Shown in pieces: positions 1-53,104 of a stretch of DNA of 53,104 nt. A model generated the notes under the pieces. The model was not told the DNA's origin, ran no database searches, and saw nothing but the letters and a program-made list of their open reading frames with translations. The stretch is from an uncultured bacterium (lineage in GTDB: Bacteria > Bacillota_I > Bacilli_A > Erysipelotrichales > Erysipelotrichaceae), in assembly GCA_903919545.1 (NCBI GenBank), contig CAIXIN010000056.1, positions 1 to 53,104 of the forward strand, given 5' to 3'. Numbering within the stretch: the stretch's first letter is position 1; every line of letters begins with the position of its first letter. The translations under genes were made by a program, and so were the position numbers.

Positions 1-2
1 AT

Positions 3-692
3 GCAACTTTGGAAATGTTATCTGTTATTGCATTAACAGCTGCCAAAAATTCAAGGTTACCTATAGCAATCATACTTGATCACGGAAAAAATATGGATAA
101 CATTTTAAAATGTATAGAATTAGGTATTTCCGTTATGGTTGATGGATCTCATTTACCATTTGAAGAAAACATAGCACTAACAAAGAGAGTCGTTGAAATA
201 GCTCATGCTGCAGGAGTTTCGGTAGAAGGAGAACTTGGATCTATCGGTGGCACTGAAGACACTGATGAAGAAATCATGGGCAACATGACTGATCCAGTTT
301 TCGCAAAAGAGTTTGTAGATAGAACGGGAATAGATGCATTAGATGTTGCAGTAGGAAATATTCATGGGAAGTATATAAAACCACCTGTACTTGATTTCGA
401 TCGCCTGCAAAGAATTAAAAATTTAGTAAATGTACCTTTAGTCCTTCATGGTGGTAGTGACTTGCCACTTGATATAAGTATTAGGGCTATAAATATTGGT
501 ATTAAGAAGTTTAATATTGGGACTGATTTGAAATATGCAATGAGTGAAAGTTTACGTTCAATACTAAACATGCATCCAATGCCTTTCCAACCTCAACATA
601 CATTCGGTATTGCACGTGAAGCGGTTAAGAATGTTGCAATAGGTAAAATTCATATTTTTAAAAACAACCAAGAATTGGAGAATCTCAAATGA
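3..692 (+). CDS. Class II fructose-bisphosphate/tagatose-type aldolase, 5' truncated by window edge
   Basis: Frame is open to the window edge; motifs ILDHGKN, GELGSIGGTEDT, DALDVAVGNIHGKY, LVLHGGSDLP, INIGIKKFNIGTDLK are typical of class II aldolases (FbaA/GatY/KbaY). Confidence 0.9.
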   Translation, partial: ATLEMLSVIALTAAKNSRLPIAIILDHGKNMDNILKCIELGISVMVDGSHLPFEENIALTKRVVEIAHAAGVSVEGELGSIGGTEDTDEEIMGNMTDPVFAKEFVDRTGIDALDVAVGNIHGKYIKPPVLDFDRLQRIKNLVNVPLVLHGGSDLPLDISIRAINIGIKKFNIGTDLKYAMSESLRSILNMHPMPFQPQHTFGIAREAVKNVAIGKIHIFKNNQELENLK

Positions 693-1180
693 GAACAGCA
701 AAAGAAATCTTCTCAAACCTAATTCAAATAGGCATGATTACTGATGATGCTGAAAAAACATTGGAAAACCTTGAAAAAACTCTTGGGATCGGTCCATTTA
801 GAGTTGTGGAATACCCACCAAAGGATGAAATCGATTGCAAACGATTTGTAAATCAAATGCCGTCTAATTTTACTGGTAAATTCTGTTTCTTCAACTTTGG
901 AAACATAGAGTTCGAGGTTATTCAACCAACTGGTGGAGAAAATATATGGTCAGAATTTTTAAAGATGAACAATGGACCAGGTTTGCATCATTTGAAGTAT
1001 ATGATTCAAAGTCATGAAGAAGTACATGAACATTTTGAAAAACTAGGTATCAAAGAGATTCAAAGTGGTGCAAGTGTTGGTTTAAACAAAGGAAGAGTTT
1101 GGGCTTATTACGATACTTATGAAACGTTGGGGTTTTATACTGAAGTAATGAATGAAAAAAAGCATGAGGAGAACATATGA
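689..1180 (+). CDS. VOC (glyoxalase/bleomycin-resistance) superfamily protein
   Basis: ORF 163 aa; IQIGMITDDAEKTLENLEKTLGIGPF and GPGLHHLKYMI resemble glyoxalase/methylmalonyl-CoA epimerase-like VOC domains; overlaps upstream stop. Confidence 0.75.
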   Translation: MRTAKEIFSNLIQIGMITDDAEKTLENLEKTLGIGPFRVVEYPPKDEIDCKRFVNQMPSNFTGKFCFFNFGNIEFEVIQPTGGENIWSEFLKMNNGPGLHHLKYMIQSHEEVHEHFEKLGIKEIQSGASVGLNKGRVWAYYDTYETLGFYTEVMNEKKHEENI

Positions 1181-2019
1181 AGCTAGGTTTATCAGTATCA
1201 ACTTTCCCTACAAAATTTGGGCCAATTGTCTATAGTTCGAGTTCTTTGGAAGAACTGGATCTTATCCTCTATAAAGTTAGTCGCTTTGGGTATGACGGTG
1301 TCGATCTCTTTATTGATCCAACTACAGAGTCGAAAGCTATTGAAATTAAGAAAATATTCGATAAATATCATTTAGATATCGCAATGCTAATCTGTATTTA
1401 CCTCGCAGATATGGGTGTTAATCTTTCTAGTTTAGATGAGTCTCAACGAAAAAAATCTGTACAGATTTATAGTGATCAGTTTAAAATCGCAAAGATTCTT
1501 GGTGCTAAACTCATGCCGATAGGATTTATTCGCGGAAGAATTGATGTTGCAGATGATAAGGCATCCTATGAACAGAGACTTGCTCTAAGTTTAACTGAAC
1601 TTGTTAAGTCTGCGAAAGAGTATGGAATTACATTATGTATCGAACCAATAAACAGATATGAAATAAACACTCTTATGGGTTTAGATGAGGTTGCAGATTT
1701 TATTAGGAAACAGAATCTTCAAGATATTAAGATTTTACCTGACCTATTTCACATGAATATTGAGGATAAGGATCTTGCTAAAAGCTTAAGAAATGCTGGA
1801 ACAATGGTTGCACATATGCATGTTCCAGACAGTAATAGAAAGGCACCTGGATGGGGTCATACCGATTATGTATCCATACTAAAAGTGCTTATTGACATTA
1901 ATTATCAAGGCTTCTTAACCATCGAGGCTATGCCTTTCGGAAAAGAGGATGAATGCGCTGTTCAAGGAACAACCTATTTAAAATCATTGTTGGAAAACCT
2001 CAAGGGGAAAACGAAATGA
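1177..2019 (+). CDS. Sugar phosphate isomerase/epimerase (AP endonuclease 2-type TIM barrel)
   Basis: MKLGLSVSTFP... CIEPINRYEINTL ... ILPDLFHMNIED ... HMHVPDSNRKAPGWGHTDY: ketose 3-epimerase-like motifs. Confidence 0.85.
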   Translation: MKLGLSVSTFPTKFGPIVYSSSSLEELDLILYKVSRFGYDGVDLFIDPTTESKAIEIKKIFDKYHLDIAMLICIYLADMGVNLSSLDESQRKKSVQIYSDQFKIAKILGAKLMPIGFIRGRIDVADDKASYEQRLALSLTELVKSAKEYGITLCIEPINRYEINTLMGLDEVADFIRKQNLQDIKILPDLFHMNIEDKDLAKSLRNAGTMVAHMHVPDSNRKAPGWGHTDYVSILKVLIDINYQGFLTIEAMPFGKEDECAVQGTTYLKSLLENLKGKTK

Positions 2020-2984
2020 AATCGATTAAATTCTCAGCAGGTTTATGGATTTATGGAATTATTCCTGACAGATATCTTCCATCAGGATATCAAAAGTTAA
2101 TTGATTTGGAGTCAAAACTAGTTGAAGCAAAAGACTCGTTGGGTGTTGAAGCCATTGAACTTCCATATGGTCCAATTCTGAATCTTGAAAATGTTACAGA
2201 GATTGAAAAGATGTTTAAAAAAGTTGGTTTGAAAATAAGTAGTTTAACAGTCAATGTGGTAGGAGATCAGAAATGGGCAAAAGGTTCAATTTCTAATCCT
2301 GATCCTTTGATAAGAGTTCAAGCAAAGCAAATGATAAAAGATGCTATGAAAGCTGCTAAACAACTCCACGTAAAAACTGTTAATTTATGGATGGGTCAAG
2401 AGGGCTTCGATTATCCGTTTGAAGCTGATTACTCAAATCTCTGGCTTTTAATTCAAAATGGACTTACCGAATGTGCTAAGAGTCAACCTGAAATTGAACT
2501 CTGTATCGAGTATAAACGTATGGAACCAAGAGCTAGAAATATCCCTAATTCTGCTACTCAAGCATTGTTATTCGCGATAAACTCGGGTTGCGATAACTTA
2601 AAGGTTACGATCGATATTGGACATGCAATTTTGGGGGGAGAGAATCCAAGTCAATCATTAACATTGCTTAAGGACTTCAATAAATTAGGTCATATTCATA
2701 TAAACGATAATTATGCAGATTGGGATTGGGATATGGTAGCAGGAGTTAATCATTGGTGGCAATTGGTAGAATTCTGTTATCACTTACAAGAAATCAATTT
2801 TGATCAATATGTTGTTCTTGATATATTCCCGTATCGTCAATCTGCAAAGGCAGCTAGCGAGTTATCTATTAAGGGATTTAAGAAGGCTTGGAAGTTAGCA
2901 GAAAAACTAGATAGAAGAATGGTTACTGAAGCACATAAAAATCAAGATGCTCTAACCATATTTAATCAGCTTTTTGAGGATTAA
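2016..2984 (+). CDS. Second sugar phosphate isomerase/epimerase-like TIM barrel protein
   Basis: Start placed at ATG 2016 (ATGA overlap with upstream stop); LCIEYKRMEPRARN, VTIDIGHAILGGENP, HIHINDNYADWDWD motifs. Confidence 0.8.
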   Translation: MKSIKFSAGLWIYGIIPDRYLPSGYQKLIDLESKLVEAKDSLGVEAIELPYGPILNLENVTEIEKMFKKVGLKISSLTVNVVGDQKWAKGSISNPDPLIRVQAKQMIKDAMKAAKQLHVKTVNLWMGQEGFDYPFEADYSNLWLLIQNGLTECAKSQPEIELCIEYKRMEPRARNIPNSATQALLFAINSGCDNLKVTIDIGHAILGGENPSQSLTLLKDFNKLGHIHINDNYADWDWDMVAGVNHWWQLVEFCYHLQEINFDQYVVLDIFPYRQSAKAASELSIKGFKKAWKLAEKLDRRMVTEAHKNQDALTIFNQLFED

Positions 2985-2999
2985 TGCACGGAGGAAAAT

Positions 3000-3455
3000 A
3001 TGCAAACTCAATTCAAGATTATCATCGGATGTGACTTAGCTGCTTTCGATTTCAAAAACAGAGCGATAGCTGAGTTAAAGGCTCGCGGTTATTCGATAAC
3101 TGATATCGGTTGTTGGAGTGCTCTAGCTGGTGATTATCCACCAGTAGCTGAGGAAGTTGCTACAAGAGTTGTGAGTGGAGAATTTGATAAGGGTTTATTA
3201 CTATGTGGAACTGGTCAAGGTGTTGCCATGGCTGCAAATAAAGTCAAAGGAGCTCGTGCAGCACTTTGTTACGACATTTTCCCTGCCATCATGAGTCGTG
3301 AACATAACAACTCGAATATTCTTGCAAGTGGTTGTTGGCTAGTAAGCTTAGAAAAATATCTTGATATTGTAGAAGCCTGGTTATTCGGAAAATACAGTCC
3401 TGGTCGTCATGATGTAAGGATTAATTATATGTTGGAAATGGAAAAAAAGCGTTAA
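3000..3455 (+). CDS. RpiB/LacA/LacB family sugar-phosphate isomerase
   Basis: IIGCDLAAFDFKN, GLLLCGTGQGVAMAANKVKGARAALCYD, REHNNSNILASG motifs; SD aggagg upstream. Confidence 0.92.
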   Translation: MQTQFKIIIGCDLAAFDFKNRAIAELKARGYSITDIGCWSALAGDYPPVAEEVATRVVSGEFDKGLLLCGTGQGVAMAANKVKGARAALCYDIFPAIMSREHNNSNILASGCWLVSLEKYLDIVEAWLFGKYSPGRHDVRINYMLEMEKKR

Positions 3456-3503
3456 TTGACTAAAGACTATTATGCGTTAGAAACTGAAATCTTAGGGGTA
3501 AAC

Positions 3504-4988
3504 ATGAAAGAGCCAATTCTTCAAGTCCGTGGTATATCAAAGATTTTTCCTGGTGTAAAAGCACTGGACAATGTTAGTCTCGATTTATTCGAGGGAGAAG
3601 TTGTCTGCATCGTTGGAGAAAATGGCGCGGGCAAATCGACATTGATCAAATGTCTATCAGGTGTACATATTCCTACTCAAGGCGATATTTTTCTTGATGG
3701 AAAGTTGGTAAATTTTAAAAATCCCTCAGATGCGATAAAAGCTGGAATTAGTGTCGTTTATCAAGAACACAAATTATTTTCTAATCTTACTGTTTCTGAG
3801 AACATATTCTTTGGTAGATTTCCAATGTTGAAGGGTAATTTTATTGATTATAAGAAGTTGAATAAGGACACTGAAAAAATACTAGCCGATCTCGGAATGA
3901 CCATTAGCCCTAAGGATATAGTTTCGACATTGAACACATCGAAATCTCAAATGGTTGAAATTGCTAAAGCATATTCTAGAGGTGCAAGAATTATGATCCT
4001 AGATGAACCCTCAGCTTCAATAACCCAAAGTGAGTTATTAAAATTATTTGAAATCATAAACAATTTGAAGTTGAAAGGGAGATCATTTATATACATTTCT
4101 CATAGACTAAAAGAACTTTATGAGGTTGGTGATAGGGTATATGTCTTCAAAGATGGGGTGAATGTTGGAAGTGACTCAATTGCTAATATTGAAACTAAGC
4201 AAATTATCAAAATGATGGTTGGTAGAGACATTGGAAAGTCATTTAAACCTAAAGATCGGCCTATTGGAAAAGAAATTATGCGCGTTGAAAACATGTCTAA
4301 CAATGTAGTTACCGATTGTAATTTCGTAGTAAGAGAAGGTGAGATTGTCGGCTTTGCTGGATTGGTTGGATCAGGTAGAAGTGAACTTGCAGAATCTATC
4401 TTCGGATATCGGAGAAAAACTAGTGGAAAGGTATTTATTGATGGCATAGAAGTGCAAATTTCCAAGCCGAAAGATGCGATTCGATATGGACTGGGTTTTG
4501 TTACTGAAGATCGTAAGACAACTGGACTCATTTTAAATAAAAGTGTTGGATCTAATATTACCTATCCGATACTTGATAAAATTAGCAAATTCGGTTGGCT
4601 CAATTTTGGAAAAGAAAATGTATTAATAAATGAATCCATAGAAAAGCTAAGGATAAAAACTCCTAGTTCAAAACAGGAAGCTGGAAATTTGTCAGGCGGC
4701 AACCAACAAAAAATCATTCTTAGTAAGTGGTTATTGACTAACTCTAAAATCCTTATTTGTGATGAGCCAACTAAAGGAATCGACGTTGGGACTAAACAAG
4801 AGTTTTATACAATACTTGATGAGCTTACAAGAATGGGTAAAGCTGTAATTCTTATCTCATCGGAATTACCTGAAGTCATCGGATTAAGCAATCGAGTGTA
4901 TGTTATGAGATTTGGGAAAATTGTTACTGAACTTCAGGAACAAGAATTAACTGAAGAGAAGATTGCAGAATACTCTATGAAAGACTGA
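3504..4988 (+). CDS. Sugar ABC transporter ATP-binding protein, duplicated ATPase (RbsA/MglA type)
   Basis: Two Walker A/Walker B/LSGG sets (GENGAGKSTLIKCLSG, LSGGNQQKIILSKWL, LICDEPTKGIDVGTK); start at ATG 3504 preferred over the TTG at 3456. Confidence 0.95.
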   Translation: MKEPILQVRGISKIFPGVKALDNVSLDLFEGEVVCIVGENGAGKSTLIKCLSGVHIPTQGDIFLDGKLVNFKNPSDAIKAGISVVYQEHKLFSNLTVSENIFFGRFPMLKGNFIDYKKLNKDTEKILADLGMTISPKDIVSTLNTSKSQMVEIAKAYSRGARIMILDEPSASITQSELLKLFEIINNLKLKGRSFIYISHRLKELYEVGDRVYVFKDGVNVGSDSIANIETKQIIKMMVGRDIGKSFKPKDRPIGKEIMRVENMSNNVVTDCNFVVREGEIVGFAGLVGSGRSELAESIFGYRRKTSGKVFIDGIEVQISKPKDAIRYGLGFVTEDRKTTGLILNKSVGSNITYPILDKISKFGWLNFGKENVLINESIEKLRIKTPSSKQEAGNLSGGNQQKIILSKWLLTNSKILICDEPTKGIDVGTKQEFYTILDELTRMGKAVILISSELPEVIGLSNRVYVMRFGKIVTELQEQELTEEKIAEYSMKD

Positions 4989-4999
4989 GGAGAAAGAAC

Positions 5000-5983
5000 A
5001 TGAAAAGGATTAGGGAATTTGTGAATAAACTAAATATTCCGGCCTCTGGTTCGCTTATTGGACTAGGGATCGTTATTATTATTGCTTATATTGTCACACA
5101 AGGCCAGTTCTTTGTTACTCAAAATTTGACCAATGTATTTAGGCAAGTAACAATTTTAGGGTTTGCATCATTGGGTATGTGTATTGTTATTTTAACCGGA
5201 AACATAGATTTATCAATCATTGGTAATGTATCTATGACTACGGTTATCACGGCTGTCCTTATGCAAAAAGGAGTATCTTTACCAGTTATAATAATTACTG
5301 TTGCCTTTTCAGGTATGATTGTAGGTCTAGTAAATGGACTCATCTTGAATTTCTGGAAAATTGAATCATTTGTCGTCACTATGGGGATGCAAGTGGTTTG
5401 CTTTGGAATGGCCATGCTTATATCTGATAGTAGAACTGTTGTCGTAGATGGTAATCGTCTACTCGAATACCCCTTTATTACTGGTATATCGCAAATGAAA
5501 TTGACAGTAATACCAGGAGTTCTAGTAGTTCCTGTAATGTTTCTCATTTTACTGGCTTTCTATTTCGCTATGTATATTTTTACAACCAGGACTCGTTTGG
5601 GACGATACATATTTGCGCTTGGTGGAAATGAAGAGGTTTGCTTTATTTCCGGGATTAATGTCTCAACTGTTCGTATCGTAGCGTTTGTTCTGAGCGGATT
5701 AATGGCTTCAATGGCGGGAATATTTATGTTTAGCCGATCAATTGCTGGTGATCCTACGGCAGGAAGTGCTTTAGGGATGTATGTCGTTGCAGCGGTTGTA
5801 GTTGGTGGGACAAAAATGAGTGGTGGTAGAGGGAATGTGCTATTCACAATCATTGGAATATTCGTAATTGGAATCATCAATAATGTTTTAAATCTTATTG
5901 GAGCTCCATATCAGTATCAACAGATTATTCAGGGTATTATCATAATCTCAGCTGTTATAATAAGCAGTCCAAAAAGGAGATAA
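5000..5983 (+). CDS. ABC transporter permease (RbsC type)
   Basis: Hydrophobic; NLTNVFRQVTILGFASLGMCIVILTGNIDLS, ALGGNEEVCFISGINVSTVRI, GGTKMSGGRGNV motifs. Confidence 0.93.
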   Translation: MKRIREFVNKLNIPASGSLIGLGIVIIIAYIVTQGQFFVTQNLTNVFRQVTILGFASLGMCIVILTGNIDLSIIGNVSMTTVITAVLMQKGVSLPVIIITVAFSGMIVGLVNGLILNFWKIESFVVTMGMQVVCFGMAMLISDSRTVVVDGNRLLEYPFITGISQMKLTVIPGVLVVPVMFLILLAFYFAMYIFTTRTRLGRYIFALGGNEEVCFISGINVSTVRIVAFVLSGLMASMAGIFMFSRSIAGDPTAGSALGMYVVAAVVVGGTKMSGGRGNVLFTIIGIFVIGIINNVLNLIGAPYQYQQIIQGIIIISAVIISSPKRR

Positions 5984-6000
5984 TTAGGAAAACTAATTAT
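5980..6000 (+). repeat. Inverted repeat ATAATTAG-gaaaa-CTAATTAT between permease and SBP genes
   Basis: Perfect 8-bp arms read directly. Confidence 0.75.
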
Positions 6001-6014
6001 ACATAGGAGGAAAA

Positions 6015-6944
6015 ATGAAGAGACTTGTAATGCTTGGTTTAGCTTTATTCCTTAGTATTGGCTTAACTGCATGTGCTCCAAAAGAGAAAAAGACTTATGT
6101 TATTGGTATTTCTCAACCATTTATGGGGCATCCAATCCGTAAAGCGGGTCAAATCCTAATTGATGCTTGGGCAAAAGAACATCCAGAAGTTACTGTTTAC
6201 GTAACTGATGGTCAGTTAAATGCTCAAAAACAAATTGCTGACATTGAAGACTTGATGGTAAAGCAAGTTGATATCTTGCTTGTTGCAGCTCATCAATCAG
6301 CGACTTTAGTTGGGGTATTACGTGAAGTGAAGGCTGCTGGAATTCCAATTCTTCCATTTGATAGAGTATTGACGGATGCCTCCGTTCAAGTTGGTTCAGT
6401 CATCAATGATGAATTCACTGGCGGACAAATGTGTGGAGAGTTGATGATCCAAGCTATCGGTACAGGAGACATAGCTGTTCTTGAAGGTCCTGCTGGAAAC
6501 ACCGGTGCAATCTTGAGATATAATGGCTTCCTAAATGCTATTGCAGGAAAAGGTATAAATATCGTTACTTCGCAAGTTGCAAATTTCCAAAGAGTTCAAG
6601 CTGTTGACATTTTTGAAAATATTCTGCAAGCGAACCCAACAATCAAAGCTGTTTTTGCTCAAAACGATGAAATGGCTCTAGGTGTTATTCAAGTCCTAGA
6701 AGCAGCAGGAAGAACAGATATTCTAGTTGTTGGCTACGATGGACAAAAAGATGCTATGGAAGCAGTAATTGCTGGAAAGATGTTTGGAACAGTTCGCAAA
6801 GTTATCGAATTCCCAGCTGCGTTAGATATGGCTCTTGAATACCTAGAAACAGGAAAACTCGTAGATCCAAATGTCTTCTTAGCTCCAATCAAAATTACAA
6901 AAGATAACGCTTCTCAATATTATGATCCTAATGCTGTATTCTAA
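6015..6944 (+). CDS. Sugar ABC transporter periplasmic-type binding lipoprotein (RbsB type)
   Basis: Lipobox LTAC; YVIGISQPFMGHPIRKAGQ, VLEGPAGNTGAILRYNGF, AVFAQNDEMALGVIQVLEAAG, VVGYDGQKDAMEAVIAGK. Confidence 0.93.
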   Translation: MKRLVMLGLALFLSIGLTACAPKEKKTYVIGISQPFMGHPIRKAGQILIDAWAKEHPEVTVYVTDGQLNAQKQIADIEDLMVKQVDILLVAAHQSATLVGVLREVKAAGIPILPFDRVLTDASVQVGSVINDEFTGGQMCGELMIQAIGTGDIAVLEGPAGNTGAILRYNGFLNAIAGKGINIVTSQVANFQRVQAVDIFENILQANPTIKAVFAQNDEMALGVIQVLEAAGRTDILVVGYDGQKDAMEAVIAGKMFGTVRKVIEFPAALDMALEYLETGKLVDPNVFLAPIKITKDNASQYYDPNAVF

Positions 6945-6964
6945 AATAATCATTTAGGTTTAGA

Positions 6965-7004
6965 ATCGGAACGGTTTTACTGCTTATCGTAAAATCGTTC
7001 CGAT
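6965..7004 (+). repeat. Long imperfect hairpin ATCGGAACGGTTTTAC-tgcttatc-GTAAAATCGTTCCGAT downstream of SBP gene
   Basis: 16-bp arms with one G-U-compatible mismatch; not followed by a clean U-tract. Confidence 0.8.
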
Positions 7005-7019
7005 GTTCTTTGGAGAAAC

Positions 7020-8126
7020 ATGAAAACAAAAAACTTAAGCGAATTTCCGATTCAAACAGAACACAATAGAGTACAACGGCTTTATACTGGTGGAAAGTTA
7101 TTGGATCGTTGGCAAAAAATAGCACCAGAAGTTGACAGCATTAAATCAGAGGATTTATTGATCACAACGGTCGAATATATTGGTTCTGGACATCCAGATC
7201 ATAAAGGAGTTAGTCAAGTACGATTACAAACGGGAGAAACTGCTGATTTGCGTACTTTAATTAGTTCCAATCCAAAAGAGTTTCTTGGTTCTAATTTGAT
7301 TAATGATGAAAACAATCCTAAAGTTCTTGTACGAGTAGGAGACAGTAATGTTAGGTTGGTTATTCAATGTCACCCAACAAAAAAAATGGCAAAAAAGCAT
7401 TTTAATATAAACTCTGGAAAGACAGAAGCATGGTATATTGCTGATACTCGGCAAATTGATGGTATTAATCCGCATCTATACTGTGGGTTTAAAACAGGTG
7501 TTACTCGTGAATATTTTAAGAAACTTTTCGAAACTCAAGATATTCAAGGAATGCTCAACTGTATGCATAAACTCGAAGTTAATATTGGTGATATGGTAAT
7601 GATCAAAGCTGGAATGCCACATGCTATGGGTAGTGGTTGTCTTTTTGTAGAAATCCATGAGGCATGCGATTATACAATTCGTGTTGAAAAAAAATACTCA
7701 ACAAAGAAGTTAAACGATTTAGAGATGCATTATGGATTAGGTTTTGAGATTATGTTAGATTTTTTTGATTATACAACATATGACGAGAAGCAAATATATG
7801 AAGTGGTTATGGGCAAATTGACCACTGAAAATGTATACAAGAACTCGAAAATGTACAATTGTTTTAACGAATTGCAATCTGAATTCTTTTGTGTGAAGAA
7901 ACTAGAACTATTTGGTGATTATCCAATGGCCAAGTTTGATGGTCACTATATAATGATTACAATTAAAAATGATATTGAAATTATTGGTGAAGACCAGTCA
8001 TTAGTGGTTAAACAAGGCAATGGAATATTTGTACCTGCGAACACTAAAACTTTCAGTATAAGAGGAAAAGGGGAGATATTGATGGCATTTCCTCCATGTT
8101 TCGAAGAAACCAAGGGGAGCATATGA
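7020..8126 (+). CDS. Class I mannose-6-phosphate isomerase-like cupin protein
   Basis: QCHPTKKMAKKHF, EAWYIADT, MVMIKAGMPHAMGSGCLFVEIHEACDYTIRVEK motifs. Confidence 0.8.
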   Translation: MKTKNLSEFPIQTEHNRVQRLYTGGKLLDRWQKIAPEVDSIKSEDLLITTVEYIGSGHPDHKGVSQVRLQTGETADLRTLISSNPKEFLGSNLINDENNPKVLVRVGDSNVRLVIQCHPTKKMAKKHFNINSGKTEAWYIADTRQIDGINPHLYCGFKTGVTREYFKKLFETQDIQGMLNCMHKLEVNIGDMVMIKAGMPHAMGSGCLFVEIHEACDYTIRVEKKYSTKKLNDLEMHYGLGFEIMLDFFDYTTYDEKQIYEVVMGKLTTENVYKNSKMYNCFNELQSEFFCVKKLELFGDYPMAKFDGHYIMITIKNDIEIIGEDQSLVVKQGNGIFVPANTKTFSIRGKGEILMAFPPCFEETKGSI

Positions 8127-8812
8127 TTTACTCACCTTCACTAGCCTGTGCTAACCAAATAAACTTAGAAAGAGATATTGCTGAACTGGTAAAGTGCGGA
8201 ATCAAATGGCTTCATTATGACATTATGGATGGCCATTATGTTCCTAATCTTTGCTTTAGTTTAGATGGTATAAAAGCAATAAAAAGTAGATTTCCCGAAA
8301 TCGTTATTGATACTCATATTATGGTAACCAATCCTGCTGACTATATTCAAAGGCTATATGAGTCTGGAGCTCAGAATGTAGCGTTTCATTCCGATGCCAC
8401 CAACTTTAGTTTTCGACTTATACAATCAATCCACAGTTTTGGTATGGAAGCTGGGATCGTACTTAACCCATCCCAATCTATATCTTGCCTACTTCCTGTA
8501 ATTAAGGAACTGGATTATGTATTGATCATGAGCGTTGAACCAGGCTTTGCAGGTCAGAAGTTTATAGATCGTACTTATGAAAAAGTTGAGTCCCTAGCTC
8601 AACTTAGAAAAGAACAAGAACTAAATTTCAAAATCTCAGTAGATGGGGGAATTACTCTTGAAGTTGCAAAGAAATTGAAGGTATTCGGTGCTGACATTTT
8701 GATATTAGGTTTTCCAGCAATCTTTAATCAACCTGATGGAATTAGTTCCTCTTTTCTACGTTTTAAAATGAGTATCGAAAGGGAAGGGTCTTATGAAAAA
8801 AATATTTATTAA
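8123..8812 (+). CDS. Ribulose-phosphate 3-epimerase family protein
   Basis: SLACANQINLERDI, HYDIMDGHYVPN, DTHIMVTNP, VLIMSVEPGFAGQKFI, ISVDGGI motifs; start at ATG 8123. Confidence 0.92.
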   Translation: MIYSPSLACANQINLERDIAELVKCGIKWLHYDIMDGHYVPNLCFSLDGIKAIKSRFPEIVIDTHIMVTNPADYIQRLYESGAQNVAFHSDATNFSFRLIQSIHSFGMEAGIVLNPSQSISCLLPVIKELDYVLIMSVEPGFAGQKFIDRTYEKVESLAQLRKEQELNFKISVDGGITLEVAKKLKVFGADILILGFPAIFNQPDGISSSFLRFKMSIEREGSYEKNIY

Positions 8813-9623
8813 TCTTAAGCGATTCGATGTGCCAAAGATATTTGGTGGTCTTAGTTTTACTGATGATGTAAGACATTATGGGGAATTGATCATCCAACCA
8901 TTGGATAAAATTCAACATAATCTACTTGAGAGTATTACTGTTTTTCTCCCAGAAGCCCATTTAATAACTGCTCTAAATACAAAAAAAGAAGACAGCATAA
9001 TTAATATCGGTTGCCAGGGTGTTTTCACTGATGATGTATGCCCTCAAGGAAATTTCGGCGCTTATACAACTCAACGAACTGCTAAAAGCATGAGTGCTTT
9101 AGGTTGTTCATACGTTCTGATTGGGCACTACGAAGAACGGAGGTACTTAACCGAATTAATGCAACAAGTAGGGAAAGTTGAAAAAAGTGTTATATCAGCT
9201 GTTTTGAATCGAGAAGTAAGATTCGCTATTCAAGGTGGGTTAAAAGTATTGTTTTGCATTGGTGAAAGGCTTGAAGAGCAAGAAAACAGAAACCAAGTGC
9301 TACTTAATCAACTCCTTCAAGGACTTCAATACACTGACTTATCGAATGTAACGATTGCATATGAACCGATTTGGGCTATAGGACCTAGGGCAAATCCTCC
9401 AACAAAAGAGATAATCGAAGAGACAGTAAGATTCATAAAGAGTGTGGTAAATTGCCCTGTTGTTTACGGTGGCGGTCTAAAATCGGAAAATGCTGAGATG
9501 TTAAGATCAATAGATATTCTTGATGGTGGTTTAATTGGACTAACACGTTTTGAAGGTAAAATAGGTTACTATCCAGATGAGGCTAATACTATCATTTTGA
9601 AATATCTTGGAGAGGTAAAATAG
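8793..9623 (+). CDS. Triosephosphate isomerase-like protein, atypical (GHYEERR instead of GHSERR)
   Basis: YVLIGHYEERRYL, IAYEPIWAIGPRANPP, VVYGGGLKSENAEML; catalytic-Lys region INLKRFDVP. Confidence 0.87.
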   Translation: MKKIFINLKRFDVPKIFGGLSFTDDVRHYGELIIQPLDKIQHNLLESITVFLPEAHLITALNTKKEDSIINIGCQGVFTDDVCPQGNFGAYTTQRTAKSMSALGCSYVLIGHYEERRYLTELMQQVGKVEKSVISAVLNREVRFAIQGGLKVLFCIGERLEEQENRNQVLLNQLLQGLQYTDLSNVTIAYEPIWAIGPRANPPTKEIIEETVRFIKSVVNCPVVYGGGLKSENAEMLRSIDILDGGLIGLTRFEGKIGYYPDEANTIILKYLGEVK

Positions 9624-9624
9624 T

Positions 9625-11100
9625 ATGAAAATAGAGTTTGAATATGGTCAGGGTTTAATGGCTGCTCAGCTTCCAGAATCAACAGATGTTTTTATTCCTG
9701 GTCAAACTGTTCTAGACCCCCCATTTTTAGTCGATGTTTATGAGGCTACTAGGATTTCACTTAAGAATCCCATTGGGATGCAACCTCTATCGGAAATCGC
9801 ATCTAAAGATTCAAAAATAACGATTGTATTTCCGGATCGAGTAAAGGGTGGAGAACAAGATACTTCTCATCGAAAAGTAGCAATTAAACTGGTTCTTGAA
9901 GAACTTTATGAATGCGGTGTCATGAAAAAGAACATACTATTGATTTGTTCTAATGGTTTGCACCGAAGAAGTCCAAAAGAAGATTTATTAGCTATTTTAG
10001 GAAATGATCTTTTTTATGAATTTTATCCAAGTGGTCAAATTATTAATCATGATAGTGAGGACTATGATCATCTTATTGATCTTGGGAAAACCGAAAATGG
10101 GGATCCAGTTATCATGAATAAATATGTTTATGATTCGGATATTGCAATTATGATTGGTCATACTATGGGCAATCCATATGGCGGATATTCAGGTGGGTAT
10201 AAGCATTGTGCTACTGGGATAACCCATTGGAGAAGTATTGCGTCTCATCATGTGCCGGATATAATGCATAGAAGTGATTTCACGCCAGTTAGTAGTAATA
10301 GTACGATGAGAAAAAAGTTTGATGAGATTTCAATGCACATGGAGAATTGTATGGGGAAAAAATTCTTCTGTTGTGATGCTGTTTTAGATACAAAATCTAG
10401 ACAGATTGAAGTATTTAGTGGCTATGCTAAAGAAATGCAACCATTGGCATGGAAAGTTGCTGATCGTAGAACTTATGTTCATTGGGCAACTAAAAAATAT
10501 GATGTAATGATTTTTGGAGCACCTCAAGCCTTTCATTATGGTAATGGGATGGGAACTAATCCTATTATGCTTATGCAAGCTATATCTGCTCAAGTTGTTC
10601 GTCACAAGCGTGTTTTGAGCGATAAGTGTGTCATAATCTGTCCTTCGATTTGTAATGGTTATTTTCACGATGAACTGTGGCCATACACCAGAGATATGTT
10701 TGATAAATTCATGAAAGATTATATGAATACTTTGCCAGATATGAACAGATATGGAGAGTATTTTGCAACCAACGAAGCGTATATTCGTAGTTATCGTTTT
10801 TCTAATGCATTTCATCCGTTTCATGGATTTTCAATGATTAGCAGTGCCCATATAGCTGAAATGAACACATCTGCAATCTACATTGTAGGTGCTCAAGAAC
10901 CGGGCATAGCTAGAGCCATGGGAATGAAGACAAGAGCTACTATAGAAGAAGCTCTTGAAGACGCGATAAAAAAATATGTGGGAAAAGATCCCAATATACT
11001 TGCTTTACCTTTGGCTTTCAAAACTTCTTCAGTTCACTTGTGCATGACGCATCAGATAAATGATGAGAAAACTGAAGATACGCAATATGGGTGTGGTTAA
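9625..11100 (+). CDS. LarA-family (nickel-pincer racemase-like, DUF2088) protein
   Basis: FPDRVKGG, SNGLHRRSPKEDL, IMIGHTMGNPYGGYSGGYKHCATGITHWRSIASHHVPD correspond to LarA signature regions. Confidence 0.8.
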   Translation: MKIEFEYGQGLMAAQLPESTDVFIPGQTVLDPPFLVDVYEATRISLKNPIGMQPLSEIASKDSKITIVFPDRVKGGEQDTSHRKVAIKLVLEELYECGVMKKNILLICSNGLHRRSPKEDLLAILGNDLFYEFYPSGQIINHDSEDYDHLIDLGKTENGDPVIMNKYVYDSDIAIMIGHTMGNPYGGYSGGYKHCATGITHWRSIASHHVPDIMHRSDFTPVSSNSTMRKKFDEISMHMENCMGKKFFCCDAVLDTKSRQIEVFSGYAKEMQPLAWKVADRRTYVHWATKKYDVMIFGAPQAFHYGNGMGTNPIMLMQAISAQVVRHKRVLSDKCVIICPSICNGYFHDELWPYTRDMFDKFMKDYMNTLPDMNRYGEYFATNEAYIRSYRFSNAFHPFHGFSMISSAHIAEMNTSAIYIVGAQEPGIARAMGMKTRATIEEALEDAIKKYVGKDPNILALPLAFKTSSVHLCMTHQINDEKTEDTQYGCG

Positions 11101-11142
11101 AAAATGGTGATATATTCGTTATTCAATTGAATTATCAAGGAA

Positions 11143-11994
11143 ATGGTAAATTTAAAAATGAGAGATTTAACAGTATTTGCTGCGGATATTCGAAAGCAAC
11201 TTCTTATTGAATTAAGAAACTTTGGGTTTGGGCATTTAGGTGGATCGATGTCTATTGTAGAATTATTGGCAGTTTTGTATGGAAGTGAACTTAAACACAA
11301 TCCTAAAGAACCAAATTGGTCAGAACGTGATTTTCTAATTCTCTCAAAAGGTCACGCTGGACCTGCTTGGTATGCTGCACTAGCTCTAGAAGGCTATTTT
11401 CCTATTGAAGAGTTATTGACATTAAATAAACCATATACAAATCTTCCTTCCCATCCTGATCGACTTAAAACAATAGGCGTGGATATGACTAGTGGTTCAT
11501 TGGGCCAAGGTCCGAGTGTCGCAGCAGGTTTATGTGAAGGATTCAAACTTCAAAATAAAGATAATTATGTGTATGTTGTCGTGGGTGATGGAGAACTTAA
11601 TGAAGGTCAACCATGGGAAGCGTTTCAATATATTGCGTCGAGAAACTTGAATCATTGCATTGTTTTTATTGATGAGAATAAGAAACAACTTGATGGTACA
11701 ACTGATGAAATCGTAAAATCATTTGATTTTGTTAATAAAATGAGAGCATTTGGGTTCAATTCGTTTCGAGTTGATGGGAAACATACTCAAACAATTCTAG
11801 AAGGTATTCGAAAGGCTAAAGGATTTAGCCAAAAACCTACTTGTATTGTGTTAGAGACAATAAAGGGACAGGGTGTAAAACACTTTGAAGATATTGTCTT
11901 AAATCATGTTGTAAGATTCAATAATGATGATGTTAAAGCAACCGATGAGGCGTTAGTTGAATTGGATAGCATAATTTATGGAGGTAAAGAATGA
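11143..11994 (+). CDS. Transketolase, N-terminal (TPP-binding) subunit
   Basis: FGHLGGSMSIVELLAVLY, LSKGHAGPAWYAAL, GSLGQGPSVAAGL, VVGDGELNEGQPWEAF motifs. Confidence 0.92.
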   Translation: MVNLKMRDLTVFAADIRKQLLIELRNFGFGHLGGSMSIVELLAVLYGSELKHNPKEPNWSERDFLILSKGHAGPAWYAALALEGYFPIEELLTLNKPYTNLPSHPDRLKTIGVDMTSGSLGQGPSVAAGLCEGFKLQNKDNYVYVVVGDGELNEGQPWEAFQYIASRNLNHCIVFIDENKKQLDGTTDEIVKSFDFVNKMRAFGFNSFRVDGKHTQTILEGIRKAKGFSQKPTCIVLETIKGQGVKHFEDIVLNHVVRFNNDDVKATDEALVELDSIIYGGKE

Positions 11995-12950
11995 TGTTCA
12001 TAAGACACGATACGTCAATGTGCGTAATGGGATCTGAAAACTACGGTGATCTACTTCTGGAAATAATGGGGAAATACACAAACATAGTGGCATTGGATGC
12101 AGATCTTGTGAGCGCTGCTGGTGCTAGGAAAGCATGGAAAACTTTTCCTAAAAGATTTTTTAATGTTGGAATTGCAGAGTCGAATATGATGGGGGTTGCT
12201 GCTGGGTTATCAATGACAGGTTACATTCCATATGTACACTCATTCGCTGCCTTTGCTACCAGAAGGGCCTATGATCAAATATATTTGTCCTGCGCCTATG
12301 CAAAAAACAATGTAAAGATCTTTGCATCAGATGGTGGTTTCAATATTGGTATAAACGGAGGAACTCACACAAGTTATGAGGATATGGGAATGATGCGTTT
12401 ATTGCCAGATCTCATTGTTTCAGAACCATGTGATACTACTCAAATGAGATGGGCGATGAATGAAATATACAGTCAATATGGAGTTCATTATACTCGAGTA
12501 TTCCGAAGACCGGTTAGAGATATTTATAAATCTGGTTCAAATTTTATGTTCGGAAAAGGTAATGTTATTAAAAATGGGAATGATGCTACAATCATCGCTT
12601 GTGGATCGATGGTGTATGAAGCAATCTTAGCATCTGATTATCTAGCTGAAAAGGGTATACAAGTGTGTGTTATTGATATGTTTACCTTAAAACCTATTGA
12701 TTCAGAGTTGATCAATGAAATTGCATCACGATGCAAAATAATCATTACAGCAGAAAACCATAATGTTATTGGAGGTTTAGGTAGTGCAGTTGCTGAGGTT
12801 CTTGCTGAAAGTGGATTTGGGACGATATTAAGAAGAGTCGGTAATAAAGATCGCTTTGGGCAAGTCGGTTCAGTTGAATTTTTACAGAAAGAATATGCGA
12901 TGATGTCAGAAGATATAGTCAAGCTTATTCAATCTTTGATAAACAAATAG
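11991..12950 (+). CDS. Transketolase, C-terminal subunit
   Basis: VALDADLVSAAGARKAWKTFPKRFFNVGIAESNMMGVAAGLSMTGYIPYVHSFAAFATRRAYDQI; 4-nt overlap with the N subunit. Confidence 0.92.
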   Translation: MMFIRHDTSMCVMGSENYGDLLLEIMGKYTNIVALDADLVSAAGARKAWKTFPKRFFNVGIAESNMMGVAAGLSMTGYIPYVHSFAAFATRRAYDQIYLSCAYAKNNVKIFASDGGFNIGINGGTHTSYEDMGMMRLLPDLIVSEPCDTTQMRWAMNEIYSQYGVHYTRVFRRPVRDIYKSGSNFMFGKGNVIKNGNDATIIACGSMVYEAILASDYLAEKGIQVCVIDMFTLKPIDSELINEIASRCKIIITAENHNVIGGLGSAVAEVLAESGFGTILRRVGNKDRFGQVGSVEFLQKEYAMMSEDIVKLIQSLINK

Positions 12951-13088
12951 ATCAATTAACAAAGAGTCCTCGTCATACGTGATAGTTATCATTAAAGACT
13001 ATTTAGTTTTGTATTTCAAATTTGTAATTTTAGTGATATACCATCGACTAGATTCAAAAAAATAAACGATAATGATGAAGGAGAATAT

Positions 13089-13883
13089 ATGTACATAATG
13101 TATGCCTTGATTATATTGATTGCAACAACGATTGGGGCAATTGCTGGATTAGGTGGTGGAGTCATTATAAAACCATTATTTGATTTTTTAGGATATCATG
13201 ATTCGCAAACCATTGGGGTCTTAGCTTCATTTGCTGTTTTCACAATGTCCATTATTGCACTATACAAACACAAATATAGACTTATTAAGTTGAAATTGAA
13301 CGTTATACTTATTATCTCTATGGGGTCTTTTTGTGGAGGGATTCTTGGTGAAATAGTCTTTAATGGGATTAAAAATCAAATGCAAAATGAATTGTTACTA
13401 AAGCTGATTCAATCGATATCCTTAATGATTGTATTGATTGTCATTATTATCTATAGCTTATTTAGAAAGCATGTAAAAACTTATAAAATTTCAAGTAAGG
13501 TTATAATTTTTATTACTGGATTATTTTTAGGTTCAATATCCGTTTTCTTAGGAATTGGTGGAGGTCCGCTAAATATAATTATGCTAAGTATTTTGTTCTC
13601 TTATGAAATGAAAGAATCAGTAATTTACTCAATCACAACTGTCTTCTTTGCTCAACTTTCTAAATTATCTCAAGTTTACATTCAGAATCAGTTTAGAGTC
13701 TATGATGCACGTTTGGTGTTATGTATTTGTTTCTTTGCCTTATTAGGTGGTTATATTGGTACTAGAATTAATCAAAGGATTAATGTTTCTAGTATTGAAA
13801 GAGTATATCTCTTTACAATTTTTTTCTTAGTATTTATTACTGTTTATAACATAATTTATGGAATTTCAAAATTAATTCTTTAA
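13089..13883 (+). CDS. TauE/SafE (TSUP) family membrane transporter
   Basis: AIAGLGGGVIIKPLF and GLFLGSISVFLGIGGGPLNIIML repeat-type motifs; about 7-8 hydrophobic segments. Confidence 0.85.
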   Translation: MYIMYALIILIATTIGAIAGLGGGVIIKPLFDFLGYHDSQTIGVLASFAVFTMSIIALYKHKYRLIKLKLNVILIISMGSFCGGILGEIVFNGIKNQMQNELLLKLIQSISLMIVLIVIIIYSLFRKHVKTYKISSKVIIFITGLFLGSISVFLGIGGGPLNIIMLSILFSYEMKESVIYSITTVFFAQLSKLSQVYIQNQFRVYDARLVLCICFFALLGGYIGTRINQRINVSSIERVYLFTIFFLVFITVYNIIYGISKLIL

Positions 13884-14037
13884 CTAAAATGATTCTTGTA
13901 AAGAATTCTAGTTATTAGTATCAAAGGCTTTATTTCATGACTAGAGTACTCAAAAATACAGAGATAAATGATTATTTAATACATAAGATAAACAACCATA
14001 AAAAGATTGAAGAGATTTCAATCAGAAAAGAGAAATT

Positions 14038-15150
14038 ATGACACTAACTTTTGGATTAGTTGGGGGAGGAATGATATCCCATACTCATATAGCGGGAGCA
14101 ACATACAGCGGTAAAGCCGTTTTAAAGGCTGGATGTTTCTCAAGAGATCACCAAAAGAATATCGAATATGGTTTATCATATTCTATTGATATTAATCGGG
14201 TTTATACAGATTATATGTCTATGGCTGAAAATGAGTCTATAAGAGAGGATCGATTAGATTTTGTAATTGTAGCTACACCAAATGTTAGTCATTTTGAAAT
14301 TTCTCTAGCATTTATGAAGCATGGGTTTAATGTTGTCTGCGATAAACCTCTAACGGTAACAGGATATCAAGCAAATATACTAAAAGAACTTGCTGAGAAA
14401 AATGGTTTGATCTGTGCAACTAGCTATACTTTTGGAGGATTTCCTTTCCTTCACCTAACCAAGGATTTATTACAATCAGGAGAAATTGGAAAACCATATT
14501 ATATATCTCTCAAGTATTATCGAGGTTCACGACTTGCTGAAATATATGAGAATAAGATAAAAACATGGCGATTTACGAAAGCTATTAGTGGGCAAGGTGG
14601 AACTATCGCAGATTTAGGTACACACGTTGAATACTTAGCAAGATTTATTGTAGGAGATGATTTCGACAAAGTTCTCGCAAGACTTATAAATAAACCTGGA
14701 AAAGTTGAATTAGATACGACAGGAACAGTTATTTTGAAATATAAAAATGGTTTAGATGGGGCTATTTACCTTGCTCAAGCTGCATGTGGTCACGACAATG
14801 ATATTGAGATTGAGATACTTGGGGAAAGAGGATCAATCAATTGGAACTTTAGTCATTATGGTGAGGTAAAAGTGGATTACTTGGATGGTAGATCTATTAT
14901 TCATCGCGAACCGGGTGTTGAGTATGAATCAATTCGTCAATTTGATTCTGATAAGCCTTCTTTAATGAACGCCCCAGTAATCGGGTTTATTAATATTTAC
15001 TCTGGGTATATTAATACTTTGATATCGAAAAAGAATAGTGAAAATAAAAGTTTCTATTATCCAACATTTTCCGATGGAATAAAAGGAGTATTGTTTATAG
15101 AAGCTTGTTTAAAGAGTCAAGAATCCGATAACACATGGGTGTGTCTTTAA
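14038..15150 (+). CDS. Gfo/Idh/MocA family NAD(P)-dependent oxidoreductase
   Basis: FGLVGGGMISHTHIAG, DFVIVATPNVSHFEISLAFMKHGFNVVCDKPLTVT, GGTIADLGTHVEYLARFI. Confidence 0.92.
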   Translation: MTLTFGLVGGGMISHTHIAGATYSGKAVLKAGCFSRDHQKNIEYGLSYSIDINRVYTDYMSMAENESIREDRLDFVIVATPNVSHFEISLAFMKHGFNVVCDKPLTVTGYQANILKELAEKNGLICATSYTFGGFPFLHLTKDLLQSGEIGKPYYISLKYYRGSRLAEIYENKIKTWRFTKAISGQGGTIADLGTHVEYLARFIVGDDFDKVLARLINKPGKVELDTTGTVILKYKNGLDGAIYLAQAACGHDNDIEIEILGERGSINWNFSHYGEVKVDYLDGRSIIHREPGVEYESIRQFDSDKPSLMNAPVIGFINIYSGYINTLISKKNSENKSFYYPTFSDGIKGVLFIEACLKSQESDNTWVCL

Positions 15151-15196
15151 TTAAACCAGATAATACTTTAAAGGGTATGTAGATATTGTTTTGAAC

Positions 15197-15245
15197 AAAA
15201 AAGTAGATAGTGTTCGAGTGTAAACTCGACCTATCTACTTTTTTA
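15197..15245. terminator. Bidirectional rho-independent terminator
   Basis: AAAAAGTAGATAG...CGAGTgtaaACTCG...CTATCTACTTTTTT between convergent genes. Confidence 0.85.
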
Positions 15246-15293
15246 TGAAACGCTATATCAGTTTTGTAGAATTACCAATGATTTTATTTAAAG

Positions 15294-15887
15294 TTAGTTG
15301 ATGACTTTATAACGTGAATCGACAGGAACGAAATCCTTAGGAGAAGCTGCGCTTACTGGATTCCCAAAAGGCATCTGAGCGATAAGCCTCCAAGTCGCAG
15401 GTACATCGAATTCTTTCTTGACAGCTTCTTCGATGAGTTCATTGTAGTGCTGTAAGGAAGCGCCTAGTCCTGCTTCAGTCAATCCAAACCATACGTTCTG
15501 TTGAAGCATACCGTTGGATTGTGTAGCCCAGATTGGGAAGTTGGCCGCATATAATGCAAATTTATCTTGTAGACCTTTTACGATCGCATCTTCTTCGAAA
15601 TACAAGATGGTTCCGTAGGCTGCAGCGAAGCTATTGATCTTATCTTCTGTGCTCTTAAACGAAGCTGCAGGTACGATCAAACGTAGAGCTTCCATCGTCA
15701 TAGACCATAGTTTCTCATGACCTTTTCCCAACAATAAGACAGCTCTTTGTCCCTGTGAATTAAAGCCTGTAGGAGTATGTAGAAGTGCGTCTTCTAAGAT
15801 CTTAGTGATCTTAGTATCGCTCACTTTAACGTTCTTATCCAAACCATAGATCGATCTTCTTAGTCTTAGTACTTCATTGAATTCCAT
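15294..15887 (-). CDS. Nitroreductase family protein
   Basis: MEFNEVLRLRRSIYGLD, HTPTGFNSQGQRAVLLLG, MLQQNVWFGLTEAGLGASLQHYN, AQMPFGNPVS. Confidence 0.88.
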   Translation of the reverse strand: MEFNEVLRLRRSIYGLDKNVKVSDTKITKILEDALLHTPTGFNSQGQRAVLLLGKGHEKLWSMTMEALRLIVPAASFKSTEDKINSFAAAYGTILYFEEDAIVKGLQDKFALYAANFPIWATQSNGMLQQNVWFGLTEAGLGASLQHYNELIEEAVKKEFDVPATWRLIAQMPFGNPVSAASPKDFVPVDSRYKVIN

Positions 15888-15957
15888 TTCAAATATCTCT
15901 CTTTCTTTATGTTAAACAAGAGTGTTTCCTGTTTGTAAGTTTACTTTACCATATGAA

Positions 15958-15979
15958 CATATAGATAAATATCTATATG
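15958..15979. promoter_or_regulatory. Candidate operator: inverted repeat CATATAGAT-aaat-ATCTATATG upstream of nitroreductase gene
   Basis: Perfect 9-bp arms, 4-nt spacer, about 70-90 bp upstream of the minus-strand start. Confidence 0.45.
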
Positions 15980-16001
15980 ACCGAGAAATATTTTTTATGA
16001 T

Positions 16002-16025
16002 TAAAAAAATCCCCGAAGGGATTTA
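16002..16025 (-). terminator. Rho-independent terminator of SGNH/AKR operon
   Basis: Minus strand AAATCCCTTCGGGGATTTTTTT. Confidence 0.8.
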
Positions 16026-16625
16026 TAGAAGTTTTTGTAGGACTTTAGTGACTTCGTTGGCGATAAGCTGATGACCTAGATCACTAGGATGAACTCCATC
16101 TGGTAAGAGCTCTTCTTTTGAATGAACTTTAGTGGCTTGATTCAAGATCTCTTGAAGAGGGATATAGGCATCTGCTTTCTCATGAGCGATACGTTTAACG
16201 ATCACTTTAAGTCGATCTAAGGGAGCGACCCAATCCGCTTTGACGACTCCTACTTCAAATAGGAAGGGCTGCATTATAACGATCTGTAATTTTGGATTGA
16301 TATGTTTCAGTTCATCTAAGATGAGTCTATAATCTTTCTCATATTGGGAATCAGAATATTCTTTCCCATAAGAGAGATAATGCCAAACCTCATTGACTCC
16401 GATCATGATGACCAAGACATCAGGATGAAGATCTAAAGCATCTTCTTTCCATCTTTCTTTTAAATCAATGACTCTATTTCCACTTATACCTCTATTGATG
16501 ATCTCAAGTTGAGGAAGTGCTTTAACTACTTTACTTACATAGCCATCTCCATATGGAGTAATACTAAATCGATTACAATCAGTAATACTGTCTCCTTGAA
16601 ATAAGACAATCGTTTTATTGGCCAT
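16023..16625 (-). CDS. SGNH/GDSL hydrolase family protein
   Basis: VLFQGDSITDCNR, GISGNRVIDL, VLVIMIGVNEVWH, LPDGVHPSDLGHQLIA. Confidence 0.92.
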   Translation of the reverse strand: MANKTIVLFQGDSITDCNRFSITPYGDGYVSKVVKALPQLEIINRGISGNRVIDLKERWKEDALDLHPDVLVIMIGVNEVWHYLSYGKEYSDSQYEKDYRLILDELKHINPKLQIVIMQPFLFEVGVVKADWVAPLDRLKVIVKRIAHEKADAYIPLQEILNQATKVHSKEELLPDGVHPSDLGHQLIANEVTKVLQKLL

Positions 16626-16628
16626 AGT

Positions 16629-17438
16629 CTAACGATCCAATTGATCCAACTCAGCCATAACCAAGGCAGGGATCTTAAACTCAAGATCCGCATTTTCGAT
16701 CATACGGGCTTCATGAGTACTCTTAGGTAAAGGAATGGTTCCTTTTTGAACACAATATTTGATCGCTAAACGAGCGACACTTACGTTTAATTTATCAGCG
16801 ATCGCAACGATCTTTTCGTTTTTAAACAGTTTACCTGTCGCAAGTGGAGAATAGGCTTCGATTAAGATCTGATGGGTATCACAGAAACTAACAGTTTCTT
16901 TTTGAGTGTGTCCTATCCAATAGGAGATCTGATTTACGAAAGGAACGATCTCACAGGCATCGATGAGGGCCTGTATGTCTTTAGGAGCGAAATTAGATAC
17001 TCCTATGGTTTTGATCTTACCTTCTTTATAAAGCTTCTCAAAAGCTTTCCAAGAGTCGATGTTGCCTTGTGTACAATCTTTACCGATCTTATCCCATGGC
17101 CAAGGCGCATGGATGAGGTATAGGTCTAAGTAATCTACACCTAGTTTAGTAATGGTCTTCTCAAATTCAACCAAGGCTTCATCATAACCTTTGATTTGGG
17201 CTTGAAGTTTACTGGTGATAAAGAGCTCTTGTCTAGGGATTCCTGAATCTTTGATGGCTCTTCCTACAGCTTCTTCATTCCCATAAGCAGCTGCTGTATC
17301 GATATGACGATAGCCATTCTTAAGCGCTAAGCTTACTGCTTCATAGGCTGCTTCATTAGGAATCTGCCAAGTCCCAAAACCTACCACAGGGATATTTATC
17401 CCATTACGAGTGGTTTTTACTTCATGGATTGTTTTCAT
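16629..17438 (-). CDS. Aldo/keto reductase
   Basis: VGFGTWQIPN, GYRHIDTAAAYGNEEAVGRAI, YLDLYLIHAPW, IKTIGVSNF, IPLPKSTHEARM. Confidence 0.95.
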   Translation of the reverse strand: MKTIHEVKTTRNGINIPVVGFGTWQIPNEAAYEAVSLALKNGYRHIDTAAAYGNEEAVGRAIKDSGIPRQELFITSKLQAQIKGYDEALVEFEKTITKLGVDYLDLYLIHAPWPWDKIGKDCTQGNIDSWKAFEKLYKEGKIKTIGVSNFAPKDIQALIDACEIVPFVNQISYWIGHTQKETVSFCDTHQILIEAYSPLATGKLFKNEKIVAIADKLNVSVARLAIKYCVQKGTIPLPKSTHEARMIENADLEFKIPALVMAELDQLDR

Positions 17439-17477
17439 TAGGTCCTCTTTCTAAAGGTAAACTAAAACAGTTTAAGT

Positions 17478-18137
17478 TTATAGTTTAGCGATAAGAAGTC
17501 TTTCTACAGAATTCGCAACATCTTCTAAACGATCACAAGTATCTTCCATTCTAGAATAAATGGCTTTCTTTTGAACGATACGTTTAGCGTCGGTCTCATT
17601 GATGAAAAGATTTCTCATACTATCAATATAGACTCGATCCGCATCTTCTTCCAGTGTATTGATTTCTTTTATGACCGCATACATCTTAACTGTATCCATT
17701 TTTTTGAATCGTCTAAGATGAGTCATCAGTTCTAAAGCCAATTCAGCTTGAAGGACCATGATGTCGATGAACTTATTGTAGAAGATATCTGGTTCTTTGA
17801 TGTTGAGCATATAGATATGAGCTGAGACATAGTCGATATGATCAGTAACGTTCTCGATTGATTTTAAGATATCGATAAGATCAGATTGATCGATAGGAGT
17901 AATAAAAGCATCTTCGATGATCTGAAGTGATCTATGGACATGATGATCTCCTTCGTGTTCGATCTCTTTGATCTTGAGTTGTTCTTCACGACTGATGATG
18001 CCATCTTTGAAGCCTTCTTTTAAGGCATTGGCGGCTCTAAGAGTAATCTCAGCGCCTTGTGTAATCATTTCAAAATAATCAACATCGGATGGGATAATAA
18101 TACCTTTGATTTTTGATAAGAGCGTTTTCTTTGTCAT
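17478..18137 (-). CDS. DUF47/PhoU-like phosphate transport accessory protein
   Basis: Start revised to ATG at 18137 with SD GGAGGC; ISREEQLKIKEIEHEGDHHVH motif; downstream of PiT. Confidence 0.88.
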   Translation of the reverse strand: MTKKTLLSKIKGIIIPSDVDYFEMITQGAEITLRAANALKEGFKDGIISREEQLKIKEIEHEGDHHVHRSLQIIEDAFITPIDQSDLIDILKSIENVTDHIDYVSAHIYMLNIKEPDIFYNKFIDIMVLQAELALELMTHLRRFKKMDTVKMYAVIKEINTLEEDADRVYIDSMRNLFINETDAKRIVQKKAIYSRMEDTCDRLEDVANSVERLLIAKL

Positions 18138-18145
18138 AGTGCCTC

Positions 18146-19150
18146 CTATAGCAATATTGAGCGAATGATGATCGCGAACACATAACCCAAAAACATACAC
18201 GCAGGGAAAGTCAAGATCCATGCGGCAATCATTTCCTTAGCGATGCCCCAATCGACTTTAGAGACACCTCGTGATGCACCTGCACCCATCATCGCTGTGG
18301 CTTTAGAGTTGGTGGTACTCAGTGGGATCCCCCAAGAAGTCGCCAAGAGTAAGCTTACAGAAGCAATGAGTTCAGCAGTAAAGCCTTGATACTTCTCAAG
18401 ATTGACCATATCCATACCCATGGTTTTGATGATACGGTAACCTCCAATAGAAGTCCCTATCGCCATGATCCCAGAAGCAGCAACCATGATCCATAAAGGA
18501 ATGACCATTGCCCCTGTTTGAACAGGTAAAGCTTTACCTACGATAAGCGCTAAAACCATAACGCCCATAAACTTCTGACCATCTTGAGCTCCATGAGCGA
18601 AAGCCATCAACATCGCTGAGACCAGTTGTCCTCGTGCGAAGAATTTATTTGCTTTTCTACGATTCACGTTTCTAAACATATAGCCAACCAGTTTGGTTCC
18701 AAAGTAACCCGCTACTAAACCTACAAAAACAGAGATAAATAAACCGCCGAATACTTTTCCAACGGAAGTCATATTAAGTGCCGCAAGACCATTTAAAGAC
18801 ATGCCAGCACCCATTAAGCCAGCCACTAAAGCATGGCTCTCACTGGTAGGTATCCCAAATCTCCAGGCCCCAACGGCCCATAAGACGATGGCCAATTGAG
18901 CAGCAGCTAAGGTAACCAATCCTTCTGTACCAGAAGAGATCGATATGATCGTAGATGTCGTCATCGCAACAGCAGAACCCATCAAGAAAACCCCTAAGAA
19001 GTTGAAGAAAGCACCCATCATGATGGCAGCTTTTGGAGACATAACACGGGTAGATACGACCGTTGCGATCGCATTAGGCGCATCTGTCCATCCATTAACG
19101 AAGATCGAGCAACCAATCAGAAACAAGGTAAAGATTAGGATAACATTCAT
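18146..19150 (-). CDS. PiT family inorganic phosphate transporter
   Basis: NGWTDAPNAIATVVSTRVMSPKAA, TSESHALVAGLMGA, FAHGAQDGQKFMGV, PLSTTNSKATAMMGAG. Confidence 0.95.
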   Translation of the reverse strand: MNVILIFTLFLIGCSIFVNGWTDAPNAIATVVSTRVMSPKAAIMMGAFFNFLGVFLMGSAVAMTTSTIISISSGTEGLVTLAAAQLAIVLWAVGAWRFGIPTSESHALVAGLMGAGMSLNGLAALNMTSVGKVFGGLFISVFVGLVAGYFGTKLVGYMFRNVNRRKANKFFARGQLVSAMLMAFAHGAQDGQKFMGVMVLALIVGKALPVQTGAMVIPLWIMVAASGIMAIGTSIGGYRIIKTMGMDMVNLEKYQGFTAELIASVSLLLATSWGIPLSTTNSKATAMMGAGASRGVSKVDWGIAKEMIAAWILTFPACMFLGYVFAIIIRSILL

Positions 19151-19252
19151 AGGGATAATTCTCCTTGTTGAATCAAACGACAGACACGCATTTCTTTTTT
19201 CTAATCAAGCTGTGGTTTACTAAGTCTTCCACTTTTATAAGTTCACATCGAA

Positions 19253-19281
19253 ATTTTACGATATGGTTCCTAATAAATCAA
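19253..19281 (-). promoter_or_regulatory. Candidate promoter for PiT-DUF47 operon (TTGATT-N17-TAAAAT on minus strand)
   Basis: Minus-strand boxes read directly, about 100 nt upstream of the PiT start. Confidence 0.5.
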
Positions 19282-19352
19282 GGACTTAAAAGCACTCTTT
19301 TTAGAAAGATTTAAAACCACTTATTTAATACAGGGTGCCTATCAATTATACC

Positions 19353-20537
19353 TTAAATAGAACCCAATTCTTTGCGTACTTGAATAAACATATCGACTGC
19401 TTTTTGAAGTTGAGATTGAGTATGCGCAGCACTGACCATGACCCTTAAACGAGCTTTTCCTTTAGGGACAGTAGGGAATATGATCGGTGAGATATAGACC
19501 CCTAGTTCATAGAGTCTTTTAGAGTATTTAACGGTCAAAGCTTCATCGAAAATCATGACAGGAGTTATAGGTGATTCACTGTGTCCAATATCAAATCCAG
19601 CTTGGCTCATTTTCGTTTTAAAGTATGCACTGTTGTCCCATAAGGACTTCGTATAGGCATCGCTTTCACTCATCATCTTGACCCCTTCGATGAGGGCTCC
19701 TACTACTGCAGGAGGTAAACTCGTTGAGAATAGAAGAGGACGAGCTCTTAAAGTGAGCCATTCTTTCATAACTTTCTTGCCTGCCACATAACCGCCCATA
19801 GCCCCAAAAGCTTTCGATAAGGTACCTATCGTAAAATCGATTCTCTCATGTAGATGGAAATGATCGACGGTGCCTCTTCCGTTTTCTCCTAAGACGCCTG
19901 ATCCATGGGCATCATCGACATAGGTCAAACAGGCATATTTTTCTGCGAGATCTACGATCTGAGGTAGTAAGGCAAGATCTCCATCCATAGAAAAGACCCC
20001 ATCCGTAATGATGAGGACATTGGTGTATTGTGTTCGTTTTTCTTTTAAAATACGCTCTAGATCGATCATATCACTATGTTTATAGACCGCTTTATCCGCT
20101 TTAGATAATTTGACCCCATCAATGATGGAGGCATGATTCAGTTCATCTGAAAGAATAAGATCGCCTAGATCTGTAATGGCTTGGATGACTCCTGCGTTAC
20201 AGTTGAATCCAGATTGGAAAACTAAAGCTGCTTCTTCTTTCTTAAATACAGCTAAATCGGCTTCGAGTTGTTCATGAAGAGACATATTTCCCAGTATAGT
20301 CTTAACGGAACCAGAACCTATTCCGAATTGTTCTATGGCTTTAATGGAGGCTTGTTTTAAACGAGGATGATTTGCGAATCCTAGATAGTTATTTGAAGTT
20401 AGATTGATGACTTCTTTCCCGTTGATGATGACCATGGCTTCATTGGGAGTTTCTAGGATAGGCAATACTCTAAAAGTACCTTCTGCTTTAAGTTGATCAA
20501 CTTTGGCTTTTAAGAAATCGAGGTCATGGATACTCAT
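19353..20537 (-). CDS. kbl: Glycine C-acetyltransferase (2-amino-3-ketobutyrate CoA ligase)
   Basis: [72 protein letters not shown]; coupled to Tdh. Confidence 0.92.
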
Positions 20538-21592
20538 TTGTGATCACCATCGGATACTCGTAGAACGATCTTTCCGCAGTTGCCAGAATGCATGAGTTCA
20601 AAAGCGTGTTCATAATCGTCGAAAGGTAAGATATGGGTTACGATCTTATCGAGATCTAATAGTCCCGCATCGATCAGTTCTTTGCCTTGTTGCCAAGTGG
20701 TCATAATACGACGTCCTGTGATCCCATGGATGGTGATGCCTTTGAAGACGATCTCATTGGCCACGTCTATGGTCATCGGATGATCAGGTAGACCTAAGAT
20801 GGATAAACGACCACCTTTTTTAAGAAAACTAAAAGCCTGATGAAGGGCAGTAGGCGCTCCACTCATCTCGCATACCACATCGACCCCATAACCATTGGTC
20901 GCATCCAGTATGATCTTGGTGACGTCTTCATTAAGAGAATTCAGTGCCATATGAGCACCTAATTCTTTAGATAGATTTAAACGATAGTTATTGATGTCTA
21001 CTGCGATGATCAAACGTGCCCCTAAAGCTTTGGCCACATTGACAGCCATAAGACCTATAGGGCCAACACCTACGATGGCGATCGTTTTACCTTTGACTTC
21101 TCCAGAAGTTACAGTATGGATCGCATTGCCTAAAGGTTCTTGGACACATAGGTAAGCAGGATCTATTTTTGGGTTATTGATCCAGGCATTTTTAGCGGGG
21201 ATCGCGATATATTCTGCGAAAGCCCCATCTCGATCTACACCTAAGATCTCTGTGTTTTGACAGATATGACCATTACCACTTAAACAGAATTCACAGGTCC
21301 CACAGATGATGTGGGTCTCTGCCGATACGATGTCTCCTAGTTTAACACTGGTGACCTTGTTTCCGACTTGGATGACTTCTCCAGCCAATTCATGACCCAT
21401 GACTTGAGGGATCTTGATTCTGGATTTGGCCCAGTCGTTGTAGTCATAAATATGGACGTCTGTACCACAGACAGAAGCCGTTAAGACCTTGATGAGGATC
21501 TCGTCGTCTTGGATGGATGGGATGGGTTTAGAGATGATGCCGGCCCCACGCTGTGGACTCAGTTTACTAATCGTTTTCATGGTGGTTTTCAT
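20534..21592 (-). CDS. tdh: L-threonine 3-dehydrogenase (zinc MDR family)
   Basis: [75 protein letters not shown]; 4-nt overlap with kbl. Confidence 0.92.
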
Positions 21593-21685
21593 AAGGGACC
21601 TCTTTGATTTAATTGTATCATAGGGACATCATACAATGACCCCTTCTGTGTGTGCGAAAAGTGAAAAAATAGGCTTATATAAGAC

Positions 21686-21719
21686 ATTGTGTTCACCATT
21701 GTGGACACTTGAACACAAT
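21686..21719. promoter_or_regulatory. Candidate operator: ATTGTGTTCA-N14-TGAACACAAT with an internal third half-site
   Basis: Perfect 10-bp arms in the divergent tdh / LURP-one intergenic region. Confidence 0.5.
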
Positions 21720-21789
21720 ATTTAAACAGATAAGGTGTTTGCTTTATCGACTTTGGATTTATGGTCTATAATAAAATAAAGGAGAATTT

Positions 21790-22302
21790 ATGAAACTCTA
21801 TATTAAACAACAAGTATTCTCATGGAAAGATAAGTTTACGATTAAAGATGAGGCAGATCTCGATAAGTATACCGTCGAAGGAGAATTCTTCTCATTCGGT
21901 AAGAAGCTTCATATTTATGATGCGAGTGGGGTAGAAGTAGCCTTCATTCATCAAAAAGTCATGAGCTTGATGCCACGTTATTTTGTTTATCAAAATGAAC
22001 AAGAAGTCGCCGAGATCGTTAAGAAATTTACTTTCTTAAAACAAGCCTATGTAGTCAATGGGCCTAATTGGAAAGTCGAAGGCAACTTCAATGCGCATAT
22101 GTATCGTGTCTTTGATCAAGACAATCCTGTCATCAACATCGAAAAAGCATGGTTCAGTTGGGGTGATTCTTATGTATTAGACATCGACCCAGCGGTCAAT
22201 GAAGTTTTAGCCTTGGCGGTTGTATTGGCGATCGATGCGGCCAATGAACAAGCCAATTCAAGCAACAATTCCAGTCGTGGTGGAATAAACATCAAGTTCT
22301 AG
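21790..22302 (+). CDS. LURP-one-related (LOR) family protein
   Basis: MKLYIKQQVFSWKDKFTIKDEADLDKYTVEGEFFSFGKKLHIYDASGVEVAFIHQKVMSLMPRYFVYQ is LOR-like; SD aaaggag. Confidence 0.85.
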   Translation: MKLYIKQQVFSWKDKFTIKDEADLDKYTVEGEFFSFGKKLHIYDASGVEVAFIHQKVMSLMPRYFVYQNEQEVAEIVKKFTFLKQAYVVNGPNWKVEGNFNAHMYRVFDQDNPVINIEKAWFSWGDSYVLDIDPAVNEVLALAVVLAIDAANEQANSSNNSSRGGINIKF

Positions 22303-22338
22303 CTTGTGGTTATGATTTCATCTAAAAGGGAGTCTATC

Positions 22339-22632
22339 ATGAATGTTCTTTTGATTTGTGCATCTGGTTTATCGACCAGTATCTTGGTCAACAATATGAG
22401 ACAGTATGCCTCCAAAGAGGATAAGATCCACGCCTGTTCAGTAAGTGAACTTATAAGTAATCTAGAGGGTGTCGATGTGATCTTGGTTGGACCTCAAATT
22501 CGTCATCATTTAAAATCCATAGAAGAAGCTACTCATATAGGTCAAATCGTAGCTCTGATGGATCCTAAAGTCTACAGTCGAATCGATGGGGAAGGTATGC
22601 TAGAACAAGCTAGATCCTTATTTAAAAAATAA
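22339..22632 (+). CDS. PTS sugar transporter subunit IIB (lactose/cellobiose type), orphan
   Basis: NVLLICASGLSTSILVNNMRQYA (Cys phosphorylation site), VDVILVGPQIRHHLKSIEE; start revised to ATG 22339. Confidence 0.85.
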   Translation: MNVLLICASGLSTSILVNNMRQYASKEDKIHACSVSELISNLEGVDVILVGPQIRHHLKSIEEATHIGQIVALMDPKVYSRIDGEGMLEQARSLFKK

Positions 22633-22638
22633 TCTTAG

Positions 22639-22660
22639 AAGGTGCTTAAGCACCTTTTTT
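22639..22660 (+). terminator. Rho-independent terminator
   Basis: AAGGTGCTTAAGCACCTTTTTT. Confidence 0.85.
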
Positions 22661-22674
22661 ATTTCTCATGAGCT

Positions 22675-22688
22675 CGAAAGCCCTTTCG
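22675..22688. promoter_or_regulatory. LacI/cre-like operator CGAAAGCCCTTTCG upstream of GH30 gene
   Basis: Palindromic arms shared with four other sites in this locus; directly upstream of the TAAAAT box at 22693-22698. Confidence 0.7.
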
Positions 22689-22706
22689 ATGATAAAATAG
22701 AATTAC

Positions 22707-24176
22707 ATGAAAACATCTCTATCACTCCTCATTGTATTACTGAGTTTAAGTGCTTGCGTTAAAGAAGAGCCGGAACCAGAACCAGAACCTACACCTGATC
22801 TATATAAAATCATAGATCAAACCAAGGTCTTCTTAACGACCATTGATCAGACCTATGCCTATACTCAGATCACTGAAGGTATAACACTTTATAATAAGAA
22901 AGATGCGCCTAAGATTGGTTTCGATGTTTATGTCGATCCCAATAAGACTTACCAAAACATCTTAGGAGTAGGAGCTTCTTTTACAGATAGTTCAGCCTAT
23001 CTTATTAATCAAGTACTAAGTGAAAATGATCGCAATAGCTTAATGGAAAAGTTGTTTAGTAAAGAGAATGGGATAGGGCTTTCGTTTATTCGCAATCCAA
23101 TGGGATCTTCTGATTTCTCTAGAACCTTCTATTCCTATGATGATCAAGCAAAGGGTATAAAAGATGAAGATCTAAGTGATTTTAGTATCGCTCATGATCA
23201 AGAAGACATCATTCCTTTGGTTAAACAAGCCTTGACTTTGAATCCTGATCTTAAGATCATGATGAGCCCTTGGAGTGCACCAGGTTGGATGAAGACTTCA
23301 GACAGTATGAAAGGTGGATCATTGAATGCCACCTCCTATGAAAGCTATGCCCAATACTTTGTGAAGACGATCAAAGCCTATCAAGAAGAAGGCATCGATC
23401 TATTTGCGATATCTGTTCAAAATGAACCTTTATATGTCCCTACCAATTACGCAGGTATGGGGATGAGTGCAGATCAACAAGCCAAATTCATCAAGGATTA
23501 TCTAAAACCTGCTTTCGTTGAGGAAGGTTTATCGACAAAGATCTTAGCCTATGATCATAACTGGGATCGAAAAGATTATCCTTTAACTGTCTTAGAAAAA
23601 GCTTTAGATGAAGTCGATGGGGTAGCGTGGCACGTCTATGGGGGAAATGTCATATCTCAAACTGAAGTCTATCGTCAATACCCAGAGAAAGACGTATATT
23701 TTACCGAAGCTTCTGGTGGAGAATGGATCCCGCCTTTCGAAGCTGCCTTCTTATCTCAAATCAAAACAGGCATCGATGTGTTTAGAAACTACTCTAGGAC
23801 CTATGTCTTATGGAATATGGCACTTGATGAGAATAATGGACCAGTAGTGCCCGAGTTTGGGAGATCGACCTGTCGTGGTGTCGTTACCGTGAATCAGAGC
23901 ACAAAAGCTTTGACCTATAACTTAGATTTTCTAACCTTAGCTCATTTTAGTGACTACTTAGAAAAGGATGCCTTAAGAATCGATTCAACGAAAGCAGAAG
24001 GCAACTTTACTTCAGTGGCGTTTATGAATCCTGATAAGACCATAACAATGGTCGTTTATAACATCAAAGACACTCAAAGAGATGCCTTGATTCATATAGG
24101 AGATCAAGTCTTAGTTTATAATATGCCAGGTAAATCAGTTGCGACAGTGACCTTTCAAACTCAAATCGTTAAGTAA
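22707..24176 (+). CDS. Glycoside hydrolase family 30-like secreted lipoprotein (beta-glucanase/glucosylceramidase type)
   Basis: Lipobox LSAC; GVGASFTDSSAYLI, MSPWSAPGWMKTSDSMKGGSL, ISVQNEPLYVP, YFTEASGGEW. Confidence 0.9.
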   Translation: MKTSLSLLIVLLSLSACVKEEPEPEPEPTPDLYKIIDQTKVFLTTIDQTYAYTQITEGITLYNKKDAPKIGFDVYVDPNKTYQNILGVGASFTDSSAYLINQVLSENDRNSLMEKLFSKENGIGLSFIRNPMGSSDFSRTFYSYDDQAKGIKDEDLSDFSIAHDQEDIIPLVKQALTLNPDLKIMMSPWSAPGWMKTSDSMKGGSLNATSYESYAQYFVKTIKAYQEEGIDLFAISVQNEPLYVPTNYAGMGMSADQQAKFIKDYLKPAFVEEGLSTKILAYDHNWDRKDYPLTVLEKALDEVDGVAWHVYGGNVISQTEVYRQYPEKDVYFTEASGGEWIPPFEAAFLSQIKTGIDVFRNYSRTYVLWNMALDENNGPVVPEFGRSTCRGVVTVNQSTKALTYNLDFLTLAHFSDYLEKDALRIDSTKAEGNFTSVAFMNPDKTITMVVYNIKDTQRDALIHIGDQVLVYNMPGKSVATVTFQTQIVK

Positions 24177-24199
24177 CGCTCATACGAGCGTTTTTTTAT
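24175..24199 (+). terminator. Rho-independent terminator
   Basis: AACGCTCATACGAGCGTTTTTTT. Confidence 0.85.
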
Positions 24200-24269
24200 T
24201 TTGGTTTAAGGAATAAGATGAACGATGATGAGTATCGCTGTGTGCTACAATGTTTCTGTCTAAAATGGA

Positions 24270-24980
24270 ATGAAGATTCATCTTAGCGCTTGGAGTCTCA
24301 TGAGAAAAAATGTGCTTAATTTTACGTGGTTATTGATAGGGGTCTCGTTGATCTCTATTGGGATCGCCCTTATGAATAAATCTGGTCTAGGTCAAACGGC
24401 GTATTCTGGTTTCGCCACTGCGATAGGTCTAGTCTCTCAAATTAAAAGTGGGACAGTCTTGATCGTTTTTAACATGAGCTGTGTTGTAGGACAGATCATT
24501 CTTCTAGGAAAAGCGTTTCATAAACTTCAATGGCTTCAAGTGATCGTGGCTTACTTAAGTGGGCTCATGGTCAATTTCTGGATCTATGATTTTAGTTTAA
24601 CTTCAACTTATGTCCCTGGGAATTATTTAATCCAATGGATCTTAACTTTACTGGGAATTATTGTGATCTCGATTGGGGTCGCCATCGTGATGGCTTCTGA
24701 AACCATCAAGATGCCTTTAGAGGCTTTCGTCTTGGTGATCTCTGATAGAATTAAGAGACCTTTCGCTCAACTCAGGACCTTAGTCGATGTGATCTCCATC
24801 ATCTTAGGTTTGCTTCTTGTGTTGATTTTTCATCTGGGTTTTGAAACGTTAAGAGAAGGTACATGGATCTCAATGGTTCTACTAGGGACTTCGATGGGGA
24901 TCACTTTTCCTTTAGCTCAGAAAGTGTTGAGCTTCTCTCGTCGAATCCTTAACCCAAAGCTTAATCAAGGTACCCTATGA
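24270..24980 (+). CDS. YczE/YyaS/YitT-type integral membrane protein
   Basis: LLIGVSLISIGIALMNKSGLGQTAYSGFATAIGLVSQIKSGT is YczE-like; multiple TM segments. Confidence 0.75.
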   Translation: MKIHLSAWSLMRKNVLNFTWLLIGVSLISIGIALMNKSGLGQTAYSGFATAIGLVSQIKSGTVLIVFNMSCVVGQIILLGKAFHKLQWLQVIVAYLSGLMVNFWIYDFSLTSTYVPGNYLIQWILTLLGIIVISIGVAIVMASETIKMPLEAFVLVISDRIKRPFAQLRTLVDVISIILGLLLVLIFHLGFETLREGTWISMVLLGTSMGITFPLAQKVLSFSRRILNPKLNQGTL

Positions 24981-26158
24981 TGAATGAAATCAAACAAGTC
25001 AACACAAGGACCCTGCATATTCAATTCATGGCCATTTTCTTTGTGGCGTATATTGCCTATGCGGTAAGTTATACACAGATGTTGCCTTTCTTATCAGATA
25101 TAGGTTATAGCTCGAGTGAAAAAGGTCTCATCTTATCAGGTGCTGCAGTCATATCGATCATAGGTCAATTCCTATTTGGATATCTATGCGATAAATATAA
25201 GACCGTAAAGAAGATGTTTTATATTGCGACCATTGTGTTTATCGCGATCGTGACCTGGGCCTATTCAATCACAGAGATCGCCTTCTTCTTTCATTTGATT
25301 ACTTTATCCCTTATGGGTGGATTCTTTAGGATCGTTGTAGGTCTACTGGATTCTTGGACGATTGAAAGAGATCCTCTTCTACAAAAAAACTTCGGGATCA
25401 TTCGTGCTTTTGGATCCATAGGATGGATCATAGGAGCTCCTTATACAGTATGGGCACTTAGTCAAGGTGGATATGGATCCATAGGGCTCAATGAGGGGAT
25501 CTTAAGCATCTTGACCTTACTGATTGGAATTACAATGGGGGATGCCCAGAAGGTAAGCCATCAAGCACCCATCAAAATGACCGACATCAAACAACTTCTC
25601 AAGAAGAAACAATACATCATTCTTTTGATCATCTTGACCCTTATCAATATCGTTCTCTATGCGGATGCCTATACGATCGTCGATAAGATCCTTGCCTTAG
25701 GAGGAACTGCCACAGACATCTCTAATAAATGGGTCCTACAAGCCTTTATGGAACTTCCTCTATTTTTCTTAGGTAGTCTTCTTTATAAACGCTTCTCTGC
25801 GAAGACCTTACTTATGGTTGGGATCTTCATGTTTATGGTGAGATTTCTTCTTAGTGCTCTTGCGACTTCTGCTACTCAATTGGTACTGATCTCAGCGACT
25901 CAATTGGTGACCTTTCCGTTTATCCTTTTGTCTTCTAAACAATTGATCGATAGTGAATCTCCAGCTCACTTAAAATCTACTGGACAACTCTTAGGCTTAG
26001 CGATGTATAGTGGTCTATCCGCTTTGATTTCCCCATTGATGTCTGGTTTTCTCGTCGATTGGATAGGAACGGATCCAACCTTGATTTTCTTTGGATTATT
26101 ATGTTTGGTTCCACTGGGATTATCTTTGTGGTATCGAAAAATGAAAAATGCCTATTGA
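24977..26158 (+). CDS. MFS transporter (oligosaccharide/nucleoside:H+ symporter type)
   Basis: About 12 TM; FGYLCDKYKTVKKMFYIATI and FGIIRAFGSIGWIIGAP motifs. Confidence 0.85.
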   Translation: MMNEIKQVNTRTLHIQFMAIFFVAYIAYAVSYTQMLPFLSDIGYSSSEKGLILSGAAVISIIGQFLFGYLCDKYKTVKKMFYIATIVFIAIVTWAYSITEIAFFFHLITLSLMGGFFRIVVGLLDSWTIERDPLLQKNFGIIRAFGSIGWIIGAPYTVWALSQGGYGSIGLNEGILSILTLLIGITMGDAQKVSHQAPIKMTDIKQLLKKKQYIILLIILTLINIVLYADAYTIVDKILALGGTATDISNKWVLQAFMELPLFFLGSLLYKRFSAKTLLMVGIFMFMVRFLLSALATSATQLVLISATQLVTFPFILLSSKQLIDSESPAHLKSTGQLLGLAMYSGLSALISPLMSGFLVDWIGTDPTLIFFGLLCLVPLGLSLWYRKMKNAY

Positions 26159-26172
26159 TTAGGCATTTTTTT
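26145..26172. terminator. Bidirectional terminator between MFS and ROK genes
   Basis: AAAAATGCCTATTGATTAGGCATTTTTTT. Confidence 0.85.
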
Positions 26173-27065
26173 CATTCATAGAGATGATGGTATAAGGCAC
26201 CATAGAGATTGGCATCATTGGCGAAGGTACATCTTACGATCTTAGGTTTACCAATAGGCATTTTCACATATTGTCCATATAAGTCATCGACTGCTTTTTT
26301 TAAGTATTCGATGAGGATAGGTTGGGCACTGATGCCTCCTCCTACTGCGATGACTTCTGTATCCAAAACTGCTTGTATCCCAATGACTCCGATCGCAAAG
26401 CTTTTCGCGAATTGATCTAAGATCTTAAGGGATGTAGGATCGCCTGCGTTCACCAACTTAAAGAAATCTTTTCCACTAATCGACTGATGAGGTAAATCTT
26501 TCTCTTTCTCATAGACTTCAGTTAAACCCATCGTACCACAAAGGTGAGCCCATAAGAAGGGTTCATCTTTTCCCATCTCATACATGGATATAGGTAGCCA
26601 GGATAATTCTCCTGCCCCAAAGTTTTGTCCTTTTAAGAGTTTCCCATTGACGAGGATGCCTCCTCCTATGCCTGTCCCTAAGACGACGACCATTCCGTTT
26701 TCTATTCCAACTAGGGAACCTTTCCATTGTTCACCTAAAGCAGCACACTTCCCATCGTTTTCTATTGAGATTTTTAAATGGATCTGTTGTTTTAAGATCT
26801 CTACTAAAGGGAAATCTTCGATAAAGCTTAGGTAGCCTCCGGTATGCATCAAGCCTTTGGCTGTATCGATACGACCAGGAACACTTAAGGCAATGCCTTT
26901 GACTTGATTTTCATATTTTCTAGCCAATTCTACCAGAGCCTGAACGAAATGGATACTATTGTCTACAGGTGTAGGTATTTCACCTTTTTCGATGATTTCA
27001 TCGGCAGTCATTAAAGCATATTTGATATGACTTCCACCTACATCCATTACAAAGTATTGATCCAT
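26172..27065 (-). CDS. ROK family sugar kinase/protein
   Basis: YFVMDVGGSHIKYALM, ISIENDGKCAALGEQW, VVLGTGIGGGILVNGKLLKG, IAVGGGISAQP. Confidence 0.92.
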   Translation of the reverse strand: MDQYFVMDVGGSHIKYALMTADEIIEKGEIPTPVDNSIHFVQALVELARKYENQVKGIALSVPGRIDTAKGLMHTGGYLSFIEDFPLVEILKQQIHLKISIENDGKCAALGEQWKGSLVGIENGMVVVLGTGIGGGILVNGKLLKGQNFGAGELSWLPISMYEMGKDEPFLWAHLCGTMGLTEVYEKEKDLPHQSISGKDFFKLVNAGDPTSLKILDQFAKSFAIGVIGIQAVLDTEVIAVGGGISAQPILIEYLKKAVDDLYGQYVKMPIGKPKIVRCTFANDANLYGALYHHLYE

Positions 27066-27119
27066 AATTCACCTCAACTTGCTTTTTCTATTTTTATTAT
27101 ATCTTATGAATAAAATAAC

Positions 27120-27133
27120 CGAAAGCACTTTCG
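27120..27133. promoter_or_regulatory. LacI/cre-like operator CGAAAGCACTTTCG between ROK and LacI genes
   Basis: Palindrome in the divergent intergenic region. Confidence 0.7.
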
Positions 27134-27191
27134 TAATTTATTTTTTCAGTGATCAAATGTGGTAAAATAGTAACAAGTATGGAGGGTTTGT

Positions 27192-28187
27192 ATGATCGAT
27201 ATGAAGCATGTCGCCAAGTTGGCTGGGGTATCCGTGGCGACAGTATCCAAGACACTGAATAATTATAGAGAAGTAAGTGATGAAACCAAGATCAAGATCA
27301 TGAAGATCGTTGATGAATTGGGTTATATCCAAAATTCAAGTGCTAGATCTTTAAGCACTAAGCGTTCAAATCTTATTGGGATCGTCTATTCTGAACATCT
27401 TGGGATCGGTTTAGAGCACTATTACTTTTCAGGTGTCTTAGAAGCTTTTAAGAAAGAAGTTGAAAACGCTGGTTATGATGTCGTCTTCATCAACGGAAGA
27501 GACATTGGTTATCTTAAAAAATGTAGAGTAAGAGGCGTCGATGGGGTCTTCGTCGTCACCGCGGATACTTCTGATAAAGGTTTAGTTGATTTATTTAATG
27601 CGGATATTCCTTGTGTAACGACAGATACCCCATGGAATAAAGTACCTTTGGTATACTCAGATAACGTCCAAAGCTCAATAAACGCAGTAAAATACCTTCA
27701 TTCTTTAGGTCATACACGAATCGCACACATCGCTGGACCTCAAGCTTCCATCGCTGGACGTGAACGTTTAGATGGCTATCGTCAAGGAATGATGGAAGAA
27801 AACTTATCTTATGATCCTGATATAGTGGTATACGCCAATGAGTATAATTCCATCTCAGGTTATGGCGCTATGAACATCCTTTTATCCAATGAGAATCCTC
27901 CTACAGCGGTCTACATCATGTGTGACTTATCCGCAGTAGGTGCGATACAAGCCATAAGAGAAGCCGGTTTAAAGGTAGGAAGAGACATCAGTATCATGGG
28001 TTTCGATGACATTCAAATCGCCGCAAACTTAATACCTCCATTAACTACGATCAGACAAGATAGAGTTGCGATCGGTCATGCGTTGGCCGCAACCTTAATA
28101 AAACTTATGAATAAAGAAGAAGTACAATTGGTCTCTAAGATCCCATGTACGATCATCGAAAGAGAATCCACTAAAGTAAGAAAATAG
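27192..28187 (+). CDS. LacI family transcriptional regulator
   Basis: MKHVAKLAGVSVATVSKTLNNYREVSDETKIKIMKIVDELGYIQNSSARSLSTKRSNLIGIV; C-terminal sugar-binding fold. Confidence 0.96.
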   Translation: MIDMKHVAKLAGVSVATVSKTLNNYREVSDETKIKIMKIVDELGYIQNSSARSLSTKRSNLIGIVYSEHLGIGLEHYYFSGVLEAFKKEVENAGYDVVFINGRDIGYLKKCRVRGVDGVFVVTADTSDKGLVDLFNADIPCVTTDTPWNKVPLVYSDNVQSSINAVKYLHSLGHTRIAHIAGPQASIAGRERLDGYRQGMMEENLSYDPDIVVYANEYNSISGYGAMNILLSNENPPTAVYIMCDLSAVGAIQAIREAGLKVGRDISIMGFDDIQIAANLIPPLTTIRQDRVAIGHALAATLIKLMNKEEVQLVSKIPCTIIERESTKVRK

Positions 28188-28208
28188 ACAACTCTGTCTA
28201 TTTTTTTA
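28184..28208 (+). terminator. Rho-independent terminator
   Basis: ATAGACAACTCTGTCTATTTTTTT. Confidence 0.75.
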
Positions 28209-28222
28209 TGAAGGGGATATGC

Positions 28223-28250
28223 TATAATATTTTTACCGAAAGCGTTTTCA
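28223..28250 (+). promoter_or_regulatory. -10 box TATAAT (28223-28228) followed by operator CGAAAGCGTTTTCA (28237-28250)
   Basis: Operator lies at the predicted transcription start, upstream of GH16. Confidence 0.7.
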
Positions 28251-28260
28251 GGAGGAACAT

Positions 28261-28977
28261 ATGTCAAAATGGAATTTGGTATTTGAAGAAGATTTTTCCA
28301 AGCAGACCAGTTTAGATTTAACACATTGGACAGTTGATGTGGGAGATCATGGAGGTGGAAACAACGAAGCACAGTATTATACCGCAGGCACACATAACAT
28401 CAGCTTCGAAGATGGAGCCCTTCAATTAGAAGGTCGTAAAGAAAACTATAAAACCAAAGAATATACCTCAGCTAAGATCGTAACCAAAGACAAGATCGAA
28501 TGGAAATATGGTCGCTTTGAGATCTGTGCGAAACTTCCTAAAGGTAAAGGTACTTGGCCAGCGATCTGGACTTTAGGTCATAAACTTCCTAAAGAAGGAT
28601 GGCCAGAAATGGGCGAGATCGATATTATGGAACACGTCGGTTGGAACCAAGACATCATCCATTTTAGTCTACATTCCAAACTTTATAATCATAAGATAGG
28701 TAATCAAGCGACCTTCTTTACGAAGATCGAAAATGTTTCTTCCTCGTATAAAACTTATGTCCTAGAATGGGATGAAACTAAGATCTCATTTATTGTCGAT
28801 GATGAACATATGTTGACCGTGCTTAAGAAAGACTATGCAGATTCATGGCCTTTTGATAAACCACACTATCTTATCTTAAACCTTGCCATAGGTGGAGGCT
28901 GGGGTGGAGAGATCGATGACACTTGTTTACCTCAACGTTTATCCATCAAGAGCGTAAAGGTCTTTCAGAAAGATTGA
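28261..28977 (+). CDS. Glycoside hydrolase family 16 (laminarinase/beta-1,3-glucanase type), no signal peptide
   Basis: WKYGRFEICAKLPKGKGTWPAIWTL, GEIDIMEHVGWN (ExDxxE catalytic motif), LNLAIGGGWGG; SD aggagg. Confidence 0.93.
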   Translation: MSKWNLVFEEDFSKQTSLDLTHWTVDVGDHGGGNNEAQYYTAGTHNISFEDGALQLEGRKENYKTKEYTSAKIVTKDKIEWKYGRFEICAKLPKGKGTWPAIWTLGHKLPKEGWPEMGEIDIMEHVGWNQDIIHFSLHSKLYNHKIGNQATFFTKIENVSSSYKTYVLEWDETKISFIVDDEHMLTVLKKDYADSWPFDKPHYLILNLAIGGGWGGEIDDTCLPQRLSIKSVKVFQKD

Positions 28978-28979
28978 TC

Positions 28980-31175
28980 ATGGATATTAAAAAAATTATA
29001 TCTCAAATGACCATAGAAGAGAAACTATTGATGCTTGGGGGCAAAGATGGCTGGCACTTCTATGGGGTCGAAAGATTAGGCATAGAAGATGTACGTGTAT
29101 GTGACGGGCCTCATGGGATCAGAGTTCAAACTGAAAATGAACATGTCAATCTACCCGCCACCAATTTCCCAACAGCGTCTGCTTTGGCGTCTACTTTTAA
29201 TCCAGACTTACTCAAATTAACAGGAGAAACCATAGGTAAAGAATGTCGTCATTATGGGGTTCAAGTATTATTAGGTCCTGGTGTCAATTTAAAAAGATCT
29301 CCTTTAGCGGGTCGTAATTTTGAATACTATTCAGAAGATCCTTATCTAAGTGGTAAGATCGCATCAGCTTTCATCAATGGGGTCCAATCTCAAAAAGTAG
29401 GGACTTCTCTTAAACATTATGTCGCCAATGAACAAGAAACCAGTCGCTTATTCATCAGTTCTAAAGTGGATGAGAGAACCTTTCATGAGCTCTATTTGAC
29501 ACCTTTTGAGATGGCTATAAAAGAAGCCAATCCTTGGACCATCATGGGATCCTATAATCGAATCAATGGGACCTATGGATGCGAGAATGAACATACCCTC
29601 AATAAAACCTTAAAAAAAGACCTCGCTTATGATGGACTCGTTGTTTCTGATTGGGGAGCTGTCAATGATAAACTAGATTCTCATCGATATGGATTAGACA
29701 TACAAATGCCTGGTCCTGTAGCGTTGGATGATCGTTTAAAGAAAGCTGTCTTAAGTGGAGATCTACCTTTATCCATCATCGATGATCACGTAGAACGTTG
29801 TTTAAGACTCAATCAACGTGTCTATAAAAAAGGTGATAATTGTGGATTAGATCTTGAAGTCAATCATAAGATCGCCCAGAAGGTAGCTTTAGAATCCATC
29901 GTCTTACTTAAGAATGAAAACATACTTCCTTTAAAATCAAATACAAAACTCGCAGTCATAGGGCGCTTTAGTGATGATCAAGTTCGTTATAACGGTGGTG
30001 GTAGTTCATGGTTGAATGCCTATAGAGTTGAAAGACCTTTAGAATTTTTGAAGGCTAAGACGAAAGTCGTTTATGCACCTGCCTATGATCAAGAAAAAGT
30101 AACACGTAAATCAACAGAAGAAGCTCTCTTAGCTGCATCCAAAGCGAAAGTGGTCTTATTCTTTACAGGTACTACAGCTTCGATGGAATCAGAAGGCTCA
30201 GATCGTACTTCGATCGATCTTCCTCATCAACATCTCGCTTTACTTAAGAAGATCCATAAGATCAATTCTAACATCATCGTTATCTTAAACAATGGTGCTG
30301 CAGTCGATCTAAGAGAAGTACAGCCGTATTGTAAAGCCATCGTAGAAGCTTGGCTATTAGGCTCTGCGTCTGGTCAACCTTTAGTAGACATCTTGTTTGG
30401 GGATCATAACCCTTCAGGTAAGCTGTCTGAAACTTTTCCGTTACAGTTGGAACATACCCCTGCTTATGGGAATTTCCCTGGCTTAGGTGATGAGATCGTC
30501 TATAGTGAAGGTCTATTGAGTGGCTATCGTCATTATGATACACGTCAATTAAAAGTCATGTATCCTTTTGGATATGGCTTAAGTTATACCAGTTTTAAAT
30601 TATCTGATCCTGTCTTATCACAAACGAAGATCACTAAAGATGAGACCTTAACTTTAAGTGTGATCTTAAAAAATACAGGAAAAAGAAAAGGTCAACAAGT
30701 CGTTCAAGTGTATCTTAAAGATCTTGAATCCTATTTGCCTCGTCCATTAAAAGAACTCAGAGCTTTTAAGAAAGTAGAATTAGAAGCAGGAGAATCTCAA
30801 AAGATCAGCTTTACTTTATCTGAAAGAGACTTTGCCTATTATGTCCCTCATTTAGGTCGTTTCGCAGTGGAGAGTGGTTTATTTGAAGCCTGTATAGGTT
30901 TTTCTTGTGAAGAGATCTTGTGTAGCGTTAAATTCGAGGTGAACTCAGATGATAAGGTAAGACCTCATCTCAGTTTGGATTATCCATATAATCGATGGAT
31001 TAGTTATCCTTATGAAAATACTCAAGTCAAGAAACTGGTCGAGATGACGAGAAATCCTTTCTGGTGGGAAACAGAGCCACCTCTACGCCGTTGGCTCAAA
31101 GTACTTAAACTTGAATTCAATTGGAGCGATTCAAAACTAGAAGAAGTCAAAGCCATGTTGATGGAGGAAGAATGA
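28980..31175 (+). CDS. Glycoside hydrolase family 3 beta-glucosidase, no signal peptide
   Basis: Start at ATG 28980; CDGPHGIRVQ, GPGVNLKRSPLAGRNFEYYSEDPYLSG, LKHYVANEQE, GLVVSDWGAVND, PFGYGLSYTSF, fibronectin III-like C-terminus. Confidence 0.95.
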   Translation: MDIKKIISQMTIEEKLLMLGGKDGWHFYGVERLGIEDVRVCDGPHGIRVQTENEHVNLPATNFPTASALASTFNPDLLKLTGETIGKECRHYGVQVLLGPGVNLKRSPLAGRNFEYYSEDPYLSGKIASAFINGVQSQKVGTSLKHYVANEQETSRLFISSKVDERTFHELYLTPFEMAIKEANPWTIMGSYNRINGTYGCENEHTLNKTLKKDLAYDGLVVSDWGAVNDKLDSHRYGLDIQMPGPVALDDRLKKAVLSGDLPLSIIDDHVERCLRLNQRVYKKGDNCGLDLEVNHKIAQKVALESIVLLKNENILPLKSNTKLAVIGRFSDDQVRYNGGGSSWLNAYRVERPLEFLKAKTKVVYAPAYDQEKVTRKSTEEALLAASKAKVVLFFTGTTASMESEGSDRTSIDLPHQHLALLKKIHKINSNIIVILNNGAAVDLREVQPYCKAIVEAWLLGSASGQPLVDILFGDHNPSGKLSETFPLQLEHTPAYGNFPGLGDEIVYSEGLLSGYRHYDTRQLKVMYPFGYGLSYTSFKLSDPVLSQTKITKDETLTLSVILKNTGKRKGQQVVQVYLKDLESYLPRPLKELRAFKKVELEAGESQKISFTLSERDFAYYVPHLGRFAVESGLFEACIGFSCEEILCSVKFEVNSDDKVRPHLSLDYPYNRWISYPYENTQVKKLVEMTRNPFWWETEPPLRRWLKVLKLEFNWSDSKLEEVKAMLMEEE

Positions 31176-33460
31176 ACTATAGAACCTTGCCTTCAACCTT
31201 TTCATTAGTTCAACTCAATGAAAAGGTTCCTCATTATATCCCAATGCAATGTAAAGAAGTCTATCCTTATTTTGAGAAACAAGGATTTCCTACGATACAG
31301 CTTCATGGGACTTGGAAAAAGATCAGAGTCAATGATCCTAAACTCACTATGCGTATTCGTGATGTCAATGCGCTTGATAAACTTAAACAAGAAGTACCAG
31401 GAATAACCTTAAGAAATTTCGATGATCAACACTTACTTGATCATGTCTTACCTGGAGTTGAGAATAGAATAGGTCATAAAGCTGCCTCTCATGGGGAAGG
31501 TATGGAAACCTATGAGGCTGGGGTTTGGTATAGAAAAATCATCAAGGTCAAAAAACAAACCAATAAGATCTACTTGTTTAAAGCCCTCTCAATGGGCAGT
31601 GTCGCTGATCTTTTCATCAACGATGTCCATATTGGGACACACGAAGGAAGCTTTAATCCTTTCTCCTTTGATGTAACGAAAGCTTTAGTAGAAGGCGAGA
31701 ATGTCTTCGCGTTAAGAGTTCATAATATCCCATGGGGATCAAGAATAGATACGATCCCTGCTCAAGCAGGATCAGATTACTTCAACTATACAGGAGTCAT
31801 CCATGATTTCTGGATCGAAGAAGTTCCTTTGGTATCTGTTAGAAGGGTAGATCTTGTCTCTAAAAGTTTAAAAGAAACTGAGCTTACACTTATCGTCGTC
31901 AACAGATCTTCTCAAGATCATAAACTAACGATGAATTTTGAAGTCTATTCAACAAATATCACCTCTAAGAATCTTGGCTCTGATTACGCCAAAGACCTCA
32001 TCGATGCCTCCTTGTTTAGACTACAAGCTAAAACAATCGATGTGAAATCCAATTCTATTGAACGTGTTTCTTTTAAGGTCGATACAAGCAGTCTTAAACC
32101 TTGGGGCTTACTAGATCCTCATCTGTATGTGTTAAAAACAACGACAGAAGAAGAGACCCTGTATCATGAATTTGGGGTCAGGACCTTATCTACCAACAAG
32201 CACTCCATTCTATTAAATGGGAAAGCAGTCTTTCTTAATGGGATGGCTCGTCATGAGGAATCTCTTGATAAAGGAAGAAGCATAAGTCATGAAGACATTG
32301 TTTCGGAATGTCTAGAATTAAAGAAGATGAATTTGAATTTTTCTCGTACTGGTCATTATCCTAATCATCCTTTGACCTATCGTGTTTTAGATCGATTAGG
32401 GATGGCTTCGATGATGGAAGTACCTTTGTGGCAACATGAGAATGAACACTTCAAAGCTCAGATCAATCGCCGTATCGATCAACAGATGTGGAGAGAAATG
32501 ATCTTCACCCAAAGAAATCGACCTTCAGTGTTTTTATGGTCTACACAGAATGAATGTAATGGGAATGATTATCGATTGACCTACAATCGTTTATTGGTTA
32601 ATGATCTAAGAAAGTGCTTCGATGATGGTCGCTTGACGACCCAATCATCTGCAGCGGATCGACCAGGCTATAGTGATCCTTCTATGGATCCATTGGATGT
32701 CTTAGGTTTTACCTTATATTTCGGAATCTTTCATGGACAGCCTCATAATACAGAAACACCTTACGTCGACAATGCCTATCTTGGTACCCTTGATTATCTG
32801 AAAGCAGCGTATAAGACCCATAAGAAACCTATCGTGGTAAGTGAATATGGGCTGTGGAGCTCAGCTGGCGATGTGGCCCAATTGTCGGTCATCATGAATA
32901 ATCTGCGCGCTTTTATTGAACTCCGAAACCTTAATTTCGATGGATCAGAAAGCGAGAGAGGATTCGTCACAGGGATCAATTATTGGACGATTAATGACTG
33001 GTTCGTCAATCATAATACCTGGATCCAATCGATGGGCTTTAAAACCCTTGAAAGAAAGGATAAACCCATCGTTTTAAGGGTAAAACCCCTCTACGAACGT
33101 CTAATTCATCCTCGTTTAGGGGTCAATTCTGATCATAATCTATTTAAAGGACATCGATACATTACAGGACCAAATGCGGTGCTTTATCTCAACGCAACCG
33201 GTTTCGATGCTTCAAAATGGCCATTTTTGGTCATAAAAGCGGATGATCCTATGTACAATGATGGATTCGAGTTGAATATCTCCAACAGAAAAGGCGAAAT
33301 ACAGACTCTCAAAGCAGAAAGAATGGATGAAAACATGGTTTTTCATTTATGGATGCTAAATCCAGACTTCCTTAGAGAGATGATAGCGCTTACCATATCG
33401 ACCACCTCTTCAGAACGTAGAATCCACCTTAGAAGAATCGATTGTCGAACAACATTATAA
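31172..33460 (+). CDS. Glycoside hydrolase family 2-like protein
   Basis: Start at ATG 31172 (ATGA overlap); EAGVWYRKIIKV, LNGMARHEESLDKGRSIS, RPSVFLWSTQNECNGND, VVSEYGLWSS. Confidence 0.88.
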   Translation: MNYRTLPSTFSLVQLNEKVPHYIPMQCKEVYPYFEKQGFPTIQLHGTWKKIRVNDPKLTMRIRDVNALDKLKQEVPGITLRNFDDQHLLDHVLPGVENRIGHKAASHGEGMETYEAGVWYRKIIKVKKQTNKIYLFKALSMGSVADLFINDVHIGTHEGSFNPFSFDVTKALVEGENVFALRVHNIPWGSRIDTIPAQAGSDYFNYTGVIHDFWIEEVPLVSVRRVDLVSKSLKETELTLIVVNRSSQDHKLTMNFEVYSTNITSKNLGSDYAKDLIDASLFRLQAKTIDVKSNSIERVSFKVDTSSLKPWGLLDPHLYVLKTTTEEETLYHEFGVRTLSTNKHSILLNGKAVFLNGMARHEESLDKGRSISHEDIVSECLELKKMNLNFSRTGHYPNHPLTYRVLDRLGMASMMEVPLWQHENEHFKAQINRRIDQQMWREMIFTQRNRPSVFLWSTQNECNGNDYRLTYNRLLVNDLRKCFDDGRLTTQSSAADRPGYSDPSMDPLDVLGFTLYFGIFHGQPHNTETPYVDNAYLGTLDYLKAAYKTHKKPIVVSEYGLWSSAGDVAQLSVIMNNLRAFIELRNLNFDGSESERGFVTGINYWTINDWFVNHNTWIQSMGFKTLERKDKPIVLRVKPLYERLIHPRLGVNSDHNLFKGHRYITGPNAVLYLNATGFDASKWPFLVIKADDPMYNDGFELNISNRKGEIQTLKAERMDENMVFHLWMLNPDFLREMIALTISTTSSERRIHLRRIDCRTTL

Positions 33461-33478
33461 AAAAAGTATACAAAACAC

Positions 33479-33507
33479 TTGAAAGCGTTTTCGTAATTTG
33501 CTAATAT
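33479..33507 (+). promoter_or_regulatory. Promoter TTGAAA-N17-TAATAT with overlapping operator TGAAAGCGTTTTCG (33480-33493)
   Basis: Boxes and operator read directly; upstream of SBP gene. Confidence 0.75.
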
Positions 33508-33538
33508 AGGATTAGAATTAATCCATTAGGAGGAAACA

Positions 33539-35146
33539 ATGAAGAAAATTCTACTAGTTGTTATCGCATTAGCATTCATTGGCTCAACTCTAACCGGATG
33601 TTCAAGCTACAAAGCCCTCGATAAAACAATCGAAGGTAGTATCGATGTTATGATGTGGTCCGGCGACGGCACCTACATTGAAGACCTCGGTCACAAAGAC
33701 TTGGCACCGGAAGATCTAAAAGGCCAGAATAACGCATCTGTATATGCAGTCGCTAAAGCCTTCAACGCTATTTATCCGAACGTTAAGATCAACGTTTATG
33801 CTAAATCCGGCGGTCCTGGAACTGCTGCTGAATGGGTTCAAGAAATTGAAAACTTCAAAGTAGACCATGGTAAATATCCGGATCTCTATGCTGCTATGGA
33901 TCTTCCTGGCGATATCGCTCGTGGATTCGTTGCTGACCTATCCGTATTTAGCAGTGACCCTTTATACAAATCATTCAACAAATCCATCTTGGGTATGATG
34001 AACTACTACGGCTTCCAAGCTGGTTTACCACAGTTCTTACAACCTTGGGGTATCTACGTTAATAAAGCATTGGCTGAAGATTATAATATTGAAGTTCCAG
34101 AAGCAAACTGGACCATCGACGAATACACAGATTTCATTACTTCTGCTAAACCTGAAGATGGTTTCTATGGAGCGATGGATGTTGATATCGACATCATTCG
34201 TACTGGTGTTACCACCATCGAACAACAAATGAAGAACTACAGCGGAACCGGCGACTATGTCAACTTGGCTTCCGATGAAGTTAAAGCCTTATTGGACTAT
34301 GTTCCTGAATGGGCTTCAGTTGCTGTTTGGGCACAAAATGATGCAGGCAACGTATCTGGCGACTTTATGAACGCACACTGGTGGTGGGGTCATAAAATGT
34401 TTGCTGACAACGTATTGTTGACCAACGCTGGCGATCCTTGGATGATGGGCGATTGCGCTAATCCAGAAGATCCTTGGGGCGGTTCATGTAAGTCTTCCGA
34501 CTGGGATATCTATCCACGTCCTTCTACAGATTATCAAGACAACACTGTTGGTGTAGTATTAGACCCAATGGCTGTCTACAATCATTGTATGGATGACGGC
34601 GATGCTGCTTGTACAACTGAAGAAAATGCTGCTACAAAATTGGCATATACCTTCACAGCTTTCATGGCTGGCGATACAGCTGCATGGCAGGCAAGAGCTG
34701 ATCAAACATTCTTGGATGGAACAACTGTTAAATCCGCTATGAATGATTCTCTACCTTTCGTTACTGGCAAAGCATTCGACGAACAAATGGAAATCTGGTA
34801 TCAACCAGCCATCCACAATCGTTTTGCTGATGCTGCTAAGATGCCTGGTTGGCACCTGATTCTCGACATCTGGGAAAAAGGTCAAGTATGGGCAATTTCC
34901 GATAAAGCTGCTTTATGGTTCTACACTGAAAATGGCGAAAAGAAAACCATCATCAGCGAATTCCTAAGCATGAATAATCCGGAAATCGCTGGCGCAACCC
35001 GCGTATCCCCAAGCTTCCCGAATGAAGTAAAAGCAAGATTGGCTGATTGGAATACATCCGCTAATGAACGCTTCCAGATCGCTGAAACAGCACTGAGAGA
35101 TGCTTTGAAAGAATTCTACGGCTTCAAAGACGCAGACTTCAAATAA
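33539..35146 (+). CDS. Extracellular solute-binding lipoprotein of an ABC sugar transporter
   Basis: Lipobox LTGC; SBP-like IDVMMWSGDGTYIED, VAKAFNAIYPNVKINVYAK, YGFQAGLPQFLQPWGIYVNKALAEDYNIEVP. Confidence 0.87.
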   Translation: MKKILLVVIALAFIGSTLTGCSSYKALDKTIEGSIDVMMWSGDGTYIEDLGHKDLAPEDLKGQNNASVYAVAKAFNAIYPNVKINVYAKSGGPGTAAEWVQEIENFKVDHGKYPDLYAAMDLPGDIARGFVADLSVFSSDPLYKSFNKSILGMMNYYGFQAGLPQFLQPWGIYVNKALAEDYNIEVPEANWTIDEYTDFITSAKPEDGFYGAMDVDIDIIRTGVTTIEQQMKNYSGTGDYVNLASDEVKALLDYVPEWASVAVWAQNDAGNVSGDFMNAHWWWGHKMFADNVLLTNAGDPWMMGDCANPEDPWGGSCKSSDWDIYPRPSTDYQDNTVGVVLDPMAVYNHCMDDGDAACTTEENAATKLAYTFTAFMAGDTAAWQARADQTFLDGTTVKSAMNDSLPFVTGKAFDEQMEIWYQPAIHNRFADAAKMPGWHLILDIWEKGQVWAISDKAALWFYTENGEKKTIISEFLSMNNPEIAGATRVSPSFPNEVKARLADWNTSANERFQIAETALRDALKEFYGFKDADFK

Positions 35147-35154
35147 TCGTAATT

Positions 35155-35177
35155 AGGCACCTTCGGGTGCCTTTTTT
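35155..35177 (+). terminator. Rho-independent terminator
   Basis: AGGCACCTTCGGGTGCCTTTTTT. Confidence 0.88.
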
Positions 35178-35196
35178 ATGTCTAGATGAGAAATTG

Positions 35197-35238
35197 CGAA
35201 AACGCTTTCTTGATTTATAAGATGAATTTTGATAAAAT
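35197..35238 (+). promoter_or_regulatory. Operator CGAAAACGCTTTCT (35197-35210) plus promoter TTGATT-N17-TAAAAT (35210-35238)
   Basis: Boxes read directly; predicted TSS only a few nt before the GH4 ATG at 35248. Confidence 0.7.
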
Positions 35239-35247
35239 AAATGTATT

Positions 35248-36651
35248 ATGAAAACAAACATAAATACGACTAAAATTGTGGTCATAGGTGCAGGTAGTGC
35301 CTCCTTTGGTTTGGTCAATTTAGGAGCCATTATTCGCCATCCACAACTTAAAGGAATTCGTTTATGTTTGGTTGATATCAATGAATCTGGTCTACAATAC
35401 ATCACTCAATTGGCTCAGAGAATGAATCGTGAATGGAAGGCAGAAATGACCATCACTTCAACCACAGATCGTACTGAGGCTTTGATCGATGCGAATTATA
35501 TAATCTTATCTGTTGCGGTCGATCGTGAAGCCTGTTGGAAAAGCGATGTCGATATCGCACTGAAATATGGAATACGACATTATGGAGAAAACGGTGGTCC
35601 TGGAGCACTGATGCATACAGCGAGAAACATCGCCATCATCATGCCGATCTTAAGGGATATCGAACGATTATGCCCACAGGCAGTTGTCATGAATTTCACG
35701 AATCCTGTGCCTCGTATATGTATCGCCGCAGCTCGTTATACCAAAGTTAAAATGGTGGGTATATGTCATCAGATCGATTTTGGTTATTTGATGGTTGCGA
35801 AGATCTTTCAAGAAGAATATGGATTTAAGGTACCTAAAGATTATCGCTTTACTTGGGAGGGGGATTGGGGGATCTATGGAGACATGGTGAGCCAAGCCAA
35901 AAAGAGATTTATCTTACTGGCTGCAGGGGTCAATCATTTCACTTTCTTCTTATCTCTGATCGATAAACAAACAGGACAAGATCTCTTACCTAAGTTCAAA
36001 GAAAAATTTAAAAATTCTTATCCTGAATTTGAGCCTTATACACGAGAGATCTTATCTACATTAGACATCTTACCTGTATCAGGAGATTGTCATATGTTGG
36101 AATACTTCCCCTTTACTCACAATGAAGCTAAGAAAGCTTGGGAACACTATGATATCCAAATGTATCCTTTGATGAAAGCAGAAGGTGATCGTCACCAGAT
36201 GTGGAGAGAAATCGAAGATTTGGCCTGTGGAAAAGGGTCCATCGATCATCTGCTTCATACCCATACAGAAAGAGCAGAACAGATCATCGTAGCGATGATG
36301 AATGATGAGCCTTATCATGATCAAGCGGTAAATGTGCCTAACCTTGGTTATATCCAAAACTTACCCTTAGATGCCATCGTCGAAGTACCTGCGTCATTTA
36401 TGAAAAATTCGATCAAAGGTGAGACTATAGGAAACCTTCCTGAACTTGCTGCCTTGTGGTGTCGACGTGAAATAGAAAGTGCAGAACTTGCGGTAAAAGC
36501 AGCTGTCAATGGAGATAAAGCTACGCTCCTACAAGCCTTACTCATCAATGGGATGATCGATGATATCCCAAGCGCAAAAGCAATGCTTAAAGATTATCTT
36601 AAAGCCAATACACAGTATCTTCCTCAGTTTAATAAAAAAGGAGAAGCTTGA
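35248..36651 (+). CDS. Glycoside hydrolase family 4 (NAD/metal-dependent)
   Basis: KIVVIGAGSASFGLVNLG, GENGGPGALMHTARNIAIIMPILRDIERLCPQAVVMNFTNPVPRI, GICHQIDFGY, AAGVNHFTFF. Confidence 0.9.
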   Translation: MKTNINTTKIVVIGAGSASFGLVNLGAIIRHPQLKGIRLCLVDINESGLQYITQLAQRMNREWKAEMTITSTTDRTEALIDANYIILSVAVDREACWKSDVDIALKYGIRHYGENGGPGALMHTARNIAIIMPILRDIERLCPQAVVMNFTNPVPRICIAAARYTKVKMVGICHQIDFGYLMVAKIFQEEYGFKVPKDYRFTWEGDWGIYGDMVSQAKKRFILLAAGVNHFTFFLSLIDKQTGQDLLPKFKEKFKNSYPEFEPYTREILSTLDILPVSGDCHMLEYFPFTHNEAKKAWEHYDIQMYPLMKAEGDRHQMWREIEDLACGKGSIDHLLHTHTERAEQIIVAMMNDEPYHDQAVNVPNLGYIQNLPLDAIVEVPASFMKNSIKGETIGNLPELAALWCRREIESAELAVKAAVNGDKATLLQALLINGMIDDIPSAKAMLKDYLKANTQYLPQFNKKGEA

Positions 36652-39554
36652 TGAAACGAATCTCAACTCTGGTCTTATCGTTGTTTCTGAGTTTAAGCTT
36701 ATTAAGCGGATGCCAAAGTGGATCTGCCGTCGAAAACTATAGTGATGGTGAAAGAGACGAAGCTTATTCTTATTTGATTGAAACGCTTAATCAACCTGCT
36801 TTGTTTTATGCGGATTATCTTAAGACTTTAGAGTCAGATTCTTTAGAACTCGAAAAAGAAATAAGTACTGAAGCTTTGGTTTTAGGAGCTTACGCAAGCG
36901 TTGATTTTTCGCTCAATCTTGAAAGCGCTACCACAGCTCAACTTAGAATCTATTATCAAGTTGAAGACGGGACCTTATTATCGCCTATCCTTTCAGTTGC
37001 GATCAATGGGAAGAATCCTTTCGTTGAAGCACTATCGATCGATGTAGCCCTCAATTGGTTCAGTGATACCTCCTCTTTCCCTTTGGATTCATATAAAGAT
37101 GAATCATTACCTCTTCAAACGGTAGATACTTCTATTGTGGCTTTGGATTTCTATGATAATTTACACAGTAGTACTCAACCTTTAAAGTTTGGATTTGAAG
37201 CTGGAGACTCTACTATAAGCTTCACGAATGTTTCTTCTAGTCCAATCAATATCATCAAAGTGGTCTTGATGCCTGTCAATGAGACCCCAAGCTATAGTCA
37301 ATATGCCTCTTCTTTAAGCCTAGAATCTAAAGAAGCCATCTTGACCGATGCGATCCATTATAGTTCTAAGAACTCATCGTTTGTTCGACTCAGCTCTTAT
37401 GGATCTCCATCTGTATCACCTTTCTCAGTCAATACAAAATTACTGAACATCATCGATGGGGTTGCCTGGAATAAATCGGGGCAAGCTGTAAGCTATACGA
37501 TCGACGTAAAAGAAGCTGGAGCGTATGCTTTAGCGGTTCATTATCTCAATGATAAGACTGATTTCCAGGTTTTCCGTTCCATCTTGATTGATGGGAAGAT
37601 CCCATTTCAAGAACTAGAAGCTTATGCCTTTGATTATACAGGTGGAGGTAATTGGGGTGTAGAGCTTATCTCTGATGATCAAAAAGAACCTTACTTGTTT
37701 AATCTAAGTAAAGGAACTCATAAGATTACCTTTATGGCTGAAAATGAACCTTTGGTTCCTTCATTAACGACTATCCGTAATCTGATCGCCCACATCAATG
37801 CCTTTGCCTTAGATATCCGTAAGATCACAGGGAGAGACATCGATCGTAATCGAACATGGAAATTAACGACCTTCTTACCTGAAACAGAAAAGAATCTTAA
37901 TACCTATAAGATCCTTATCAGTCGCTTGGTAAGTGATCTGTCTGTTTACGCCAATAACGGGACATCCTCTTCAGCGCTTTCTTACTTACTTAAAGCCATC
38001 ATGAAACTGGATAAGATGTTGGAAAAACCAGATGAATTGCCTTTGTATTTGGATGATCTATACAGTGCGACTGGATCAGTCACTGAAATGTTGGGCAATA
38101 CCTTGACCACACTTCAAGGCCAAGCCCTTTCATTAGATAGCTTTGCTTTCTATACAGATAAACAACCTTTATTATCCAACGCATCTTTCTTTGATGTTGC
38201 GAATTCAACCGTTTTAGGGTTCATCAATTCCTTTACTTCTAAAAAATACATCGCTAAGAAAGATCCTACTGTACTTAATGTATGGGTCAATCGATCGATC
38301 ACTTATGTCGATACGATGCAGAAACTGGTCGATCAGACTTTTACCCCAGAAACAGGCATCAAAGTAAAGATCTCTGTTATGCCTGATGTCAGTAAATTGA
38401 TTTTGGCCAATGCGACCAATGAAGCACCTGATATTGCCTTAGGATTACCATCCTATATGCCTTATGATTTTGCGATAAGAGATGCCGCTTATCAACTCAG
38501 CTCATTCCCTGATTTCTGGGAAACTGTTGGGAATATGCCTGCTGGATCGATGGTGCCTTATGTCCTCAATGAACAAGTGTATGCAGTTCCTGAAACATTG
38601 GATTTCCATGCGGTTATTTATCGAAAAGACATCTTTGCGAATCTAGATCTTACAGTACCTGACACTTGGCAAGATGTCATAGATATCTTGCCTGAACTTC
38701 AACGTTATGGGATGAACTTCTATCACTTAACGGCTGGAGGAACAGCCTTGAAGTGGTACTATCAGACCAGTCCTTTCGTTTATCAATTTGAAGGCAGTCT
38801 CTATTCTAAAGATGGCTATAGTTCAGCGATCGATAGTCCTGAGACCGTAGCTGGGCTTAAGTTTATGACAGATCTCTTTATCAAATATGCGATTCCTGAA
38901 CAAGTTGCTTCTTTCTATAATGGCTTTAGATTTGGATCATTACCTATCGGTATCACCGATTTTTCAACCTACCTACAAATAAAGAATGCTGCTTCTGAGT
39001 TGACTGGTTTATGGGCGTTAGCGCCTTATCCAGGCATCGAGAATGACCAAGGTGAAGTCTTACGTTGGGACATCGTCAATGGGACAGCAGGCATCATCTT
39101 CAAGAGTACCAAGTATGCGGACAACAGTTGGGACTTTATGAAATGGTGGATATCAACTGAGACCCAAACTTCTTTCGCTTATGCCCTACAATCGACCTAT
39201 GGTCCAGAATATGTATGGTTATCTTCTAATCTAGAAGCAGTTAAGAATGCCCCAATCGATGCGGCAGATAAACGTGTCATGCTTGAACAGTTTACTTGGA
39301 TCAATGACGTGCCTCGTTTACCAGGTGGCTATATGCTAGAACGTGGTCTATCCGACATCTGGAACACCACCGTTTTAGAAGGCACACCAATAAGAGTCGC
39401 CATCGATATGCAGAAGATCAGTATCGATAGAGAAATCAAACGTAAGATGATCGAATTTGGTTACTTAGATACCAATGGGAATGTGATTAAACCTTATATC
39501 GTAAGAGGAGTCGATTGGATCCAAGCTCAAATCGACGCAGCGAAGGAGAACTAA
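36651..39554 (+). CDS. Very large (about 967 aa) solute-binding lipoprotein: N-terminal carbohydrate-binding-like domains fused to an ABC SBP domain
   Basis: Lipobox LLSGC; CBM-like [22 protein letters not shown]...[12 protein letters not shown]-terminal [26 protein letters not shown]...[19 protein letters not shown]...[16 protein letters not shown]. Confidence 0.85.
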
Positions 39555-39555
39555 G

Positions 39556-40494
39556 ATGAACATCGTTAAACGTGTACGACGAGTCTTTATCGAAAAGGCT
39601 GGTGAATCTACTTTCAATGATTACCTAACGATCTTCTTATTGCTTCTGCCTTATGCTTTATTGTTTTCTTTGTTTGTAGCTATACCTGTAGCCTTAGCGA
39701 TTGGTTTATCATTAACTTACTTTAATACGATACAGGTTCCTGAATTTAAAGGCTTCCTCAACTATATTATGCTTTTGACTCAAGATGAAGTCTTCTTAAA
39801 ATTTGTCTTACCTAACACCTTTAAGTACGCCTTGATTATTGGACCAGGCGGATACTTCTTATCGTTTATCTTGGCTTGGATGTTGGCTCAGATTACCCCT
39901 AGGATGAGGACGATCATCGCCTTGGCTTTGTATACTCCATCGATGGTTGGTGGTGTCTTTATTTCAGTCGTATGGAGAACCTTGTTTTCAGGAGATGAAG
40001 CAGGATACATCAATGCGACACTGATGCAATGGGGATGGATCGTAAGACCCATTCAGTTTCTACAATCCCCACAATATTTAATGAACATCATGATCATTGT
40101 TGGATTATGGTCTGCGATGGGGATAGGCTTCCTTGCGATGTTGGCAGGGATACTGAATACCAACGAAGAACTGTATGAAGCAGCCTATATCGATGGGATC
40201 AAGAATAAACTTCAAGAAGTTATCTATATCACGATTCCTTCGATGAGAAGCCAAATGCTCTTTGGAGCGGTTATGGCCATCGTTGGGGCTTTCAATAGTG
40301 GTTGGATCGGAGTTGCCTTATCAGGCACCAATCCTACACCTCAATATTCAGGTCAATTGATCATCAATCATATTGAAGATTATGGCTTTATACGATATGA
40401 GATGGGATATGCTGCAGCTGTATCAGTGGCTTTGCTTTTGATCATTTGGGGTTTTTCTAAAGTAGCTTACCGCTTGTTTGGAGAAAGGGACTAA
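39556..40494 (+). CDS. Sugar ABC transporter permease (MalF/UgpA type)
   Basis: Six or so [33 protein letters not shown] (EAA loop). Confidence 0.92.
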
Positions 40495-40495
40495 T

Positions 40496-41365
40496 ATGGC
40501 ATTCCAAGGCACTAAAATCAATCCTAAGCGTTTTGATAAGTCTCAGCTTAAATTCTATGCAGTCTTAGTTCCTATGGCTTTATTTATGGTCTTACCTGTC
40601 ATATACATCGTCAATCAAGCGTTTAAACCACTCGATGAACTCTTTATGTTTCCCCCAAGATTCTTCGTCATCAAACCTACACTAAAGAACTTCACTGATC
40701 TCTTTAGGACTGCGTCTACGACAGGGGTCCCTATGAGCCGATACTTATTCAATTCGATCATCGTCACCGTAGTCACTGTCTTAGCGAATATCTTGATTAC
40801 GGCTGCGAGTGCTTATGTCTTATCCAAGAAGAAATTCAAACTTAAAAAGAAACTCTTTGCCTTAAATCAGATCGCATTGATGTTTGTGCCTATCGCTGTA
40901 GCGATTCCTCGTTTCTTGATCATCAAGAACGTAGGATTAAGCGATAACTTCTTGGCTCACATCATTCCTTTATTGGCCATGCCTATTGGTCTATTCTTAG
41001 TGAAACAGTTTATGGATGATATACCGGATGCCCTCATCGAAGCCGCAAAACTAGATGGGGCCAATGATTTCCAGATCCTATTAAAGATCGTTATGCCTTT
41101 GGTTAAACCAGCGCTTGCGACGGTAGGTATCTTGACCTTCCAAGTGGTATGGAATGCGACAGAAAGCTCTAGTTTATACATCTCAGATGAAACCTTAAAA
41201 ACCTTTGCCTTCTATCTTAATACTTTGACCTCATCATCTAACACCATTGCGGGGGCAGGGATGTCTGCAGCTGCAGGTTTGATCATGTTCTTACCTAATC
41301 TCATCATCTTTATGTTGCTTCAGTCTAAGGTCATGAACACCATGAGCCATTCTGGGATCAAGTAG
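40496..41365 (+). CDS. Carbohydrate ABC transporter permease (MalG/UgpE type)
   Basis: Start revised to ATG 40496; [30 protein letters not shown] (EAA loop). Confidence 0.93.
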
Positions 41366-41373
41366 GAGGCACT

Positions 41374-43422
41374 ATGAAAAAAGCACGTTCATTCTTGATT
41401 CTTCTGCTTGTATTATTTAGCTTTACTTTATCGGTAAGTGCCTCTTCAGCGACTTCTCCTACACGAACCCTAGACTTTAAATTTAACTTGGTTTGGACTC
41501 AAGATGCTTATCTTCCTCAACTAACAGTAACCAATCTAGGATTAAAGAATCCTCAAGATATGGCTATGGATGATCAAGATCATCTCTATATCGTAGATAA
41601 GGAACATCAACGTGTCGTAGAATACGATACGACAACGGACACCATCGTACGTGTATTAGCCTATGAAGGATTCTCTGGTCCTGCGGGCATCTTCTTGGCT
41701 CAAAACGGAGACATCTATGTGGCTGATCCTACCGCAGAAGCCATCTTTAGATTCAATCATGCGGGAGACTATATTGAACAATTCGATCGTCCTACCACGG
41801 CTTCTTTCGGTGATACGCCTTATAAACCATCCAAGGTCGCCGTCGATAATCGAGGTAATCTCTATGTCCAATCTGAAGGGGTCTATAATGGGATCATTCA
41901 GCTCTCCAACTCAGGGGAATTCTTAGGATATTTTGCCTCCAATAAAGTAAAACTCAATATCCTACAAATGCTTCAGGATATGTTTTTCACCGATGAACAA
42001 AAAGAAACCTTGACTGGTAGAGTCCCGACTACTTTCTCTAATCTATTCATGGATAAAGACGGGATCCTATATTCAACCACGATGGGTGGCACCTTAAGCT
42101 TCATGATGCATGGGCTTAAGAAACACAACACTGCTGGACAAGATATGTTTGCGGATCGTTTTATCTGGGGGTTCAGTGATTTCTCAGACATCACGGTTGA
42201 TAAAGATGGGATCATTTATGTGACCACTAAAACGGGTCAGATCTTTGCCTATACCAATGAAGGAGAATTCATCTATTTCTTTGGATCTCGTTATTCTGAA
42301 TCAGACATCGCGGGTCTATTTACCTCGCTTGTATCTATCGCAGTAGATTCAAAAGGCAATCTATGGGCACTTGATTCAGAGAAGTCCTTTATCCAATCCT
42401 TTAAACCAACTGAATATGCCTTAAGCATCTATCAAGCGACCAAGCTCTTTACTGAAGGTCGATATGATGAAGCCACCGTCGTATGGGAAAGCGTCTTACG
42501 TTTGAATCAAATGTCGGTCGTAGCCCATAACGGGATCGGTGCCAACCTAATGTATCAAGAACGCTATGAAGAAGCCATGGTTCATTTTGAAGTTGCGGGT
42601 AATCGATACGCTTATTCTGATGCCTATTGGGAAGTAAGAAATAAGTGGTTACAAACCAATTTAAGCACCATCTTAGCTTCGTTATTGGGTCTGTTCCTCC
42701 TACTTACTTTTGGGGGAAGATTGTTTAAAAAGACCAAAGCCTATGCCTTCTTAAAGAAAGAAAAGAATGCTTTCTTAAGTCTACGTTTCATCTCGGATCT
42801 TCTTCTATTCCTGAAAGTCATGAGGCATCCAATCGATACCTTCTATGACTTGAAAGATAAGTCAAAAGGATCAGTCATAAGTGCGATCGTAGTTTACTTA
42901 GGATTCTTTGGGATCTTTATTTGGTATACCTTAGGGAAAGACTTTATCTATCAGTTCTTATTGGTGGAAGACATCGATATGAATGCGATCGTCATAGGAT
43001 TCTTCTCCTTGACCTTATTGTTTGTCTTATGTAATTACTTGGTCTCATCGATCAATGATGGGGAAGGTGGTTTCGTCGATCTATTTAAAATGATGGCCTA
43101 TAGTTTTGGGCCTATGATGATTGGGTATATCTTGATCATAGGGCTCTCCTATATCTCTACCAACAATGAAGCATTCTTCCTATCGACGATTGAACAAGTC
43201 GCCATGATTTGGACCGGAACGAATTTATTCTTAGGTATACAAGAAGTTCATAACTATGAAACCAAGGCAGCATTTAAGAGCTTGGTGATGACGATCTTAT
43301 TTATGGTTCTGATTGCGGTTGTATTACTGATCGTCATCCTTATGACTGAACAGGTCTATATGTTCTTTGAAGCCATCATCAAGGAGGCACTACGCAATGC
43401 GAATTTTCTAAGAAAAGCTTGA
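41374..43422 (+). CDS. Secreted/membrane NHL-repeat beta-propeller protein with TPR-like segment and C-terminal YIP1-like membrane domain
   Basis: NHL repeats (NPQDMAMDDQDHLYIVDKEHQRVVEYD; GPAGIFLAQNGDIYVADPTAEAIFRFN; VAVDNRGNLYVQ), TPR-like AHNGIGANLMYQERYEEAMVHFEVAGN, then four to five TM segments. Confidence 0.8.
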   Translation: MKKARSFLILLLVLFSFTLSVSASSATSPTRTLDFKFNLVWTQDAYLPQLTVTNLGLKNPQDMAMDDQDHLYIVDKEHQRVVEYDTTTDTIVRVLAYEGFSGPAGIFLAQNGDIYVADPTAEAIFRFNHAGDYIEQFDRPTTASFGDTPYKPSKVAVDNRGNLYVQSEGVYNGIIQLSNSGEFLGYFASNKVKLNILQMLQDMFFTDEQKETLTGRVPTTFSNLFMDKDGILYSTTMGGTLSFMMHGLKKHNTAGQDMFADRFIWGFSDFSDITVDKDGIIYVTTKTGQIFAYTNEGEFIYFFGSRYSESDIAGLFTSLVSIAVDSKGNLWALDSEKSFIQSFKPTEYALSIYQATKLFTEGRYDEATVVWESVLRLNQMSVVAHNGIGANLMYQERYEEAMVHFEVAGNRYAYSDAYWEVRNKWLQTNLSTILASLLGLFLLLTFGGRLFKKTKAYAFLKKEKNAFLSLRFISDLLLFLKVMRHPIDTFYDLKDKSKGSVISAIVVYLGFFGIFIWYTLGKDFIYQFLLVEDIDMNAIVIGFFSLTLLFVLCNYLVSSINDGEGGFVDLFKMMAYSFGPMMIGYILIIGLSYISTNNEAFFLSTIEQVAMIWTGTNLFLGIQEVHNYETKAAFKSLVMTILFMVLIAVVLLIVILMTEQVYMFFEAIIKEALRNANFLRKA

Positions 43423-45751
43423 AAAGCGTGGGTATCACGCTCTTCGTTTTGATTCTATCGATTCAAGTCATTGTGGCTGTGTATATCCCAACGGCTCATG
43501 ATACAAAGCTTCCTCCAGAAGCGATCTCTTATGTGATCTCAGATCCTACAGATTACGAACTCTTGACTGAAACAGAGAATTTTAAGTATTACTTTAAAGA
43601 TTCAAGAGATGTATTAAGCATCGTCGATAAAAGAAATGGATATACCTGGAAGACAGGACTAGATGTAGAATTCAATACAGTTTTAGAAGATGCCTGTGAT
43701 TTGGTTCCTGAAGCAGATCAGATCAATTGTGAACCTATCGAAGATAGAATGAATACTACCTATATCGGGATCGCTAACTCATTGATCACGATCGAATATT
43801 ATGATTCGACCAATGCGATCAAACGTAAATCGAGCGCATCTAAAGATGGGGTAGATAGTACCCTAGTTAAAGTAGATGGGAAAGACAATGTGTTTAGATT
43901 GGATGTGAACTTCAAAGATCTCGACATCGAGATCAAAGTCCATATCACTTTAGATGATAAAGGCTTTACTTTAGACATCAACGATGAAGACATCACAGGA
44001 GATGGACAATCCATCTTGGCTGCGATCATGCTGACACCGTTCTTAGGGGCCTCTGGAGGACAAAAACTCTATTGGGATCCTGCGCGTAACAATTTCAAAA
44101 GAGAAGTACCTAGTGAGATGATCGATGGTTATGTGTTTGTTCCTGATGGACCAGGCGCATTGATTCGCTTTGTCGATAGAAACATCGGACTAAGTCCTTA
44201 TGTAAGCAAGATCTATGGTGAAAACCCTGCAGAAGCAGAATACTATTACACTGTAGCTGGGAATCATTTACCACTTAAACAAGCAGTGATGCCTGTTTAT
44301 GGGGTCGCCCATGGGAATAGACAAGCAGCCTTTGTGGCCTTTGCGACCCAAGGTGCAGGCAATATGAAGATCCTAGTATCACCTGAAGAAGACATTACTT
44401 ATTACACTATGCTTATACCCGTTTTGAATACAATAGAATATTCTTCCAAGTTTACAATAAACGAGGTGATGGATTCTTTACCTCGATGGAAGAAAGACGT
44501 CATTTTGATGTCTCGATGACATATCAATTCTTAGCCAATGATACAGATCGTCCTGCAGATTATGTAGGGATGGCATTAACTTATCGTGATTATCTTTTGG
44601 ATAATGATGGATTACCTCAACAGATCTCTTCGTCAAGTGACGTCGGTATTCGTTTAGACTTCGTTATGGCTGACATCAAGAAAAGTGTCTTGGGTCTAGA
44701 AGATGTCATTGTCACCACAGCTAAAGACGTAGGAAATATCCTGACTCAACTCGAAACCGATGGGATCAAAAACATCAACAGTGGATTACTGGGCTGGCAA
44801 GCAGGTGGGATCACCAATGGACATCCAGGAACGACGAATTTCTCCTCGGCGATTGGTTCATCTACTGCATTTAAATCACTCCTTGAATTGGCTTCATCCT
44901 ATGACTATGATGTCTCCTTTAGTCAAAACTACGCAGCCATCAATAAGAAACAAGTCAACTATCAGACCTCAGCCGCTCGTCATATGAACAGCTGGTATAT
45001 TGAGACGCGTGTATCCAACGATTATCCGATCTCAGTCTTAGGTATCGCTAAACCTAGTAAATCAGCAGTGTGGTTAAAGACACAATCAGATAAGCTCATC
45101 AAATTGGGCGTAAGTTCCTTGACCATCGATGGGATCTCCAATATCCTGACCTCAGATTATGATGCGGGTACGACCAGTATCGATGAGACCATCGAGCTTT
45201 ATACAACAGCACTAGGAAAAATCGATCCTACAGTGATGATCGCTATGCAAGCTCCAAATGATTACCTATGGAAGTATGTAGACCGTTATCTAAACGCTCC
45301 TGTTTTCTCAAATCAATTCTTGATTGAGACAGATACAGTACCTTTCTTACAGATGGTTTTAAACAATCGTATGGAAATGTATGCACCTTATTCTAATTTC
45401 TCTTTCTATACTCAGAAAGATATCTTAAGAATGATCGACTATAACCTTTATCCTTCCTTCGCTTTATCTCAACAACCTGCTTATAAATTAGCCTTAACGA
45501 ATTCTAATCGATATTACTCAACCGAATTCAAAGAATATGAACCTCTCATCAAGAGTATCTATTCTGAAGTGAATTTGGTCTTACGTGAAGTCAGTGGAAA
45601 AGATTGGATCGATAGAACGGTCGTTGAGAATGGTGTTATCTTGAATACCTATTCTGATGGGACCAAAGTCTTAATCAACTATACCGAAGATGCGCTTAGC
45701 TATGGAGATCAACTCGTAAGAGCCTTATCGGCCGTTGTGGTGAAGGAGTAA
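43419..45751 (+). pseudogene. DUF5696-like protein, apparently one gene split by a -1 frame change near 44503-44506 (ORFs 43419-44519 and 44486-45751)
   Basis: Two overlapping ORFs continue one another (..SLPRWKKDVI | FDVSMTYQFLAND..ADYVGMALTYRDYLL). Adding one T to the TTTT run joins them in frame. Both halves are otherwise open. Confidence 0.7.
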
Positions 45752-45753
45752 TC

Positions 45754-46773
45754 ATGAAAAAAGAAGCAAAGATCAAGAAAGTTAAGAAATCAAAGAAAAA
45801 CAAAGGCTTTAAAGAAATAAGCAATCGTTCTGGTTATAAGTTCTTTATGCCTTGGTTGATTGGGTTCATTATCTTTACTGCTTTCCCCTTCATATATACG
45901 ATCTACCTCAGTTTTAGTTCAGTAAGATTGACCGTGTTAGGTTGGGAAACGACCTTCAACGGGATCGCCAATTACGTCACCGCTTTATTGAGAAATACGA
46001 GTTATACCCCAGCCTTGGTTCAGTTCTTTCTCGCTGAAGTCATTTATGTGCCTGTCATCATCACTGTGGCTTTGATTTTAGCCATTCTAATGAATGGGGA
46101 CTTCAAGTTTAGAACTTTGTTTAGAGTCATCTATTTCTTGCCTGTTATCGTTATTTCAGGATCAGTAATGACCCAGTTGATGAGTACAGGTTCTGTTCAG
46201 ATTGGGAATGTAAGAGGGGTCTTTATCTTTCAGATCTTAGAAAGCTATTCACCTATCTTAGCCGATCTGGTCATCTTCTTATTCAATAATTTCGCCATCG
46301 TATTATGGTTTAGTGGGATTCCTATCGTCTTATTCTTGAATGGACTTCAAAAGATCAATACCCAGTTGTTTGAAGCAGCCCAAATCGATGGCGCTACAGG
46401 ATGGCAGATCTTATGGAAGATAACCTTACCGATCATACGACCCATCATCTTGGTTTCAACCATCTTTACGATCGTTCAGTTGGGGATGTTTCCAATCAAC
46501 CCAGTTTATGGGATGATCCAAAATGCGATCTTTGATACAGTAGCTGGTTTAGGTTTAGCTTCTGCTTATGCATGGATCTATTCATTCCTAGTGTTGATAC
46601 TCTTAGGGGTTGCCTTCTTATTGTTGAAAGATCATTCTAAAGATTATGCCTATGTGGATGTTGTTCGTCTACAAAACGAGAAACTCGAAAAGATGAGAAA
46701 AAGAGTTCGACGTCAACAAGAATGGAATGCTTTCTTTAGAAAGCAAAAAGGAGTCAAACATGGAAAGCATTAA
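45754..46773 (+). CDS. Sugar ABC transporter permease (MalF type), second pair
   Basis: TM segments; TQLFEAAQIDGATGWQILWKITLPIIRPI (EAA loop). Confidence 0.92.
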   Translation: MKKEAKIKKVKKSKKNKGFKEISNRSGYKFFMPWLIGFIIFTAFPFIYTIYLSFSSVRLTVLGWETTFNGIANYVTALLRNTSYTPALVQFFLAEVIYVPVIITVALILAILMNGDFKFRTLFRVIYFLPVIVISGSVMTQLMSTGSVQIGNVRGVFIFQILESYSPILADLVIFLFNNFAIVLWFSGIPIVLFLNGLQKINTQLFEAAQIDGATGWQILWKITLPIIRPIILVSTIFTIVQLGMFPINPVYGMIQNAIFDTVAGLGLASAYAWIYSFLVLILLGVAFLLLKDHSKDYAYVDVVRLQNEKLEKMRKRVRRQQEWNAFFRKQKGVKHGKH

Positions 46774-47719
46774 ACGTTTCATTCCAATTCTAAAAAAGAA
46801 GTTATTAGGACACAACATCAGTGATGGACTTGTCTATAAAACAGCCGTTTATGTGCTGCTGATTGCGATCGCTTATGTGTTTCTATATCCTTTGTTTAGA
46901 ATGGTGTCCTATAGTTTCATGTCGACCAAAGACATCATCAATCCAGAGATCGACTGGTTACCAATACATCCTACACTTTTGAATTTAAAAATTGCCTGGG
47001 AAGTAATGAGTATGCCTTGGACCTTATTAAATTCAATGTGGTTTGCGGGAACCTTAGCTCTGGCTCAGACCCTTATCTCTGCCTTAACAGGTTACGCCTT
47101 TGCGCGTTATGAATTTAAGTTTAAGAACTTTTGGTTCATGATGGTTTTATTATCGTTTGTTATACCTATTCCAGTTGTATTGATTCCTCGCTGGATGATG
47201 TTCTCATCGGCTCAAAACATTCTTCAATTCAAGATCATAGGGACTGTAATACCTCAGCTTCTATTGGCCATCGCTGGTCAAGGGGTCTATTCAGCCATCT
47301 TGATCTTGATCTTCTATAATTTCTTTAAGATGATTCCTGTAGTGCTAGACGAAGCCGCTAAGATCGATGGGGCAAGTAATTTCCAAGTCTTTTATCACAT
47401 CATCTTAAAGATGTCTGTGCCTACCATCATTACGGTTTTCTTATTCGCTTTCGTTTGGAACTACAATGAGACTTATGTGACAGGGACCTTTGTTCGTCAA
47501 GCACTTAAACTGATGCCTGGTCAATTGGGACTCTTTGACTCGATCTTCTCTGATAAAGTAGCTGTCATTCCTGGTGCTCCAGGAGGTGTCTTTAGATTAA
47601 GTGAATCCTATAAGATGGCTGCGACGATGATCACGATGGCTCCTATGATGATCATGTATTTCTTCGTTCAGAAACAATTCGTTGAAGGTATTGAAAAGAC
47701 TGGGATCACTGGAGAGTAA
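46760..47719 (+). CDS. Carbohydrate ABC transporter permease (MalG type), second pair
   Basis: Start revised to ATG 46760; PVVLDEAAKIDGASNFQVFYHIILKMSVPTI (EAA loop). Confidence 0.93.
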   Translation: MESIKRFIPILKKKLLGHNISDGLVYKTAVYVLLIAIAYVFLYPLFRMVSYSFMSTKDIINPEIDWLPIHPTLLNLKIAWEVMSMPWTLLNSMWFAGTLALAQTLISALTGYAFARYEFKFKNFWFMMVLLSFVIPIPVVLIPRWMMFSSAQNILQFKIIGTVIPQLLLAIAGQGVYSAILILIFYNFFKMIPVVLDEAAKIDGASNFQVFYHIILKMSVPTIITVFLFAFVWNYNETYVTGTFVRQALKLMPGQLGLFDSIFSDKVAVIPGAPGGVFRLSESYKMAATMITMAPMMIMYFFVQKQFVEGIEKTGITGE

Positions 47720-47720
47720 A

Positions 47721-48725
47721 ATGGATCATATTAGAGCCGTTAACTTAGGTGGTTGGTTGGTGCTTGAGCATTGGATGAGACCTACGCTCTTTGAAGGTAT
47801 CAATGGTTATGATGAGACTCAATTCTCGCTTCAAGCCAAAGACCTTAAGAAACAACTGGATGATCATCGAGAGACCTTCATCGATGAATCTGATTTTAAA
47901 TGGATCAAAGACCATGGATTGAATTGTGTAAGATTACCTTATCCTTATTGGTTATTTGGAGATATTGAACCTTATTATGGCTGTGTCAATAAACTCGATC
48001 AGATCATGGATTGGGCACAGAAGTACGATCTCAAAGTACTCTTAGATCTACATACAGCCCAAGGTTGTCAAAATGGATTCGATAATGGTGGTCAATTAGG
48101 CATCATGACCTGGCACACCAAAGCAGAGAATATTGAACACACACTTCAGATCTTAGAAAAAGTAGCCTTAAGATATAAAGATCATCCTGCTTTATGGGGG
48201 ATGGAAATACTAAATGAACCTCATTGGACCTTAGAGATCTCGTTGATCGAGAAGTTTTATAGTGAAGCTTATGTTCGATTAAGAAAGATCTTAAAGCCAT
48301 CTACGGAGCTTGTTTTTCATGATGCTTTTAGAGCGACGGTTTGGAAAGACTTCTTAAAAGATAAAGAGAAGGTAATCTTAGATCTTCATCTTTATCAAAG
48401 CTTCGATGAGAAGTTTAGACAGAATGATCTTGTCTATAATGTGAAGTTTCCTTTAGAAGGCTATGAAGAGAAGTTTAAAGAGATTTCTACTTATGCCCGT
48501 TGTATCATCGGTGAATGGTCCTTGGGACTAGATCCTAAAGTGATCGATCATCTAGATAAATTTAACCAAGACCTAGGATTAAGAGCGCTTGCGGATACTC
48601 AGTTATTGGCCTTTGAGAAGGTCTATGGATGGGTCTTCTGGAACTATAAGATTGAAGACCAAGACTCAGGATGGAACTTTAAACGCCTCGTAGAAAGGGG
48701 AATACTGCCTCATGATTATCGTTAA
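47721..48725 (+). CDS. Glycoside hydrolase family 5 (exo-beta-1,3-glucanase-like), no signal peptide
   Basis: Start at ATG 47721; AVNLGGWLVLEHWMRPTLFEG, HGLNCVRLPYPYW, WGMEILNEPHW, CIIGEWSLGLD. Confidence 0.9.
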   Translation: MDHIRAVNLGGWLVLEHWMRPTLFEGINGYDETQFSLQAKDLKKQLDDHRETFIDESDFKWIKDHGLNCVRLPYPYWLFGDIEPYYGCVNKLDQIMDWAQKYDLKVLLDLHTAQGCQNGFDNGGQLGIMTWHTKAENIEHTLQILEKVALRYKDHPALWGMEILNEPHWTLEISLIEKFYSEAYVRLRKILKPSTELVFHDAFRATVWKDFLKDKEKVILDLHLYQSFDEKFRQNDLVYNVKFPLEGYEEKFKEISTYARCIIGEWSLGLDPKVIDHLDKFNQDLGLRALADTQLLAFEKVYGWVFWNYKIEDQDSGWNFKRLVERGILPHDYR

Positions 48726-50502
48726 AAAAATATTGGTCATCGTCTTGATGACCATCACTTTGGTGTCTTGTAAAAAAGAACCTGAAGTCATCTTGACTCC
48801 TTTAGAAGAAAAACTGGCTTCGATGACACTGGATGAAAAACTGGGTCAAATGGTTCAAGCTGAACGTTACTCAGTTGATGCCACTAAAGTAAAGAACACC
48901 AATATGGGCTCTGTCTTATCAGGTGGAGGATCTCATCCTAGCCCAAATACCGTTGAAGGATGGTTGGCTTTGACAGGTGGTTTGAATGATGGTTCTTTAT
49001 CAGGTTCTGCAGAACTTCCTTTACTCTATGGGGTAGATGCGGTTCATGGACATAATAATCTTAAAGGTGCAGTTCTTTTTCCTCATAATATTGCCTTAGG
49101 GGCAACACATGATGAGGATCTTCTTGAACGTATTGGTAAAGCTACTGCGATCCAACTCAAAGCGACTGGGGTCTCATGGGACTTTGCGCCTTGTTTAGCG
49201 GTCGTTCAAGATGTTCGTTGGGGTAGAACCTATGAATCCTATTCAGAGGATCCTCAGCTTGTTTCTAGCTTAGGTGCAGCGTTTATCAAAGGTCTACAAT
49301 CAGAAAAGATCATGGCTACTGCCAAACATTATTTAGCGGATGGTGGTACTGATTTCGATGAGACTAAAAACAACTATATGTTGGATCAAGGCAATGTCAC
49401 CTTAAGCGAAGCTGAGATTCGTGAGCTTCATTTGCCTCCTTATATCGCAGCGATAGAAGCCAATGTCTTAAGTGTAATGGTGTCTTTTAGTTCCATAGAT
49501 GATGATAAGATGCATGCCTCTACCTATTGGATCACAGATGTCTTAAAGACAGAACTTGGATTTAAAGGGGTAGTTGTCTCAGATTGGGAAGCCATTCATC
49601 AATTACCAGGATCTCTTCTTAATCAGGTCAGTGCTTCAGTGAATGCTGGCGTAGATATCTTAATGGAACCTAACGCTTGGAGAGATGTCTTAAGTACTTT
49701 AAAAAGAGCAGTAGAAAACGATATGATCCCAATGAGCCGTATCGATGATGCGGTCATGAGAATACTTTACGTCAAAGATGAATTGGGTCTAGAAAACATG
49801 GGCAGTGCTCAACTTGACTATGAAGGTGATAAAGCCTTAGCAAGAGAAGCCGTTGCGAAATCTCAGGTCCTTCTACTCAACAAAGGTGTTTTACCTCTAC
49901 AAAAAGAAGTGGATATCTTATTGATAGGTCCTGGAGCTGATAATGCGGGTCTACAAAATGGAGGTTGGTCCTTCTCATGGCAAGGTGAGACTACAGGTGT
50001 GAATTTCCCTAATGCGACAACCTTATTAGATGCCTTTAGAGAAGTCGCTGACGCCAATGGAGGACATATTTATACTGATCTAAAAGATGCCTCAAAAGCA
50101 GACATCGTTGTCTTGGTTTTAGCGGAAGTGCCTTACGCAGAAGGTATAGGTGATACCTCTGATCTTAGCTTAACAGGTGCTTTAGCTCATGAGGGCAACG
50201 CAGATGCGATCAGACAAGCAGAAATGACCAAGAAACCTATTTTGACCTTACTAATGACAGGAAGACCTGTATTGATCGAAGAGTATGTGGATAAGTGGGA
50301 TGCGATCGTTGCGAGCTGGTTGTTTGGGACAGAAGCACAAGGTGTAACGGATGTCTTATATGGTGATGTGCCTTTTACAGGAACCTTGAGCTTTACTTGG
50401 CCTAAGACTGTAGAAGCCAATTTGACTTCATCTAATAACCCAAATCGAGATTTTATGAAGGTTCATTACGATATAGGATATGGATTGATTACTTCTAATT
50501 AA
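48712..50502 (+). CDS. Glycoside hydrolase family 3 lipoprotein (beta-glucosidase/glucan hydrolase)
   Basis: Lipobox LVSC; LASMTLDEKLGQMVQAER, YGVDAVHGHNNLKGAVLFPHNIALGAT, FAPCLAVVQDVRWGRTYESYSEDPQLV, GVVVSDWEAIHQ. Confidence 0.94.
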   Translation: MIIVKKILVIVLMTITLVSCKKEPEVILTPLEEKLASMTLDEKLGQMVQAERYSVDATKVKNTNMGSVLSGGGSHPSPNTVEGWLALTGGLNDGSLSGSAELPLLYGVDAVHGHNNLKGAVLFPHNIALGATHDEDLLERIGKATAIQLKATGVSWDFAPCLAVVQDVRWGRTYESYSEDPQLVSSLGAAFIKGLQSEKIMATAKHYLADGGTDFDETKNNYMLDQGNVTLSEAEIRELHLPPYIAAIEANVLSVMVSFSSIDDDKMHASTYWITDVLKTELGFKGVVVSDWEAIHQLPGSLLNQVSASVNAGVDILMEPNAWRDVLSTLKRAVENDMIPMSRIDDAVMRILYVKDELGLENMGSAQLDYEGDKALAREAVAKSQVLLLNKGVLPLQKEVDILLIGPGADNAGLQNGGWSFSWQGETTGVNFPNATTLLDAFREVADANGGHIYTDLKDASKADIVVLVLAEVPYAEGIGDTSDLSLTGALAHEGNADAIRQAEMTKKPILTLLMTGRPVLIEEYVDKWDAIVASWLFGTEAQGVTDVLYGDVPFTGTLSFTWPKTVEANLTSSNNPNRDFMKVHYDIGYGLITSN

Positions 50503-50517
50503 TATCGTTAACACATG

Positions 50518-50545
50518 AAAACGGGGTCTATAGACCCCGTTTTAT
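50518..50545. terminator. Strong terminator at end of glycan operon
   Basis: AAAACGGGGTCTATAGACCCCGTTTTATT. Confidence 0.88.
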
Positions 50546-50572
50546 TATAAACATTTTGATTTACCGATGAGA

Positions 50573-52894
50573 TTACTTAGAATCTTGTTTTTTCCTCGAT
50601 ATAAAGCCTAAACCTAAGCCGATACCTAAGATCCACATCCAATAGGACTCAACTCCGGTATCAGGGAGTTCTTCTTTGAAACTCGCTTTTAAGACGATAG
50701 ATTCACCTAATGAAGTGTTGAAATCAAAGGGATTATCTTCCTCATCTAGCCACTTATCAAAGACAAAGCCTTCTAGTTTAGGATCATCTATTGGGCTTAC
50801 AGTTGAGTTAGGATCGATGATAACTACTCCTAATAAGGTTCCATCTGTCCCAGTAAAATCGATACGAACCAAGCCTGGATTGAAGGTCGCATAACCATCA
50901 TTGAATTCACTATAAATGAACCAATGATCTAGTCCTGTAAAATCAAAGCCTTCATAAGCAGTCTTTAACATCATTTCAGTCGTCGTTTTACCGACACCCA
51001 TTCCAGAATTATTGGTTACTGTAGTTAAGGTTGAATCATAGTATACATGAGAGTAAGTATAATTTGATGTGGAAATTATCCAACCCATAATAGGGTCTGT
51101 TTTATTTGGATCAGTAGGATTAGGATTCTCATCATCATGGATCATAGCCAATTTTCCTGCATAGTAAACATCAGTAAGACTAATAATATTGACATAATCT
51201 ATTAAGTGAGCCCCGCCAATGAGCCCTCCAATACCAACAGAATTATAAGTATAGTGGATGTTTGCGCGTACGTAAGATTCTGTGATGTTAAGTGTATCGT
51301 TATCGTCGTAGCTGACGATGGATCTTCCAATAAAACCACCACCGAAATAACCATTCACGTAGATATCGCCTAAAACGATTGCATGATCAATGCTTGTCTT
51401 TGTGTCTAGTCGACCAGAAATTCCACCAACGAAGCTTTCACCATGAATTTCTCCATCGAAAGTAACGTTTTTGAGACTGGTTAAAGTACCGTAGGTAATG
51501 ACCCCTATGATCCCACCAACGTTACTTGTAGCAACGATCGACGCATTAGTGACTGTGGCTTGATCGATGGACATGGTGTATACGGCACCAATCAATCCAC
51601 CGATGACGGCGTCACCACTGATGTCTATGTTTTTTATATTGATAATCGCTTCACTAGAACTGGTTATCAATTGTCCAGCCAATGAACCAATCGATTGACT
51701 ATTATCCTCTGAGGAAGTTTCACTAAATATAAAACCATCAATATTTACAACTCCTTTAAAATTGATGTTTGTCCCATAAGCGATAACACCACCAAAATTT
51801 GAATTGCTATTTTGAGTAGATTTTATCGATAAGGTCATGATCCTAACATTTTCAAAAATAAGATTTGACCCATTCCCTATTATCCCTCCAACACGATAAA
51901 ATCCTTGAACTACGACATCATTTAGTCCTGCTTCATAAATATGGTTGCTTACTGAACTATTGTATTTTCCTATGAGACCTCCTACATTCACAAAACCTTT
52001 GACGCTAGCATTTCTTGTTGTATTGTCAAGAAAGATCGATCTATAAGCACTCGTAAAATCAGTTTCGGTGGAGTAAAGCCCAACGATACCTCCTACATAG
52101 ATTTCATCCCAATCATAAATGATAAAATCCGAAGTAAAAGCTAGATCAGCTGATTCATAGATATTGGACTGAAAAAGCGTATCAACTGCGTTACCAACAA
52201 AGCCGCCTATAGCCATATCTCCATCAAAATCATAATAACCTTCATATTGTAAATTGAAATTGACTCCCATATCTAAAATGACAGTATTGTTAGAGATCAT
52301 GGAAGGATTAGTGGGGTCATTATCACCGATGACTTCCCCAATCATACCTCCAACGGTACGATGAACACTCACCAAAGCATCGAGTCGATATGTCACATCC
52401 ATCGTTCCTTTGATGGTGACATGATCGATCAATAGTTTTCCACCTTCTTCAACTTTAGCGAAACCAGCTAAAGCCCCAATATAGAACTCTGGATCCGTTA
52501 CGATGACTGAGATATCGACAAAACTCATCGATAAATCCGTAATCGTTGCCCCACCTAATCCATAGAATAATCCAAGAGATACAAAGTCAGAAGAAACATC
52601 TAAGACATCGATCGTTAATCCTGAGATATCATGTTCATTCCCGTCGAATGTCCCGCTAAATAGATGAGTCCCTGATGTTCCTAAAGCAGTCCAGTTCTCA
52701 CCACTGAGATCTAGATTGTTCATTAGGATATAGGAATCATCCCAATCCCCAACGGTTCCGATTGCTTTAAGATCATCGACTGTGAAGATCTGCCAAGGAT
52801 CTAGTGGAGTTCCACTCCCTAAGGCAGAGACATTCATTTTTTGATTCCCAATCATAAGCCATAAAGATAAAATGAGGATTATTATTTTTCTCAT
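50573..52894 (-). CDS. GLUG-motif-repeat cell-surface protein with InlB-type C-terminal repeat and LPDTG sorting signal
   Basis: Repeated VGGIIG/IGGLIG/VGGISG turns; GTPLDPWQIFTVDDLKAIG; C-terminal LPDTGVESYWMWILGIGLGLGFISRKKQDSK; N-terminal signal peptide. Confidence 0.87.
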   Translation of the reverse strand: MRKIIILILSLWLMIGNQKMNVSALGSGTPLDPWQIFTVDDLKAIGTVGDWDDSYILMNNLDLSGENWTALGTSGTHLFSGTFDGNEHDISGLTIDVLDVSSDFVSLGLFYGLGGATITDLSMSFVDISVIVTDPEFYIGALAGFAKVEEGGKLLIDHVTIKGTMDVTYRLDALVSVHRTVGGMIGEVIGDNDPTNPSMISNNTVILDMGVNFNLQYEGYYDFDGDMAIGGFVGNAVDTLFQSNIYESADLAFTSDFIIYDWDEIYVGGIVGLYSTETDFTSAYRSIFLDNTTRNASVKGFVNVGGLIGKYNSSVSNHIYEAGLNDVVVQGFYRVGGIIGNGSNLIFENVRIMTLSIKSTQNSNSNFGGVIAYGTNINFKGVVNIDGFIFSETSSEDNSQSIGSLAGQLITSSSEAIINIKNIDISGDAVIGGLIGAVYTMSIDQATVTNASIVATSNVGGIIGVITYGTLTSLKNVTFDGEIHGESFVGGISGRLDTKTSIDHAIVLGDIYVNGYFGGGFIGRSIVSYDDNDTLNITESYVRANIHYTYNSVGIGGLIGGAHLIDYVNIISLTDVYYAGKLAMIHDDENPNPTDPNKTDPIMGWIISTSNYTYSHVYYDSTLTTVTNNSGMGVGKTTTEMMLKTAYEGFDFTGLDHWFIYSEFNDGYATFNPGLVRIDFTGTDGTLLGVVIIDPNSTVSPIDDPKLEGFVFDKWLDEEDNPFDFNTSLGESIVLKASFKEELPDTGVESYWMWILGIGLGLGFISRKKQDSK

Positions 52895-52943
52895 GTTTCA
52901 AACGCTCCTAATCTCATATTAGACCTTTTGTCTATTAATTCAA

Positions 52944-52963
52944 TATAAATAGTTATATTTATA
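52944..52963. repeat. Inverted repeat TATAAATA-gtta-TATTTATA
   Basis: Perfect 8-bp arms between the surface-protein gene and the MerR-like fragment. Confidence 0.4.
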
Positions 52964-52971
52964 GGATAAAA

Positions 52972-53070
52972 TATGGGAATTTTAGAACTTAGTGAAAGTA
53001 TAGAATTTGCTCACAAAAACACAATTAGACTTTATGAAGAATGAGGCTTAGTTTACCCTATTAGGGTATA
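52972..53070 (+). pseudogene. Degenerate MerR-family DNA-binding-domain fragment
   Basis: ATG GGA ATT... translates as MGILELSESIEFAHKNTIRLYEE*GLVYPIRV*, resembling a MerR helix-turn-helix (xTIRxYEExGL) with an in-frame TGA. Confidence 0.45.
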
Positions 53071-53072
53071 AA

Positions 53073-53099
53073 AAAAGCTCAATGAGCTTTTATTTTTTT
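53073..53099 (+). terminator. Rho-independent terminator
   Basis: AAAAGCTC-aat-GAGCTTTT followed by ATTTTTTT. Confidence 0.75.
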
Positions 53100-53104
53100 G
53101 TAGC

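Follow-up and report, generated by a model that had tools for sequence, protein, structure and literature searches.

What do an NHL propeller/Yip1 membrane protein and a DUF5696 protein do between two pairs of MalF and MalG permeases? An ABC glycan importer is usually described as a solute-binding protein (SBP), two permeases and an ATPase. The operon considered here carries more than this. It lies in a window (the whole stretch of DNA analysed) of 53,104 nucleotides from an uncultured Erysipelotrichaceae bacterium, with the following features.

27192-28187, + strand: LacI-family regulator (PF00356)
28261-33460, + strand: GH16 (laminarinase-like), GH3 and GH2 genes (PF00722, PF00933, PF02836), operator at 28238
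33539-35146, + strand: SBP2, second solute-binding lipoprotein, 535 aa (matches solved SBPs, phmmer)
35155-35172, + strand: terminator between SBP2 and GH4 (z -5.25)
35196-35209, + strand: operator-like palindrome GCGAAAACGCTTTC, LacI/CcpA type (motif search)
35248-36651, + strand: GH4 glycosidase, NAD-dependent family (PF02056/PF11975)
36648-39554, + strand: SBP1, giant solute-binding lipoprotein, 968 aa, block A (PF01547)
39556-40494, + strand: MalF1 permease, block A (PF00528; EAA loop intact)
40478-41365, + strand: MalG1 permease, block A (PF00528; EAA loop intact)
41374-43422, + strand: NHL propeller/TPR-like/Yip1 membrane protein, block B (PF01436, PF04893)
43419-45751, + strand: DUF5696 protein, block B (PF18952 on both halves)
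45754-46773, + strand: MalF2 permease, block B (NCBIfam MalF/GlcT/UgpA; EAA loop intact)
46727-47719, + strand: MalG2 permease, block B (PF00528; EAA loop intact)
47682-48725, + strand: GH5 glycosidase (PF00150)
48712-50502, + strand: GH3 lipoprotein-like beta-glucosidase (PF00933/PF01915)
50518-50543, + strand: operon terminator (hairpin, 11 pairs, -17.8 kcal/mol, z -5.69)

A preliminary description had counted eleven packed ORFs on one strand at 35248-50502. The packing is as described (gaps of 1-8 nt or overlaps, + strand) but the ORFs represent ten genes, DUF5696 being a single gene split by a frameshift. The operon boundaries were also confirmed, with the palindrome at the start and the terminator hairpin at the end, as was the position of the NHL/Yip1 and DUF5696 genes between the two permease pairs. 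Pfam agrees with the identities proposed for GH4, SBP, NHL and Yip1, DUF5696, GH5 and GH3. Three of the four permeases carry the Pfam BPD_transp_1 domain, whereas MalF2 falls below the Pfam threshold and matches the NCBIfam MalF/GlcT/UgpA models. SBP2, the DUF5696 frameshift and the GH129-type fold of DUF5696 had been overlooked. The interrupted gene consists of two ORFs (43419-44519 and 44486-45751) with a one-base frameshift, and PF18952 scores 107.7 and 343.6 bits on the two halves (Pfam gathering cut-off 25.6). The gene is intact in a sister locus (L025, 97% nucleotide identity), and relatives have a single ORF of 739-805 aa. A programmed frameshift was considered and rejected: sister and relatives keep one frame and one base is missing here, near 44.4 kb, through either an assembly error or a genuinely broken allele.

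The order SBP1-MalF1-MalG1-NHL/Yip1-DUF5696-MalF2-MalG2, including strand, was retrieved in all 80 contigs found with DUF5696, where the 32 incomplete cassettes reach contig ends (L052 through an inversion at its end). These contigs belong to Erysipelotrichia, Acholeplasmatales/Izemoplasma, Clostridia and Chloroflexota. Of 37 additional Bacilli loci, 36 also show the seven-gene order. In a set of 392 Bacilli genomes, NHL/Yip1 accompanies DUF5696 in 48 of the 49 with a strong DUF5696 match and in none of the 343 others (p=4e-61); weak matches in four genomes (G182, G031, G356 and G028) were genuine GH129-like enzymes and were left out of the module set. The suggestion that both proteins are importer accessories is supported by their neighbourhood, neither being found apart from permeases in the 80 contigs. 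The co-occurrence failure that would speak against it was not seen, and NHL/Yip1 never occurred without DUF5696 in the 392 genomes. The full set of accessory proteins is not strictly required, however, since in one genome (G101, locus L173) a MalF2-MalG2 pair lies beside a 339-aa C-terminal half of DUF5696, without NHL/Yip1.

The cassette is present in the same order on annotated Butyrivibrio and Paenibacillus plasmids, and its cultured carriers include Butyrivibrio fibrisolvens D1 (pNP243) and Paenibacillus cellulosilyticus. Several copies per genome are found in rumen and gut Clostridia, with six in one Lachnospiraceae genome. The plasmid instances and multiple copies could suggest that linkage reflects nothing more than horizontal transfer of a cassette whose genes are functionally unrelated. 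This appears very improbable, since the seven core genes remain ordered across phyla while LacI and the glycosidases diverge freely, and since NHL/Yip1 was never found without DUF5696.

The seven genes can be subdivided into two blocks, A (SBP1-MalF1-MalG1) and B (NHL/Yip1-DUF5696-MalF2-MalG2), and the break point always falls between MalG1 and NHL/Yip1. In one clade the blocks lie at different places, and the genomes with unlinked blocks encode both. Here NHL/Yip1 and DUF5696 remain with MalF2-MalG2 and not with regulators. MalF2 and MalG2 are fused in L152, L159 and L174. Divergence is correlated within the core (Spearman 0.76-0.87; about 0.3-0.7 for LacI and the glycosidases), and partial correlations group SBP1-MalF1-MalG1 on one side and NHL/Yip1-DUF5696-MalF2-MalG2 on the other. 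Split loci, fusion and divergence therefore argue for two importers, the second of which would include the accessory proteins.

A heteromeric complex of all four permeases, bridged by NHL/Yip1 and DUF5696, had also been proposed. The adjacency of the pairs in nearly all loci, their presence in one operon even in L221 and L246, where blocks A and B have changed places, and the four intact EAA loops would suit such an assembly, and unlinked blocks of one genome could still assemble. It is not favoured by the data and we regard it as rather unlikely: A-only and B-only loci exist unlinked in one clade, a block B-like remnant without block A is observed, only MalF2-MalG2 are fused, and the between-block partial correlations are mostly weaker than those within blocks.

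Both pairs of the two-importer arrangement resemble CUT1 importers (MalEFGK2, or MsmEFGK with its MsmX/MsmK/UgpC ATPase) in their SBP_bac_1-type SBPs, MalF/MalG pairs, conserved EAA loops and an ATPase gene located elsewhere. The EAA-DG loop is kept in all four permeases (alignments of 98-112 sequences each). An apparent loss in MalF2 came from a first regular expression that missed 25 sequences; in the alignment the loop is intact, with S for G in 19. A single PF17912 gene of the genome encodes a MalK-type ATPase with OB domain, outside the operon, while an ATPase cluster lies inside the operon in 7 relatives and ugpC within that of Paenibacillus. The locus thus has MalF/MalG-type pairs with EAA motif and a carbohydrate SBP, and the genome has a MalK-type ATPase. 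The cassette differs from CUT1 importers in having two permease pairs, two SBPs and an SBP of about 970 aa. In this protein (SBP1) SBP_bac_1 (PF01547) covers only residues 555-840 of 968, and an N-terminal extension of about 500 residues is kept in all aligned homologues. CUT1 systems are not known to include dedicated accessory proteins such as NHL-TPR-Yip1 and DUF5696.

SBP2 gave no match in a Pfam search. Its phmmer matches are solved SBPs (22hh, E 8e-10; 6hur, 3e-5). Although it lies outside 35248-50502, it is an eighth conserved component of the system because homologues are found directly upstream of SBP1 in 69 of 75 loci and the same operator sequence is shared. In partial correlations its divergence is closest to those of NHL/Yip1 and MalG2, and fits best with block B. 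SBP2 is undetected or located elsewhere in several loci; its apparent absence in L081 was an artefact of an antisense ORF.

The surroundings of the cassette are more variable. Across 122 related loci the flanking enzymes include GH16 (47), GH3 (36), GH144-like (22), GH5 (18), GH94 (15), GH35 (15) and GH30 (14), LacI is a neighbour in 49, and GH4 is not part of the core, occupying position -1 in only 3. The flanking enzymes vary with the substrate, which is beta-glucan at the present locus. As in Gram-positive polysaccharide utilisation loci, glycan-degrading enzymes (GH16, GH3, GH2, GH4, GH5 and GH30), the importer and a regulator (LacI) are co-located here. They share three copies of GCGAAAACGCTTTC, the other two being at 28238-28251 and 33481-33494 (3 matches versus 0.22 expected; 3 reached in 0 of 100 shuffles). 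The LacI-family regulator likely binds all three. The GH16, GH3 and GH2 genes are predicted to be co-regulated through the operator at 28238.

The DUF5696 model (pLDDT 94 with 82 sequences; a model from 7 sequences, pLDDT 45, was discarded) has a GH129/GH101 glycosidase fold, and its nearest solved folds are those of GH129 (5opq in Foldseek, E 1.5e-28; TM 0.72, relative to target length). A Foldseek comparison with viral structures was uninformative. Sequence homology to genuine GH129 is also detected (E 3.5e-14). Likeness to the GH129/GH101 alpha-N-acetylgalactosaminidases and 3,6-anhydro-D-galactosidase (5wzn, 5opq, 8rzk) concerns the fold, with homology over the beta-sandwich and the start of the barrel. 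In contrast to these enzymes, DUF5696 has an N-terminal anchor, is a member of an ABC cassette and lacks a conserved nucleophile and an acid/base carboxylate. The column of the NagBb nucleophile D435 contains D in 42, E in 9 and other residues in 31 of 82 members; the present locus keeps the Asp, and many members of intact cassettes have S, G, T, A or others. No column between 598 and 632 (the NagBb E478 region, mapped by profile alignment and topology rather than superposition) is mostly acidic in the 82 members. Judged from model and alignment, DUF5696 would thus share the fold of GH129/GH101 without a conserved nucleophile Asp and acid/base Glu, and is probably a membrane-anchored or secreted pseudo-enzyme whose catalytic residues are largely lost.

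Some members may nevertheless be enzymes with a non-standard acid/base, because half of them retain the nucleophile Asp. Together with the fold and the richness of the operons in glycosidases, this could suggest that DUF5696 is an active extracytoplasmic GH129/GH101-related glycosidase trimming oligosaccharides before import, with NHL/Yip1 as its anchor or chaperone. We consider this unlikely given that the nucleophile is replaced in many members of intact cassettes and that an acid/base carboxylate is not conserved. Moreover, DUF5696 occurs beside enzymes for beta-1,3-glucan, beta-1,2-glucan and pectin, a range ill-suited to one conserved alpha-type glycosidase.

The NHL/Yip1 protein exhibits a signal peptide-like helix (6-24), a transmembrane segment (430-448) and a C-terminal transmembrane bundle. 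The NHL propeller and TPR-like segment are therefore predicted to face the cell exterior and the Yip1 bundle to lie in the membrane. This bundle resembles the eukaryotic Yip1 family (PF04893), whereas the bacterial bundle shares a polypeptide with an extracellular NHL/TPR protein or has its gene next to the one for that protein; NHL and Yip1 are two separate genes in other lineages (natural fission). Such a receptor-like layout, with propeller and TPR outside and a membrane bundle inside, and the glycan-binding-like folds might point to a surface glycan sensor formed with DUF5696 and controlling expression or transporter activity from outside the translocation complex; glycan sensing had been suggested in the preliminary description. 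It is doubtful, however, that this is their role: neither protein has an identifiable domain of the kinase, anti-sigma, cyclase or HTH type, a LacI regulator and common operator already serve regulation, and in the unlinked clade both proteins stay with MalF2-MalG2.

We therefore favour, with a probability of about 0.6, a beta-glucan utilisation locus containing a conserved cassette of two CUT1 ABC importers, of which block B includes SBP2 and two dedicated accessory subunits. That the pseudo-glycosidase DUF5696 and the propeller-Yip1 protein are structural subunits dedicated to MalF2-MalG2, usually accompanied by the giant-SBP importer, has in our view roughly even odds. Physical association and role of the two proteins are suggested here from sequence, and gene linkage would also fit co-regulation alone. 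According to this scheme, cell-surface enzymes would release oligosaccharides to be captured by SBP1 and SBP2. DUF5696 and the propeller would sit on MalF2-MalG2 as an extracytoplasmic collar for docking or guiding, holding long glycans and the SBP. An ATPase common to both permease pairs would drive uptake, and imported glycans would be cut inside the cell. The cassette itself would be generic, specificity coming from the SBPs and exchangeable enzymes.

A mixed-linkage glucan locus of Blautia producta likewise groups an endo-glucanase, an ABC importer, an intracellular glycosidase/phosphorylase and a regulator. Its transporter comprises a single SBP and a single permease entry besides an ABC subunit; NHL/Yip1 and DUF5696 are not named there (PMC10318527). 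Among the open-access papers searched, none was found to describe DUF5696, Yip1 or NHL with ABC transporters, a role of Yip1 in import, or the cassette with its two accessory proteins.

If correct, the reading of the two proteins as dedicated structural subunits would define a distinct ABC glycan importer architecture, a Gram-positive/Chloroflexota counterpart of the Bacteroidota surface glycan-capture apparatus. Accessory proteins tied to one permease pair in at least two phyla and for several glycan types would provide a concrete, testable function for DUF5696 and bacterial Yip1-domain proteins. DUF5696 would also be an example of a catalytic fold recruited for transport. Given its multiple copies in genomes of rumen and gut Clostridia, the cassette may be widely used by bacteria that lack an outer membrane to take up bulky glycans.

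The preliminary description of one operon of eleven same-strand ORFs (35248-50502) is borne out: they overlap or are spaced by 1-8 nt, and Pfam and NCBIfam profiles recover the proposed content, GH4, a 968-aa solute-binding protein (SBP1), two MalF/MalG permease pairs, a protein with NHL and Yip1 domains (NHL/Yip1), DUF5696, GH5 and GH3. The host is an Erysipelotrichaceae-type MAG (draft genome 2.03 Mb), and its sister (G001:C14) is 97% identical in nucleotide sequence across 8.4 kb. The following signals accompany the genes:

28238, palindrome GCGAAAACGCTTTC, copy ahead of GH16-GH3-GH2
33481, the same palindrome, copy ahead of the 535-aa gene (33539-35146)
35155, terminator preceding the operon
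35196, the same palindrome at the operon start
50518, strong hairpin closing the operon

The palindrome has 3 matches (0.22 expected). With copies at 28238, 33481 and 35196, the region 28.2-50.5 kb reads as a single regulon adjoining the LacI regulator gene. A 773-aa secreted protein without Pfam match (50573-52894, minus strand) is encoded convergently to the operon. It contains repeated GGLIG-like segments and a C-terminal ELPDTG followed by a transmembrane (TM) segment and a basic tail (sortase-anchor type).

Two points of the preliminary description require amendment. The operon-scale module stands, but the 535-aa solute-binding protein gene (SBP2) upstream of its proposed start (35248) also belongs to the system, as its eighth component: homologues occupy the same upstream position in 69 of the 75 related loci whose contig extends far enough to show it, and the SBP2 C-terminus is visible in a further locus (L027). 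Likewise, the DUF5696 family match holds, but the gene, a single ORF in relatives, is interrupted in the window. A one-base gap near 44.4 kb (44300-44560), relative to the 97%-identical sister locus L025, splits it into two ORFs matching the same Pfam model. The gap reflects an error of assembly or else a genuinely broken allele.

A DUF5696 profile search of 85,000 species genomes yielded 80 loci from Erysipelotrichia, Acholeplasma/Izemoplasma, Lachnospiraceae, Oscillospiraceae and Anaerolineae. Scored with one HMM per core gene, the order and strand SBP1-MalF1-MalG1-NHL/Yip1-DUF5696-MalF2-MalG2 are the same in 80/80, confirming the expected association of NHL/Yip1 and DUF5696 with MalFG; 48 loci are complete and 32 end at contig ends, one of these (L052) with a terminal inverted segment. 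In a GTDB sample of 392 Bacilli, 49 genomes carry a strong DUF5696 and NHL/Yip1 occurs in 48 of these and in no other (Fisher p 4e-61); four weaker matches were set aside as GH129-like enzymes. The exception, G101, encodes a 339-aa protein (L173:9404-10423) whose match is confined to the C-terminal half of DUF5696, located between GH30 and GH16-CBM6, near LacI, and preceding a MalF2-MalG2 pair. This is the only loss of NHL/Yip1 seen. The full order recurs in 36 of 37 further Bacilli loci, some with separate NHL and Yip1 genes; in others MalF2 and MalG2 appear joined in a single ORF (about 620 codons; L152:10824-12674, L159:7227-9119, L174:8300-10186). The adjacent NHL/TPR and Yip1 genes define a whole cassette subtype, a natural fission (L136, L138, L140, L142, L145, L148, L149, L151, L154, L155, L163, L167, L207, L208). 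PF18952 (DUF5696) is found in 22/251 genomes of a Chloroflexota sample and 27/300 of a sample centred on a Lachnospiraceae genome; annotated copies are plasmid-borne in Butyrivibrio fibrisolvens and Paenibacillus cellulosilyticus. Since only open-access literature was searched, and no paper on this cassette was found there, its novelty holds within that scope.

Other features were observed at individual loci. The window's genome carries a second, divergent copy (G000:C140, L260:3753-12365) reading SBP2-SBP1-MalF1-MalG1-NHL/Yip1-DUF5696 up to the contig end. Five tandem SBP2-profile genes directly follow MalG2 in L240:10498-17499 and L241:13031-19899, as though a single permease worked with many binding proteins. 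In 17 loci within L043-L141 (e.g. L049:16514-19720), the second or third gene after the cassette, in every case in the same orientation, encodes a protein of ~1070 aa without significant Pfam match.

The cassette is composed of two blocks, SBP1-MalF1-MalG1 (A) and NHL/Yip1-DUF5696-MalF2-MalG2 (B). Most loci of the Clostridia and Chloroflexota sample have the standard order. In one clade, block B occurs without block A (L209, L210, L213, L227-L234, L236, L238) and block A stands alone at other sites (L249, L252, L258). The block order is swapped in L221 and L246. Every split falls between MalG1 and NHL/Yip1, and genomes with separate block loci also carry full cassettes. Partial correlations of pairwise divergence (65 complete loci) are 0.24-0.34 inside block A. 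In block B they are 0.33 for NHL/Yip1-MalG2, 0.30 for MalF2-MalG2, 0.23 for DUF5696-MalG2 and 0.20 for NHL/Yip1 with both DUF5696 and MalF2; only DUF5696-MalF2 is low (0.06). The agreement of unlinked loci and divergence grouping indicates that NHL/Yip1 and DUF5696 belong with MalF2-MalG2. SBP1 correlates at about 0.2 with each of NHL/Yip1, DUF5696 and MalF2; the blocks are therefore not independent. SBP2 divergence is closest to that of NHL/Yip1 (0.82) and MalG2 (0.81). LacI and the glycosidases track the core less closely.

The EAA loop, which contacts the ATPase, is intact in all four permeases, so both pairs should be ATPase-driven. One MalK-type ATPase gene was detected in the window's genome, distant from the locus as in shared-ATPase systems. 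In NHL/Yip1, a signal-peptide-like helix is followed by the NHL and TPR-like region, a TM segment (430-448) and the Yip1 TM bundle; the split version distributes the same parts over two proteins.

The DUF5696 model (82 aligned sequences; pLDDT 94, pTM 0.93) is closest to GH129 3,6-anhydro-D-galactosidase and NagBb, then to GH101 and GH36. At the level of sequence profiles, DUF5696 matches four genuine GH129-like proteins with E 3.5e-14. The NagBb nucleophile (D435) and acid/base (E478), located by sequence alignment, have invariant equivalents in these proteins. In DUF5696 the nucleophile column holds D in 42/82 and E in 9/82, and no column from 598 to 632 has mainly acidic residues among the 82 sequences. 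DUF5696 thus appears to retain the catalytic fold and to have lost the conserved catalytic pair, and this favours glycan binding or a structural function. The main rival here, an enzymatic role, may apply to the window's subfamily since its DUF5696 retains the nucleophile Asp. In the proposed mechanism, DUF5696 and the propeller would form an extracytoplasmic collar on MalF2-MalG2, docking long or branched glycans and their binding protein, with Yip1 as a clamp between collar and permease; SBP1 and SBP2 would supply MalF1-MalG1 and MalF2-MalG2. The main rival to this docking role is that NHL/Yip1 and DUF5696 act in sensing.

The window's glycosidases (laminarinase-like GH16, two GH3, GH5, GH30, GH2, GH4) fit a beta-1,3/1,6-glucan substrate. 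Cassette neighbours in 122 related loci include GH16 (47), GH3 (36), GH144-like PF10091 (22), GH5 (18), GH94 (15), GH35 (15) and GH30 (14); other loci carry pectate lyase and GH106, GH43, or flavin monooxygenases. Given this variation, the import cassette is generic and its enzymes are exchanged. The P. cellulosilyticus plasmid locus (L262, NZ_CP054609.1) has four LLM flavin-dependent oxidoreductases, aldo/keto reductases, an NADPH-dependent oxidoreductase and ugpC, and no glycosidases, a gene set reminiscent of sulfoquinovose or alkanesulfonate monooxygenase loci. The cassette may in some cases carry cargo other than a plain glycan.
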